From the NCBI GenBank assembly GCA_018806915.1, contig JAGKQI010000089.1, forward strand, positions 310,001 through 374,000: a DNA stretch of 64,000 nucleotides. Reading direction: 5' to 3'. Positions 1-64,000 of this stretch are shown piece after piece. This DNA comes from Phytophthora colocasiae (taxonomy: Eukaryota > Oomycota > Peronosporomycetes > Peronosporales > Peronosporaceae). The notes beneath the pieces are model-generated. The model was not told where the DNA came from, made no database searches, and saw nothing but the letters and a program-made list of their open reading frames with translations. A program made the position numbers and the translations under genes. Every line of letters begins with the position of its first letter. Within the stretch, counting starts at the first letter, position 1.

Positions 1-1163
1 ATATACAGACTTCGATGATCAGACCCCAGAGTCACGACTCTGGTATCCAGGCTACGCTGTACATAACTCTGATGAACATGATTCCAGACTCCTGATGAAC
101 AGGATACAAGACTCCGACACTCTGAAGTCCACCCCATACTGAAACCAAGTGTATCCAACACGACCTCACGCATTCAAGTGATAGCAACCAGCCCATCCCT
201 GTAAAGACATCATAATGTGTCGACTCGACAAGATCTGCTGCATCGACTACTATAGTGAGACCAAGTGAAGACTCCTGAGTTATACTGAGACCAACTGTAC
301 CTGAGATATGCCAGAAGAGAATACAGAAGACAGAAGAAAGAGAGAGAGATACGAGATAGATAACCAGAGAATTTAATTTACCTTGTTACGACAAGCGCTA
401 TCTGCCTGTTGCTTCATTATAGTATTAGGCCACAACAAGACTTTGAGTTGTGTGATCTCTCATCTATCAAGCCCTTTTAGGTGGAGATTAGCGTAACGTA
501 GAGACCTGAGAGGACCCACCTATTCCATTTCCTAGTTGGGTCGTTTGTCTTGTCTCTAGCGGTAGTTCATTTCATGTTGTACGTTTGGACAGATTCTGAG
601 TGCTAGACAGTCGCTCTCACGACGCTCGGTAGACTGGTATATATAACCGATTGTGTATTGGTTTATTTCCCTCTATATATTAGATGGTGGTGCGCGAAAG
701 TTACGGGACTACCAGACAGACCAGGTGTCTGGTGAACATTTCCCTAGTTGACCTGGAGTACTAGCCCACTGCTCAAGAGCCAGGAAAGAATAAGAGCAGC
801 TACATATTTGTATATCAGAACTCTATATCGCGGTTATCTCGGAAGTCTGGTAACAGGACTTCCCATTGTATTAATTCCTCTTTTGACGACAGAAATCTCT
901 GGTGAACACTAGTGTTTACCAGAGAATGTTCGACTCCCAAGCGCTCCTATGAGGACCAGAAGGACACCCGACGGTCTACGCAAGGAACCCTCACTCTCAC
1001 CAACACTTCCGGTCTCATTACCAAGACAACGAACCTACGAGGACAGCACAATGTAACACACGCCCGCCTTGCTGTGTGACTCTGATATCACTACCGGTAG
1101 TCACACTTCCGGGTTCACTGTACGCCCCTGCACCGCGGTAAAGGTTGCACCGACTTCGCGACA
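1..1163 (+). mobile_element. 3' part of a family-A LTR (solo LTR or 3' LTR)
   Basis: This stretch is a diverged, oppositely oriented copy of the LTRs at 11208-13093 and 26838-28712. It ends in GCGACA at 1163, the LTR end defined by those two copies. The next bases are GGAGAAGG, not the primer site that follows a 5' LTR, so this is a 3' LTR of a plus-strand element lying to the left, or a solo LTR. About 720 bp of its start lie outside the window. It carries the family-A motif, for example at 728-738. It is visibly more diverged than the two LTRs of element A are from each other, so it is an older insertion. Confidence 0.88.
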
Positions 1164-1402
1164 GGAGAAGGTGACAGTCGTGTATCGCCCAATGTCTGCA
1201 GCATGGTTCTCATGGTGCTTAATCCCTCGGCTTAATCACATCTATCAAGATGGTTGCGACTACTAGCGACGTTCTTCTGCTTTGTGAAGTATCGACGCTT
1301 TTCTAAAGCTTATAATCTAACTCATTTCATCTTTTGACGTCCACTGCACACTTCTTCTCCTCCTTCTTCCTTCTACACTACCTACGCTACTCGCCAGAGG
1401 TT

Positions 1403-2110
1403 ATGAGCCCAAGACAAGCCTCAAGCGACGACTTCCCACGACTCATCGGCGCCGAGAACTTCGACGTGTGGAAGGCTCGCGTGTGCGCAGCACTCGATGG
1501 CAAGCACCTACTCGGCTACGTGAAGCAGCTCGACTACGATGGTGTGTCAGACGATGAGAGTGAAGACAGCACTAACGACTTGCACGACGACGATAACCCT
1601 CCTACCAAGGCCACCAAGGATGCTGATGTCGACTCTGAAGCTGTGAACTACGAGGAGAGCGATGATGACCTAAAGCCGCCCTCGGACTCTGATGGTGACT
1701 CTGGAGCCAGCTCAGATGGATCGATCAAGCGCAAGGACCTTCCAGTTTCCAAGCTCGCCGAGCACGTAAGCACCTGAAGAAAGAGAAGCCTCAGCCTCTT
1801 ACCCAGCCGTCGCCAAGAAGCCAAGACCAAAGCCTTCTTGATGAAGACGATGGACAACATGCATGCGCGTCTGGTCAAGAATCTCAAGACTTCCTACGAG
1901 ATTTTAACTACATCTGCCAGAAGTACGAGGGAGCAGCATTTCACGGTGACCCGTATTTCATCCAACCCTACTTGATGGAGATCAAGTATGAGGAAGGATC
2001 CGACTTGACTGAATTCTTTCTCAAACTCGAGAACGCGATGAAAGCCGCGTCAGAAGCCACCGATTCGGTGATGACCGAGGGACAGAAGTGTATCTACCTG
2101 TTCCATTCGA
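1403..2110 (+). pseudogene. Ty1/Copia gag, N-terminal part
   Basis: From the ATG at 1403 the product has the gag-like opening with 'GAENFDVWKARVCAALDGK', the usual start of Copia gag (UBN2-type) proteins, followed by a very acidic D/E/S-rich stretch. The frame ends at 1777 (TGA). The reading continues in another frame with FNYICQKYEG and SDLTEFFLKLE, again typical of Copia gag, up to CIYLFHS. At 2110 the Helitron begins; removing it joins 'FHS' in frame to 'MSKSWKDDLR' at 4263. So the gag carries one frameshift plus the insertion. Its normal role would be assembly of the virus-like particle that packages the element RNA. Confidence 0.85.
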
Positions 2111-4262
2111 CTAGCGCTCGTGGGCATGGTTGGTCCCAGTAGTTTGATTAAGGTTAGACCAGTGAAGTTGAAAATATTATATGAGTCAAGGATTTTACAC
2201 ATGAGAACCGCAAAGAGATTTTATTCAAAAGAAATATGCACTTAGAACTCGAAGATCTCCTGATAGACAATGTTCTTGGTGAGTACGTTCCCGTCCTCGT
2301 CAATCGCTTCCGAGTCCACGGCTATCTTGATCGCCTTCCGTGAAGTCACCCTCGACAACGCTACATACAGCTGTCCATGCGCGATCACAGGGGACTCGAG
2401 GTAGATTCCTACGTGGTGAATCGACTGTCCTTGAGCCTTGTTGATCGTCATCGCAAATGCCGGAACCACAGGAAACTGTTTTCGCCGAAGCTTGAACAGG
2501 AATTCCTTGTCGTCATCTCCATTGTTTGGATCCGCTACACCTTCCAGACTGTCAACAGAGAGGTACTCTTTTGTTTCTCCTGATAGACGTTCCGAGACCA
2601 TGTCGTTAATTCGCCTCACACTTGCGTTCGTTGGTCCAAAAATGGCTCGTTCAACGAAGTAGTCATCCGGAAGATTGTCGTCACCAATACCAGGACACTG
2701 CATCAATAAACGCATTGACGTTGCGCTTTCGCCTGTTCCCATCCGGATCATCAACACCTCCATCAGCAGATGTTCCCGTTGGCGGTAGAAGATTGAAGTT
2801 TCGAGGTGCTTCCATGTCTTCGTTCTCTTTGGTTTCTTCGTCATCCCATCGATCATCCCCTCGTGTGCCTGGTATAATGCACATGTCATGTGGAAGACAT
2901 ATGTCGTTCTCACTGATATCGGAGTTCAGTGGATATCGACCCTCCCCAATCTGAAGCAAGAAGCCGGAAAACTCTGTCAATTCAGCGGCGCTTGCTGGGT
3001 CCGGAGCCGTCTGAAAACGCATATTCTCCGTCAGACGCACTTGCCGTAAATGGCTCCACAGTGGGGAAGACTTGAAGCAAGCCTCCAGCGTTTCTGCTCG
3101 AGTAGTATCCTTCAACACAGGCAGGATCTGTCGATGGTCTCCACTGAAAACCATGACCTTGCCTCCGAATGGCTCCAACTCGTTCTTCATAAAATCCCGG
3201 AACGACCGATCCACAGCTTCGAAACACGCTATATGCATCATAGGAACTTCGTCCCAGATGATTAAGCTTGCCTTGCGGATCCGTTCTGCCTTCTGTCTCT
3301 GCCAAGACAGACTACATGTTGAAAACTCAACCAGTTTAAGCGGGATCCAAAATGTAGAATGTGCCGTGTGTCCCCCTGTCAACAACGTCGCTGCGATTCC
3401 AATGGAAGCCACTGCAATCGCTACCTTTCTCTGTAGACGAACATGAGCAAGTATCTGCTCCAGCAAGAACGATTTACCAGTTCCACCCGGGCCGTCCACA
3501 AAAAGCAGCTTCTGTCCACCAACTGGGTGGTTTACAGCTTGGACGACTTGGGCAAAAATGGCTTTCTGGTTCTGGTTCATCTGATCCGCAAGCGGCACAG
3601 TTCTCTCAAGGTCGTCCGGTTCGTACGATGCTATCTCCTGCGCGACGATATCCATAGGATCCGCAGACTGGCGTGCGACTTCATCAGAAACGGTGCTATA
3701 CCTTTCGAGACCAGGAAGTCCATACATACGCAGCGTTTTTCCGTACGAAATCAGATAGTCCGCTAGCCACATCAGACACTTATACTCTGCCATGCGCAAG
3801 CTGACTTCCTCGTCACGGCAAATGTTGTTTTGTGCGTCTCTTTCCTGGATGGATCTGAAAAAGTCTTCTGACAAATCCTTCTTAAACCGATCCCACAGAG
3901 CGGCGGCATGGTCGAAGCAACATATCTTCCGTACAGTACTTTTAACGATCACCCCGGGTCTTGCATACACAGGTTGAAAAACGCAGTCAACCTCTTTATT
4001 CGAGATCGTTCCGTTAGGTTCGAAAAATCCGATTAAGTCCGATGCGGACGGTGCTACTTTTGTAATTTCTGCAAAAATAATGCGGAAAGTGCTAGTTTTG
4101 TAATTTTTGGAAAGAAGGTTCCAGTCAATAGGGTAGGTGCAGTTGCTTTGATAGGAGAAAAGTGTATTGAGACGCGCACCAAAAAAGATGCCAACCGAGA
4201 GGCTCAGGCCGGTGGAGAGGGGCGTGACCGACGGACACGTTACGATCTTACTGAGAGGTAGA
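2111..4262 (-). mobile_element. Helitron, 2152 bp, both ends defined
   Basis: Read on the minus strand the insert begins with TCTACCTCTC (at 4262) and ends with CTAG (at 2111). These match the Helitron rule 5'-TC...CTRR-3'. The flanking host bases are A before the 5' end and T after the 3' end, the expected AT target without duplication. Removing the insert restores the Copia gag frame exactly. Inside lies only the helicase half of a RepHel protein on the minus strand; no Rep endonuclease domain is present, so this copy is non-autonomous. I did not find a clear 3' hairpin near CTAG beyond the short palindrome AGCGCT. Confidence 0.85.
2242..4080 (-). pseudogene. Helitron RepHel protein, helicase half (PIF1-like)
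   Basis: The product shows a Walker A motif (DGPGGTGKSFLLE), Walker B-like 'LIIWDEVPMM', motif III-like 'VFSGDHRQILPV', and near the C-terminus 'AFAMTINKAQGQSIHHVGIY' and 'HGQLYVALSRVTS', the signature end of Helitron helicases. In a complete RepHel this 5'-3' DNA helicase follows a zinc finger and a HUH-type Rep nuclease; those parts are absent. The upstream part near 3900 (LWDRFKKDLSEDF) belongs to the linker before the helicase. A frameshift at about 2700 separates the piece ending at 2681 from the piece ending at 2242. Sequence between 4080 and 4262 reads open but I see no family match there. Confidence 0.88.
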
Positions 4263-4690
4263 TGTCCAAGTCGTGGAAGGATGATCTCCGCCTTGGGAAG
4301 GGCCAACGGAAGTATATCCCGTATGAAGATCTCAAGCAGAGTATCGAAGGCAAGGTTTGCGACTTCCAAGTTCAGGAGCGTTACACCTTGGCCAAGGGTA
4401 CCCTGAGACTCCTGCAACCAAAGGTGAGCGAGCTCTTGTGGCAACTGGGCCTTCTGCATCGCATCCTACAGAGCGCGACAATGCCAATATCTGCTCGTAC
4501 TGTGATCGCCCACGCAACATTCGCGAGTGCCGCGGTCTATAAAAAGACCTGCGTGATGGACGAGTGAAGGCTGGAACGGTACTCCCTGGTAATTTCGCTT
4601 TCAAGGGTAACTCGAAGCGGGATCATCCGCATCGGAACTCGAACTACGGGCGCAACTACAAGGGAAATACCGACCGAGACTTCAACGACC
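4263..4690 (+). pseudogene. Ty1/Copia gag, C-terminal part with zinc knuckle
   Basis: This resumes the gag after the Helitron: 'MSKSWKDDLRLGKGQRKYIP' and 'RYTLAKGT' are standard Copia gag segments, and 'ICSYCDRPRNIRECRG' is a damaged CCHC zinc knuckle that would bind the genomic RNA. The frame changes at least once between 4400 and 4500. At about 4690 the gag sequence is joined directly to the end of pol, so everything between was deleted. The orientation and order match the N-terminal part at 1403-2110. Confidence 0.8.
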
Positions 4691-4694
4691 CGAC

Positions 4695-5275
4695 ATGGCA
4701 TTCTACATCCCCGAGGTCAGTCAGTTCCTAGCCAATCCAGGCATGGAACATTGGAAAGTTGTCATTCGTGGACTAAAGTATCTATCAGGAACGAAAGAAT
4801 ACGGTCTCCTTCTGGGAGGCTCGTCCGACGTTACCTCGGAGAACCTAGCCGACCAGCTACTTGCCTACAGTGACTCTGACTATACTAACTGCCCCGACAC
4901 GAGAAGCTCCGTCGGTAGATATGTGAATATGCTCCAATCTCATGGCTCTCGCGGAAGCACCACACTGTGGTTCTCCCAACACAGAAGCAGAATATATCGC
5001 CCTGTGTCACTGCATGCAAGACATGATTTTCCTCAAACTTCTCCTCAAAGAACTTGGCTTTGATACAACGCAGGCTAACATCATTTATGAGGACAACCAA
5101 ATCTGCATCAAAATCTACTACAACCCTGAACTTCGCGGACGATCAAAGCATATACACGTACGATATTGTTTCGTACAAGAAAAGGTAAGAACAGCATGAA
5201 TTCAACGTCACCTACTACAATACGAAAGAGATGATAGCTGACATCTTCACTAAAGCTTTAGACTCAGAGAACTAA
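4695..5275 (+). pseudogene. Ty1/Copia pol, C-terminal RNase H remnant
   Basis: The first part reads 'HWKVVIRGLKYLSGTKEYGL' and 'AYSDSDYTNCPDTRSSVG', the hallmark of the Copia reverse transcriptase/RNase H boundary (D in the SDSDY motif). After a frameshift near 4935 the text 'TEAEYIALCHCMQDM' gives the RNase H glutamate and 'YEDNQICIKI' the following aspartate region, then 'KEMIADIFTKAL' closes the polyprotein. In life the domain removes RNA from RNA:DNA hybrids. A stop interrupts the last segment near 5199. Only this terminal fifth of pol remains. Confidence 0.85.
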
Positions 5276-5279
5276 GGGC

Positions 5280-5577
5280 CAAGCTCAGGGTAAAACCCCT
5301 GAAAGTTGGATCCAGCCACGCAGTAGAGAAATACACTGATAATACAACTGCATGAAGCGTGCCTATCTCCTGCGTCCTTTTAGATTTTTTCCCCACTGGG
5401 TTTTATCTTCTTGTTCGCTTAAGGTTTTCCCTCGTTGAGGTTTTCCTGGTCAAGTTCCAAATTATGTAGGCACATGAGTTTATATACAACAAACCATGCA
5501 CAAAAGACAAATTTGCTGGGAAGGTCCATTATCGGTTAGGCAAACCCGCGAAAATCCTACCGACTCCTATCATCTAC
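5280..5577. other. Non-coding stretch after the Copia remnant
   Basis: About 300 bp without a supported ORF. It contains pyrimidine-rich repeats of the type GGTTTTCCCTCGTTGAGG that often follow Copia pol in related genomes, but no LTR boundary can be shown. Confidence 0.5.
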
Positions 5578-7027
5578 TTAAAGAATGAATGGACGAATAA
5601 ATGCATAGAAGTTGATCCACCCCTTTGCGGACGTGATCGGCTTACCTTGTTCGCTCTTCTTGTTGTAGACGAGGCGTTTTCTCCCTTGGAAAGTAAGCAC
5701 TGCAGCATGGCCTATGTGGCTGTGGTTGTAGGCAGCAACGATGTAGGCTCCATTTTCTCCTTCATCACACGAGCACCACGGCAACCTGGCGTCACGTAGT
5801 TGTTCTTGACAAAGGCGTAGTGGTTAATGTCTCGATCTGCCTCTCGCAGCCGAATCATGAAGTCTCGCACGTCAATCCACGTGGCCCCTGCTCGAAGATT
5901 TTGGTTGTAGAGCACGAGCCTGTCGTCAATGAATTGCTCGATATTCTGCTCCGTGACGAGGCCCGGGTGGCCCAACAACTTCGCTGCACGCTTCAACGCT
6001 TAGAAAACGCACAAATTGTCTTCGTCTGCTCCAATCAGCCCGTAACCTTCGTCATCTTCCTTCCAGAATGTCTCGAACAACGGCAGTGACGAAGCCTTCC
6101 AGCGATCAACAAGAGCCATCTCTGCCTCGACGTCGTCTTCCTCTAACTTGGACCGCGGTTCCCATGACCGCATGTACAGTCTCGTGCAAGCTCTGTCGGC
6201 GTGTACCCAAAGCACCTTGTACTCTACTCCCAGAGATATTTCACCGCGATCATTAATGTAGGCGACTTGCCAGGTCTCCACGGTGGTGACGAATTTTTTA
6301 CCGATAGAAATATCTCCACCAGTGTAGTACTCCCCAGAAATTAGGTAATACAATTTCTCGAAGACGGTACTCGTTTGGACAGTCTGATCGGCCATGTCAC
6401 TCTTTCCATCCGTAACGGTACTCTTTCCGTCATCCACGGTACTCATTTGGCCAGTTACGTCATCCACGGTACTCGCTTGGCTAGTTGCGTCGCCCTCGGT
6501 ACTCGATTCGTCACTCCCGGAACTCACAACCGCGGTACTGATGTCTCCGGGTCTACCGCACTTGCAATTGAGACACAGGGAGTGCTTGATGGCGTTGGTC
6601 ACCGCCTCCTTCTTTGACACATCGCGCTTAATTAACTCAACCTGATGTCCTAGCTTCTGACTATGTTTTTCGAATTCAGCCAACTTTTTCTTTGAGCAAA
6701 ACAATTTTCTCTAATGCTTCCCCTGCACGTACTTCAGCCAGATCGTACAATATGTACAAACCCATTTCTGGTTCGTTGTAATATCGGTTGCAGACTGCTC
6801 GATGCCGTCTCGGGGTTGATTTAATTCATCGTCAGACATGGGTACACTTTGAACGATCTCTGTGACGAGTTTAGTGGCCTCCAGCATTTCCTCAGGTGGC
6901 TTACTAGCCTCCAGGGCAGCAGCAGCGGCAGTATTAACAGTCCTTGATACGGCTTGCGTGCTGGCTGCAGACGCATTTCTCCCCCCCCCTCTTTTCGTGA
7001 GGCCCTACCTACCGGCTTAGTACGCAT
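5578..7027 (-). pseudogene. Zinc-finger / chromo-like / OTU-like cysteine-protease-like protein, broken
   Basis: Reading from the ATG at 7027: a basic start, an Ala-rich stretch, a C-x2-C...H-x5-H candidate zinc finger (VCTYC ... HSQKLGHQ), a short coiled coil (KKKLAEFEKH), Thr/Ser-rich repeats, a chromo-like segment (WQVAYINDRG ... VEYKVLWV), and a C-terminal part with 'EDNLCVF' and 'NHSHIGHAAVLTF', plausible Cys and His of a cysteine protease. Breaks: a frameshift in the run of G near 6985, TAG at 6711-6713, TAA just after EDNLCVF (near 5997), and a frameshift near 5775. It is homologous in its last two domains to the gene at 62904-64000 (compare MALVDRWKASS with MVRIDKWKDHF). Function unknown; the protease reading rests on motif spacing only. 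Confidence 0.6.
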
Positions 7028-7312
7028 AGTGTTGTCCGAATTCCTACCGGGGCGTGTCCTTGCGGTGTCTAACTTCCCTAATCGGACAAAGTGTCGACAG
7101 CAGCCGCTAGGCTACCTCCGGCGGTGTTTCAAGACTGAGGAATTCTTATTTTTAAAATTCTGACCCTTGGTAGTTGGTATACCTGGCTGTATGTTATGAG
7201 GCAGGGAGGCTGTTGAAGTAACCTCTCAACTGTTTGCCTACCTTTGATGTAAGATAACTGGCTCTCATAGAGCCTGCTATAGCCACTATATTGCTGTTTC
7301 ACCTTACTCAAT
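7028..7312. other. Intergenic stretch, nothing recognised
   Basis: About 285 bp upstream of both the minus-strand pseudogene ending at 7027 and the small ORF at 7313. No family match or repeat was seen. Confidence 0.5.
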
Positions 7313-7549
7313 ATGGCAGACGCTTTACATCGTGAAGAAGCTGGTCTGGTTGTCGACGAGGAAGAAAAGAATGAGGAGGAAGATACGCGCCCTATCGACC
7401 GTATTCCATTCCCTGATCACGACGATAAAACATTTCCACAGGAGAGTATTTCGTTACGTAGCCTATGCGGACAGAAGGTGTCGCTCGGTCGGCTGCGCAC
7501 AAAGGAAAACATAAGTACGCACCGTCGACTCGATTTCACAAGGTTGTAA
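7313..7549 (+). CDS. Small acidic ORF of unknown function
   Basis: A 78-codon ORF starts with ATG at 7313 and encodes an acidic N-terminus (EEAGLVVDEEEKNEEEDTRP). A GTAAGT donor lies at its end (about 7547) and CATCTCAG follows about 40 bp later, so the ORF may be the first exon of a lost transposon gene. No homology is recognised and it could be chance. Confidence 0.25.
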   Translation: MADALHREEAGLVVDEEEKNEEEDTRPIDRIPFPDHDDKTFPQESISLRSLCGQKVSLGRLRTKENISTHRRLDFTRL

Positions 7550-7782
7550 GTAAATGTACTTGTTTCACATGCACATTTACCATCTCAGTGTACTTGCCGT
7601 TCTATCCACCTAAAATGAGCACGCCGGTCCTCTACTATGACCGAAGTTACCATTGACACTATGGACTGTTCACTATCCAATACGCGTGCCACCGTTAGCC
7701 CATTTGGTGATCAGAAAATAGAGACGACAGCAAGTACAAGCGACACGGTACTTCTTGGAAAGACGAATTGACAGGACCAGCG

Positions 7783-7822
7783 GGACTAGGTGGGACTAGG
7801 TGGGACAGGGTGGGACTGGAGT
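7783..7822 (+). repeat. Four G-tracts in a 10-bp tandem repeat (possible G-quadruplex)
   Basis: The unit GGGACTAGGT is repeated with small changes, giving four GGG runs separated by 7-nt loops. This fits the loose G-quadruplex pattern. Confidence 0.5.
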
Positions 7823-8249
7823 AGTGTATCTAGTGTGACCATCGAAAGGCGAAAAGCCGTCACATCGGATGACTCGTTTGGTACTTGCACACATCGGCCC
7901 ATCTAAACTAACCATCGCAAGCTATGGATCGTGAGGCACAGCTGACACGTACCTCACAACACGGCGTTGTGGAGTACGCAGAGTGAGAGAGAGCGTTGGC
8001 GAGATTGGTGTCGAGCGGTAGTATGGGAGTGTTATGTAGTAGGGGTATTGTGTGTGGCGAACAATATGGAGCGTGAAGAGAGGTCGATGTAATAGTATGT
8101 AGGGTGTGTAAGGTGTGTATGGTGCGTATGGTATGCGTGCAGTTCACTGTCGTCTCCTTCTTCCATTGCAAATAATACTGTATCCCAGTATGTAACGACA
8201 TCATCAACCTGAAAGTCGTCTTCTTCTTCATCTCTAGCAGAGTCCTGAT
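7823..8249. other. Non-coding, GT-rich stretch
   Basis: Contains low-complexity GTGTGTATGG-type sequence around 8090-8140. Minus-strand ORFs here are translations of this low-complexity tract and are not supported. Confidence 0.5.
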
Positions 8250-9437
8250 TCATCGCAGGTCGGTTCTGAGCTGGGCAAACGGTAATAAAATCCACGAGCT
8301 TGAGCTTCGGCGATCTGGCGTGCTGAATGCTGATACCTTGGCGAATTCGTTGCAAACCTCATTCGCTTTTGTGGTGTCTTTTCCTCGATTTTTTAATGCC
8401 TTTTCCCGCAATGCTTTCCTTATAGCTGCCCAACTCCTTGCCTTCTCTGCGTCCATCCTGTTGCGAAGTGAACTGTGAATTAGCGCCAGCTCCGAAAAAT
8501 ACCGCTCACAGGTTGCTGTATTCACGGAAACTGCGAGTAAAGCCAGCGCTAGCTTTGGGAGGTAATGAGTCGGGTTCTTGTTCTTCAGATGACGCCAAAA
8601 TGCTGCTAAAGGAACTGGTTCCTTACGCGTGTATGTGCCGTCCAGACAGTCATCCAGCTCCCCAGCAATCGTGACAGAGTTATCATTTAAGAAGTCGTCT
8701 GTAGTTGTACTCCGCAATTTCACAAATACTTCGACGGCCAGATACTTTTATGTCTACCAATTGCACGGCGCCTTTGTAATAGGCTGGATGTAGTTAGAGT
8801 GCAAGCATGAATAGTGGCTGCTCACAGTCCGCCCACCCGCCCACCTTGCTCCAATCAATCTCAAAAGATCATCGCAGTAAAGGCTAGTTCTGTACTTGTT
8901 GTATAGATCTCGGAAAGCAATTACCACATCCGCAGGCGTGTTTTCATCACCTTGGAGCTTAAACCAAGCGAAGCATATTGGGTTCACTACTTGCTATGCG
9001 GCCTTCAAAAATGTCCAAAATTCAGGATCTTCTAATACACGTAGAGTCGAATTGAAATTAGGATCGTTACGATACTTAACCGCGGAGACTTGCATTGCAG
9101 TTTTCATTCGAAGAAGAGAAGCGAAGCACGCTTGTTTTCAGTTCCACCGCGTTGAGCATAGCATCTTAAATTGCCACGGCCCTCCATAATATGGGGGGCC
9201 GTCATATTATGTGTGTTCCATTTGTGCTTGTACGCGGGGCAGCCATTTTGACGAAGAAGCATTTAGGAGTTTCACCAGAGCTTGAGCTTGAGCTAAACCC
9301 TGCCGAAATGAATCAATTCTGAGAATACTTTTCATCAGATTGTTCATATCATGCGCAATGCACTTCAGGGTGCCAAAATGTTTCGGCATCGGCGACATTG
9401 ACCAGCGTCGTCTGGGACTACCCCACCGATGCACCAC
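8250..9437 (-). pseudogene. hAT-family DNA transposase relic
   Basis: The C-terminal piece (8723-8250) contains 'VNTATCERYFSELALIHSSL' followed by RNRMDAEK, the diagnostic hAT dimerisation domain. Upstream, in other frames, are 'NPICFAWFKLQGDENTPADV' (near 8985), a segment with 'STRWN' and 'LRVLEDPEFWTFLKAA' (about 9010-9160), and 'FRQGLAQAQALVKLLNASSS' (near 9330). These read as successive parts of one hAT transposase broken by stops and frameshifts. No terminal inverted repeats were identified. Active hAT enzymes cut DNA with hairpin formation on the flank and leave 8-bp target duplications; none is visible here. Confidence 0.8.
9176..9211. repeat. Overlapping short inverted repeats
   Basis: ACGGCCCTCCATA and TATGGGGGGCCGT flank a single A with one mismatch (9176-9202), and CATAATATG/CATATTATG form a second, overlapping pair (9185-9211). 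This could be a transposon end or hairpin; no matching partner was found. Confidence 0.6.
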
Positions 9438-9851
9438 CCTTTTGGCTTAGCGTTCTCCATTAACCCGTTCGCGAACACAGTGACTTTGTATACTATACAA
9501 ACTCAAGACAATCGAAAACGGAAGGTAGCAAAACGCTCCCTTCGATGTGTAGCCATTTCGAAGGGTCGGCAACCGATAAGATGGCTACAAAACAGATGGG
9601 AGCAAAACGCCCCCATCGATGCCTTTCAAATAAGCTCTGCTATTGGCCAAAAAAAATTTTCATCTGAGAATTCGATTCGAAAGGACACTCGCCCCAGCGG
9701 ATTGGCTGAACGCAGCTACTAACATGAGTGGTATCAGCGATATCTTCGGCATATCTTACGAAGTAGGTACATGACTAATGTTCTAGCGAGCAGCTGCCAG
9801 GCTTCTTCGGATATATTCCTCCCTCACTTCGGAAAACAACTTGGAAGAGTG
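9438..9851. other. Stretch between hAT relic and piggyBac gene
   Basis: No gene supported. An imperfect duplication of a segment like AAACGCTCCCTTCGATG / AAACGCCCCCATCGATG occurs at about 9530 and 9605. The promoter of the piggyBac-like gene would lie here. Confidence 0.4.
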
Positions 9852-11207
9852 ATGCCACCAAGAAAGCGGCATCTGGATGCTAATTTGGGTAAATTAGCAA
9901 AACGTCGACATTTGCCATCCCGCACTGGAGCAAACAGTAAGCAAGCGGTGTTGCGAGGTATACTATGTGTTTTTTACCAGCATAGAAGAAATATTTGCTA
10001 ACCTCGTTAAATGTGCAGAGGGTACTGCCTTGTTCAAAGAGATATGGAGAGTTCTTCGGCAAGACGGATGGACATCTAAACCGCCGCGCAGGAGTAGTCT
10101 TGATTCTCGTTATCGCTACGTCAAACCAGGTAAAAACCCAGCCGGTATCGAGGGGGAAGACTATTTTCTTGGGGAAGACTCACTAGTGCTTTACTATCGA
10201 AGCCTCAATGATCAAATGATTCGTGTTGATGGAGACACCGTGACCGTGTTTTTCCCTGCTCACGAAAATGTTTCGACTGGATCTATTCTGGACGTTCGTG
10301 AAAGTTGTTTAACCGAGCGTAGGTGTGGTGATAAACCCTCGTCTTGTCAAGATGAAGCCATACACGTTAATGTAAATCCCACACCTGGAGCTCGTGGTAT
10401 CAGCATTGACAAACATAAGTCCAGATCTCACGAAGAGCATCATCATGAGAATTCTGTTGATTGCGTTCTAGGACAAGAAGACGTTCTTGACGTGGATGAA
10501 TATCGTCAAGACCAGGAAGTCCCCAATGATTACGAAGATAATATCGTGCAGATGGAAGAACAATCCCAGTTTGGCGACAATCGAGCTGATGGCGAACCCG
10601 GAGATGGCAGTGATGGCGTACTGGGCATAGAACAAGGCGTTTTAGATGGTAATCAAGGCGGTGTTGAACATGAAGTCGAACCAGATGGTAGATCGCGTGG
10701 CAAAGCGAGAAATGGAGACAATACTGGACATCACGATGACTTGGACGCTAATTCCGAATTATACCTGAACAGTTTGATCGCATTTTCGCCAGCAAAAGAA
10801 TCATGGATGATAACCAAGACGTTGAAGCCGATCTTAGCACAAGTGGGGAATTCATACATGGTTGGACGAGTTTGTCGGCGATCCAAACAAAAAAAGACCG
10901 TAAAGTACGAGATTCGGTGGCTGGATAGCTTGTTCCAGAACCAAGTCCACTCACTGGAAATCGGCGTTGTCCAACGCGGTATTGAAAACTACAGGCTGCT
11001 GACACGAACGACAGCAAAACAAACTTGGAGCGCATTAATTTCCGTCCCAGAAGAAGAATCACTCCCATCGGATGCTCCAATCGAGGACCTTGTGGAGATG
11101 GAAACTTTTGGCGAGTTCGACCCAGACCGTCCGCTTCCCACTAGCCTTGGTGAGGTAGAAGCAATAAAGAGCATGAAGTTTGATCCGAGACTTGAATTGG
11201 AAGCTCC
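9852..11207 (+). pseudogene. piggyBac-like transposase, 5' part (cut by element A)
   Basis: Exon 1 begins at ATG 9852 (MPPRKRHLDAN). A 61-bp intron at 9958-10018 joins it to a long open frame that runs without a stop to the target duplication CTCC at 11204-11207. The product has a conserved start (ALFKEIWRVLRQDGW), a long acidic His/Asp-rich middle, and a globular segment (GNSYMVGRVCRR ... KYEIRWLDSLFQ). When element A and one CTCC copy are removed, the frame continues directly into the catalytic part at 28717. This N-terminal region of piggyBac-like proteins is poorly conserved, so assignment depends on that continuity. The full enzyme would cut at TTAA sites and move its element by cut-and-paste. 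Confidence 0.8.
9958..10018 (+). other. Predicted 61-bp intron in the piggyBac-like gene
   Basis: The donor GTATAC follows TTGCGAG, CTAAC is a branch-site candidate, and the acceptor is TGTGCAG. Splicing joins two open frames (QAVLR to EGTALFK) and removes an in-frame break. Size and signals fit oomycete introns. Confidence 0.6.
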
Positions 11208-13093
11208 TGTCGCGAAGTCGGTGCAACTTTTACCGCGGTGCAGGGGCGTACAGTGAACCTGGAAGTGTGACTACCGGTAATTATACCAGAGTCACACAGC
11301 AAGGTGGGCGTGTGTTACCTTGTGCTGTCCTCGTAGGTTCGTTGTCTTGGTAATGAGACCCTCGCCGGGGTCGTGAGAGTGTTGATGAGAGTGAGGGTTC
11401 CTTGCGTAGACCGTCGGATGTCCTTCTGGTCCTCACAGGAGCGCTTGGGAGTCGAACGTTTTCCGGTGAACACTTGTGTACACCAGAGACTTCTGGAGGC
11501 AAAAGAGAAATTAATACAATGGGAAGTCCAGTAATTAGACTTCCGAGATAACCGCAATATAGAGTTCCGATATACAAATATGTAGCTGCTCTTATTCTTT
11601 CCTGGCCCTTGAGCAGTGGGCTAGTTCTCCAGGTCAACTAGGGAAATGTTCACCAGACACCTGGTCTGTCTGGTATTCCCGTAACTTTCGCGCACCACCC
11701 TCTAATATATAGAGGGAAAATAAACCAATACACTATCAGTTATATAACAGTCTACCGAGCGTCTTGAGAGCGACTGTCTAGCTCCCAAAACCTGTCCAAA
11801 CGTACAATATGAAATGGGCTACCGCTAGAGACAAGACAAACGACCCAACTAGTAAATGGAATAGGTGGGTCCTCTCAGGTCTCTACGTTACGCTGATCTC
11901 CACCTAAAGGGGCTTGATAGGTGAGAGATCACACGACTCAAAGCTTTGTCGTGGCCTAGTACTTACGGGAAGCAGCAGGCAGACGACCTCGTTATAACAA
12001 AGCAAATCGAACTCGTTACAACAGGGAAAATTGAACTCTGGTTATCTATCTCGTATCTCTGTCTTCTGTCTTCCATATTCTCATATACACTTGGTCTCAG
12101 TATAACTCAGGAATCTTCACTTGGGCTCACTATGGTAGTCGATGCTGCAGATCTTGTCGAGTCGACACTTAATGATGTCATTACAGGATGAGCGGGTTGC
12201 GTTTCACTTGATTGCGTGAGGTCGTGTTGGGTACACTTGGTTTCAGTATGGGGTGGACTTCAGAGTGTCAGAGTCTGGTATCCTGTTCATCAGGGTCTGG
12301 AATCATGTGCGTCGGAGACATGTTCATCGGAACCATGTACTCCGGAATCATGTACATCAGAGTCATAAATACCAGAGTCGTGACACTTGGGTCTGTTCAT
12401 CGGAGTCTTGTACGTCGGAGTCTATTCATCGGAAACTGATAAATGTCTGGAATATTGCTTGTATAAGCCGGACACATCAGACTTGTTTACCGGAATCATG
12501 TACGTCAGCACGTCGGACTCATGTACGTCGGACTCATGTACGTCAGACTCATGTACGTCAGACTTCATGGTGTGATATCAGAGTTTCCATGCGTGATACC
12601 AGAAATCCATGAGTGTTTTTAGGGTGCGGAGCACGTATGCTGCAACGAACGAAGTCCAATCGGGATATGCGCGGGGTGCGCTACGTCCGGTGCGCGATAC
12701 TTGGTATATTGTGGGTATAACTGTATTCCTTGAACCATCATCGTCACACAGGACGGCAACGGGATGAGGTCTCTCAGAGATACATTCTTCTGAGAGACTT
12801 TCTGCCAACCTTTAGGCACTCATCGTCGGGGAAAGTCCGGTGATCAGACTGAGTGTTATTGTCTCTCGGAGTTTGTGCACTTTTCCGAGGAACACTTCTG
12901 ATCTCTTGGGCCCCTTTGCAGTACAGGTGAAGGTTAATATATGTAGCAGTTTTCTTCCACGGACCCATCATATTGTCACACGGGACATAACCTCGTCCCA
13001 CATCTCCCTTTCTCCCACAATCCAGTATATGTCCAATCACATCACAGCGTAACGTCCATATCCACTCAAAAAATCGTAATTAGCAACGTGTCA
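11208..13093 (-). repeat. 3' LTR of element A (1886 bp)
   Basis: Direct copy of 26838-28712. On the minus strand it starts TGACACGTTGC and ends CGCGACA. A cluster of family-A motifs (TGTACGTCGGA, TGTTCATCGGA and variants) lies at about 12318-12570, with one 15-bp unit more than in the other LTR. ORFs inside are not supported as genes. Confidence 0.95.
12318..12570. repeat. Cluster of degenerate family-A motifs in the LTR
   Basis: At least nine matches to TGTNYNYCRGA occur here, several as 15-bp tandem units of the type CATGTACGTCGGACT. The equivalent cluster in the other LTR lies at about 27952-28190. Copies of the same motif are scattered through the internal region. Confidence 0.8.
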
Positions 13094-13105
13094 ACCGCCC
13101 CTCCT
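13094..13105 (-). promoter_or_regulatory. Polypurine tract of element A
   Basis: Minus strand AGGAGGGGCGGT directly abuts the 3' LTR. Element B has GAGAGGGACGGT in the same place; both end in CGGT before TG. It would prime plus-strand DNA synthesis. Confidence 0.75.
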
Positions 13106-13536
13106 GGTCATAATTCGTCAGTGCGGAACTTTCTCCAAACTGAGCATCATGGCCAGGACAGTACGTCAGAGGTCCCGTGAACATAGTGTAGCTGTGACGC
13201 TCTCAAAACTTCCGGGATTTCAGAATCTCTGGAGTCCTGTCGCTCAGTCTGATTCCATCAGACTCAGAAATAGCCAACTGTCGTATCCCACAAACGGCCA
13301 CATCCCGATTTCCTTTCTGACACACAAGTCAGAAGAAGATCCTGCAACGATGGGCTGTCCATTGGCTTCTACTAGTGGCAACGCCTCCCGCGTCGGCACC
13401 CACGGCATCGTGAGGTGATGATGGCGGTAATGCCGCGTCATCTGGAGGCAGCTCTAGCGCCCCAGCCTCACAGTCGAGCGCGTCCGCCGCTCCGAAGCAG
13501 GGCGTTGATGCTGCTGACGGCGATGGGCACGTGAAC
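13106..13536. other. Leader of the antisense ORF (element A)
   Basis: Plus-strand sequence from about 13372 (GTG GCA ACG CCT) translates to ATPPASAPTAS, then TGA at 13411, then an open frame. It resembles the start of the element B antisense protein (MATPSSASAS...), so the original start may have been here and was lost by ATG-to-GTG and a nonsense change. Translation may now begin at 13537. Confidence 0.45.
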
Positions 13537-16425
13537 ATGCCGGACACATCTATGGCTTCTGCTTCTGCGAGTCTTTCTTCTGGCGTCGCAGCCCCGTTCC
13601 CCAGAGGACCACACATCCTCTCTACCACCGAGGTGGACGATCTATTCGGCCCTGGACAGCAACCGTTGGACGAAGAGAAGTCTGACGTCCCTTCCGACTG
13701 GGTGGACCCTGAGCCACGACCTGAGGGACAGCCATTTCTGGTTGGTGTTCCGGCGCTCGCCGAGGACTTCCGTGTGGGCAACCACATCGCGAACATCTAT
13801 GGCGGACCCGGTGTTCTGGTGGGCCTTGAAGAGTTCACGTCGGCGGACATCTCGGAGCTTGAGCGTGTTATCCCTGACTTCACTGAAAGTCAGATGCTCG
13901 TTCCTCACGTGGATAGCCGTGACCGCCAGAACCTTGAAGCGCACATGGGGTCCGTCGATGTCCATCGGGAGTTGGCGTCAATCCTCCTGCACCTCCCTCA
14001 TCAGCGTCTCGCTGAGCGGGTGTACAAGACATCCGGCTATCTGAAGCAGATGGCCGGCGCTCACCGTCGGCTTCGACTTCAAGTTGAGTCCCAGGGCAAC
14101 ACATCTCTGGTGGACACGGCCGCTATCCAGAACGAGTCTGAAGATCTCAAGCGTCAGTGGGTCTTCAACTGCCAATATTGGCGTCATGAAGTGTTGGACG
14201 CCCGGCGTACTGCCAGTGAGACCGAAGATCGTGTGAACGCGGAGTCCAAGAACCTCGCGTCGCACTATCAGGACCAGATCGATGCCTTGGAAGCTGAGAA
14301 GTCGGCCTTGGAAGAACGCCTGGAGGACTCTCAAGCGGAGGTCCGGTTGCTGAAGGCTCGCCCCACGACCACAGCCACAGACTCCTGGGGTTTTCTGGAG
14401 TACTTATTTGAACACGGGGAGTTGAACGGCAGCTGGGTGCGTCTACGAGAGCTTCTGGCGAACTTCCAAGAAGACAAAGCACCTCCAGGAGACTGGGACA
14501 CCATTATCAACGTGACCGCGATGGATCAGCGCAAGGCGGAAATCCCTGACTTCTCCAAGCGTCTGGCGAAAGTTCGCTCCAATCAAGCTGCGGAGGCCAA
14601 GAAGTCAGCCAAAGTGCTGGATCTGACAGGTGCTGGCAGTGGTGTGAAGGTCTCCGGTGAACATGCGGGTGGCCCCGAGAAATCAGGCACTCGCCCGGTG
14701 AACAAGTCTGGGTCGCCCACCAGGTCGCCCAAATCTTCCGGATCTCCACCACTCAAGCCTAACCGGCCGTCTGGGAAACATCGGGTTCGTGTTCCTCAGG
14801 ATCGCCCCAAGAATTATACGCCTGGTATCGCTTCAGTGCGTCCGGCGAACGCCAAGTCTCTGGTGTCCAAGGACGTAGTTCACACCACGTTACCGGCTGG
14901 AGTCGTCTGGGAAGAAGTTCGTCCGGACTTGCGCTTGGCTCTGCTCGCCGGCATTTCTTACGAGACAGCGATGAAGTGGCTGCGCACGGACAAGCCCGCC
15001 CACAGCCTGTTCACGGGGCGCCCCTTGGTAAAAATGCTAGTGAGCATGATGTACTGGCGCAAGCTGAATCAGACCCCGTGGACTTCGTACGTCCCAGAGA
15101 CGTACTACAAGATGGCTGAGGAGGAACTGCGCCGGCTTCAGAAGAACGATGTGGAGCCACCGGTCTGGGAGGCACTGGATGCTCACGTCCCATATCCCAT
15201 CAGCGAGCCTGAGTCCACAGAGGATGACCCTCAGAAGGACCCGGACTTCAAGGAGTCTGGTGAACAAGAATCTGCATCCAGCGACAGCGAGTCTGACGAC
15301 GAAAAGTCGAGCGGCAACAGCGATGATTCCGACGACGATGAGTCTGATGATCATTCGCACGCTGGCAACAAGCGTCCACGGGACTACGAGTCCAGCGACT
15401 CGGATGACTCGGGTCCAATAATCCCCACCAAGAAGTCCAAGCGGGATAGTGTGCACGAAGCATCCCGATCCAAGTCAGGCAGTCAAAAGTCCGGTGGCAC
15501 CTCCACGTCAAGTCCCAAGGGCAAGAAGTCCGGTGGTTCGCCCAAGTCAAGTTCCAAGGACAAGAAGTCTCAAGACTCCAAGTCAACTAAGAGTTCTTCG
15601 GGCAAGCGACCTTCTGGTAAACTCCGGAAGTCAAGTCTGGTGTCCAAGTCGTACAAGTCGCTGACACCGAAGGAGCTGCTGACAATCGAGGCCCCGGACA
15701 CGCATTGTTCTTTGTGGCTGTACTACGGCATTCCGGTCCAGCCGACAAGTGACACCAAGACGTCCATCAGGCAGACTCCAGGGTTCCCAGACTTCGAGCC
15801 CCACAGACACAGTCTGGCACGCCTCAAGAAACGCTGGAACTCCAAGAAGTACCAAGCTTTGCTGGACGAAGTGCCAGCTCCCTGGGAAGTCATGTACCAG
15901 AACCGTCGGACCGAACTGTACTTTCACCGGCGTGAAGACCTCTGTCCCTTGGTTCAGGCGGACATCGAAGAACTCGCGTCTCTCATGCGCAAGAACGCCC
16001 AAGCGCTATGGGAACGCACTCACTGGGTGATCATGGACCCCGACGAGGACCTGCTGTCCGGTGAACAACACAAGGAACGTGGGCTCCGACGTGCATCGTT
16101 ACTGCGCCAATATCGAGGGGCAGTGTCCAAGATTCTGAAGCACAAGGATTTCCCGGAGACACTCATGTTCGAGCCCGGTATCTGGAAGGTCCCGGACAAA
16201 TATTGTCCATGGATCTGGCAGGACCCACGTGCACGTGACATCGGAGGTCCCAAGTGCCTGAGCTTGCGCAAGCAACTCGAAGCTATCGACTCGGCGGAAC
16301 CGGCGCGCACGCAGTGGGCCACAGCGTCTGCCGACAAGGACTGGATGCAATACGTGCCATCCGACCTCCGGAAAGAAGCTCTGACGCCCGCTGAACGCGC
16401 CGAAAATCCTGTCTCTCTGAAGTAA
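13537..16425 (+). CDS. Conserved antisense ORF of element A, about 963 aa, unknown function
   Basis: An uninterrupted frame lies opposite to gag-pol, between the 3' end of pol and the 3' LTR. Seen in order: Ser/Ala-rich start; conserved segment around residues 75-120 (ALAEDFRVGN, YGGPGVLVGLEEF); helical segment (RELASILLHLPHQRLAERVY); coiled coil at about 226-275; 'SWVRLRELLANF'; basic Ser/Pro/Lys-rich linker; a Trp-rich segment with WLRTDKPAHS and MLVSMMYW; an acidic Ser/Asp stretch; a Ser/Lys/Gly-rich basic stretch; and a C-terminal domain of about 240 aa (LWLYYGIPV, FPDFEPHRHS, HWVIMDP). The same order of segments is found in the antisense ORF of element B. No known domain is recognised. 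The basic regions and coiled coil suggest a nucleic-acid-binding oligomer, which is inference. Transcription would have to start in or near the 3' LTR. Confidence 0.85.
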   Translation: MPDTSMASASASLSSGVAAPFPRGPHILSTTEVDDLFGPGQQPLDEEKSDVPSDWVDPEPRPEGQPFLVGVPALAEDFRVGNHIANIYGGPGVLVGLEEFTSADISELERVIPDFTESQMLVPHVDSRDRQNLEAHMGSVDVHRELASILLHLPHQRLAERVYKTSGYLKQMAGAHRRLRLQVESQGNTSLVDTAAIQNESEDLKRQWVFNCQYWRHEVLDARRTASETEDRVNAESKNLASHYQDQIDALEAEKSALEERLEDSQAEVRLLKARPTTTATDSWGFLEYLFEHGELNGSWVRLRELLANFQEDKAPPGDWDTIINVTAMDQRKAEIPDFSKRLAKVRSNQAAEAKKSAKVLDLTGAGSGVKVSGEHAGGPEKSGTRPVNKSGSPTRSPKSSGSPPLKPNRPSGKHRVRVPQDRPKNYTPGIASVRPANAKSLVSKDVVHTTLPAGVVWEEVRPDLRLALLAGISYETAMKWLRTDKPAHSLFTGRPLVKMLVSMMYWRKLNQTPWTSYVPETYYKMAEEELRRLQKNDVEPPVWEALDAHVPYPISEPESTEDDPQKDPDFKESGEQESASSDSESDDEKSSGNSDDSDDDESDDHSHAGNKRPRDYESSDSDDSGPIIPTKKSKRDSVHEASRSKSGSQKSGGTSTSSPKGKKSGGSPKSSSKDKKSQDSKSTKSSSGKRPSGKLRKSSLVSKSYKSLTPKELLTIEAPDTHCSLWLYYGIPVQPTSDTKTSIRQTPGFPDFEPHRHSLARLKKRWNSKKYQALLDEVPAPWEVMYQNRRTELYFHRREDLCPLVQADIEELASLMRKNAQALWERTHWVIMDPDEDLLSGEQHKERGLRRASLLRQYRGAVSKILKHKDFPETLMFEPGIWKVPDKYCPWIWQDPRARDIGGPKCLSLRKQLEAIDSAEPARTQWATASADKDWMQYVPSDLRKEALTPAERAENPVSLK

Positions 16426-16810
16426 GTACGCCAGAAGTCCGGTGTACTCTTCGCGACATCTCCGGGGAACTACACTTCTTCTTCCAGAACAACTTAGTCG
16501 TCTGCATATCGTAGCGTAGTAACAATTCCAAATATAGTTCCCCGACGACCTTCTCCTTTAACATCCTCATATGTTGTTCAGTAATCTTCTTCTCATAGCA
16601 TCATCATAATCCACTTCGTAAAATTCCATCATACACACACAATCACAAAATCATCTCCATACAAATTCACATAACAATCACCATCTCTGGGAGTCACGTA
16701 TCCCCGAAATCACATTTCCGAAAGACATGTCTCTCAGACACCTCATCTCTGAAATACATCGTCTGGTGAACAGTGATGTTCACCAGAGTCTTCAGAATAG
16801 GTTTTAGAGT
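16426..16810. other. Convergent spacer between antisense ORF and pol (element A)
   Basis: 385 bp with no ORF, rich in A and C (ACACACACAATCACAAAATC). It holds two motif copies in opposite orientation (TCTGGTGAACA at about 16762 and TGTTCACCAGA at about 16776). Terminators of both convergent units would lie here. Confidence 0.6.
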
Positions 16811-19800
16811 TTAAACTCTGGGGTGATCGTCTCCAGCTTGCATTGCCTGGAAACGAGCTCGCGCTCGTGCGCTCTGATTGAACTCATACAGTAAAGCACC
16901 ACAGTTCAGCTTTGACAAGGGTAGCCACTCTGTCTCGTCGTACCCCTTCCACTTGACCAGGTATTCGCGAAGTCTCTTGGAGGTCCTGGTACGCTTGCTC
17001 CACCGAGTGTCTAGTATCTTTTCCACTTCGTATTCATCGTTCTCGGTGTCGGGCTCCCAACTGTCTTCTGGTAACAGTGCTGTATCAAAGTCATCATCCT
17101 CGTGGACATCAAGTTCCACAGTTGGTCTTCTGGGAAACAAGGCTCTCGGTTTCAGGCGACTTATATGCACCCAAGGGTTCACCCGATACCCGGTGTCCTC
17201 GACCTTCAGTTTCACACGAAAATCATCCAACATCTCTTCAATCCGGAAGGGACCATGCCACATGTGTGCGAGCTTCCGACTCAACCCCGTTTGTACCTTG
17301 GGGATGTATAGCCACACGGCATCACCGACGGCAAATCCGGACTTCAGACGTTCCGACAACTCCTTCCACTTTCGGGTCTGTTCCTCAGAACGCTCCCGCT
17401 TGGCCTTCTTCTGAAGTTCTTCAGCACAGGCTTGAGCGTAGCTGTAATCTCGCTGCATCTTCCGACGCCACTCATAAGCAGTGCGCTCTTGTACACCAGA
17501 AGGTTTCGGACCAAGCATCGCGGACACAGTCCCATGAACATCCCATCCGTGCACCAGAAAGAAAGGTGTTTCCAGACGGGTCGCATCAAAGGAAGTGTTT
17601 AATGCGAACATCAGACGCTCGGCGTGGTCGTCCCAGTCACTCTGATCAGCTTCGGCGATGTAGGCCTTGATGGCGCGCACGACCGTCTGAACAGACCGTT
17701 CTTGCTGGCCGTTCGCCTGAGGACGGTACGCCAGAGTCGCTCGCTGTCTGCTTCCCAGGAGGTCCCGGAAACACCTGAACACTTCACTCATGAACCGAGG
17801 GTCCTGATCATGGCGTATCAGGGAACTAGCTCCGAAGTTCCGGAAGACACGTTCCTCGTAGGCCTCAGCGACATCTTGAGCCGTAGTAATACTCATAGGC
17901 TTGCACATCACATATCCTGAGAACATGTCTTGGAACAACAACAGGAACGTGTTGCCTCTGGCGGACTTTGGCATGTGCGTCACGAAATCCATGGACACTA
18001 CTTCAAAAGGTCGACTGGGCTCGATGTTGCCGGGCGACGGTCCAGGATTCGGGGGACGCCCCTTGCCACTTGCACAGTCCATACACTCCTTGACGAACCT
18101 CTCCACATCAGCGTACATACCAATCCAGTAGAACTCGGAGCTCAGCTTCTCGAACGTACGTTTGATTCCCTGGTGAGCACCCTGGTAATCCCCATGAGCA
18201 TAATGCAACATATCAGCATGCAAGTCTCTGGGGAACACAAGTCGGAGCTCATCAACCATGTCTCTCGGCCGTTCCCTGGTAGCACGGCTGAGGCGGTACA
18301 AAACGTCTCTGGAATCCAAGATAAAGTCATCGGCGATCCTGGCAAGCTTCCTTACTCGGGGTCGTGGTAGATCTCTCACGTCACCCTTAAGGAACTTAAT
18401 GAGTTCTGCCAGATGAACATCTTGAGTCTGGTGAACTTTGATCCGCCGCCAGCGTTCTTCCTGAAACTCCAATGGGCCCATGGGTTCACGAGCCTCCGCG
18501 TCATCTGGTACGTTTGCTTCTTCCTGATTGCGTGCACGAGTGATGGCAACAAGCACCTTGGCAGCATGAGGCAGGGGCGCAGACTCTGGCCCTGGGTCAT
18601 CCATCTCTGGTGTACAATCATGTTCACCAGAGGTCTGGTGAACATCGTCCGGGGCTTCAGAAGACACCCCTTCGGGAGGCTTCATCAACTTCTCTGGGAT
18701 CTTGGACACCAATTTCAGATGAGTCAGTTCGTCAGGGTCTTGGACCTGCCAGGACTCGCCAAGGACGAGGGTCTTGGACGTCAAATAGTCCGCTGCTTGA
18801 TTGAACTCACGCTTCACGTGCACTAGCTTCAGAGACTGGAATTTGATTTTCAGAGACTCAAACTCGGCCAATTTCCGCTGCAGGTTCGGCTGATTACAAT
18901 TGATTAGTCCTTGAGCTTGCTGGATAGCGATACGAGAGTCTCCGACAACTACCAAGTCTCGGATGCCACGTTCCAAAGCCAACTTCAATCCATTAATCAA
19001 ACCACAGTATTCTGAATCATTCACAGTGACATCTTTCAGAGCGAACCCTTGGGCTTCCAGGATGTTCCACCCCGGGAGCTCCCAGAGCACACATCCGCAG
19101 CTTCCCAGGCGAGTGGATGTCTTGGCGGCACCATCAAAACTTAGAACACAACCTCGGTAATCAGCCTCTAGCATCTCCACGCTAATGGGTGCTGGAGGTT
19201 TGACTCGCCCCTTGACGGGGATGAGGTTTTCAGAGACCTCATCGAGGTGTTCACGGGGTGTGATGCCCGCTTCAAGAATAGCCGGGAGACCATCTTCATC
19301 TCGCTGGATTCTGCGAATCTCCAAATTCCAGTGTGACAACTTCAGTCCCCACTTCACGTTCCGACCATCAGCCGAGCTGGATGACAGGAGCCATTTCAAC
19401 ACCGAATGTCTGGTGTACACCGTGATCACGGGACTCGTGTTTACCAGAGCCCGAAAGTTCTCCAGAACCCTGAGAATCGCGATGACCTCCTTCTCTGCGA
19501 TGTGATACCGGAGTTCTGCCTCATTCAACACTCGTCCAGTGAACCGCACGGGGTGTATCACTCCATCGTACTCCTGTCCCAAGACGGCTGAAGCAGCCCA
19601 CGGGTTCGCATGGGGTATAATAACGAAAGGCCTGGTGCGATCTGGGTGTCTGAGGAGCGGTGTCGAGACAATCTTGCGCTTCAGAATCTCAAAGGCTTCC
19701 TTAGCTCGAGCCAAATCTCGGCCAGCGCGAATCTGTTCATCAGACAACTCGTAGAGCACAGCAGCGATCACCGGTAAGTCTTCGATAAACTTGTTGTAAT

Positions 19801-22543
19801 AATTTAGACTTCCCATGAAACTCTGTACTCCCTTGAGTGTCGACGGAAACGGCAATTCTTCCACTCCCTTGACGATCTTCGGTGTAGCTCTCAGTCCTTC
19901 AGCACTGATCTCATGCGACAGATAAGGAATCGTCAGCTTCCCGAACTCGCTCTTGGGCAAGCTCACAGAAATGTTCCAGTATCTGAGTCTGAAAAGCAAG
20001 GCGTTCAAGTCTTCACAAAGTTGATCCCAGGTGGGCGCCCCATGAGCAATGTCGTCAATGTAGGAACTTCGACCGAGTACCGGTCCCATGAAGGACGGGA
20101 CTGGGATGTTCCTCTGAAAGACAGTCATTTGGTCGGTGAGCACCGGAACCTCTGGGATGTGTTCATCAGAGTTCTGAAGTTGTTCACCGGACATCAGACC
20201 ATGTACGTCAGAGTTCTGGGGTTCTAACTTCAGGAATTCCAGCACATCGGGGTCAACGTCGGCTTCTTCTTCGGGTGACAGTCGCACAAACCCCCACAGG
20301 CAGTTATCCAGCATAGCCTGGTACACCAGAGGGGCGTTCTTTAGACCAAAAGGCATTCTTACCCACTGGAAGTGTCCAAATGGGCAGATGAACGCTGAGA
20401 TCAGTCTTGCACGCTCCGTCATTCGAATAGCCCAAAAACCACTCGCCATATCCAGACTCATAAACCACAGTGCCGCCTCAAAACCAATCAACAGATCGTC
20501 TATCAGGGGCAACGGATAACGCGACAACTGGATAAAACCATTCACCACTCGATAATCAATGCACATGCGTATGTCCACACCATTTTTCTTGAGAACAATC
20601 ACAATTGGTGATGCCCAAGGCGAAGTCGAGTACTCGATGAGTCCGGTCTCCAGGAGCTTCTTCAGAAGTTCGTACACCTTGATCATCAGGTGAGGGGCAA
20701 CGGACCTCGGACGCTGGGCGACAGGTTTAGCGTCTCCCACGTCCAAGTCACAGACCACGCCCCTTGCCGGGGCAGGTGCGGCATTGCCGTCTCCCAGAAA
20801 GATTTTCCGATGATACTTCAGAATGTCCCTGAGTTTCTTCTCCATCTCTGGCGTTGTTTTCCCGGGTACTCCGACGTCAGCCTTGTCGATATCGCATTCG
20901 GGAGTCAGATCTTCCAATTCAGGCAGCATAGCCAGTTGGTCACGTAATTGAGAGAGTAGGTCCGTTCCTTCCCGTATGTAGACACCGGGTTCCAGATCCA
21001 ATTCCTCATTCGTGACTCGCATGCACCGCTCGTACTCAGCTCGGAGCTTTTCCACAGGGGTGCCTGGCATACTCTGGATTGGGATGTCCCATGAACAGTC
21101 TGTCGGATCCTCATCTCCCATGGACAGTTCACCAGAAACACTCAGGGTGACTTCATCCTTGACAATGTTAGTCGAAATTTCAGACGTGTTTCCGGAGTCT
21201 TTCGGAGTCGTTTTCTCTGATGACAATCCCAGATCTCCGGTGTCCACAGCGGTATCTCGGGTCTCCTCTTTTCCGGCATCCACCCAGTCATCTGTCTGCA
21301 TAGCCACATCCAAAGCGAAACGAACTTGTTTTGCTCGTGGGACCGAAGTAGGCCTCACAAACTGTACTCGAGCATTATCCAGCCTTGGGCGTTGTAAGAT
21401 CTTAGTTGGCCACGGGTATACCGGGTGATCCACACACGGAGGTTGAGGCATCAAGTCCTCCAAGTCAGCTTCGGCCTTCAGGCGTCTCTTCGTCTCTGGT
21501 GACGGAGTGTTCTCCAGAATCAAAACTTCCCAGTCACGACAGGCTGCAGAGCCTGGCCGTACAAAGCGACCATGTCGTGGGAAAAATCCATACTCCACAA
21601 TCCTTGCGACGTCAGAAAATTCATTCACCCACGTATTCTTGTCAGAAATGTTCACCACGCGCACCGCCACAGGCAATGACCGGGCTGCATAAATCAGCTG
21701 AGTCACCCAACGGTCTCCACGTCCCGCCCACACGACTTCTCGTTGTGGGTTCGTCGGACCATAGTCAATGCGAACAACGAATTCTTCACCAGGCCTCAGG
21801 AGTACAGCTTCACTTGGTCTGATGGACCTGTTCCTGCCGATATGATCACCGGGCTCCCAGCTGCACATCATCACCACGACTTCGTCTGGCATAGATACCA
21901 GTCCCTCACGAACGCTGATCCTCAGACCAGCGGCGAACATGAATCCCATTCCCAATAGCACGTTTATACCTTCGCCGATATTCGCAACCCAGACATCAAC
22001 AATGTAAACCACTCTCGGTCCGAGAGTCAGCTTGATCTCAGCACTGGCACCAATGTACGTCGGAACACCTCCAATCCCAGACACTCTTGTTTGTTTGTGT
22101 GACTTGAGCCTGAGTCCGAACTTACGCGCAAAGTCGTAACTCAGGATGTTGATAGTCGCACCGGTGTCCAGGAGAATCTTGGTCCGATGATCATTGACGG
22201 CGCCATGCACCATAACCACATCACGCTTTGCAGGATTAGGGTAGTGATCCTCCCACCAGCCATAACATTCCCCGTCTTTCAGACGAAACTGGATCGTGTC
22301 GTCCGGAGGCGGTTCATTGTCTCTCGGAAAGTCCGGTGGACAGTCTCTCGGAAAGTCCGATGAACTGTCTCTCAGACGCGGAATTTCTGAAGACATGGCT
22401 GATTCTTGAGCTAAAGCGGTCATGCAATGTTGATTTTTAGGTTGGGTTGTTTTCAGCTCCGGTCCTACGTACACTAGAACACATAACTCTGGGGGTGTGC
22501 CTTGCCCGGCGCGTTTCGGATCCCCATCCGACGGGCTTGCTAG
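16811..22543 (-). CDS. pol: pol polyprotein of element A (protease-RT-RNase H-aRNase H-integrase-chromodomain)
   Basis: A single open frame of about 1900 codons lies in -1 frame to gag. Residues below count from the codon at 22474. Protease: LLDTGATINIL at about 103. RT: SLDMASGFWAIRM at about 673 and catalytic SYIDD at about 805, with a long insertion before it. First RNase H (about 950-1030) keeps AEKEVIAIL, but the usual aspartates are replaced (PHANPWAASAV, YTRHSVLKW). A second RNase H at about 1105-1235 has intact LSFDGAAK, VNDSEYCGL, VVGDSRIAI and NQAADYLTSK. Integrase: H-H-C-C zinc site at about 1427-1467, then catalytic MDFV (D1496), RHDQDPRF and QANGQQERS. A GPY/F-like segment and a C-terminal chromodomain (YLVKWKGYDETEWLPLSKL) follow; the latter would direct integration to marked chromatin. 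No frame break was seen. Confidence 0.95.
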   Translation of the reverse strand, partial: LASPSDGDPKRAGQGTPPELCVLVYVGPELKTTQPKNQHCMTALAQESAMSSEIPRLRDSSSDFPRDCPPDFPRDNEPPPDDTIQFRLKDGECYGWWEDHYPNPAKRDVVMVHGAVNDHRTKILLDTGATINILSYDFARKFGLRLKSHKQTRVSGIGGVPTYIGASAEIKLTLGPRVVYIVDVWVANIGEGINVLLGMGFMFAAGLRISVREGLVSMPDEVVVMMCSWEPGDHIGRNRSIRPSEAVLLRPGEEFVVRIDYGPTNPQREVVWAGRGDRWVTQLIYAARSLPVAVRVVNISDKNTWVNEFSDVARIVEYGFFPRHGRFVRPGSAACRDWEVLILENTPSPETKRRLKAEADLEDLMPQPPCVDHPVYPWPTKILQRPRLDNARVQFVRPTSVPRAKQVRFALDVAMQTDDWVDAGKEETRDTAVDTGDLGLSSEKTTPKDSGNTSEISTNIVKDEVTLSVSGELSMGDEDPTDCSWDIPIQSMPGTPVEKLRAEYERCMRVTNEELDLEPGVYIREGTDLLSQLRDQLAMLPELEDLTPECDIDKADVGVPGKTTPEMEKKLRDILKYHRKIFLGDGNAAPAPARGVVCDLDVGDAKPVAQRPRSVAPHLMIKVYELLKKLLETGLIEYSTSPWASPIVIVLKKNGVDIRMCIDYRVVNGFIQLSRYPLPLIDDLLIGFEAALWFMSLDMASGFWAIRMTERARLISAFICPFGHFQWVRMPFGLKNAPLVYQAMLDNCLWGFVRLSPEEEADVDPDVLEFLKLEPQNSDVHGLMSGEQLQNSDEHIPEVPVLTDQMTVFQRNIPVPSFMGPVLGRSSYIDDIAHGAPTWDQLCEDLNALLFRLRYWNISVSLPKSEFGKLTIPYLSHEISAEGLRATPKIVKGVEELPFPSTLKGVQSFMGSLNYYNKFIEDLPVIAAVLYELSDEQIRAGRDLARAKEAFEILKRKIVSTPLLRHPDRTRPFVIIPHANPWAASAVLGQEYDGVIHPVRFTGRVLNEAELRYHIAEKEVIAILRVLENFRALVNTSPVITVYTRHSVLKWLLSSSSADGRNVKWGLKLSHWNLEIRRIQRDEDGLPAILEAGITPREHLDEVSENLIPVKGRVKPPAPISVEMLEADYRGCVLSFDGAAKTSTRLGSCGCVLWELPGWNILEAQGFALKDVTVNDSEYCGLINGLKLALERGIRDLVVVGDSRIAIQQAQGLINCNQPNLQRKLAEFESLKIKFQSLKLVHVKREFNQAADYLTSKTLVLGESWQVQDPDELTHLKLVSKIPEKLMKPPEGVSSEAPDDVHQTSGEHDCTPEMDDPGPESAPLPHAAKVLVAITRARNQEEANVPDDAEAREPMGPLEFQEERWRRIKVHQTQDVHLAELIKFLKGDVRDLPRPRVRKLARIADDFILDSRDVLYRLSRATRERPRDMVDELRLVFPRDLHADMLHYAHGDYQGAHQGIKRTFEKLSSEFYWIGMYADVERFVKECMDCASGKGRPPNPGPSPGNIEPSRPFEVVSMDFVTHMPKSARGNTFLLLFQDMFSGYVMCKPMSITTAQDVAEAYEERVFRNFGASSLIRHDQDPRFMSEVFRCFRDLLGSRQRATLAYRPQANGQQERSVQTVVRAIKAYIAEADQSDWDDHAERLMFALNTSFDATRLETPFFLVHGWDVHGTVSAMLGPKPSGVQERTAYEWRRKMQRDYSYAQACAEELQKKAKRERSEEQTRKWKELSERLKSGFAVGDAVWLYIPKVQTGLSRKLAHMWHGPFRIEEMLDDFRVKLKVEDTGYRVNPWVHISRLKPRALFPRRPTVELDVHEDDDFDTALLPEDSWEPDTENDEYEVEKILDTRWSKRTRTSKRLREYLVKWKGYDETEWLPLSKLNCGALLYEFNQSARARARFQAMQAGDDHPRV

Positions 22544-22549
22544 TTTAAC
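22490..22549 (-). promoter_or_regulatory. Programmed -1 frameshift signal at the gag-pol junction, element A
   Basis: Minus strand G TTA AAC (22549-22543) is immediately followed by the gag stop TAG (22542-22540). Six bases after the heptamer a stem-loop starts: GCCCG (22536-22532) pairs with CGGGC (22508-22504), and TCGGAT (22531-22526) pairs with ATCCGA (22521-22516) around a GGGG loop. Eight bases after the stem is CCCCC, which could pair with the loop as a pseudoknot. GUUAAAC is a known -1 slippery sequence in nidoviruses, and the six-base spacer is canonical. pol is in the -1 frame as required. Confidence 0.8.
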
Positions 22550-25500
22550 TGTTTCCCAGAGTCAGCCTCGTCACCCAGGAGTCTCTCCAGTAGGTGATCC
22601 GGCAGGTCCTTCAGTGTACCTTGACGGGCTAGTTTCTTGAGGGATTCCAGAGTCTTGATGTCTTCGCATGGTCTCCCAGAGTGCACCTTTCCGCAAACCT
22701 CACACGGCGGTACTCGGCACATCCTGCTCGGGTGACCTTTCTCCTGACATCTGTCGCAGACAATGTCCCTCCAGCAGTTTTCTTCTGAATGGCCTGAGCG
22801 ACGACACTTCTCGCAGAACTTGTTCCAGTAGTCAGGGTTATCGCGCCGTGTCTGCTGGAAGTCTTGACCTGACGCTCCTCGGGGAGACTGGGGTGGCGGT
22901 CGCCATCCCATGTTGTCCATGACCCGATAAACTTCGTATGTCAGAGTCTGAGTCCAGTCAGCACTACCAGGCGCCTGAGAGGCAGATTGTACACCAGACG
23001 AAGATTGTACACCAGACGTCTCGCGATCATGTTCTGACGACGAGGCTCTGGTATCCTTTTCTTGAGTTCTGGTATCCGCGTCGACACCGTCAGAGGCACC
23101 CGGGTCTGCTTCTCGGGCAACGTAAGTCTTCCCCATACGCTTTGGCTTAAACTGTCCGCGTGGGAGATTGTCCGCTCGGAAATCCCGATGTCTGGTGGTC
23201 GTAGTGTCTTGATCAGCAGTTCGCCAGACATCTTCGTCCTGTTGCAGAGCATATTCCAAGTCCGAGATACTCCTGAACTTCCGGCCTTGTAACGCGATCT
23301 TCAGACGCTCGTCCTTCAGCTTGGTGATGTACCTCAGAACGTGTTTCTCCAGGCGTCTGGAGGACTTTCTGAAGTCCACCTCAGCTTTTCCGGCGGCCGA
23401 GTTCAGGCGATAGAAGAAGTCCAACGGAGTCTCGGAACTCTTCATTTCCATCGTGAAATATCTCTCGGAGTATGATGTCCGGGCCTTGCAATAACGCCTG
23501 CGGAACTCCGATGATAACTCCTTCCAGTCACGGGAAACGCTCTTCGGAAGCTGGTTGAACCAATCTCTGGCAGACACCGGAAGCTTCAACTTGAGTTCCT
23601 GTATGCGGGTCTTGTTCGTCCACGCTCCCTGAGATGCCATGTTCACGAAGCGCTCCCACCAGTGAACACGCTCCCGTAATGTCGCTCGGGGATCAAATTC
23701 TCCGATGATACTTGAGTTTATGAAGGGCCTCATAGTCAACAGGGTCGCTCCAGCTTGTCCCTGGGACGCAGAAGTCAGGTTTACAACCTCCGGAGGATCC
23801 AAGTCATCAGAAGACGAGTCACTTGAGTCCGAGCTTGAGTCACTTGAGCTTCCACCCGGGTCTGGGTCATTCCTGCGTCTTCCAGGCCTTCGAGGAGCGT
23901 CCCGGCCATCTTCAGAGCGTCTTTCGCTTGGTTTCCGGTGTCCTTCGCGCCTGGGAGTCGCTGGGCGCCTTCCTTCAGTCTTGATCTCGGTCAGGGGAGC
24001 CGCTTGAGCCGTCTGGGTCGTCGTAGCGGCCGCGGTGGCCGCGCCATGCCTTCCAGCCTTCGCGCGCTTGGTGTCGGTCGATCTCCGTAAGGGAAGAGGC
24101 GTATGGAAGGCCTCCGTCGTTTTAATGGGTGTAACCCTACCCCTGCTGGCGACTCCTTCTGATCCCCTAACCCCAGGTGTGCGTATCCCGACTGTTCACC
24201 AGAAGTCCGGTTGCCGGTTTAGGGTCATGTTCACCGGAGATCCGACTTGAAGTTGCTACTTCAGGGTGGGCGACCCCTTGAACTTGGGACAATGTTGCAC
24301 GAAGGTTCCTCAATTCTGCGGCCTGGAAACGCTGCATGTTCTGGGAACTTTCTCGCTCCCTGTCGCGCTCCGACTCCACGTCGTGTACCCGCTGTCGTAA
24401 GGTCTCCATTTGCGAAATCCAGTCACGTTTCAGCTCGTCTGCCCAACGCGCACGTTCGGCTTCGGCCTCGGCTTCCCGTTGTTTCCAGCGATCTGCAAAC
24501 TCGGTCTCCAGACGCTGTACGTCGGAAAACTGTTCACCAGAAACTTGTACGTCGGACACCTGTCTCTCAGACGATTTCGAATGATACCTGAGCTTAGACT
24601 CTGACGCTTGACTCCGACGTCCTTCCAAGTCATCCACGCGTCTCTGGGCTTCCAGTCTGGCGCTCTCAGACTCAAGTAGTCGGTCGGTAAGTGTCTGGAT
24701 CTGTTGGCGCGTATCAAGTTCCCGTTGTTCACGTCGACGTTCACGCTCCATGGACTCCAGACGTTCTCTGGCCAGAAATTCCTTCTGCTCCTGTTCCATC
24801 CGACGCTGCCATTCCTGTTGCTGCCGCATAGCGTTCAGTTCGATCTGCGCTGGGCCTGATCTCTGGGAACTTCGTGTGTGGCTTGACGCAACGGAACTCA
24901 GGCGTCTGGAAGATACTTTCTGGTGATCCTCGCTCTTCAGACTCTGGTGCCTGCTCTGGTGGCTTCTCCCACGACTCGAGACGGACGATGATGGAGCTTC
25001 TGGCGTCCGGTGAACAGAATCTCTGGTAGACAACTGTCTCTCGGACTTCACTTCTGGAAACTCCGGCTTCTCTTCCAACATCTCGAAGTCTTCAGGCTCC
25101 GACTTCACCGGCATCAGTGTTCGTGTCACGTGGATTCCCATAGACTCTCCGGCGACCATTCCTCCGGCATCAGAACCTTGGGCGATCATCGCCAGACCTC
25201 CGACGGACAACGGCATATGTGCAGACGCCCCTCGACTCATGGACATCAGCGACGAGTCTGTGGAACTTCCACGAGAGGTCTGGAGTCCCGACGAGTGGTC
25301 ATCCGACGTACGCGAGGTCCCGATGACACTTGGCACCGGCGCATCAGTCGTCAGAGAGCTACCTCGATCTTCAGACATTGGCACACCAGACTCCAAGTGG
25401 GTGCCATCAGAGTGACTCTCGTATACCGGCAGTGAACTCAGCGACGGCGTCGACAGCGCAGATGGTGTCGACGAGACTTGCGGGCGCGGCGGACCATGCT

Positions 25501-26745
25501 GTAGGCGCTTGGACTGCGGCGGTTCTCCACTGCTGGACCCGTCGGAACTATGTGTGACTCTGAGTCCGGTCACCCGGAGTCTCATAATCAGCTGTCGTCC
25601 TTGTAGGTCAGCCTTCTCATCGCGTAATATACCATCAGCTTCGCCTTGACGTGCTTCATTGCCTACCTTTGTGTCTTCTGGGAGTCGATTGACCTGTGAC
25701 CTGGCGGTCACAGTGGCCCACTCAACCAGTTCTTCAGCAAGTCGGCTCTGAAGCTCCGTCGCCACACTGCGCACTTGAGGTTCGAAGATAGCAGACGCTT
25801 GGGTCTGAGACCACCTCGGTAGCAGGTTCTGGAACTCAAATCCTGCTTCATACAGCATCGTCTGAAGGACAGCGACGCACTCGGGTGCCGTCAGAGTATT
25901 CATCGAGATCTCGACATACGACAAGTCTTGGATTCGGCCAAAACTATGGCGCCTCAAGCAGAACTCCGATATCCACATGTCTTCGGGGAATACTGAAGAA
26001 CACCGCCACTTGATGTAGTCGCCCGTTGCTGCCGCAGCTTTCTGAAAGACATTTGCGTCAGGCTTCGCTGTTCGCCAGGCGTATTCGACGTTCGGCGGAA
26101 CAATTCTTCCAGCGTCCATGTCCCTCCAGCGGCGGAACTCACGGCGTACGTACTTCAGGGCACGTTCTCCATCCAGCGAATCGGCCCTCCCAGACTCATC
26201 AGACGGTGTCTTCAGAGAATCTTCGGACTTCATCGGCATGTCATCAGACATCGGAGTGTCTTCGGACTTTGGAGTCTTCGAGACACGTTCATCAACCAGT
26301 CCGGGTTCCGTCTTCACTTCCCCCACGGACTTCCCAGAAGTCGTCGACTCAGAACACAAGTCAATGACCTCCGGGGACTCATCCACGTCGGCGCCTCCCT
26401 CAGACGCCTCATCACCACCCTCACGGGCAGTGGCCACCTCGTCACCAGAAGCTTAGCTTCGGACGGACCCTCCTCAGAACCTTGTTCGCCAGACACATCG
26501 GGTGTCTCTTGGGCTTCAGGCTCCGCAGCAGGCTGGTCCTCGACCGCCGGTTCCGGGACGTTCACCTCCTCGGCTGCTTCCTTTTCACGTGCAGCCTTCC
26601 TCTTCTCGCGTGCCGCCTTCTGAACAGCATCCAAGTCGGGTTGTTCGTCAGGCGGAAGACCTTGAAGACGCTTCGACTGACGTGTCGCCATACTGCGACC
26701 ACCGCGTCCCCGACGTCCTCCTCTTGTAGTTCCATGTGAAGCCAT
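22540..26745 (-). pseudogene. gag: gag of element A, about 1400 codons, two frame breaks
   Basis: Starts at ATG 26745 (MASHGTTRGGRRGRGG). A Lys/Arg- and acidic-rich head is followed by a frame change at about 26450, then a domain (YVRREFRRWRDMDAG, SAPECV-like 'TAPECVAVLQTMLYEAGFEF') shared with element B, a Ser-rich middle, and a long Arg/Glu-rich coiled coil (about 24850-24350). A second frame change near 24180 leads to basic and Ser/Asp-rich linkers, the canonical retrotransposon gag domain (VHWWERFVNMASQGAW, FRRRYCKARTSYSERYF) and two CCHC knuckles plus a third Cys cluster (CEKCRRSGHSEENC, CDRCQEKGHPSRMC). Most Ty3/Gypsy gags are 300-500 aa, so this is exceptionally long. It ends at the frameshift signal. 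Confidence 0.85.
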
Positions 26746-26817
26746 CTTGAATATAGACGCTTGACAGGAAACCCTCTCCTCAATCTCTCTTAAATCCGGT
26801 GATATCACGATACCAAG

Positions 26818-26835
26818 ATCCGGGCACGCGCACCA
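26818..26835 (-). promoter_or_regulatory. Primer binding site of element A
   Basis: Two bases after the 5' LTR the minus strand reads TGGTGCGCGTGCCCGGAT, the complement of a tRNA 3' end ...GGGCACGCGCACCA. Element B has the identical 18 bases at the same distance. The tRNA isotype cannot be named from this alone. Confidence 0.85.
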
Positions 26836-26837
26836 GT

Positions 26838-28712
26838 TGTCGCGAAGTCGGTGCAACTTTTACCGCGGTGCAGGGGCGTACAGTGAACCTGGAAGTGTGA
26901 CTACCGGTAATTATACCAGAGTCACACAGCAAGGTGGGCGTGTGTTACCTTGTGCTGTCCTCGTAGGTTCGTTGTCTTGGTAATGAGACCCTCGCCGGGG
27001 TCGTGAGAGTGTTGATGAGAGTGAGGGTTCCTTGCGTAGACCGTCGGATGTCCTTCTGGTCCTCACAGGAGCGCTTGGGAGTCGAACGTTTTCCGGTGAA
27101 CACTTGTGTACACCAGAGACTTCTGGAGGCAAAAGAGAAATTAATACAATGGGAAGTCCAGTAATTAGACTTCCGAGATAACCGCAATATAGAGTTCCGA
27201 TATACAAATATGTAGCTGCTCTTATTCTTTCCTGGCCCTTGAGCAGTGGGCTAGTTCTCCAGGTCAACTAGGGAAATGTTCACCAGACACCTGGTCTGTC
27301 TGGTATTCCCGTAACTTTCGCGCACCACCCTCTAATATATAGAGAGAAAATAAACCAATACACTATCAGTTATATAACAGTCTACCGAGCGTCTTGAGAG
27401 CGACTGTCTAGCTCCCAAAACCTGTCCAAACGTACAATATGAAATGGGCTACCGCTAGAGACAAGACAAAACGACCCAACTATTAAATGGAATAGGTGGG
27501 TCCTCTCAGGTCTCTACGTTACGCTGATCTCCACCTAAAGGGGCTTGATAGGTGAGAGATCACACGAATCAAAGCTTTGTCGTGGCCTAGTACTTACGGG
27601 AAGCAGCAGGCAGACGACCTCGTTATAACAAAGCAAATCGAACTCGTTACAACAGGGAAAATTGAACTCTGGTTATCTATCTCGTATCTCTCTGTCTTCT
27701 GTCTTCCATATTCTCATATACACTTGGTCTCAGTATAACTCAGGAATCTTCACTTGGGCTCACTATGGTAGTCGATGCTGCAGATCTTGTCGAGTCGACA
27801 CTTAATGATGTCATTACAGGGATGAGCGGGTTGCGTTTCACTTGATTGCGTGAGGTCGTGTTGGGTACACTTGGTTTCAGTATGGGGTGGACTTCAGAGT
27901 GTCAGAGTCTGGTATCCTGTTCATCAGGGTCTGGAATCATGTGCGTCGGAGACATGTTCATCGGAACCATGTACTCCGGAATCATGTACATCAGAGTCAT
28001 AAATACCAGAGTCGTGACACTTGGGTCTGTTCATCGGAGTCTTGTACGTCGGAGTCTATTCATCGGAAACTGATAAATGTCTGGAATATTGCTTGTATAA
28101 GCCGGACACATCAGACTTGTTTACCGGAATCATGTACGTCAGCACGTCGGACTCATGTACGTCGGACTCATGTACGTCAGACTTCATGGTGTGATATCAG
28201 AGTTTCCATGCGTGATACCAGAAATCCATGAGTGTTTTTAGGGTGCGGAGCACGTATGCTGCAACGAACGAAGTCCAATCGGGATATGCGCGGGGTGCGC
28301 TACGTCCGGTGCGCGATACTTGGTATATTGTGGGTATAACTGTATTCCTTGAACCATCATCGTCACACAGGACGGCAACGGGATGAGGTCTCTCAGAGAT
28401 ACATTCTTCTGAGAGACTTTCTGCCAACCTTTAGGCACTCATCGTCGGGGAAAGTCCGGTGATCAGACTGAGTGTTATTGTCTCTCGGAGTTTGTGCACT
28501 TTTCCGAGGAACACTTCTGATCTCTTGGGCCCCTTTGCAGTACAGGTGAAGGTTAATATATGTAGCAGTTTTCTTCCACGGACCCATCATATTGTCACAC
28601 GGGACATAACCTCGTCCCACATCTCCCTTTCTCCCACAATCCAGTATATGTCCAATCACATCACAGCGTAACGTCCATATCCACTCAAAAAATCGTAATT
28701 AGCAACGTGTCA
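26838..28712 (-). repeat. 5' LTR of element A (1875 bp)
   Basis: Pairs with 11208-13093. Differences seen by eye: a few single-base changes or indels (for example in CTCTCTGTC, CAGGGATG, GACAAAACG) and one missing 15-bp motif unit. It carries the promoter and the start of the element RNA, but no TATA box or start site is assigned. Confidence 0.95.
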
Positions 28713-30545
28713 CTCCAGACGATCTCTACACACATAGTGATAGATCAACTAAGACTCGAGTGAGATCAGAATCTCTGCGACTCTTCACCCATTCGGCTTC
28801 GTCGAGTTTTCTTGCCTATATCCCATTATACTTCTGGCGCCAGGTCGTGAATGAAACCAACGCATATGCACCGCAGCCGCCTGTTACTCTAGCTGAACTG
28901 ATGAAATTCATCGGGATTTTGTTTTTCATGAGCATCAACAACAAGGGTGAGTATGCCAACTATTGGGGCGTTCAACCAGAAGACATTATTATCGGAAATG
29001 GCACTTCGTCTGGACTGGAACAAATCATGCCCCTACGACGATTCAAACTGGTTCGAAAGTGTTTTTGCTTCCTTGCCGTACCTCCATCAACAAACCGCGA
29101 TCCGGTTACTCGAATCCGGCCGCTACTTAATTTGTTGAAATGTCCTGGTGGTCGGTATAGACGTTGGTCGTAACGTGGCTCTCGACGAGAGCAGTATAGC
29201 GTGTCGTTCCAAGTTTGACCGTCATATGATCATTTACAATCCGATGAAGCCGACTGGCAAGTACCACTTTCATTTATATATGCTGTGTTGCGCAACATCA
29301 TGGATAGCTATTAACTACAGATTGCATTGCAATAGTGACGTCACCGACCGACTTGATGGGGTAGTAACAACGGATGAAGCATTTCGATTGCAACAGGAAG
29401 GAATGGGCCACGGAGAAGGTTTCTTCGATTCGGAGTTTAGTACTGGAGGTGGCTAGACCTATCTATGGTTCAAATCGCGTCCTCAATACTGACAACAACT
29501 ACACCTCTATTCAATTACTTCAAGGATTGCGTCTGCGAGGGTTATATGGACGTGGAACGGTTCGAGGAACAAGTAAACATTTTCCGCGTCACACTGTGCT
29601 GGATAAACAACAGTCATCTCGTGGCGATTTTCGCCAAGGGGTTTCTGCCGAGCATGGAATAGTGGCAGCATCTTGGTGCGACGGTAGCGTTGTTCAAATT
29701 GTGTCTAATTCCGATGGATCTGGAGTGACTAATGTCGAGCGCCAAGTTGGAGCTACTTCGCAAACGTTCGTAGCACCCGTGGCCGTGAAGCAATACAACC
29801 AGTTCATGCAAGGGGTGGATCGTCTAGATCAAATTCGTGCCCGGTTTTCTCTCGCTGATGGACATTCCTACAAAAAATGGCATAAGAAGTTAGCGTTGGC
29901 CCTGATCGATATTGCAAGATCAAATGCTTATCTCACCCGCCGTTGTGTGGTTGATATGGCAAAACAACGCGATTCGCACAGGACATTTGTCATTGAACTT
30001 GCTTCAGAATTAATATCGGGGAGGTGGGTAGATGCTCCAAGCGATAGCAGAATGGCGTTTGAGGCTACGCGTTTGGAGGACAAAGTGGAAGCATTTGACA
30101 CTCACACTAGTCCCCGAGAGCTATTCGTGTCGGTGTAATGTGACGAAAGTCCCCGTAAGAACTGTACAGCAGTTGCATCGAGGCAGGTTTTCAAGGATTG
30201 TGGCCGAAAGCGCAGAGGATGTGTTGTTTGTCGATGGGAGGACCGATGGCCGACTGAGAAAACAGATTATTGCGGAAATCACAACGTGTGTTTGTGTCGT
30301 GGAGTGTTCAGCAACAAACCAAAGGCTTACATGTGTCCTGATGCTGATCTTACGTGCTGGGAAAAATTCCATCGTTTCTATTTGCCCAGCGAGTTGTTTT
30401 CTGGCAAAGGAAACCTACGATTAGTTTCAACCTTGTACAAGCTCAAAGAACCTCTGATAGTTGCGGAGAGAAAGCTGCGGAAAGAAAAGTCTTGTGCGGC
30501 CAGGTCCCTGGATCGTTGTTTCGGAAGTATTGGCGAACAGAGCTG
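28713..30545 (+). pseudogene. piggyBac-like transposase, catalytic 3' part
   Basis: Begins in frame with the 5' part after element A. Landmarks: 'LAELMKFIGILFFMSINNKG', then after a frameshift near 29147 'ALDESSIACRSKF' (first catalytic Asp), after another near 29440 'VLNTDNNYTSIQLL' (second Asp), and 'VDRLDQIRARFSLADGHSYK' followed by KWHKKLALALIDIARSNAYL (third Asp region). TAA at about 30137 follows ELFVSV. The same frame then continues with a Cys-rich finger (CVVCRW, TDYCGNHNVCLC, YMCPDADLTCWEKFH), the C-terminal zinc domain of piggyBac enzymes. Two frameshifts, one stop and the element A insertion make it non-functional. Its end is duplicated, with an internal deletion, at 62425-62774. 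Confidence 0.9.
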
Positions 30546-30916
30546 AAGTGCACCCATTATTAGTGCTGTGTTTACATTGTATACTTAATTCAAGACTATT
30601 GGTCCAGAAGCAATCATTTGTTTTTATTTTGTCGTGGCACAATTATTATCCCACTAAAATGTATACTGACAAAATTTATAGTGGGTTGACTGGGAAATAG
30701 TTGGCCATCATTGATGTGTTTGTTTAGATGTCAAGTGGGTCAAGTTTGCTCCAGTATCAAGATTTTCGTCATCTCACCTACGAGTTTAGCCATCTAGCGG
30801 CCACCATTACGGATGCTTTTCATCATCAATGTAGTCGTGCACAGTACTTCTGGTTATATCCAGTATAAATGGTAAGAAGAATCAGAAGTATCACAATGTT
30901 TTAGCCACCTTAGTGA
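30546..30916. other. piggyBac 3' flank, also present in the inverted copy at 62216-62560
   Basis: No gene. Contains a short inverted pair TACTTCTG/CAGAAGTA (about 30845-30892) and the hairpin TTAGCCACC...GGTGGCTAA at its right border (30901-30932). The sequence is shared with the minus-strand copy in front of R4. Confidence 0.6.
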
Positions 30917-31406
30917 CATTACGGTGGCTAAGAACAACAAAACATTTACATTGATTACACCCATCACCACGCAACCCTTTGCCGTCCCGTAGCCACTTCA
31001 CCAACCCCAACACGGTGCATGGGGCGCATTCGAGCCCCTAAGCTGAGTGCGTTGTGGTCCGTGACATTGGGCTATGTCTGGCAGCGCGGGTAAGCAAATG
31101 AGCCTACAGGTGAGCGGGACATCTAAACCTAAGCACTGTTCGACAATTCAGTCTTACTCTTCTGATGGATTTTGTAAATACGATAAAAAAACTGCGTTGA
31201 TGACCCGTGAAAAAAATAATCATGTTGAATGCACATGAATTGATAATTAACGCTACTGCATCTCGACCACCCTAACTAACAGCAATACCGTACTCTCAGT
31301 GCGGCACAAGCAGGCTCACACCACGATCGCGGCTGCAACGTTTAACACTCAATTTAAAGACGACCAACCCGGTACGGTCTTGTACAACATCCTGGCAAGT
31401 AGAGGC

Positions 31407-31690
31407 TCACATCGTCGTGGTGGTGGTGTTTGAGGTGTGGGTGGAGGAGAGGGACGGGGGGCGAGGGGTCACCAGCTCACCGGTCAACACATTTGGTACG
31501 AATCCTTCAGCGAAATCAACAACACGAATAGCCATTGTTGCAGCACGTGGTTGATATGGCACAACATGGCAAACAGTGCTTACCAGAGCAACTGGAGGAA
31601 AGCGTGCTGATAGCACGAAAACAGTATAAGCCTTGTAGTCATCATCGAGATCTCGCCCTTGTTGCGTTTGAGGTTGCCCACAGACTCATT
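31407..31690 (-). pseudogene. Unknown ORF inside repeat R (R1 copy)
   Basis: The minus-strand frame runs from about 31690 (QTQQGRDLDDDYKAYTVFVL) through SARFPPVALVSTVCHVVPYQ and TMAIRVVDFAEGFVPNVLTG to the stop at 31407, with a Thr-rich tail. R2 carries the same frame (35924-36207). R3 carries a diverged version in which amino acids are kept better than bases (TMTIRVIDFTKGLLPNSLTG), suggesting it once coded. No start codon in a plausible context, and no known domain. Confidence 0.4.
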
Positions 31691-32204
31691 CTAGATCAAG
31701 CAGCTCGTTTTCCGTGAGGAAGTACCCGCAGCATCGCCGAAGAAATGCTCGATGGTTTGTTGCACGCAGCGAGCATCAAGGTGGTACCGGCAGGTGGCTG
31801 CAGCCAATCGGCAGAACCATTGCGCATGGTGATCGATGGCGAGTCGTGATCGTTGCCGCGGACAGCATGGCAGATAGCATGGTTCACTTTGGTGTATAGC
31901 GTCTCGTCCGTTGTGGATGCCAATAGGTGGATAATTCTTCAGCAGTGTTGCGAGCATCATGTCGAAGAGCGTGGATCGACGTGGTGTACGGAGAGCAGGA
32001 TCATAGCTCGACTGTGATCAGTTAGCTGGAGGAGGCGGGTGTTTTACGGCGGCTGGCAGTACTGCGACTCGTGTCGTGGGGAGGGTCCGTGCAGATCCAG
32101 GAAAAATTGGAAATGAACTGGGTTTGCATTTTGGCGCGTTTGAGATCGCTATCGCTGCATCTCACTTGACTGGGCCAAGGTGAATATGGGGTTGAAGATA
32201 CGAG

Positions 32205-32391
32205 CCAATCAGCGTGTCAGGATTTCGGAATGCATTCTGATTGGCTGACTCATTCAAAAGCGAAGACACTGGGCGAAAGCTTGGACGTTGAAGTCCACAT
32301 TTCGCGCGCGAAGATCGTTTGGATTCTATGTTGAAGTCCAAGATCTCCCAGCCAATCCGAGTGCATTCCGAGATCCTGACACGCTGATTGG
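32205..32391. repeat. Hairpin-like inverted pair in R1
   Basis: Arms of about 44 bp (CCAATCAGCGTGTCAGGAT...TTGGCTGA and its imperfect complement) at 32205-32248 and 32349-32391. The same structure lies in R2 (36721-36907), R3 (39455-39641) and R4 (60745-60932). It resembles a small MITE embedded in R. Confidence 0.75.
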
Positions 32392-32620
32392 TGTAGTCAA
32401 GCGACGGTTCAGGATTTGTCTTGAGAACCTTTTCTGGTAACCTTTTCTTTGTTTTACTCTATTTATTGTGCTTTGATAATCGCTTTGCCAAAAACAAAAG
32501 TAAATATGTACTATTTAAATAAATGTTTAGCTCCACATTTTTATTATGGCGGTTCTTTTTTCTCAAAAGACCAAATATCTTTAGTAGACTATGTCAGTTG
32601 CTATTTTACTTGATCAAGCG

Positions 32621-33494
32621 ATGGCTGATTTTTTCCGACGAAGAAGATTTGCTACTATACCGACTAGCCAAGGCTGAACTAGATGCAAGACGAAGAATAT
32701 CCTGGCGACACGTGTGGCTGGGAATGCCATTTAGCAGTAAAACCTAGCGTCAACTCCAGATCAGGCTAAAGACGCTCAAACGAACGTACGGCACGAACTT
32801 AAATGGATTTCCCAGACGCTTCACTGGTGTTCAAACAACCGACCGAGTCATTGCGAGCGCCAACGTAAACGCACGAATGGGTCTACACCTCATGATCTCG
32901 AAGATATTTTCTTTTGTGCCACGACTCGCGATTAATTCACCTGACCACCACACTGGTGAAGTGACTCCTACTGGTGTTTCCGATATTCTCACCCCAATTC
33001 CTGATCTACAATGTACGGATGTCTTCGTGGATTTTGGATCTGGGGTTGGGAATATTGTGGCTCAAGTTGCTCTCGAAACTGAAGTTGGGTCGTGTATTGG
33101 GATTGAGCTGCAGCAAAATTTGGCTCAAATTGCAACCACTTTGCTTTGTAGTAACACGTCTCGATACCCGAGGCTCAGGAATGTCAAGGTACATCATGCT
33201 GATATAAGATCGCTGGACAGAAAAATCTATACTGAGGTGGAGCGTGCAACCATCTTGTATGCAAATAATCTTGTGTTCGATCCGACAAGTAACACCGCCG
33301 TGGAAGGAATTGCGACTTCGTTGCCAAACTTGGTGGTAATTGTTGTTACGGAAAGGGTTTGCGTTCGCCATCGTCCGGGATGTAAACGCCTATTTTGCTC
33401 TCTGTGGAAATATCACGACCCCATTAAAGTCTCCGTCTCATGGTCATCAAAAAAATGTTGCGTGTACTGGTACTCGAAGCGTAAACCTACGTAA
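32621..33494 (+). pseudogene. DOT1-like histone methyltransferase relic
   Basis: ATG at 32621 is followed by a run of six T where the frame must shift to read FSDEEDLLLYRLAKAELDAR, then 'ISWRHVWLGMPFSSKT', an in-frame TAG (32745-32747), 'RQLQIRLKTLKRTYG', and the catalytic domain. 'DVFVDFGSGVGNIVAQVALE' is the DOT1 SAM-binding motif, followed by 'SCIGIELQQNLAQIA', 'HADIRSLDRK' and 'ILYANNLVFDP' (the NN-x-x-F position). The end reads TERVCVRHRPGC and 'VSVSWSSK'. Active DOT1 enzymes methylate histone H3 on Lys79. In oomycetes DOT1-like genes occur in many copies in repeat-rich DNA. The frameshift and stop make this copy inactive. Confidence 0.8.
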
Positions 33495-34513
33495 AAACCC
33501 GCTGATAAGACGCGCTTTAAGCTACCGGGTTGCGCGCAGAAGGCAGAACCAGTATGGTTTCTACTGATAAAATTAAGCGAACCGCATAAAGAAAAACTTG
33601 CAGGTATCAGTCGCCGTAAAACGTAGCTCCACCTCCAAATGTTCTATCGGACGTGTTCGACAAATCATTATTCATCTTTATTTGAAAACTTTTTAAAACG
33701 TGGCATCGATATTACGTATATCAAATCGTTAGTAGTAGAGTAGGTTATATTTGTTTTTGACTACCCGGCTGATGTGATACTAAGGGTTCGTGCCCCTGCA
33801 CCTGCTGCCATTTTATCGTGACCGCTTGCACTTGGTCCCAGGGGCCCCGGCACATCGATTCAAATTATGTAAGGCAGAACTCTGAATTCGGTTCGCAGAC
33901 GACCCCTGTAACTTGAGATTGACCGGTAAATCAATGTAATGCTGACTGACCAAGCAAAAGGACACAGCGGGAGAACGTCGGCTTATGCAGACTAATAGAA
34001 CTCAATTCGCCTAAATGTCAAATATGTATTTGTCAAATGGACATGGGTTAACCCTTTCTTTTTGCCATCGTAAATATTGGATTGTGAGTTCAAAAATAAA
34101 TTCAATAGCCATATTGTGTCTTTTACGGTACGAAATTCCATCTGTTATATGGACATGTATAGTTTACGATGTGGCGAATCACCTTTAGCAACAATGAGTC
34201 CTATCTCGGAAGCCACCAGTAACGGCGCTTTCCAGAAGCTGGAGGCTCCTACGACTTCGCTTGGGCTGGTAATTTAGGAAGATTACATCCAGACAAACGG
34301 AGATTTGGCTCACTGTCTCTCAGATCTAACGCTAATGGCGAACGACGGCGTTGATGACCGGATCCAGAATTCGCCCTATGGTTCCCAGCCGATGGGGGAC
34401 TTGAATCTGGACGCTTCACTATAAGGACGAGCTGTCATGTTGAGAAGGACGTCGTATATAGGCGGCCGTTTATATTTTACTGTAAAGAAGAAAACTTAAC
34501 CCCAAGTGTGCTT
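33495..34513. other. Non-coding stretch, nothing recognised
   Basis: About 1 kb of AT-rich sequence without a supported ORF, repeat or match to other parts of the window. Confidence 0.5.
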
Positions 34514-34744
34514 CTATTTTTCAGCGCTGAACGCGCCGCTAGTGCCGGTGTTGCGTTGAGCTAATGTCGCTGCGATCTGCTCGCGCGAGGGTAACGCCCA
34601 GCGAGCATAGCTGGCTTCGTAACGCAGTTCTCCTGTTGCTTCTTTGCGGTTTTGAATGAACTCCGTACCATGGTAAAGCGCCACAGCAGCTACCACACTT
34701 AGAACAGTACACAACATCAGCATCGTGGTAAAGCACCACGGCAA
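34514..34744 (-). CDS. Possible C-terminal protein fragment, unknown
   Basis: A 76-codon frame ends in TGELRYEASYARWALPSREQ and a short tail with a stop at 34514. The composition looks protein-like, but the upstream part overlaps a tandem duplication (34671-34776). No family recognised; it could be a fragment of a lost gene or chance. Confidence 0.25.
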   Translation of the reverse strand: MPWCFTTMLMLCTVLSVVAAVALYHGTEFIQNRKEATGELRYEASYARWALPSREQIAATLAQRNTGTSGAFSAEK

Positions 34745-34776
34745 CTACCACCTTAGAACAGTACACAGCATCAGCA
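34671..34776. repeat. Two-copy tandem repeat, about 52 bp
   Basis: TGGTAAAGCGCCACAGCAGC...CATCAGCA (34671-34722) is repeated with a few changes at 34726-34776. Confidence 0.85.
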
Positions 34777-35420
34777 ATTTGATTGCTTGAAAGACTCAGG
34801 AACTCTGACAGAGTTATTATATAAAATGAAAACGATGTCGCCATCTAGATGCGTTGTACCTGAGTGGAGAAGCGAATGCATTTTTTGGCTAAAAACAGGA
34901 AATCGTGAAATGCAACATGTATCCACATAGGTTGGCATTGAGTTGCTGTATCATCTCTACTGTTTTTTGCTCGGGAAATACCCCAATAATGCTGAACTTC
35001 GGTCCTACATATTCTGTTCTACCACAGGGTGGATGACCCAACCTAGAGCTACAGCACTACAAACAAACATAATCTCAACCGCTTTAATGGATGTTATGTG
35101 TGATAGAGCTATCAATACATGCATTGACATCTTCATTTAACAAAACACCTACCGATATATAAAGTGATGGTTTTATCGTTCACTTTGATATTACAAGCTA
35201 CGTTTGCGCTTCAATACATTGATTCACTCGAATTAAATTTAACAACGTATACTTGAATGTTGAAGATAAGTTAAACCAACAAAATCTTTGCACAGTCGAT
35301 TGTCTGAGCATCCTAACCCATTGCCATCAACAAATCGACATTCGATCACTATTTATACATTGCCCAACTAAGATGTTTCCTGGCGCCTACCCTAGGAATC
35401 AATGCCGTAAAGCGTCGCGC
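34777..35420. other. Non-coding stretch
   Basis: AT-rich sequence up to the start of repeat R2. No supported gene. Confidence 0.5.
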
Positions 35421-37041
35421 CATTACGGTGGCTAAGAACAACAAAAAAATTACCGCTCAGTGCATTGATTACAACTATCACCACGCAACCCTTTGCCGTC
35501 CCGTAGCCACTTCACCAACCCCAACACGGTGCATGGGGCGCATTCGAGCCCCTAAGCTGAGTGCGTTGTGGTCCGTGACATTGGGCTATGTCTGGCAGCG
35601 CGGGTAAGCAAATGAGCCTACAGGTGAGCGGGACATCTAAACCTAAGCACTGTTCGACAATTCAGTCTTACTCTTCTGATGGATTTTGTAAATACGATAA
35701 AAAACTGCGTTGATGACCCGTGAAAAAAATAATCATGTTGAATGCACATGAATTGATAATTAACGCTACTGCATCTCGACCACCCTAACTAACAGCAATA
35801 CCGTACTCTCAGTGCGGCACAAGCAGGCTCACACCACGATCGATCTCGGCTGCAACGTTTAACACTCAATTTAAAGACGACCAACCCGGTACGGTCTTGT
35901 ACAACATCCTGGCAAGTAGAGGCTCACATCGTCGTGGTGGTGGTGTTTGAGGTGTGGGTGGAGGAGAGGGACGGGGGGCGAGGGGTCACCAGCTCACCGG
36001 TCAACACATTTGGTACGAATCCTTCAGCGAAATCAACAACACGAATAGCCATTGTTGCAGCACGTGGTTGATATGGCACAACATGGCAAACAGTGCTTAC
36101 CAGAGCAACTGGAGGAAAGCGTGCTGATAGCACGAAAACAGTATAAGCCTTGTAGTCATCATCGAGATCTCGCCCTTGTTGCGTTTGAGGTTGCCCACAG
36201 ACTCATTCTAGATCAAGCAGCTCGTTTTCCGTGAGGAAGTACCCGCAGCATCGCCGAAGAAATGCTCGATGGTTTGTTGCACGCAGCGAGCATCAAGGTG
36301 GTACCGGCAGGTGGCTGCAGCCAATCGGCAGAACCATTGCGCATGGTGATCGATGGCGAGTCGTGATCGTTGCCGCGGACAGCATGGCAGATAGCATGGT
36401 TCACTTTGGTGTATAGCGTCTCGTCCGTTGTGGATGCCAATAGGTGGATAATTCTTCAGCAGTGTTGCGAGCATCATGTCGAAGAGCGTGGATCGACGTG
36501 GTGTACGGAGAGCAGGATCATAGCTCGACTGTGATCAGTTAGCTGGAGGAGGCGGGTGTTTTACGGCGGCTGGCAGTACTGCGACTCGTGTCGTGGGAGG
36601 GTCCGTGCAGATCCAGGAAAAATTGGAAATGAACTGGGTTTGCATTTTGGCGCGTTTGAGATCGCTATCGCTGCATCTCACTTGACTGGGCCAAGGTGAA
36701 TATGGGGTTGAAGATACGAGCCAATCAGCGTGTCAGGATTTCGGAATGCATTCTGATTGGCTGACTCATTCAAAAGCGAAGACACTGGGCGAAAGCTTGG
36801 ACGTTGAAGTCCACATTTCGCGCGCGAAGATCGTTTGGATTCTATGTTGAAGTCCAAGATCTCCCAGCCAATCCGAGTGCATTCCGAGATCCTGACACGC
36901 TGATTGGTGTAGTCAAGCGACGGTTCAGGATTTGTCTTGAGAACCTTTTCTGGTAACCTTTTCTTTATTTTACTCAAAAGTGACTATTTATTGTGATTTG
37001 ATAATCGCTATATCAGTCAGCAGAGACAAAGCTTGTGTCTA
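35421..37041 (+). repeat. Repeat R, copy R2
   Basis: Same content as R1 but with the longer right end (CAGCAGAGACAAAGCTTGTGTCTA), shared with R3 and R4. Its part from 36071 onward is also the outer portion of the left arm of the long inverted repeat. The 99-codon minus ORF across the hairpin is not considered a gene. Confidence 0.85.
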
Positions 37042-37597
37042 TTACCATGGCATGGTAATGCTGGTAAAGCTTTGGTAATCTCTGGATTGACCACCAGGGT
37101 TATCGTTGTGGATCATAGACCGTCGCCACATACATTCTACATATGAGAAGTTTTGCAGATCCAGTTATTACAAGCGTGTGCTGTTCAAAGGACCAAATAG
37201 CATTGATTTAGTATACCCGAAAAACCTTGTCGGAACGAGATACTCGCGGAGATCGGTTCGAGCTAAACACCGTTGAGGTATTCATTTGGATACATTCGAC
37301 GATCTCCTTGATATCGATTAGTTCACCAGAATAGGTTTCTACTTTCGACATCGCTCTAGTTTTTTTTTCTGCATGGCCCAATAAATCTTGTCAAACCCCG
37401 GACAGGAAAGTTGCTTCAGGCTCCCCTTTCACCAAAGGAATCACTCATTACTCGTAGATAGCTTATTGTTGCTCTGTTGGGTAACAATGTCGGCTTGTAA
37501 CAAAAGGCTGACCAAGTTTCAGTTGCTACTGGTTTCGTGTACGGAGAAGGTTTTTAATTGCATCTAAGGATGCAATATTCTAAATCACTGGTCGTGG
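36071..37597 (+). repeat. Left arm of a long inverted repeat (about 1527 bp)
   Basis: Matches 38767-40292 in reverse orientation almost perfectly. The arm contains most of R2 plus about 550 bp of further sequence to 37597. It includes two perfect short palindromes: ATTACCATG-G-CATGGTAAT (37041-37059) and the ATTGCATC...GATGCAAT pair near 37560. Confidence 0.9.
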
Positions 37598-38766
37598 CTA
37601 GCAGTTATGATCTTTGAGCTTTATGGCTTTTGTTTTATCGGAAGTGATGATATGTTCTACAATTGTTACAGGCGTTGGTAGTTTAAATAATGCTGACGAC
37701 TTAGTGGCCACTTGCGGTGAATGACTATATCGCCGCTACATCAGACGAGTTTATCAATTTTGGCTTTTGTATCATCCTGGTAGGCACCGTAACCTACATA
37801 GGTAACGGGCCATGGCCATGGGATGATCCAAGGAACGAGCCAGGTAGATAAAAAAAATATTGTGTTGTTGTGGTTTATCCCTTCATCGTGTAGGCCGTCA
37901 ACAACGAGATCACTGTGATAAATATTAAATCCAAGTTCGCTGGTATTGCATACATCTGTTGAAGCCGACCTGGTTACCTCGTTTCATTGAATAGTTTACC
38001 AGGTCACTCAAGTACAGCATCGCAGCGCTCAAACAAAATCCATCAACTCGGTTTAAATTCTTAGAAAAAGTATTATGCTAAATCGGTTCTCAACAAGTTT
38101 TTTTGTCCCTTGAGCGTACGCTATTGGAGGTTTAAACGTGAGTACGATCGCAAGGAATGGCAACCACTGCAGTTTATCACTTGGTCCCACGTATCCTCCG
38201 ATGGAGATGGAGCGGAGAATGTCCACGTTGACGTCCATCATACATGTAGTTAGTGGTTTTGTTTTGGTTGCAGCGTTGCTGCGTTATGAGAGTCCGACGA
38301 GGTACTCATGCTGTTAGCGCCAAACTCTTGCAGTTCAAATGAAAACAAAACGTAGTAGTTGAAATAACGAGCAAAACTGATTGAAAACTTAAAGTGGCAA
38401 CATTTCAGGCGATATGAAGTCCAACGCACACCAGGGCAGTATACTTGCAGACTGGAGGTCTGTTATTTACAGAATAGTTCCTTCGGAAGCAGAATTCGTA
38501 AGTTTCACAAAAGCCATGTTAACGAGACCACTTCTTGGATTGTCCGTTTACGTTGAGGATGCTTCAACTACAGCCCAAAAGACTTCAGACGATCACAACT
38601 TGAAACATACATAAACAACCATGAACAAGGTAAAGAATCGCGATTACGCTGAAAGTTGTCAGTCAAAGTGACGACTACCTATTTCGGCTTACGTTGCTTA
38701 GCCCTGCGCCGTTATTGATATCTTCGGTGTGTTCCTGGTTAAACGCTCATGTGTGTCCCCAGCATT
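37598..38766. other. Spacer of the long inverted repeat (1169 bp)
   Basis: Single-copy in this window. It contains a 62-codon minus ORF (38241-38053, starting MMDVNVDILRSIS) and a 66-codon plus ORF (38414-38614); neither has a recognised family. No terminal repeats of its own. Confidence 0.5.
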
Positions 38767-40292
38767 CCACGACCAGTGATTTAGAATATTGCATCCTTAG
38801 ATGCAATTAAAAACCTTCTCCGTACACGAAACCAGTAGCAACTGAAACTTGGTCAGCCTTTGTTACAAGCCGACATTGTTACCCAACAGAGCAACAATAA
38901 GCTATCTACGAGTAATGAGTGATTCCTTTGGTGAAAGGGGAGCCTGAAGCAACTTTCCTGTCCGGGGTTTGACAAGATTTATTGGGCCATGCAGAAAAAA
39001 AACTAGAGCGATGTCGAAAGTAGAAACCTATTCTGGTGAACTAATCGATATCAAGGAGATCGTCGAATGTATCCAAATGAATACCTCAACGGTGTTTAGC
39101 TCGAACCGATCTCCGCGAGTATCTCGTTCCGACAAGGTTTTTCGGGTATACTAAATCAATGCTATTTGGTCCTTTGAACAGCACACGCTTGTAATAACTG
39201 GATCTGCAAAACTTCTCATATGTAGAATGTATGTGGCGACGGTCTATGATCCACAACGATAACCCTGGTGGTCAATCCAGAGATTACCAAAGCTTTACCA
39301 GCATTACCATGCCATGGTAATAGACACAAGCTTTGTCTCTGCTGACTGATATAGCGATTATCAAATCACAATAAATAGTCACTTTTGAGTAAAATAAAGA
39401 AAAGGTTACCAGAAAAGGTTCTCAAGACAAATCCTGAACCGTCGCTTGACTACACCAATCAGCGTGTCAGGATCTCGGAATGCACTCGGATTGGCTGGGA
39501 GATCTTGGACTTCAACATAGAATCCAAACGATCTTCGCGCGCGAAATGTGGACTTCAACGTCCAAGCTTTCGCCCAGTGTCTTCGCTTTTGAATGAGTCA
39601 GCCAATCAGAATGCATTCCGAAATCCTGACACGCTGATTGGCTCGTATCTTCAACCCCATATTCACCTTGGCCCAGTCAAGTGAGATGCAGCGATAGCGA
39701 TCTCAAACGCGCCAAAATGCAAACCCAGTTCATTTCCAATTTTTCCTGGATCTGCACGGACCCTCCCCACGACACGAGTCGCAGTACTGCCAGCCGCCGT
39801 AAAACACCCGCCTCCTCCAGCTAACTGATCACAGTCGAGCTATGATCCTGCTCTCCGTACACCACGTCGATCCACGCTCTTCGACATGATGCTCGCAACA
39901 CTGCTGAAGAATTATCCACCTATTGGCATCCACAACGGACGAGACGCTATACACCAAAGTGAACCATGCTATCTGCCATGCTGTCCGCGGCAACGATCAC
40001 GACTCGCCATCGATCACCATGCGCAATGGTTCTGCCGATTGGCTGCAGCCACCTGCCGGTACCACCTTGATGCTCGCTGCGTGCAACAAACCATCGAGCA
40101 TTTCTTCGGCGATGCTGCGGGTACTTCCTCACGGAAAACGAGCTGCTTGATCTAGAATGAGTCTGTGGGCAACCTCAAACGCAACAAGGGCGAGATCTCG
40201 ATGATGACTACAAGGCTTATACTGTTTTCGTGCTATCAGCACGCTTTTCTCCAGTTGCTCTGGTAAGCACTGTTTGCCATGTTGTGCCATAT
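38767..40292 (-). repeat. Right arm of the long inverted repeat (about 1526 bp)
   Basis: Reverse copy of 36071-37597. High identity stops abruptly at 40292 (GTGCCATAT). The sequence beyond is still alignable to R, but only at clearly lower identity. Confidence 0.9.
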
Positions 40293-40540
40293 AACCCGCG
40301 GGCTTCAACAATGACTATTCGGGTAATTGATTTTACTAAAGGGCTTCTACCGAATTCTTTGACTGGACTGGAGACATTGACCCCTTCAGCTACAACCACC
40401 ACCACGGCGGATTGAGCCTCCGTCGGTCAGGGTACTGCTCACTATCCTCCCGGGTTTGTCGGAATCCCGTTCAAATTGAAGAATTAAACGGTGAAGCCGA
40501 GATCGACTTTGGTGCGTGCCTGCTTGTCGTGTTGCCTAGT
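39320..40540 (-). repeat. Repeat R, copy R3 (near-identical, then diverged)
   Basis: From 39320 to 40292 nearly identical to R2. From 40293 to about 40540 it is a diverged homologue of 35810-36070: amino acids MTIRVIDFTKGLLPNSLTG correspond to MAIRVVDFAEGFVPNVLTG. This suggests an older R copy partly overwritten by conversion from R2, or a recombination breakpoint at 40292. Confidence 0.75.
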
Positions 40541-41025
40541 CTGATCCACCATCGGAACATCTATAGTAGAACTACTTACGGGCACGCCGAATCCTCCTGT
40601 ACGTCGCATGTAAATAAACTTAAGACCAACGTTAAGTACATCCCCATTAGTTCAGTGCGAGCTTGAACCGCCCGCATGACAAACAATTAGTTGAGATTTA
40701 TCACGGTAGGCGCAATGCTTTATTCTTTTCGTGTATGTATACCCAACTAAAAAACTCCACACTAATCTCATTGGCGAGGCTATTGGGCAACTATCACGTT
40801 CCAGCGAAGGGATTGGGTGATGATGGGTGATTGTAGGCCCCAATCGGCATGACGGGAATCCAAACGTGTGACCCCTGGGGCCGGAAAGCATCCACATCGA
40901 TGGGTTCCGACGCGATCGCCCCCCCCCTTCCCTTCCCTCCATCACTTCACTCTGCAAAATGGATAGGACAATGGACCTTCGCGCCTAGATCCAATCAGGG
41001 TAAGAAGAAAACTAGGCGTTATGTA
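40541..41025. other. Host flank left of the Tc1/mariner-type element
   Basis: No supported gene. Continues at 59200 when the transposon is removed; the TA target is 41024-41025. Confidence 0.5.
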
Positions 41026-41120
41026 CACCATTGCACGGCGTTATTCACAAAGTGCGCGCTGGAAATCAAACAATGCGCACTCAAATTCACAAAGTGCGCG
41101 CTGAAAATCAAAAACACCTG
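41026..41120 (+). repeat. Left terminal inverted repeat of the Tc1/mariner-type element
   Basis: Begins at the base after TA and pairs with 59105-59199, with few mismatches. Internal direct repeats (TTCACAAAGTGCGCGCTG at two places) may be transposase binding sites. Confidence 0.9.
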
Positions 41121-41234
41121 CACGAATTTATACTCATCAAATTATGAGATTATACGGTAGATTTATTGACTGGGCTCGGCACGTTTGGCGCCAAACTCTC
41201 CCTCTGGCGACACTTGATTCTCAATTTTGGCGCG

Positions 41235-42217
41235 ATGCCAACTAGCTACAAGAGATACCCCCTCCACATTCGGGCAGCAGTATTGCGTGTAGCCAAGGGC
41301 GAAGGCAACTGGAAGGAAACGTACGATGTTGGTGAGCGCACAGCATGGGGGTGGATAAAGGCTGCTAAGGAGTCTGGCGACTGGAGTGGCAAGCAGAAAA
41401 AGCGTGGTGGATTGGAGAAAAAGATACTTCCTGAGCACGTGGACTACATTCTCAACGAACTAGCCACCACACCAGAGCTACCGTGCGTCGACATGGCGAG
41501 AATGATCGACCAGAAGTTTGGTGTGAAGCTAAATCGCGAAACGGTTCGCCGTGAACTCGACGCTTGCAATTTTACTGTAAAGAAGCTCCACCGTGACGTG
41601 ACAACGCGCAATAGCCTAGTCAACAAGCAGAAGCGAGCAGACTACGTGGTCAAGTTCTACGCAGCGCTAGCAAACAACAAGACGGTGTTCTATCTGGACG
41701 AAACCAACTTCAATTTGTGGTGTTCACGTGGGACTGGATGGAGCGCACGCGGCACCTGTGCCGTACAGACTGTCGTCGCTAGCAAAGGCAGAAACATTCA
41801 CGTAATTGCAGTGATATCGAGTACTGGGATTGCTTACCAAGAGTCGCAGTTTGGCTCCTTCACTGCAGACCTAGCCAACGAGTTCATCCGGCGCTTCTTG
41901 CGTCACATCAGAGTGACACATTCGCTGGAAAATGTGGTGGTGGTGCTCGACAATGTGCCGTGTCACGCTCGCGCCGATGCCATTTTCGATGAAGAAGAAT
42001 TCGACGGTGCAGAAATGCTAAAACTTGGGCCTTACTCGCCAATGTTGAACCCAATTGAGAACGTTTTATCCGTCTACAAAAGTGCAGTCAAGCGTTTTCT
42101 TGCACGGCAACGACCTGCCATCATACGTGTACCGGCAGGAACAACGATTACAGAGCACCGCTCTGAATTTCTTAAGATGGCTGCTGACCCTCTCTTTGCG
42201 GAGGTGGTAACACCAGT
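41235..42217 (+). pseudogene. Tc1/mariner-type transposase, main part (interrupted near its C-terminus)
   Basis: ATG at 41235 opens a frame of 327 codons up to the CCAG target site. The N-terminus has a helix-turn-helix (RAAVLRVAKGEGNWKETYDV, ERTAWGWIK) that would bind the TIRs, then the catalytic core: 'VFYLDETNFNLWCSRG' (first D), 'VVVLDNVPCHARA' (second D) and 'GPYSPMLNPIENVLS' (E), with 35 residues between the second D and the E. The last 27 codons lie beyond element B at 58970-59052 and keep the frame, so the gene was intact when B inserted. In the present DNA the frame ends inside the LTR at 42221. Confidence 0.92.
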
Positions 42218-43730
42218 GTGAAGATGTGGCCCCAGTTTTTACGGAGTAAATACCCCAGCTACGCTCTGATTGGCTCTGAAAGTACTATATTGGGACGCTG
42301 CGAGCCAAGGAGGATTGAATGGACGAAATAAATGTGGATTCCGGAGAGCTCAGGCGAAGTCAGTCCAAGATCTCCAGTTGGGACTCCAAGTGGTATATGT
42401 CCGGTTGGACGTACATACTCAAGTCAAGTGATTTCCTGGACTGCCGCCTTCTGCCCAGTTGACAGTTACCTGATTTCGAGATATTGGAGTTACTTTTGGA
42501 TGTCTAAGTGGAAGATGGCTGTTTGGATTGAACAGGTCCAACCGGACCAGTCCAGATTTGTACCCAGAGTCCAACCGGATTAGCCCTGATTTGTACCCAC
42601 AATCGGCCGTTGAAGATCCGACCATACTAGACCCAAGTGTTTTCCGACCGACCAAGACGACCGACCATGATCTGTTCGGCACAGCTGGAATTCGGCCATG
42701 TTCTTCGGTGTTCTTCGGATGTGTCAGGTCGCCTCCGGATAAGCACGCCTCTACCTATAGTGAAACCAAGTCTATTTTGCATGTTTAGCTTTACAACGGA
42801 TAGTTATATATTAAAGAGAGTTCAATTTGCCACCAAGGGCGCAAGTGGAAGAGCGGGAGGTTTCCCATAAGCCACCACTATGAGCACTGCCGACCAGCCT
42901 CGAAGTCGAGGGCTCGAGTCAGCGAACAAGCGTCAGGCCGCGTCGACTATCGTCACCGCCGCGTGAATCTCCGCCAGGTTAAGACCAAGTTGGGGAGGTG
43001 ATCCGGGCGGCGATTCCTGGGCGTGACCCTCCCATTTCATATCCCAGTTGGACATTCCAAAACGGTCGTTTTGTTTGTACATTTCATATTACAACTGCGT
43101 TTTAGGAGGTTATTAGTAGTCACCCCTGAAATTGATTGATTGACTGCTGTGTGATTGGACTGTATTTGTGTGTGTGTATTTTGGAGTGCTCTATAGTATT
43201 CCTGGTATACTTGGATAATTGTCTTCTGGGAGTCCAAGTGGACTTGCCAGAAGTGGTGCGCTAAAGGACCCCGGGATTGTGCCAGTGTCCCGGTTGGAGT
43301 GTCCAACGTCGTACTGGCATTTGGAGTGCCCACCGCTCAAGGGCCGGAAAGAATAAGAAGCGGCTGTATATTTGCATTTAACTCTCTTGTATATTGGTTA
43401 TCTGTTGTTGGAAGGCTTTGCTAATAGTCTCTCACCTGCATTCAGACTCAACCACTGCATTTGGAAGTGCATTAGCACTCTACATCTGGATCCAGTCAAG
43501 CTTTTGGAAGTAACTCATCCAGGTGGAACTCCTCGCGTTCGAAGACAAACGACACCTACGAGGGTAGTCACAAGGTCACACGCCAACCCTCTTTCCGGAT
43601 ACCCATTTGGATCCCGGTTGGAGGTTCTGACTTTCGTTAGTCTGACCGGACATCTTTCTAGTCGGAGTTATTTTTCGGAAGACACGCTATACGCACCTGG
43701 GCGGGAAAAGTGTTCACCCACTTCGCCACA
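42218..43730 (+). repeat. 5' LTR of element B (1513 bp)
   Basis: Pairs with 57452-58965. Contains the family-B motif TCCAACYGGA on either strand at 42400, 42537 and 42570, plus many near matches. LTR-internal ORFs occur in both copies but have no support as genes. Confidence 0.95.
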
Positions 43731-43732
43731 GC

Positions 43733-43750
43733 TGGTGCGCGTGCCCGGAT
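43733..43750 (+). promoter_or_regulatory. Primer binding site of element B
   Basis: TGGTGCGCGTGCCCGGAT follows two bases after the 5' LTR and is identical to element A. Here the tRNA-like complement continues through the T loop (ATTCGAA) and the other T-stem strand (CCGAG) to 43760. The primer tRNA therefore has 3' acceptor strand CACGCGC and T arm CTCGG-TTCGAAT-CCGGG. Confidence 0.9.
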
Positions 43751-43836
43751 TCGAACCGAGGATATCACCGAGTTATTTTTATATTTTGATTAGTTTCGGG
43801 GTTTGAGTACTAACTAACTTTCTGATCGTGGTTGTT

Positions 43837-46800
43837 ATGACTGGAAGTGAAACTACACGCGAAGGAAGAGGCGACGCGTCTGGAAGCGGTATGGCTACGA
43901 GAGCGTCGAGAAGGTTGAAAGGGCAGCAGCCTGAGGAGCATGAAGATTTGGAAACCATTGTGAGAAGAAATCGTCAGGCGAACGCTGCGAAGCGGAAGGC
44001 TGCCCTTGAGGCAAAGGAATTGCTGGAACGTGAAGAAGTCCAGTCGGAGGCCGACCAGTTGGACGCGCACCATGCGAGTCAAGACGGAAGTGCTTCCGAG
44101 GAAGCTTCGGATGGAGAAGGCGATCCTGAGCAGGAGGAGTTCGGGTCCGAGGAGGATCCGGATGGAGAAGAGGAGTCTGGATCGGATGTCGACCCGGACG
44201 AAGACCCTTCAGATGAGTCCGGTCAAGGAGGTGTCCGAAGGGGAGGAGATCGAAGCTGTGGAAAACGAGGCTGAGGACTCCGATGGAGAGGACGTGTTTG
44301 AAGATGTCCAGGTGGAGGATCGAGTTCCGGATTCTCCTCCCTTGGAAGATTTTCATTTGGATGCTGATGCCCCCGTTGGAATGGCCTCAGTCAAACAGGA
44401 GTATCGACCATTGTCACCGGTCCGGGAGGACATTGCGCTGGAAGACATGATCGTGACTTCGCCAATGACTCCGGACGCCCAAGTGCCACCACTGATTCCG
44501 GACGAATCACCTGTTGTGGAACAGTCTGGGACGCCGGCTCAACAAGCTTCTGGAGTTTACATTCCGGATGCCCAAATGTTCGAACATCCTAATGTTCAGC
44601 CGAGAGTTCAACCGGCACCGTCGGAATTCGAGATGACGGAAGTTCAAGCGAAGGCGTATGTGGCCGATCAAGTACGACGTTGGGAGCGTGATGGTTCCGA
44701 AAGGAATATCCCACCCGAGGCCCGATTCGACTGGCTGCAAGTCAGGCTGAACTGTGAACCGTTCATTCGGGCGGCGTCCATGACTTCGCAGTATTTGGAC
44801 CGCCGGATGTCGATGCCAGCTCAAACTGACGCTTGGATCTCCGAGTTGCAGATACACCGTCGAACGTTCGGAATGGCTCGGGACATCCAAGCGGCGCTGA
44901 TTCCACTTTCGGAGTTTTCTCCGCGGGAATGTATTGCTGTTCTTCAGACATTACTTTTCGAAGCTGGATTTGGATTTGTCAACCTCGTCCCGGGATGGTT
45001 CCGGACGCGTGTCTACAAAGTGCATCCGGATTTGGTCCGTCAAGTGGTCGGAGACATGCTCCAGCTATTGGTGGTCGAGTTGGTCGAATGGAGGCAAGTG
45101 GTTGTCCAAGCGACGGAGGCCAACCGGATATTGGCAACTTCTGGGAGACAAAGCTTATACGAACAACATCCAGAAGTGTTCAGCCAAGATGAAGGTGTGT
45201 TTATTTCGGATTACGAAGTATCGCTGTTTGGATGGGAATTCGCGAGGCTGCTGAAGTCGGCTGGATTCCGGAAGGTACGCAGTCCGAGAGGACCCGTCCA
45301 GCCAGAGGTTCAACCGAAGCGAGTCCAGCGAGTGATGCCCAGAGCGCCACCATCGTCTATCCCGTCGCCCGCTACATCATCGTTCCCATCGGCACCATCG
45401 TCGTTATTCCAGAGTTTGGGGTCTAGCCGGACTGGGTCGTCTAGAAGCGGCATGACTTCTCAACAGAGCATGTCCGATCAGACGAATCCATCCGAACGAA
45501 CGAGTTCGATTCAAGAGTCAAGCTTGTTCGGAACCTCCGGAGGGTCGAGTGAGTCGATGGCTAGCGCTTCGTCAGGGACGCGGACTTCCAGGGAGAGCAC
45601 GTCAGATTCGTCAGGGTTCGGAATGAGTCGATCCGCCGGATCACATATGCCGTTCCCCAGGTTCACTCCGATGGCCATGTCCGCTCGGACTTCAGGAGGC
45701 GCTATGCCCATGGAATCCGGAATGGCTTTCCAGATTACTCGCGAGAATCCTCGTGGACGCTCAAGTGTTGTCCAACAAGATGATGTCGATCTGGAAGAGT
45801 CTAAACCGGAGAAGCCGAAGAAGAAGCATTCGAGACGACGTGAAGCGGCCCGCGCAGACAAGTCTTCGAAATCCAACGAACGTGGAAGTCGAAAGTCCGA
45901 ACGGCGCCATGAGACTCCAACTGAATCAGTGCGGTCCGAGCGGTCCTCCAAGTCTGCAAGTTCCGGATCTACCCAGGTCGCGTTGAACACCATGTACCAG
46001 CTTCAGAAGGTCATGGCGCGGATGGAGGACCAGCAAGGTTCTGCACTCGAGAAGATGTCTGGAGACCTGGACAGCAAGCTGGACCGACTGTTAAACTCCA
46101 AGTTCGAGAAGCTGTTCCCGAAGCAGGAGCCGACCCAAGTGTTCACTGCGCGTCCGGAAGTCCAAGCGGATTTTGGACGTCCAGATGGCCCCTCGTTGGA
46201 ACTCGAACCGAACCAGAGGGGCACCACTCGGGACGTCAAGTCCAAGTCCAAGCCGTCGAAGGAGCTCCGCAGACTACGGCGAGAACTGAAAGAATCGGAA
46301 GCTACCCGGAAGAAGGAGCGCGAGGCATCTTTGGCTGTCCAAAAGTTCCTAGCTACGCAAGTCCGAGATCTTCGGGCAACGACAGCCAAGGAATTTGTGA
46401 AGCCAAAGGCGTCCGGACGCACTCCGGATATTCAAGATCGTCAGCCGTCTGGTCCAACGTCTTTGTACCCAGTATCCAGCGGCGCATCCCAGGGAGCATC
46501 TTCAGCCGGTTCCCAGAAAACAGATGTTTTGGATCCGGATGGATTGCTGGCCGCTCAACTTGCGGCCGCCCTCCAAGTTGTCACACGGGAAACGAAAGCG
46601 CCCAAGACTCACGAGGCGAAGGCGCCGACACAGCAGGCTCTGGTGGCGAGGAAAGATGCAGACGCTGGACGACGAAGTATGTCCGGACGGAGCTCGCGTG
46701 ATGTCCAGAAGGGGTCGAAGGACACGCCCGGACGGAGCTCCTCGAGACGTTCAGATGTACCAAAGAAGACCTCGTCGAGGAAGGACAAGTCGTTGAGGAA

Positions 46801-48152
46801 GCCGTCCTCCACCCGGAGGAAGAGATACTCCGACGATGATCCAAGTTCTTCCGGTTCGAGTTCGAGTTCGAGTTCGAGCAGTGATTCTGACTCTGGAAGC
46901 TCCGATAGCAGCTCGTTTGAAGACGCAACTCCGGGACTCACGACAACGACTGGTCCGAATGGGACGACTACGTACCTGTTCAAGCCTTTCGTAAACGCAA
47001 GCACGTTGGAAGACTTCGACGAGAAGGCCGCGTTGTCCAACCGGATGCGCTGGTTAGAGCGATTTCAAAGTATGGCGGTTCAGGGCGGCTGGGCGGACAA
47101 TGTCAAGATCTACGAAATGAAGTTGAAGATGTCCCCGGCTGTCCGGAATTGGCGTGCGAATTTGGACTCCAAAGTGCGTCGGAAGTGGAAGCCCTTCTTG
47201 AAGGCATTCCGAGAGCGATATTGCAAGGCGAAGACTTCGGATGCGGAACGCTATTACACGATGATTCAAAAGAAGTCGGAGACCCCGTTGGAGTTCTACT
47301 ACCGGTTGAACAAGGTGGCGGACAGAGCGGGTATTGAAACCGATGGATCGAGTAAGCGCCGCGAAGACCATCTGAAGGTTTTCATGAAGAAGCTTTTAGA
47401 CTCCCGCCTCCGGACGACACTCCAAGGTCAGCGTCTCCGAAGTCTGAAGGACGTCGAGTACGTCTTGAAACAGCACGAAGACTTGAATTTGGATGACGAC
47501 TACGATACCCCTCCTCCAAAACGGGACTTCCGGCGGACAATGTGTCCCGTGACAAACTCCGGTTGAAGCGGTCCGGACGGGCATATCTCACTCGGAGTGA
47601 CGATACTTCGGACGATGATGACCGTCATGTGACGTTCCAAGAAGATGAAGCCACAACCACTCCGGGAAGCGAATGCGACTTCGGACACTCTGAACTCCGA
47701 GAGTTCAAACGTCACTTTTCCAACTATGGATGATCTTTCGGACGCAGTGTTCAAGATCCTTCAGGAAGGTGGATGGAAGTCTCGAAGTCCGAATGACCAT
47801 ACGGATTCCGGACGTCAAGCGCCATCCGACTCCAAGCGACAAGGATTCCGGAATCCGAATTACTCCGCGAGATATTGCGAGAATTGCCGGGGCTTTGGAC
47901 ATGTCAAGGAAGATTGCTGGGCGGACATTGAATGTGAAAGATGCCATCGAAAGGGACATCCGCCCCGCTTCTGCCGGACTCGACAGTGTGAATTCTGCAA
48001 CAAGTATCATGAAGGACCGTGTGGAGAGTTCAAGGCGTTCCAAGATATCAAGAACCTGATCCGACAAGGTGCGCTTAGACATACCGACTGCCATCCGGAA
48101 CCAACTTTTGGATCCGGAGGACAATTCAGGGGAACAGCCGTCAAACCAATAA
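43837..48152 (+). pseudogene. gag: gag of element B, about 1430 codons, several frame breaks
   Basis: ATG at 43837 (MTGSETTREGRGDAS, then 'MATRASRRLKGQQPEEHEDL'), homologous to the start of the element A gag. After a frame change in 44006-44274 comes a long open frame to 47566. It holds an acidic stretch, the shared domain (YVADQVRRWERDG, 'SPRECIAVLQTLLFEAGFGF'), Ser-rich linkers, charged helices, poly-Ser, and the canonical gag domain (RMRWLERFQSMAVQGGWADN, FRERYCKAKTSDAERYY). Frame changes near 47530 and 47700 precede the knuckles (CENCRGFGHVKEDC, CERCHRKGHPPRFC, CEFCNKYHEGPC). One extra base between about 48080 and 48140 puts the knuckles in the pol frame; without it, gag would end at TAA 48150-48152. 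Confidence 0.85.
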
Positions 48153-48196
48153 GCCCGCTGGATGGGGATCCAGAACGCGCCGGGCTGAAGAAACCC
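48140..48196 (+). promoter_or_regulatory. Gag-pol frameshift element of B, counterpart of that in A
   Basis: G TCA AAC (48140-48146) is followed by CAA TAA, then stem GCCCG (48153-48157)/CGGGC (48181-48185) enclosing CTGGAT (48158-48163)/ATCCAG (48168-48173) with a GGGG loop and the bulge AACGCGC. CCCCCC lies eight bases after the stem. Compared with A, two base pairs of the inner stem have changed on both sides, while loop, bulge and spacing are the same. The heptamer has C where A has T, so efficiency may be reduced. Confidence 0.75.
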
Positions 48197-51100
48197 CCCG
48201 AATTGTGTGTGTTAGCGTATGTTGGACCAGAGTTGAAGCGACAGGTTAACCATCAATGCATGACGACAATTATCGATGACGACTCTCGTACTCCGGTTGG
48301 TAGTGACTTTGGCGATCCGGTCGGAGATGAACTTTCAGACGATTGGAATCCAGACAATCTGGATGACACCCCGTTGGAGTTCAGACTGAAACCGGGAGAA
48401 GGTTACGGATGGTGGGAAGAACACCGTTCGGACAGTTCAAAGAGAGTTGCGATGGTGCATGGTGCAGTGAACAACTGTCGGACCGACATCCTTTTGGACT
48501 CCGGAGCTTCTGTGAGCATGTTGAGCTTAGACCTTGCGCGTAGGCTCAAGCTCAAATTGAACTTTGAGAAGCAGCTCCGGGTGTCCGGATTGGGTGGAGT
48601 TCCAACCGTGATTACCGCCCGGACCGAAGTGAAGATCACCCTTGGACTGAACGTGGTTTACGTTCTGGAATTATGGGTGGCGAACATCGGTGAAGGTGTT
48701 GACGTGTTACTTGGAATGGACTTCATGTACTCAGCTGGAGTACGACTGTGCGTTCGAGAAGGATTGGTTCCAGGTGCCGGATGAAGAAAACGTGATGTTG
48801 TCTGGTCGGACATTCGACCAGCAAAGGAAAGGACTACGGTTGGACGTTCGACCGTCAGGGACGATATGCCTCCAACCGGGTGAGCAGACTGTCATTCGGA
48901 TTAACTACGGTCAGAGTAACCCACAGCGCGAAGTTGTGTGGGCTGGTCGTGGTGACCGTTGGGTGACTCAACTCATCTATGGAGCGAAGTCCTGGGCGGT
49001 TGCAGTCCGAGTGGTGAATATCTCGGAGAAGGATGTCTGGCTTGGGACGAATACTACTGTGGCTCAGATTGTAGAGTATGGTTGTTACCCGTTCGGAAGA
49101 TTTGTTCGGCCCGGACTTCGGAGGTACCGTGAGTGGGAAGTGCTCATTTACGAGAATACGAATTCCAGACAGGAGCAGCTCCGACAGGAGAAGTACCTCC
49201 AAATGATGTCCGAGTCTGCGCCGCCGTCGGTCCAAAGACCGAAATACCCATGGCCGAAGAAGTTGTTGACACGGTCGCCGCGTGGGAGTACCAGGGTTCA
49301 TATGGTCCAACTGCAGATTCCACCGTCGGAAGTTCAGAAGGTGTTACATCCAGAAGTTGCAGATTCTGTTACCGAACAGCCAGAAGATGCTGGAGTCACC
49401 CCCGATGAAGTGTCTGATGGAGGCAGTAATGATTGTCCTACCAACGATGAGCCTGTTGGAAGTTCGGATGATGAGGATTTTTTCGATGTGATTAGCATGG
49501 ATGATAAAGGTGTACCCGTGGAACGGTCGACAAAATTGACGATTTTGGAGAGATCAGATGGTGATCCAACTGGAGATTTAAGTGATGATGAATTTTTCGA
49601 CGCGATTAGTGATGCTGACGGAGAATGCTTTCCGGAAGAAACGTTGGTTGAAGAACTCGAATCTGAAGATGTCCAGTCGGAGGCTGAGTCCAAGTTGGAC
49701 GTGGTAAATCGAGCCATCCGGAAGCTAGAGACCAAGTTCGTCCGATGCCTGCACGTGAATGCCGAAGAATTGAACTTGGAGCCAGCTGTATATGTACATG
49801 AGGGAAGCGACATGTTGTCCCAGTTGCGTGAGCAGCTGGTTATGCTTCCGGAAATACATGAGCTGACTCCAAAGTGTGATATCGAATCGGCCAATGTAGG
49901 TGAACCGGGAAAAACTACTCCAGAAGAGGAACGTAAACTTCGGGACATTCTGAAGCGCCATCGGAGTATTTTCTTGGGAGACGGTAATGCGGCTCCTGCT
50001 CCGGCCAGAGGTGTGATATGCGACTTGGACGTCGGGTCGGCAAAACCTGTCGCTCAACGACCCCGATCGATAGCTCCTCACTTGGCGATCAAGGTGTACG
50101 AGTTGCTCAAGAAGCTTCTGGAGACAGGTCTGATTGAACATTCCGAAAGCCCATGGGCCTCTCCGATCGTCATTGTTCTGAAGAAGAATGGGATCGACAT
50201 CCGGATGTGCATTGACTACCGGGTCGTGAATGGGTTCATTTTACTGTCGAACTACCCGCTACCTCTGATCGACGATTTGCTGATTGGATTCGAAAGTGCG
50301 ATGTGGTTTATGAGTCTTGACATGGCCAGTGGATTCTGGGCCATCCGGATGTCCGAGAGGGCGAAACTGATCTCGGCTTTCGTATGTCCGTTTGGACACT
50401 TCCAATGGGTGAGAATGCCATTTGGACTGAAGAATGCTCCACTAGTCTACCAGGCGGTTATCAACAATTGTCTGTGGGGTTTTGTCCGACTCCCGCCAGA
50501 GGAAGAAGCTGAAGTTCAACCGGAGGTTATGGAATTTCTGGGATTGGACCGACCGGAGCATTCACTTTTGGACGATCAACCCGTTGGGGTTCAAGTGCCG
50601 AACCTGTCGGACACCATGACAGTCTTCCAACGGAACATCCCTGCTCCGTCACAGATGAGCCCGGTGTTAGGTCGAAGTTCGTATATCGACGACATTGCTC
50701 ATGGTGCTCCAACATGGGATCAGCTATGCGAAGACTTGAACGCACTTCTGTTTCGACTCCGATATTGGAACATCTCGGTGAGCCTTCCGAAGAGCGAGTT
50801 TGGAAAACTGACCATCCCGTACTTGTCCCACGAGATCAGTGCGGAGGGTATCAGAGCGACTCCAAAAATCGCGAAGGGCGTTTTGGACCTACCATTTCCG
50901 AACACTCTGAAAGGGGTCCAATCGTTCCTTGGAAGTTTGAACTATTACCACAAGTTCATCGAAGATTTTCCGGTGGTCGCCGCAGTGTTGTATGAGTTAA
51001 CTGATGAGCAGATCAAGTCCGGCCGGAACTTGGATCAGGCCAAGGAAGCGTTCGGACTTCTGAAGCACAAGATCGTTTCGACTCCACTGCTTCGACACCC

Positions 51101-54023
51101 CGACCGGACTCGACCGTACGTGATCATCCCACATGCAAATGCTTGGGCGGCTTGCGCTGTCTTGGGCCAGGAGTATGATGGTGTAATCCATCCGGTCAGA
51201 TATACCGGTCGCGTTCTAAACGACTCTGAACTGCGATATCACATTGCGGAAAAGGAGGTCATCGCAATACTGAGAGTACTCCAAGTTTTCCGGACGCTGG
51301 TTGAACAGTCCAAGTTGATCGTGTACACACGGTACTCCGTCTTGAAGTGGGTTATCAATTCCAAGTCGGCGGATGGACGGTGTGTACCCTGGGGACTCAC
51401 ACTGTCCCACTGGAATTTGGACATTCGGAAGGTCCAACGGGATGAAGATGGTTTAGCGGCCATTATGGGCGCCGGAATCACTCCTCGTGAACACTTGGAC
51501 GAAATCTCGGAGTCGTTGATTCCACTGAAGGGACGCATCCGGAAACCACCAGTGATGAGTATCGAGATGTTGGAGTCCGACTACGAAGGCGTTGTTCTGA
51601 GTTTCGACGGAGCTGCCAAGACCTCCAACCGGAAGGGCAGTTGTGGATGCATCCTTTGGAAGTTACCCGGTTGGACTATCCTCGAGGCTCGAGGTTTCAT
51701 CTTGGAAGATGTCACCGTGAACGATGCCGAGTACCACGGCCTTCTGAAAGGTATGCGGATGGCGTCCGATCGGAAGGTCCAAGAGTTAGTTATCGTTGGA
51801 GATTCTCGGATCGTGATTCAACAAGTTCAGGGTCTGATCAACTGCAATCAACCGCACCTCCAAAAACACCTTGCGGAGGCGGAGGTTTTGAAGGCAAAGT
51901 TCCAGAGGGTCCGACTGGTGCATCTCAAGCGAGACTACAACCAGGCCGCCGACTATCTCACTTCCAAGACTTTACTCTTGGGAGCGTCATGGGATGTCGA
52001 GGATGAAAGTGACCTACGTCATTTGGAGTACGTATCCAAGATTCCGGAAAAGTTGATGAAGCCTGAGGTTCCGGAAGTCAAGATCACTCCAAAAGACAAC
52101 GGACCAGTTGAACCTCCGGATGGTCATACTCTGAAAGATGAACCGCCAGATGATCAGTCTTCAAGTTCTGTGCGCATGAGTGCCCAGGGGCCAGCGGACG
52201 ACTTCCAAGTTGGTGGAAGCTCAGATGACAATTCTCCGGTTGGAGAAAATCTCACTGGATCAGAATCTGCCCCCCTGACGTTCGCCGCCCGAGTCATGGC
52301 TGCGATAGCTCAGAATGATGATGAACCGGTTGGACGCCCAGATGGACCTCCAATGGGGCCACTGGAGTTCCAGGCAGAGCGATGGCGGAGGATCAAGGTC
52401 CACCAAGACGCTGACGAGTACTTGTCTGAGCTGAAGTCATTTCTGAAAGGAGAGTTCCAACGGTTCTCCCCCCGGAGACTCCGAAAGATTGCCAAGGTCG
52501 CAGACCTGTTCACGTTGGACAGTCGAGATGTGCTGTACCGGATGACTACTGTCACCCAGAAGCGCCCACGCGATTTTTTGGGTGATTTGAGGTTGGTTGT
52601 TCCAGAGTCACTCCGGTCGGATATGCTACATTATGCCCATGAGGATTTCCAAGGTGGTCACCAAGGTATCCGTCGGACTCACGAAAAGTTACTCTTGGAG
52701 TTCTACTGGCCTGGAATGTATGCGGATGTTGAACGGCATGTGAAGGAGTGTGTGGATTGTGCCAGTGGAAAGGGACGGCCTCCAAATGGAGGACCGTCGC
52801 CTGGAAACATCGAACCGGCATATCCATTCCATGTGGTGTCGATGGATTTCGTCACTCATCTTCCGAAGTCGGCTCGTGGGAATACGTTCTTATTATTGTT
52901 CCAAGATATGTTCTCCGGATATGTCATGTGCAAACCAATGAGTTAAACGACTGCCCAAGATGTTGCTGAAGTCTACGAGCAAGTGGTCTTCCAAAAGTTA
53001 GGTGCCAGTTCGATGATCCGACATGACCAAGATCCAAGGTTCATGAGTGCGGTGTTCGGATGTTTCCGAAATCTACTTGGAAGTCTCCAACGGGCTACCT
53101 TGGGATATCGCCCTCAGGCGAACGGTCAACAAGAACGGTCAGTCCAAACGGTCGTCCGAAGTATCCGAGGTTACATCATGGAAGCGGATCAGTCCGACTG
53201 GGACGACCATGTTGAACGGTTGATGTTCGCTTTGAACACTTCGTTCGATGCCACCCGGTTGGAGACTCCCTTTTACTTGGTGCACGGCTGGGACGCCCGG
53301 AGTACGATTTCGGCAATGTTGGGTCCAAAGGCCAATAGCCTTCCGGAGCGCACAGCCTATGAGTGGAGACGTAGTGTGCAACGTGACTACAGTTACGCTG
53401 TTGCGTTCGCTGAAGATCTCCAAAAGAAGGCCAAGAGGCGCCGGTCGGAGGTCCAAACGCAAAAGTGGAAGGAACTGTCCGACCGGTTGAAGTCCGGGTT
53501 CGAAAAGGGAGATTCAGTCTGGCTGTACATTCCGAAGGTTCAAACGGGACTTAGTCGAAAATTGGCTCACATGTGGCATGGACCTTTCCGGATTGAAGAG
53601 GTGCACGATGACTTCCGAGTGAAGCTCAAGGTTGAGGACACGGGTTACCGTGTCAACCCTTGGGTCCACATCAGTCGCCTGAAGCCACGAGCCATCTTTC
53701 CGAAACGTTCAACCGTGGAAGTCCAACCGGACGATAACGATGATTTCGACGCTGCCTTGCTTCCCGAAGACAGTTGGGAACCGGATGTTGGAAACAACGA
53801 GTATGAGGTCGAAAAGATCTTGGATCTCCGATGGTCCAAGCGGACCCGAACTTCCAAAAGAGTCCGAGAGTATCAGGTCAAGTGGAAAGGTTACGACGAA
53901 CCAGAATGGCTACCTGTGTCGCAACTCAGCTGCGGTGCCCTGCTCTATGAGTTCAATCAAGGAGCAAGAGCGCGGGTGAGATTCCAAGCGATGCAGGCAG
54001 GGGACGATCATCCCCGGGCTTAG
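48153..54023 (+). pseudogene. pol: pol of element B, one frameshift and one stop
   Basis: Protease: ILLDSGASVSML (DSG instead of DTG) and 'NIGEGVDVLLGMDFM', before a frameshift at about 48770. The next frame runs to TAA at 52944-52946 and contains RT (SLDMASGFWAIRM, SYIDDIAHG), a first RNase H with lost aspartates (PHANAWAACAV, YTRYSVLKW), a second RNase H with full motifs (LSFDGAAKTS, VNDAEYHGLL, VIVGDSRIVI, NQAADYLTSK), and the integrase zinc site. After the stop, which replaces a sense codon in MCKPMS-TTAQDV, the frame goes on with integrase (RHDQDPRF, QANGQQERS), a GPY/F-like part and the chromodomain (YQVKWKGYDEPEWLPVSQL) to the stop at 54023. Domain order and the RT insertion are as in A. 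Confidence 0.93.
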
Positions 54024-54319
54024 ACGTCCAACAAGTCTTATGGCATGTTAGACGTCCGGGTGGTGTGACTATTGGAACTGTTACGACGGACATTGATTTG
54101 ATTTTGATTGTACCTTTTGGAGTTTTCGAGTGACTGTGGAGATGTTAGAGATTGGAGTTTTCGAATGGTGAAAATTGGAGACGAGATGGCGAGCTATGAC
54201 GAGATGGAACAGTGATGGAAATGAAGGTGAGTGTATTCTGGATGATTAATGTGGGGTCACTACGTATGAAATATGCAAGGCTACGAAGGCATCCAGATGG
54301 AGAACACTCGCTTGGACTT
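54024..54319. other. Convergent spacer between pol and antisense ORF (element B)
   Basis: 296 bp without an ORF. It has purine-rich repeats of the kind GAGATGGCGAGCTATGACGA. It matches the position of 16426-16810 in element A. Confidence 0.6.
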
Positions 54320-57089
54320 TCATAGTGCCCACAGGTCAGAGAACTTCACGCGTTGTCCGGCCGGAATCAACTTGGCACGAACGTCTGGTGGGAGGTGCGC
54401 AATGCGCTCCTTGTCCGACTTGGAATGGCTCCATTGGGCTCGTCCAGGTTCACGCTTGTCCAAGATCTTCAACTGCTCTTGGACAGTATACGGCGCCGAA
54501 GTGTCCGGGTTGACGTGCTTTGGATCCATGAGAATCCAGTGGCACAGCTTGTGCGGGTACGCCCAGATGCCAGGCTCCATCCAAAGTGAGTACGGGATGT
54601 CGGGATCCAGCTCCATTTGGAGTGCGAGAACGCGCTTCCGGAAGGACGCTTGGTGGTTCGATCGATCATTCTGCATCTGACGTACGAGAGCGGGAGCATC
54701 GGCCGAACCATCCAATGTCAACCAGTGACCAGCGTTCCAGAACGACCGGACATTCCGTGAGACGAACTTGATCCACCGACCCAATGCTTCCACCGTGTCG
54801 TCCGAGAGGTCATCGCGCTTGTGAAAGAAGAACGTTTGGGTCCGGTTGGAGAACATCTCACTCCAAGGTGCGTCCGCCATGAGCTGCTGGATCTTTGAGA
54901 ACTTGGCTGTCGAACGGGACTTCAAGATCTTGATGTCCCAACGATTGGGTGCGTAGTCCGGGAATCCAAACGTCTGGAGCGACATCCCATACATGGGGTC
55001 CCCACGCTTCACCCGGACTCCGTAGTGCAGCCACGACTTGTTCTCGTCGTCCGGGCTCTCGATCACTTCTTTCTCCGACTGGGTAAGGTCTTCGTAGTCC
55101 TTCCGAGCGAGAGCCGTCCGGCTTCTTGGAGGATTTCGGCGTGGCAGGTGTGCTGCTGGAGCTCAGACGACGGCGTGCAGAACGTGGAGGAGGAGTCTTG
55201 ATATCTTCCTCCTCTTCTTCTTCTTCGGCATTTCCGTCGTCGTCCGGGTGGAAGTCCTCGTCCTTGGACTTGTCATCCTTGTCTTCGACCAGAGCTTCAG
55301 GATCGGGATCTTCTTCAACTCCAGACTCGCCTTCCACCATTGGACCCCAGAACTCCGGCTGAACATCTTGCTCCACGAGATTAGCCAGAATGGCATCGGC
55401 CATACTGAAGTAGCGGCGAGGGACGTACTTTGTCCAGTGGACGTCGTCCAGTGCGTTCCAGTACATCATCCGGACAAGCATCGAGAGGAGAACATCCAAC
55501 TGGAAGCCAAAGTGAGCCGAGCGATCATCGTTCAGCCATTCGATCACAGTTGGAAACGGGACGCCCGTGCGAATCAGCATCTGGACGTCCAAACGGAGAT
55601 CCTCCCAAGCAACCGGGTGATCTGCCAGAGACTTCCGAGCCTTCTCCACACTCCAAGACAACGGGTACTTGTCGGAGAGACAGTCTTCGTTAGAGTGAGC
55701 AATCCACCCCTCGGGTCGCTCTTGAACCTCCTCTGGAGCCTTTCTAGACTTCTTGCGGCGCTTGGAGCTTGAAGGTCCGGCTGGAGGTCTAGATCGCTTC
55801 TTGGAAGACGACGAACCGGAAGACTTGGACGAATCCTTCGTCAGGTCAATCTCGTCGCCGGCCGGAGGATCGCTCTCCTTGGATTCATCACCGTCTTCCG
55901 AACGAGGAAGTTGCGTGAATGGCGGGAACGTGTGCCGAGTGTCATCTGGAGTCAACACAGTATTCATGGTACGCCAGGACGACGGCACTGGGACCCCATC
56001 ACGAAAGTGAATCAAAAGTTCCAAGAGACGCTCCCAGTTCAACTGGAGTTCCGAATTTCCATTTCCACCGTGACCGAGAAAGTTCATGAGTCCAACTGGA
56101 CTGAAGGATTGACGAGACTTGGCGGCGGCTAGTTGCTGTTGCAGATCTCGAACCTGACGCTGGAGACTTTGCTTGTCGCGCTTGTGTTCTTGGATGAGCT
56201 GTAAAGTGTCAGCTCGGAAGTTCTGCACGAGTTCCTCTTTCTCGGCTGCCGACATCGATACAAGCCGTTCCAGGGCTTGAATTTTCAGCTGAGACTCACG
56301 TTTCAAGTTGTCCAAGGAATCTTGGACAGCCAGTGCATCCGTCACCGCCGCGTCTGTATCTTCGAGCAGTGTCTGGTTCCGGGAGAGCTTCTGGATGACG
56401 CGACGAAGGAGAGAGACCGTCCCGAACACGCGACGCGCGAGACCTTCGGGTTCGAACTGCGTCAGGATAGACGCAAATTCCCGTCGGACCAGCAGGTTGT
56501 TCATCTCGGAATCCAGGGCATCCCCATCCAGAGGACGACCTCGGGGCACCAGCACGCGATAGTCCAAGTTCACTTTATCATCGAAGAACTGGAACAACTC
56601 GGACTTCTCTGCAGTTGACAGACTCTCCAGCTGGACCATGCCCTCCAGACCACCATACCCATCTTGGACGAAGACACCAGGCTCCAAGTGGCGATCTGCC
56701 AATGGGACTCCAGCGATACGGACGCGCTCGTCGGAGCTCATGTCCTCCAAAGTGTAATGACCGGGCCCCAACGTGAGAGTGGACACAGCCTTGCGCTTGA
56801 ACAATCCGACGCTGGAGGCCTCTCTGATGGTCACGAGCGAGCCAGGTACCTTCGCCGTGTCTGGGAAAGGAGGTGCAGGAGTCTCCGACACGTGGCCGCT
56901 GCCGTCGTCCTCCTCCCTGAAGTCATCCTCAGCCGTGGAACCGCCGGGAGCCGCTCCGGCAGACACTTCCGTGCCGCCACCACTGTCGTCGTTGGCGCCA
57001 GTCGCTGCAGGAGCATCGGAAGATGCGCGCGAAGGCGAGGCGCCTGTCGCAGGTGCGTCGGACGCCGAGGCGCTGCTTGGGGTCGCCAT
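54320..57089 (-). pseudogene. Conserved antisense ORF of element B, about 920 codons, one frameshift
   Basis: ATG at 57089 (MATPSSASASDAP). Order as in element A: Ala/Ser/Gly-rich start; 'VPLADRHLEPGVFVQDGYGG' and 'LEGMVQLESLSTAEKSELFQ'; a helical part (EFASILTQFEPEGLARRVFG); a long coiled coil; 'WERLLELLIHFRDGVPVPSS'; basic Lys/Arg/Ser linker; WLNDDRSAHF and 'MLVRMMYWNALDDVHWTKYV'; an acidic stretch; then after a frameshift near 55105 the C-terminal domain (WLHYGVRVK, FGFPDYAPNR, AGHWLTLDG) to the stop at 54320. Retention of one homologous coding frame opposite to pol in two distant families argues for function. No known domain is recognised. Confidence 0.82.
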
Positions 57090-57439
57090 CGATGCGTTTA
57101 AGAGCTTGGAAATCGGGTTATGATTGGCGAACTGCCGTTTGGATTTAATTTGAGTCTTGATTGGGTAACTTGGGACGGGGCGCAGAAAGGAAGCGACCTC
57201 CGCCAGTTGAAGAACGGAGTTGGAGTTTGCTGAGAAAGGAGATCTTCTGTTGTACTGAACTTTCGTGGACACAAAGCTCCCGCCGGACTGATCGACCGTT
57301 TTGGACTGAACATTCCGACCGAACCGACCTGAAGGTTTAGACCGACTGGGAGTTTTAGATGTCCAAGATGATGTCGCCCCACTTCGTCTCATCGTGTCCT
57401 TTCACCTCGAGAGTAAATTTCTTACTGAGAGCACATGAT
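57090..57439. other. Leader region of the antisense ORF, element B
   Basis: The minus-strand frame stays open upstream of ATG 57089 to 57392, but the sequence (MRRSGATSSW...) has no counterpart in element A. It may be untranslated or promoter sequence. Confidence 0.45.
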
Positions 57440-57451
57440 GAGAGGGACGGT
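57440..57451 (+). promoter_or_regulatory. Polypurine tract of element B
   Basis: GAGAGGGACGGT abuts the 3' LTR, matching AGGAGGGGCGGT of element A in position and in the final CGGT. Confidence 0.75.
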
Positions 57452-58965
57452 TGTGAAGATGTGGCTCCAGTTTTTACGGAGTAAATACCCCAGCTACGCT
57501 CTGATTGGCTCTGAAAGTACTATATTGGGACGCTGCGAGCCAAGGAGGATTGAATGGACGAAATAAATGTGGATTCCGGAGAGCCCAGGCGAAGTCAGTC
57601 CAAGATCTCCAGTTGGGACTCCAAGTGGTATATGTCCGGTTGGACGTACATACTCAAGTCAAGTGATTTCCTGGACTGCCGCCTTCTGCCCAGTTGACAG
57701 TTACCTGATTTCGAGATATTGGAGTTACTTTTGGATGTCTAAGTGGAAGATGGCTGTTTGGATTGAACAGGTCCAACCGGACCAGTCCAGATTTGTACCC
57801 AGAGTCCAACCGGATTAGCCCTGATTTGTACCCACAATCGGCCGTTGAAGATCCGACCATACTAGACCCAAGTGTTTTCCGACCGACCAAGACGACCGAC
57901 CATGATCTGTTCGGCACAGCTGGAATTCGGCCATGTTCTTCGGTGTTCTTCGGATGTGTCAGGTCGCCTCCGGATAAGCACGCCTCTACCTATAGTGAAA
58001 CCAAGTCTATTTTGCATGTTTAGCTTTACAACGGATAGTTATATATTAAAGAGAGTTCAATTTGCCACCAAGGGCGCAAGTGGAAGAGCGGGAGGTTTCC
58101 CATAAGCCACCACTGTGAGCACTGCCGACCAGCCTCGAAGTCGAGGGCTCGGAGTCAGCGAACAAGCGTCAGGCCGCGTCGACTATCGTCACCGCCGCGT
58201 GAATCTCCGCCAGGTTAAGACCAAGTTGGGAAGGTGATCCGGGCGGCGATTCCTGGGCGTGACCCCTCCCATTTCATATCCCGGTTGGACATTCCAAACG
58301 GTCGTTTGGTTTGTACATTTCATATTACAACTGCGTTTTAGGAGGTTATTAGTAGTCACCCCTGAAATTGATTGATTGACTGCTGTGTGATTGGACTGTA
58401 TTTGTGTGTGTGTATTTTGGAGTGCTCTATAGTATTCCTGGTATACTTGGATAATTGTCTTCTGGGAGTCCAAGTGGACTTGCCAGAAGTGGTGCGCTAA
58501 AGGACCCTGGATTGTGCCAGTGTCCCGGTTGGAGTGTCCAACGTCGTACTGGCATTTGGAGTGCCCACCGCTCAAGGGCCGGAAAGAATAAGAAGCGGCT
58601 GTATATTTGCATTTAACTCTCTTGTATATTGGTTATCTGTTGTTGGAAGGCTTTGCTAATAGTCTCTCACCTGCATTCAGACTCAACCACTGCATTTGGA
58701 AGTGCATTAGCACTCTACATCTGGATCCAGTCAAGCTTTTGGAAGTAACTCATCCAGGTGGAACTCCTCGCGTTCGAAGACAAACGACACCTACGAGGGT
58801 AGTCACAAGGTCACACGCCAACCCTCTTTCCGGATACCCATTTGGATCCCGGTTGGAGGTTCTGACTTTCGTTAGTCTGACCGGACATCTTTCCAGTCGG
58901 ACTTATTTTCCGGAAGACACGCTATACGCACCTGGGCGGGAAAAGTGTTCACCCACTTCGCCACA
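57452..58965 (+). repeat. 3' LTR of element B (1514 bp)
   Basis: About 99% like the 5' LTR; I count roughly fifteen differences by eye (for example GCCCCAG/GCTCCAG, CACTATG/CACTGTG, CCCCGGG/CCCTGG). Followed by the target duplication CCAG. Confidence 0.95.
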
Positions 58966-59052
58966 CCAGAACTGTGCAACCGCGCCTTTTGCCACTCACT
59001 GGTTCATCATCAACGTGCATTAGGTATGCTTGACATGGAAGTTGGTACATAA
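58966..59052 (+). pseudogene. Tc1/mariner-type transposase, last 27 codons
   Basis: Joins in frame to the part ending at 42217 through the CCAG target site. Reads ELCNRAFCHSLVHHQ and ends MLDMEVGT before TAA 59050-59052. The right TIR starts 52 bp later. Confidence 0.85.
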
Positions 59053-59104
59053 TAATTCCAATTAGATTTGACAATCAATGTTCTTTAAAAGGTATAAAGT
59101 ATAA

Positions 59105-59199
59105 CAGGTGTTTTTGATTTTCAGCGCGCGCTTTGTGAATTTGAGTGCGCATTGTTTGATTTCCAGTGCGCATTTTGTGAATAACGCCGTGCAATGGTG
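59105..59199 (-). repeat. Right terminal inverted repeat of the Tc1/mariner-type element
   Basis: Reverse complement of 41026-41120 with few mismatches, ending CAATGGTG before TA. Confidence 0.9.
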
Positions 59200-59227
59200 T
59201 AGTACGCAACTATGCTAACATACTCAT

Positions 59228-59609
59228 GAACCATGATCAGCTACCAACTATTAACGAAATAGTTACCAGGGGTGGGAAGCGACGGAACCGAAGGTATTCC
59301 ATTTCTCTCTGTCTCGTACCGTACAGCTGCCACAAGAGGCTCAAGTTCGACAGTCTTCTTCCTGTGTGCGTTTCAGCGGAAGGCAGCGTACGTATTAGCC
59401 CAAATGAACGAATTCAAGTACTCTAACTTCCTCAATTTAGAAATACGAGTTACAATGTTGTTCTACACATGATGTCGATGACTTCGTCGAGAGTTTGCCT
59501 GTACGGGAGATGTTTCTTCTAAATTGCGAATTTTGGGATGGAGACGACGCCTGCAAGCATAACTTGATCTGGATGATTCGCTGGCTCGATCTGTGAATGG
59601 AACTTTCAA
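59228..59609 (+). CDS. Possible spliced gene of unknown function
   Basis: ATG at 59228 opens a frame (MNHDQLPTINEIVTRG ... YSCHKRLKFDSLLPVCVSAE) that can be joined at a GTACGT donor (about 59387) to an acceptor CTCAATTTAG (about 59440), with CTAAC just before it. The joined frame continues KYELQCCSTHDVDDFV and 'CEFWDGDDACKHNLIWMIRW' to a TGA near 59595. Phase is kept across the 53-bp intron. No family is recognised. The Tc1/mariner-type element lies 28 bp upstream and may have cut off the promoter or an earlier exon. Confidence 0.4.
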
Positions 59610-59664
59610 AGGTACTCATCATACAACCGTAAATCACTGAGCCTATTTCCTAACATACAGTATT

Positions 59665-60064
59665 ACTTTTGGTTCAGATTGATCGGGACATGTTGCGCAG
59701 ACGGCTGGTGTTTTTGAAAGATTTCATTGATGAGAAAGGAAAAGAACTTGATGCCAGGTGGAACCACTGGGTTTGGCTGCGTCGGGATCCGTCTATTGAT
59801 CCCGAAAGGCTGCTTTTGATTGAGGCGCACTGCGAAAGTTTTGAGCGTGATCTCAACGGTGTTGAGGAGTTGTTCATCGTGATGAACGAGGTGGATATCA
59901 TTGCAGACAAGCGACGGTTTGATGATGTCTGGCAACCATGCCTGTGCGATAAATGTGTTTACTATCGGTCATCAGAATGGTTTGAAGACCAACCCGTTGA
60001 CCTGACATATGATGTCCTACCTCCTCGGGCTATATACCAACCGATCAAAGCATGGAGGTGGTAG
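59665..60064 (+). CDS. Hypothetical protein exon, about 131 codons
   Basis: An open frame with protein-like composition (MLRRRLVFLKDFIDEKGKEL, WNHWVWLRRDPSID, VEELFIVMNEVDIIADKRRF, two CxxC-type cysteines in CLCDKC) ends in IKAWRW at 60064. There is no good ATG at its start. The preceding CTAACATACAG looks like a 3' splice site, so this may be the last exon of the gene at 59228, although no phase-consistent donor without a stop was found. Unknown function. Confidence 0.45.
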
Positions 60065-60609
60065 CGTCGAAGTAACTAACCCAAGGTCATGCGCGATTAG
60101 CTATATCTCTATACGCCAAGTCCAAGCGGTGTAGACATCTCGGAGAAGTTCTTCACGATCCAGCCACATCATCATTGAGTAGATCATGTCTCACTACACT
60201 TAACGTGTATTTTGGACGCTCCATAAATCATCAAATTCGCTTTTTACTTTTCCTAACACCTCCACACGACATGCACTATGCACGTGGCTAGGGATATGTC
60301 ACGCATTCTTCTGGTTTATTTATTTATTTTTTTACTTTTTAGCGTTAGCAGAAGTACCGTGCGCTTGTGGTACATACGGTACTGCGGTAAGTGTCATATT
60401 CTAAGGAAACATTAACGTTAGCTCAAGGATTAAATATATTTACCAATCATCGGCCAATTTGGCTACACTATAAACAGGGACGACAAAGTAAACTCACACA
60501 AGCTGAAAAAGGTTTTCACTAGTAGTGACTAATCCCTAACTCAATTGCCTTCCGTGCTTGTCAAGATTAACAGCGGCATACAAGACGTGCCTCATACAAC
60601 GTAATGGCG
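60065..60609. other. Non-coding stretch, nothing recognised
   Basis: About 545 bp with AT-rich runs and no supported ORF or repeat. Confidence 0.5.
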
Positions 60610-62215
60610 ATAGACACAAGCTTTGTCTCTGCTGACTGATATAGCGATTATCAAATCACAATAAATAGTCACTTTTGAGTAAAATAAAGAAAAGGTCACC
60701 AGAAAAGGTTCTCAAGACAAATCCTGAACCGTCGCTTGACTACACCAATCAGCGTGTCAGGATCTCGGAATGCACTCGGATTGGCTGGGAGATCTTGGAC
60801 TTCAAACATAGAATCCAAACGATCTTCGCGCGCGAAATGTGGACTTCAACGTCCAAGCTTTCGCCCAGTGTCTTCGCTTTTGAATGAGTCAGCCAATCAG
60901 AATGCATTCCGAAATCCTGACACGCTGATTGGCTCGTATCTTCAACCCCACATTCATCTTGGCCCAGTCAAGTGAGATGCAGCGATAGCGATCTCAAACG
61001 CGCCAAAATGCAAACCCAGTTCATTTCCAATTTTTCCTGGATCTGCACGGACCCTCCCCACGACACGAGTCGCAGTACTGCCAGCCACCGTAAAACACCC
61101 GCCTCCTCCAGCTAACTGATCACAGTCGAGCTATGATCCTGCTCTCCGTACACCACGTCGATCCACGCTCTTCGACATGATGCTCGCAACACTGCTGAAG
61201 AATTATCCACCTATTGGCATCCACAACGGACGAGACGCTATACACCAAAGTGAACCATGCTATCTGCCATGCTGTCCGCGGCAACGATCACGACTCGCCA
61301 TCGATCACCATGCGCAATGGTTCTCACCTGCCGGTACCACCTTCGTGGAATGATGCTCGCTGCGTGCAACAAACCATCGAGCATTTCTTCGGCGATGCTG
61401 CGGGTACTTCCTCACGGAAAACGAGCTGCTTGATCTAGAATGAGTCTGTGGGCAACCTCAAACGCAACAAGGGCGAGATCTCGATGATGACTACAAGGCT
61501 TATACTGTTTTCGTGCTATCAGCACGCTTTCCTCCAGTTGCTCTGGTAAGCACTGTTTGCCATGTTGTGCCATATCAACCACGTGCTGCAACAATGGCTA
61601 TTCGTGTTGTTGATTTCGCTGAAGGATTCGTACCAAATGTGTTGACCGGTGAGCTGGTGACCCCTCGCCCCCTGTCCCTCTCCTCCACCCACACCTCAAA
61701 CACCACCACCACGACGATGTGAGCCTCTTACTTGCCAGGATGTTGTACAAGACCGTACCGGGTTGGTCGTCTTTAAATTGAGTGTTAAACGTTGCAGCCG
61801 AGATCGATCGTGGTGTGAGCCTGCTTGTGCCGCACTGAGAGTACGGTATTGCTGTTAGTTAGGGTGGTCGAGATGCAGTAGCGTTAATTATCAATTCATG
61901 TGCATTCAACATGATTATTTTTTTCACGGGTCATCAACGCAGTTTTTTATCGTATTTACAAAATCCATCAGAAGAGTAAGACTGAATTGTCGAACAGTGC
62001 TTAGGTTTAGATGTCCCGCTCACCTGTAGGCTCATTTGCTTACCCGCGCTGCCAGACATAGCCCAATGTCACGGACCACAACGCACTCAGCTTAGGGGCT
62101 CGAATGCGCCCCATGCACCGTGTTGGGGTTGGTGGAAGTGGCTGGGACGGCAAAGGGTTGCGTGGTGATGGGTGTAATCAATGTAAATGTTTTGTTGTTC
62201 TTAGCCACCGTAATG
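60610..62215 (-). repeat. Repeat R, copy R4
   Basis: Inverted copy of R with the longer end (CACAAGCTTTGTCTCTG). It has a 15-bp deletion and a 7-bp insertion near 61325-61350 and a few substitutions, so it is older or more diverged than the R2/R3 pair. The hairpin pair lies at 60745-60932. Confidence 0.85.
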
Positions 62216-62774
62216 TCACTAAGGTGGCTAAAACATTGTGATACTTCTGATTCTTCTTACCATTTATACTGGATATAACCAGAAGTACTGTGCACGACTA
62301 CATTGATGATGAAAAGCATCCGTAATGGTGGCCGCTAGATGGCGTACCTCGTAGGTGAGATGACGAAAATCTTGATACTGGAGCAAACTAGACCCACTTG
62401 ACATCTAAACAAACACATCAATGATGGCCAACTATTTCCCAGTCAACCCACTATAAATTTTGTCAGTATACATTTTAGTGGGATAATAATTGTGCCACGA
62501 CAAAATAAAAACAAATGATTGCTTCTGGACCAATAGTCTTGAATTAAGTATACAATGTAAACACAGCACTAATAATGGGTGCACTTCAGCTCTGTTCGCC
62601 AATACTTCCGAAACAACGATCCAGGGACCTGGCCGCACAAGACTTTTCTTTCCGCAGCTTTCTCTCCGCAACTATCAGAGGTTCTTTGAGCTTGTACAAG
62701 GTTGAAACTAATCGTAGGTTTCCTTTGCCAGAAAACAGCGAGAGAAAACCGGGCACGAATTTGATCTAGACGAT
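62216..62774 (-). pseudogene. Internally deleted piggyBac 3' end joined to R4
   Basis: Inverted copy of 30397-30916 and of 29819-29857. The two segments are fused at 62735-62740, so about 540 bp (29858-30396) including the C-terminal zinc domain start is deleted. The remaining minus-strand frame reads NRLDQIRARFSLA followed by FWQRKPTISF. The piggyBac end and R were thus duplicated together, in inverse orientation, 30 kb away. Confidence 0.85.
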
Positions 62775-62903
62775 TTATCTCGTAGTTCAACGATGACATG
62801 GTGGTGGTCTTTTTGTCAGAGGATATGACGGAATGCAACTACTAAATCGTTTGCTACCTACGATCACTCTGCGCGCTTCAATACGCTACTGCCATTGCTC
62901 GTG

Positions 62904-64000
62904 TCAAGATCCTTTTCTTGGACCTTTGCGCGGGACCTTGGTTACCCGTTCCACACGACGGATGAAGTTGCAACGCCGTAGCCACACCAAGTTGGATAGT
63001 GGTTCTTCGTAAAACTCATCATCTTCTCCGCCTTCGTACCATCGATCAAAGATGCGCCGCTCCTCAGTGGCTTTGCCCATTTGCAACACAAAGCAATGTT
63101 TCAGTCCTTTCCTGCATGTAGCACCTACCACGTAGACACCAGGGAGAAGCGGATACTTGGCGACATCTTCGATGCTATTGAGTGAGTGCTTGACTTTGTT
63201 TTGTCTGAAAACATTGCACGCTAACGAGGCCCGATTTTCCCGTAAGAACTCCAAAAACTTCTTTATACCCTCACTTGAAATGCCTTCTTTACCATTGTCC
63301 CCATTATCATTATGGTCTTGAAACGTTTTTATTTGCTCCAAAGTGACAAGATCCAGCTCACCTTTCACGTGACATTCAATTCGAATTGCACGGAAGAAAC
63401 ACTGATTGTCTTCCGAAGCTGTGTACGTTGAAGGGAAACGCTGGTTAAACTGAGTATAAGTCAACTCCGCGAAGTGGTCTTTCCACTTGTCGATCCTTAC
63501 CATTTCCTTTCCAAAGCCGTCTTCCAACAACGATCTGGCCCAAACCCATGTTGCACAATATTGATGTCTATCATCACACCACTGAACTAGATAAGCTTCG
63601 TTAGGCCTACCGTAGTTAGTCCGGTCGAGTATAGCATAAACCTCCCAAGCCTTATTGAGGTCCCAAACGACACCAGCCTTCGCAATGTTTTGAGCCTTCG
63701 AATCTGGGTGGAAGCGCGGTGGCTTTGGAAGTGGGTTTGGCTTTGCTTGTGGAGTTCTACGGCATGTATCGGGCTCACTATCTTCTGACTCACTGTCGGC
63801 CTCGTCCACCTGTAAACGCCGGCGGGGGTGAAAAGGTGCATCATCGTCTTCAACTGCATCAATCCGTCCAGTATTACGAACTACGTCGATTGAAAGACCA
63901 CAGCTTGCAATCTCCTGCTCTTCGGTGGTTTCTTCTGACTCCAGTCCCGCCGTGTTCACGAGGTCTATGGCCGGATTTGTATTGCTTCGGATATTCAAGA
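62904..64000 (-). CDS. Chromo-like plus OTU-like cysteine-protease-like protein (5' end outside window)
   Basis: The frame is open to the window edge without an ATG, so the N-terminus is missing; 364 codons are visible. An acidic Ser/Glu-rich part (about 20-80) and a Pro/Lys-rich linker precede a chromo-like segment at about 112-175 (WEVYAILDRTNYG, AYLVQWCDDRHQ, IDKWKDHF). A C-terminal part has 'EDNQCFFRAI' (Cys at about 200) and 'GLKHCFVLQM' (His at about 301), spaced like the Cys-His pair of OTU-like cysteine peptidases. A basic tail (RRVERVTKVPRKGPRKGS) ends the protein. It is homologous in plan to the pseudogene at 5578-7027. It may belong to a mobile element or a multicopy family; catalytic activity is inference. 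Confidence 0.6.
   Translation of the reverse strand, partial: LNIRSNTNPAIDLVNTAGLESEETTEEQEIASCGLSIDVVRNTGRIDAVEDDDAPFHPRRRLQVDEADSESEDSEPDTCRRTPQAKPNPLPKPPRFHPDSKAQNIAKAGVVWDLNKAWEVYAILDRTNYGRPNEAYLVQWCDDRHQYCATWVWARSLLEDGFGKEMVRIDKWKDHFAELTYTQFNQRFPSTYTASEDNQCFFRAIRIECHVKGELDLVTLEQIKTFQDHNDNGDNGKEGISSEGIKKFLEFLRENRASLACNVFRQNKVKHSLNSIEDVAKYPLLPGVYVVGATCRKGLKHCFVLQMGKATEERRIFDRWYEGGEDDEFYEEPLSNLVWLRRCNFIRRVERVTKVPRKGPRKGS

What the first reader, a model, noticed from the sequence alone, without database searches (positions are those of the whole stretch)
13537..16425. Long antisense ORF between pol and 3' LTR, intact in element A
A frame of about 963 codons opposite to gag-pol is free of stops and homologous, segment by segment, to the antisense ORF of the distant element B. 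Extra ORFs, some antisense, are known downstream of pol in plant Tat-lineage elements such as Grande, but I do not recognise this protein. Both copies share a coiled coil, basic linkers and a C-terminal Trp-rich domain.
Basis: partly seen in the sequence, partly recalled or inferred. Interest (0 to 1): 0.85.

Follow-up and report, generated by a model that had tools for sequence, protein, structure and literature searches.

The report
Conserved antisense gene in oomycete retrotransposons
A family of giant jumping genes in a Phytophthora-like water mould carries an extra, backwards-reading protein gene that evolution has clearly kept working, echoing an unexplained arrangement seen in some plant jumping genes.

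Summary
Window 13531-16425 (+) is a 964-codon frame opposite to gag-pol of a 17.5-kb Ty3/Gypsy element with the dual RNase H and chromodomain of oomycete 'Chronos' elements. It is a real gene: 47 own-genome matches, 30 without a stop. In 30 of 30 copies read, it lies between opposite-strand pol and an LTR. Pairwise dN/dS is 0.11 in its frame. Variants shared by two or more copies fall 92/64/374 on codon positions 1/2/3. Relatives occur in P. capsici, P. palmivora and P. ramorum (41-48%). Four other families of this genome carry divergent versions. Correction: A is not fully intact; the family's ATG (13350) is out of frame with the rest, and B's C-terminal domain is out of frame too. An oomycete INR+FPR-like motif sits 34-55 nt before the ATG in five families. 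No Pfam family fits, plant TRP28 included; AlphaFold models are poor. Best reading: an accessory, probably nuclear, coiled-coil protein made from its own antisense promoter, analogous to Grande GENE23, not shown homologous.

The parts
11208..13093 (-). 3' LTR of element A (the antisense gene begins just inside it)
   Evidence: 98.8% identical to 26838-28712 over 1890 columns; TG...CA ends and 4-bp flanking CTCC on both sides
26838..28712 (-). 5' LTR of element A
13298..13313 (+). INR+FPR-like core promoter motif of the antisense gene
   Evidence: 2 mismatches to YCAYTYYNNMWTTTNC, starts 52 nt before the ATG; similar place in 4 other families; 2-3 mismatches in 30 of 30 family-A loci; consensus from PMC3599244 passages
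13350..13352 (+). Family start codon of the antisense gene; in this copy out of frame with the ORF downstream
   Evidence: ATG found in 30 of 30 loci; frame open from the ORF up past it in 27 of 30, not in this copy
13531..16425 (+). Antisense ORF, 964 codons open, the given finding
   Evidence: purifying selection
13606..13890 (+). N-terminal conserved region D1 (aa 26-120)
   Evidence: dN/dS 0.075; alignment
13891..14370 (+). Helical region with long coiled coil (aa 121-280)
   Evidence: modelled helix 193-280, pLDDT 75-86 for residues 231-270, lower elsewhere; dN/dS 0.100
14881..15210 (+). Central conserved domain D2 (aa 451-560), mostly helical in a low-confidence model
   Evidence: 39% identity to B over 111 aa; dN/dS 0.088
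15211..15630 (+). Acidic then basic Ser/Lys-rich linker with NLS-like KRPR (aa 614) and KKSK (aa 634)
15631..16422 (+). C-terminal Trp-rich domain D3 (aa 701-964)
   Evidence: dN/dS 0.066; conserved in L035-L037 and P0001-P0003
16811..22474 (-). pol: protease, RT, RNase H, second RNase H (RVT_3), integrase, chromodomain
   Evidence: rve below its cut-off, Integrase_H2C2 above
22540..23802 (-). gag-like ORF; two CX2CX4HX4C knuckles seen by eye
   Evidence: no Pfam hit at 0.01
24167..26437 (-). ORF1 (upstream of gag), 756 aa, unknown
54858..57392 (-). Antisense ORF of element B, 844 aa; out of frame after about 55120
54344..55120 (-). C-terminal domain of B's antisense gene in another frame
   Evidence: 31% to A aa 700-958, E 4e-36
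57108..57123 (-). INR+FPR-like motif of B's antisense gene
   Evidence: 3 mismatches, 34 nt before inner ATG 57089; on its own unremarkable (21.6% of random windows do as well)
42217..58965 (+). Element B (LTRs 42217-43730 and 57452-58965; pol 48690-52946; chromodomain ORF 52983-54023)
   Evidence: 99.1% LTR identity; Pfam

Best explanation
The ORF is a protein-coding accessory gene of Chronos-like Ty3/Gypsy elements. It is transcribed against gag-pol from its own promoter just inside the 3' LTR (oomycete INR+FPR core, then ATG). It makes a soluble protein of about 1000 residues: a low-complexity N-terminus, a conserved N-terminal region, a long coiled coil (self-association), a central helical domain, a charged linker with NLS-like clusters, and a Trp-rich C-terminal domain. 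Shown here: coding, purifying selection, fixed place and orientation, presence in five families, relatives in other Phytophthora. Inferred: use of the promoter, oligomerisation, nuclear entry. Most likely role: an oligomeric nuclear adaptor or regulator that acts in trans for the element, controlling transcription from its LTR or helping the pre-integration complex and chromodomain integrase at chromatin, and that can be expressed independently of the gag-pol promoter.
For: 47 own-genome matches scored, 30 without stop. 30 of 30 fetched copies have pol on the opposite strand downstream and an LTR upstream. ORF-frame dN 0.025, dS 0.231, ratio 0.109; the other five frames hold a median of 13-40 stops. 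Shared variants by codon position 92/64/374. Ordered regions 0.05-0.10, linkers 0.11 and 0.23, N-tail 0.59. Relatives in P. capsici, P. palmivora and P. ramorum at 41-48% aligned identity and in P. citrophthora at 78% over 42%. Four other families: L035-L037 with open frames of 1018-1087 aa and pol opposite, and element B. Core-promoter motif in five families, summed mismatches 10, reached in 0 of 20,000 random draws. Long helix. NLS-like clusters, no transmembrane-like segment in the two proteins checked. Grande GENE23, also antisense between pol and 3' LTR, is reported as nuclear with its own promoter (PMC7264820 passages).
Against: No transcript, protein, localisation or binding data. Both structure models are poor (pLDDT 48, pTM 0.24-0.25), so the domains have no fold assignment. 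No Pfam family over cut-off for A or B; among the 11 members the best E-value is 7e-4 (TPR/MLP1, one member); no PDB sequence below E 0.042. NLS-like clusters occur by chance in Lys/Arg-rich linkers. The five families share ancestry, so the motif counts are not independent, and the inner ATG used for the B-type families was my choice. The gene evolves faster than pol's end (0.121 against 0.048). 17 of 47 matches have stops, and the window copy and B are frame-broken. The share of related pols that lack the gene could not be measured: the own-genome pol search did not complete.
Confidence: 0.6

Rival explanations
1. Copy-number or self-silencing control: the antisense protein, or dsRNA from the overlapping antisense mRNA, limits the element's own activity; the coding constraint would be on an inhibitory protein.
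For: The antisense mRNA would overlap the 3' part of the genomic RNA; PMC7264820 discusses dsRNA and siRNA as a possible role of such transcripts (passages). HBZ of HTLV-1 and Ty1 p22 come to mind as self-limiting products (recalled, no call).
Against: An RNA-only role cannot give codon-position-specific conservation (92/64/374) or dN/dS 0.11. Copies that lose an inhibitory protein should gain in the short term, yet 30 of 47 matches have no stop.
Confidence: 0.18
2. A structural or particle protein (second capsid-like, envelope-like or movement protein) made from a separate mRNA.
For: Between A and B it diverges about as much as gag and ORF1 (antisense 23-39% by segment, gag 38%, ORF1 27%, against pol 53-67%).
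Against: No transmembrane-like stretch (maximum 19-residue hydropathy 0.79 in A, 1.16 in L036); no BLASTP similarity to gag or ORF1; charged low-complexity linkers with NLS-like clusters.
Confidence: 0.12
3. A nested transposon or captured host gene that merely hitchhikes with the element.
For: Antisense orientation and own promoter are what an inserted cellular gene would have.
Against: Same place in 30 of 30 family-A copies and in L035-L037; A is outermost in both the antisense and the pol-end comparison, though the closest pair differs (L036-L037 for antisense, B-L035 for pol's end); selection persists within family A. The 47 scored matches (of 1347 first-look candidates) are 86-100% identical, so no distant stand-alone host gene appeared among them.
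Confidence: 0.06
4. Chance open frame mirrored by coding on the other strand.
For: Overlapping reading frames can be open by codon bias; frame -1 shows a low apparent dN/dS of 0.179.
Against: The opposite strand has a median of 13, 31 and 22 stops in its three frames; 1003 codons against a simulated maximum of 479.
Confidence: 0.01

Closest known systems
Chronos Ty3/Gypsy elements of oomycetes (Ustyantsev et al. 2017, PMC5348765; abstract and passages seen)
   Same: Dual RNase H, integrase followed by chromodomain, Peronosporales-type host.
   Different: The paper's held main text does not use the word antisense; supplements were not seen. Another paper notes chromodomain-bearing oomycete elements outside Chronos (PMC11541908, one passage), so the clade assignment needs a tree.
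Grande GENE23 and Retand/TRP28 antisense ORFs of plant Tat-lineage elements (PMC7264820 passages; PMC11963269 abstract, passages and Discussion)
   Same: Long ORF antisense to gag-pol between pol and 3' LTR, kept in most copies, own upstream promoter (Grande).
   Different: No TRP28 (PF04195) match in any of 11 members; different kingdom; host element has a chromodomain; protein is about 1000 aa with three conserved blocks. No direct sequence comparison with GENE23 was made.
Antisense genes of deltaretroviruses (HBZ of HTLV-1; name and role recalled, antisense promoter in the 3' LTR named in PMC7264820)
   Same: Antisense gene at the 3' end of a provirus.
   Different: The HTLV promoter lies in the 3' LTR; here the motif is internal; no sequence relation is claimed or tested.
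Boty of Botrytis and Sclerotinia (named in PMC7264820 passages)
   Same: Non-plant element with an antisense ORF between pol and 3' LTR.
   Different: Fungal; not compared here by sequence.

Membership tests
Chronos (oomycete Ty3/Gypsy) | Dual RNase H (native plus second) after RT | tested here: met
   RT_RNaseH 1.6e-21 and RVT_3 9.5e-19 in A's pol; 6.8e-20 and 9.8e-18 in B
Chronos (oomycete Ty3/Gypsy) | Chromodomain C-terminal to integrase | tested here: met
   Chromo 1.6e-7 in A, 7e-7 in B's ORF 52983-54023, both over the cut-off
Chronos (oomycete Ty3/Gypsy) | RT tree placement in the Chronos clade; archaeal-type second RNase H; loss of native RNase H catalytic residues | not tested
   No tree with named Chronos references was built; other chromodomain oomycete lineages exist
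Plant Retand/Tat antisense TRP28 proteins | ORF antisense between pol and 3' LTR | tested here: met
   30 of 30 copies of family A; pol opposite in L035-L037
Plant Retand/Tat antisense TRP28 proteins | TRP28 domain (PF04195) | tested here: not met
   Not among the 14 families matched at E <= 0.1 by the 11 members of A2. The genome search had no ringing control and is uninformative
Grande GENE23-like accessory genes | Own promoter just upstream of the antisense gene | tested here: inconclusive
   INR+FPR-like motif in five families; no transcript data
Grande GENE23-like accessory genes | Nuclear localisation | not testable with these tools
   NLS-like clusters only
Retroviral or plant env-like ORFs | Transmembrane segment, sense orientation | tested here: not met
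   Maximum 19-residue hydropathy 0.79 (A) and 1.16 (L036); antisense

The most novel reading that the evidence does not exclude
[quoted passage not shown] This would point to a shared functional need in which the two additions go together, and the oomycete protein, a new family, would be a self-encoded chromatin or targeting factor working with the integrase chromodomain.
Probability: 0.35. Interest if true: 0.78.

Novelty: new variant of a known kind. Interest (0 to 1): 0.62.

Why it matters
Antisense genes between pol and the 3' LTR have been an unexplained feature of plant Tat-lineage retrotransposons. Here the same arrangement occurs in oomycete elements of a type already noted for converging with the plant ones in RNase H, with a protein that shows no relation to TRP28, clear coding selection and a recognisable core promoter motif. 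That makes the function testable in a second lineage and gives a new, multi-copy, unannotated protein family of Phytophthora genomes.

Tried and rejected
Rejected: chance ORF; coding on the opposite strand; RNA-only role; envelope-like protein; descent from gag or ORF1 (no BLASTP match). The - strand frame -1 also shows a low apparent dN/dS (0.179) but holds 28-33 stops; I read it as the frame whose third positions face those of the gene (inference).

Led nowhere: PDB sequence searches (none at E <= 1; 18 at E <= 5, best 0.042, mostly coiled coils); Pfam; AlphaFold models (pLDDT 48), for which I ran no fold search because low-confidence models give meaningless matches; viral-contig scan (15 pattern matches, none a relative); PF04195 in the genome (the control rang nowhere). 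My first script on the 30 loci left minus-strand loci unturned; its counts were discarded and redone. One search's arbitrary palindrome served only to obtain the genome handle. A tRNA scan of the window found none.

Not achieved: how many related pols lack the antisense gene.
Full report
WHAT IS THERE. Element A runs from 11208 to 28712 on the - strand: LTRs 11208-13093 and 26838-28712, 98.8% identical, TG...CA ends and a 4-bp flanking repeat. Its sense ORFs are ORF1 (24167-26437), a gag-like ORF (22540-23802) and pol (16811-22474) with protease, RT, RNase H, a second RNase H (RVT_3), integrase parts and chromodomain. Dual RNase H plus chromodomain are the traits given for Chronos elements of oomycetes (PMC5348765; abstract and passages). 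I built no RT tree, and other chromodomain-bearing oomycete lineages are mentioned (PMC11541908, one passage), so I say Chronos-like. The finding's ORF, 13531-16425 on the + strand, 964 aa, lies between pol and the 3' LTR and reads the other way. Element B (42217-58965, + strand) has the same layout, with its antisense ORF at 54858-57392.

IT IS NOT CHANCE. The longest open frame in 13094-16811 is 1003 codons; 500 Markov-1 simulations gave at most 479. The own genome (92.5 Mb, 105 contigs) gave 47 scored matches to the protein, 86-100% identical, 30 without a stop and 17 with one to four; some matches are partial, and the tool calls such counts lower bounds. Of the 47, 30 loci were fetched (L005-L034) and all 30 used. 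In all 30, pol lies downstream on the opposite strand and an LTR match lies upstream. 20 of 30 have no stop in the matched stretch; 27 of 30 read open past the place of the conserved ATG, the exceptions being L005 (the window copy), L024 and L028.

IT IS A CODING SEQUENCE UNDER SELECTION. In the 30 copies, variable sites whose minor base occurs in two or more copies fall 92, 64 and 374 on codon positions 1, 2 and 3; singletons fall 101, 77 and 155 (962 codon columns). Over all 435 pairs the mean dN is 0.025 and the mean dS 0.231, ratio 0.109, on 932 gapless codons. The other five frames contain a median of 13 to 40 stops; four of them give apparent ratios of 1.6-2.6, and frame -1 gives 0.179 with 28-33 stops. 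Among simple biallelic codon variants, those shared by copies give 0.039 (27 nonsynonymous, 212 synonymous) and singletons 0.200 (65, 100), as expected if selection acts on the source copies and relaxes after insertion. As a yardstick, pol's last 363 codons, in the 21 of 30 loci with a full ungapped match, give 0.048, against 0.121 for the antisense gene in the same loci, so the antisense protein is less constrained than pol's end. By segment, all 30 loci: D1 0.075, coiled-coil region 0.100, the following region 0.049, D2 0.088, D3 0.066; linkers 0.232 and 0.107, N-tail 0.585.

DISTRIBUTION. A protein search found six relatives, all Phytophthora (P. capsici, P. palmivora, P. ramorum; only the 7989 candidates sharing most words were scored), 41-48% identical in alignment; one P. 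capsici cluster holds 30 member sequences. An alignment search added a second P. ramorum protein and a P. citrophthora protein of 464 aa, 78% identical over 42% of the query. Its contig length (1,042,558) equals that listed for a P. citrophthora pol of 86% identity, so they probably share a contig (inference). Where the relatives of other species lie with respect to their pol was not seen, for want of their DNA. In the own genome B's ORF gave 57 match rows at 39-100% identity. Of ten loci fetched from that list, I read pol in the three whose stretch reached it; all three (L035-L037) have pol on the opposite strand and open antisense frames of 1018, 1062 and 1087 aa from the first ATG. The other seven were listed for open frames only; by the ends of their frames six resemble L035 or L037, L040 ends early, and at least L041 and L042 are split over two frames (by eye). 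So at least five families (A, B and the L035, L036 and L037 types) carry it. Between families the antisense proteins are 26-54% identical while pol's C-terminal end is 81-90%. Over the whole element A and B also differ much in gag (38%) and ORF1 (27%), with pol at 53-67%, so fast divergence is shared with the other non-pol proteins. A is outermost in both the antisense and the pol-end comparison, but the closest pair is L036-L037 for the antisense protein (54%) and B-L035 for pol's end (90%).

CORRECTION TO THE FINDING. The family's start is an ATG at 13350 in the window; P. capsici relatives begin at a similar place, by eye. In the window copy that ATG lies in another frame than the ORF, and its frame stops after 22 codons; the ORF frame is open for only 39 codons upstream of 13531. 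B's ORF loses its C-terminal domain, which continues in another frame at 55120-54344. Copies open throughout exist elsewhere in the genome.

PROMOTER. Oomycete core promoters carry INR (YCAYTYY) and FPR (MWTTTNC), sometimes as a 16-nt supramotif with 2 nt between (PMC3599244, passages). The best match within 100 nt upstream of the ATG has 2, 3, 3, 0 and 2 mismatches (A, B, L035, L036, L037), starting 52, 34, 34, 34 and 55 nt before the ATG; the reverse strand gives 4-5. In 20,000 random 100-nt windows of the two elements, 2.7% have 2 or fewer mismatches and 21.6% have 3 or fewer; none of 20,000 draws of five reached the observed sum of 10. So B and L035 alone are unremarkable; the set is not. 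All 30 family-A loci keep ATG and motif with 2-3 mismatches. The families are related, so these are not five independent events. In the B-type families an open frame continues above this ATG, so their start is uncertain; I chose the inner ATG by similarity to A.

PROTEIN. No Pfam family passes its cut-off for A or B; weak hits fall on the coiled coil. Among the 11 aligned members the best E-value is 7e-4, TPR/MLP1 in one member, then YL1 nuclear protein at 1e-3 in one; cut-offs were not shown there. No PDB sequence relative: none at E <= 1 for A, best 0.042 for the profile. AlphaFold gave pLDDT 48 and pTM 0.24 for the whole protein (11 sequences) and 48 and 0.25 for the two C-terminal domains of L036 (20 sequences). 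Only residues 231-270 of the long helix 193-280 reach pLDDT 75-86. No transmembrane-like stretch; NLS-like KRPR and KKSK in A, KRKR and KRRR in L036. No BLASTP similarity to ORF1 or gag.

HOW IT LIKELY WORKS. Shown: a coding gene kept by selection in a fixed antisense place. Inferred: its own promoter lets it be expressed separately from gag-pol; the coiled coil lets it oligomerise; the charged linkers take it to the nucleus, where it regulates LTR transcription or assists integration complexes. [quoted passage not shown] By the test available it is not a TRP28 protein. The likeness is one of arrangement.

NOVELTY. Literature searches (listings) showed no report of an antisense gene in oomycete retrotransposons. 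Seven papers hold the words Chronos, oomycete and retrotransposon; I looked into four by word search. Three of them do not contain the word antisense in the held main text (PMC5348765, PMC10508981, PMC11541908); the fourth, on a brown alga, uses it for small RNAs in the passages shown and mentions a gene on the opposite strand in a DNA transposon, not in Chronos (PMC12477816). The library holds only openly licensed papers and I saw no supplements or Repbase entries, so prior description there is possible. [quoted passage not shown]

Noticed in passing
44006-47566 (+) and 22540-26437 (-): B's ORF1 of 1186 aa carries gag at its end (A's gag residues 24-209 match B's 992-1176, 46%), after roughly 990 further residues partly related to A's separate ORF1: an unusually large N-terminal extension of gag with no Pfam match at 0.01.
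   Followed up: partly
43733-43761: B's primer binding site (29 nt just inside the 5' LTR) looks complementary to a tRNA 3' end well into the T arm, longer than the usual match; A shares its first 18 bases. The tRNA was not identified.
   Followed up: no
2681-4459 (-): ORF of 592 aa with a PIF1-like helicase domain (E 1e-70), possibly part of a Helitron.
   Followed up: no
30395-40366 and 60595-62737: Several long, near-identical direct and inverted repeat arms (up to 980 nt at 98%), probably nested copies of another element.
   Followed up: no
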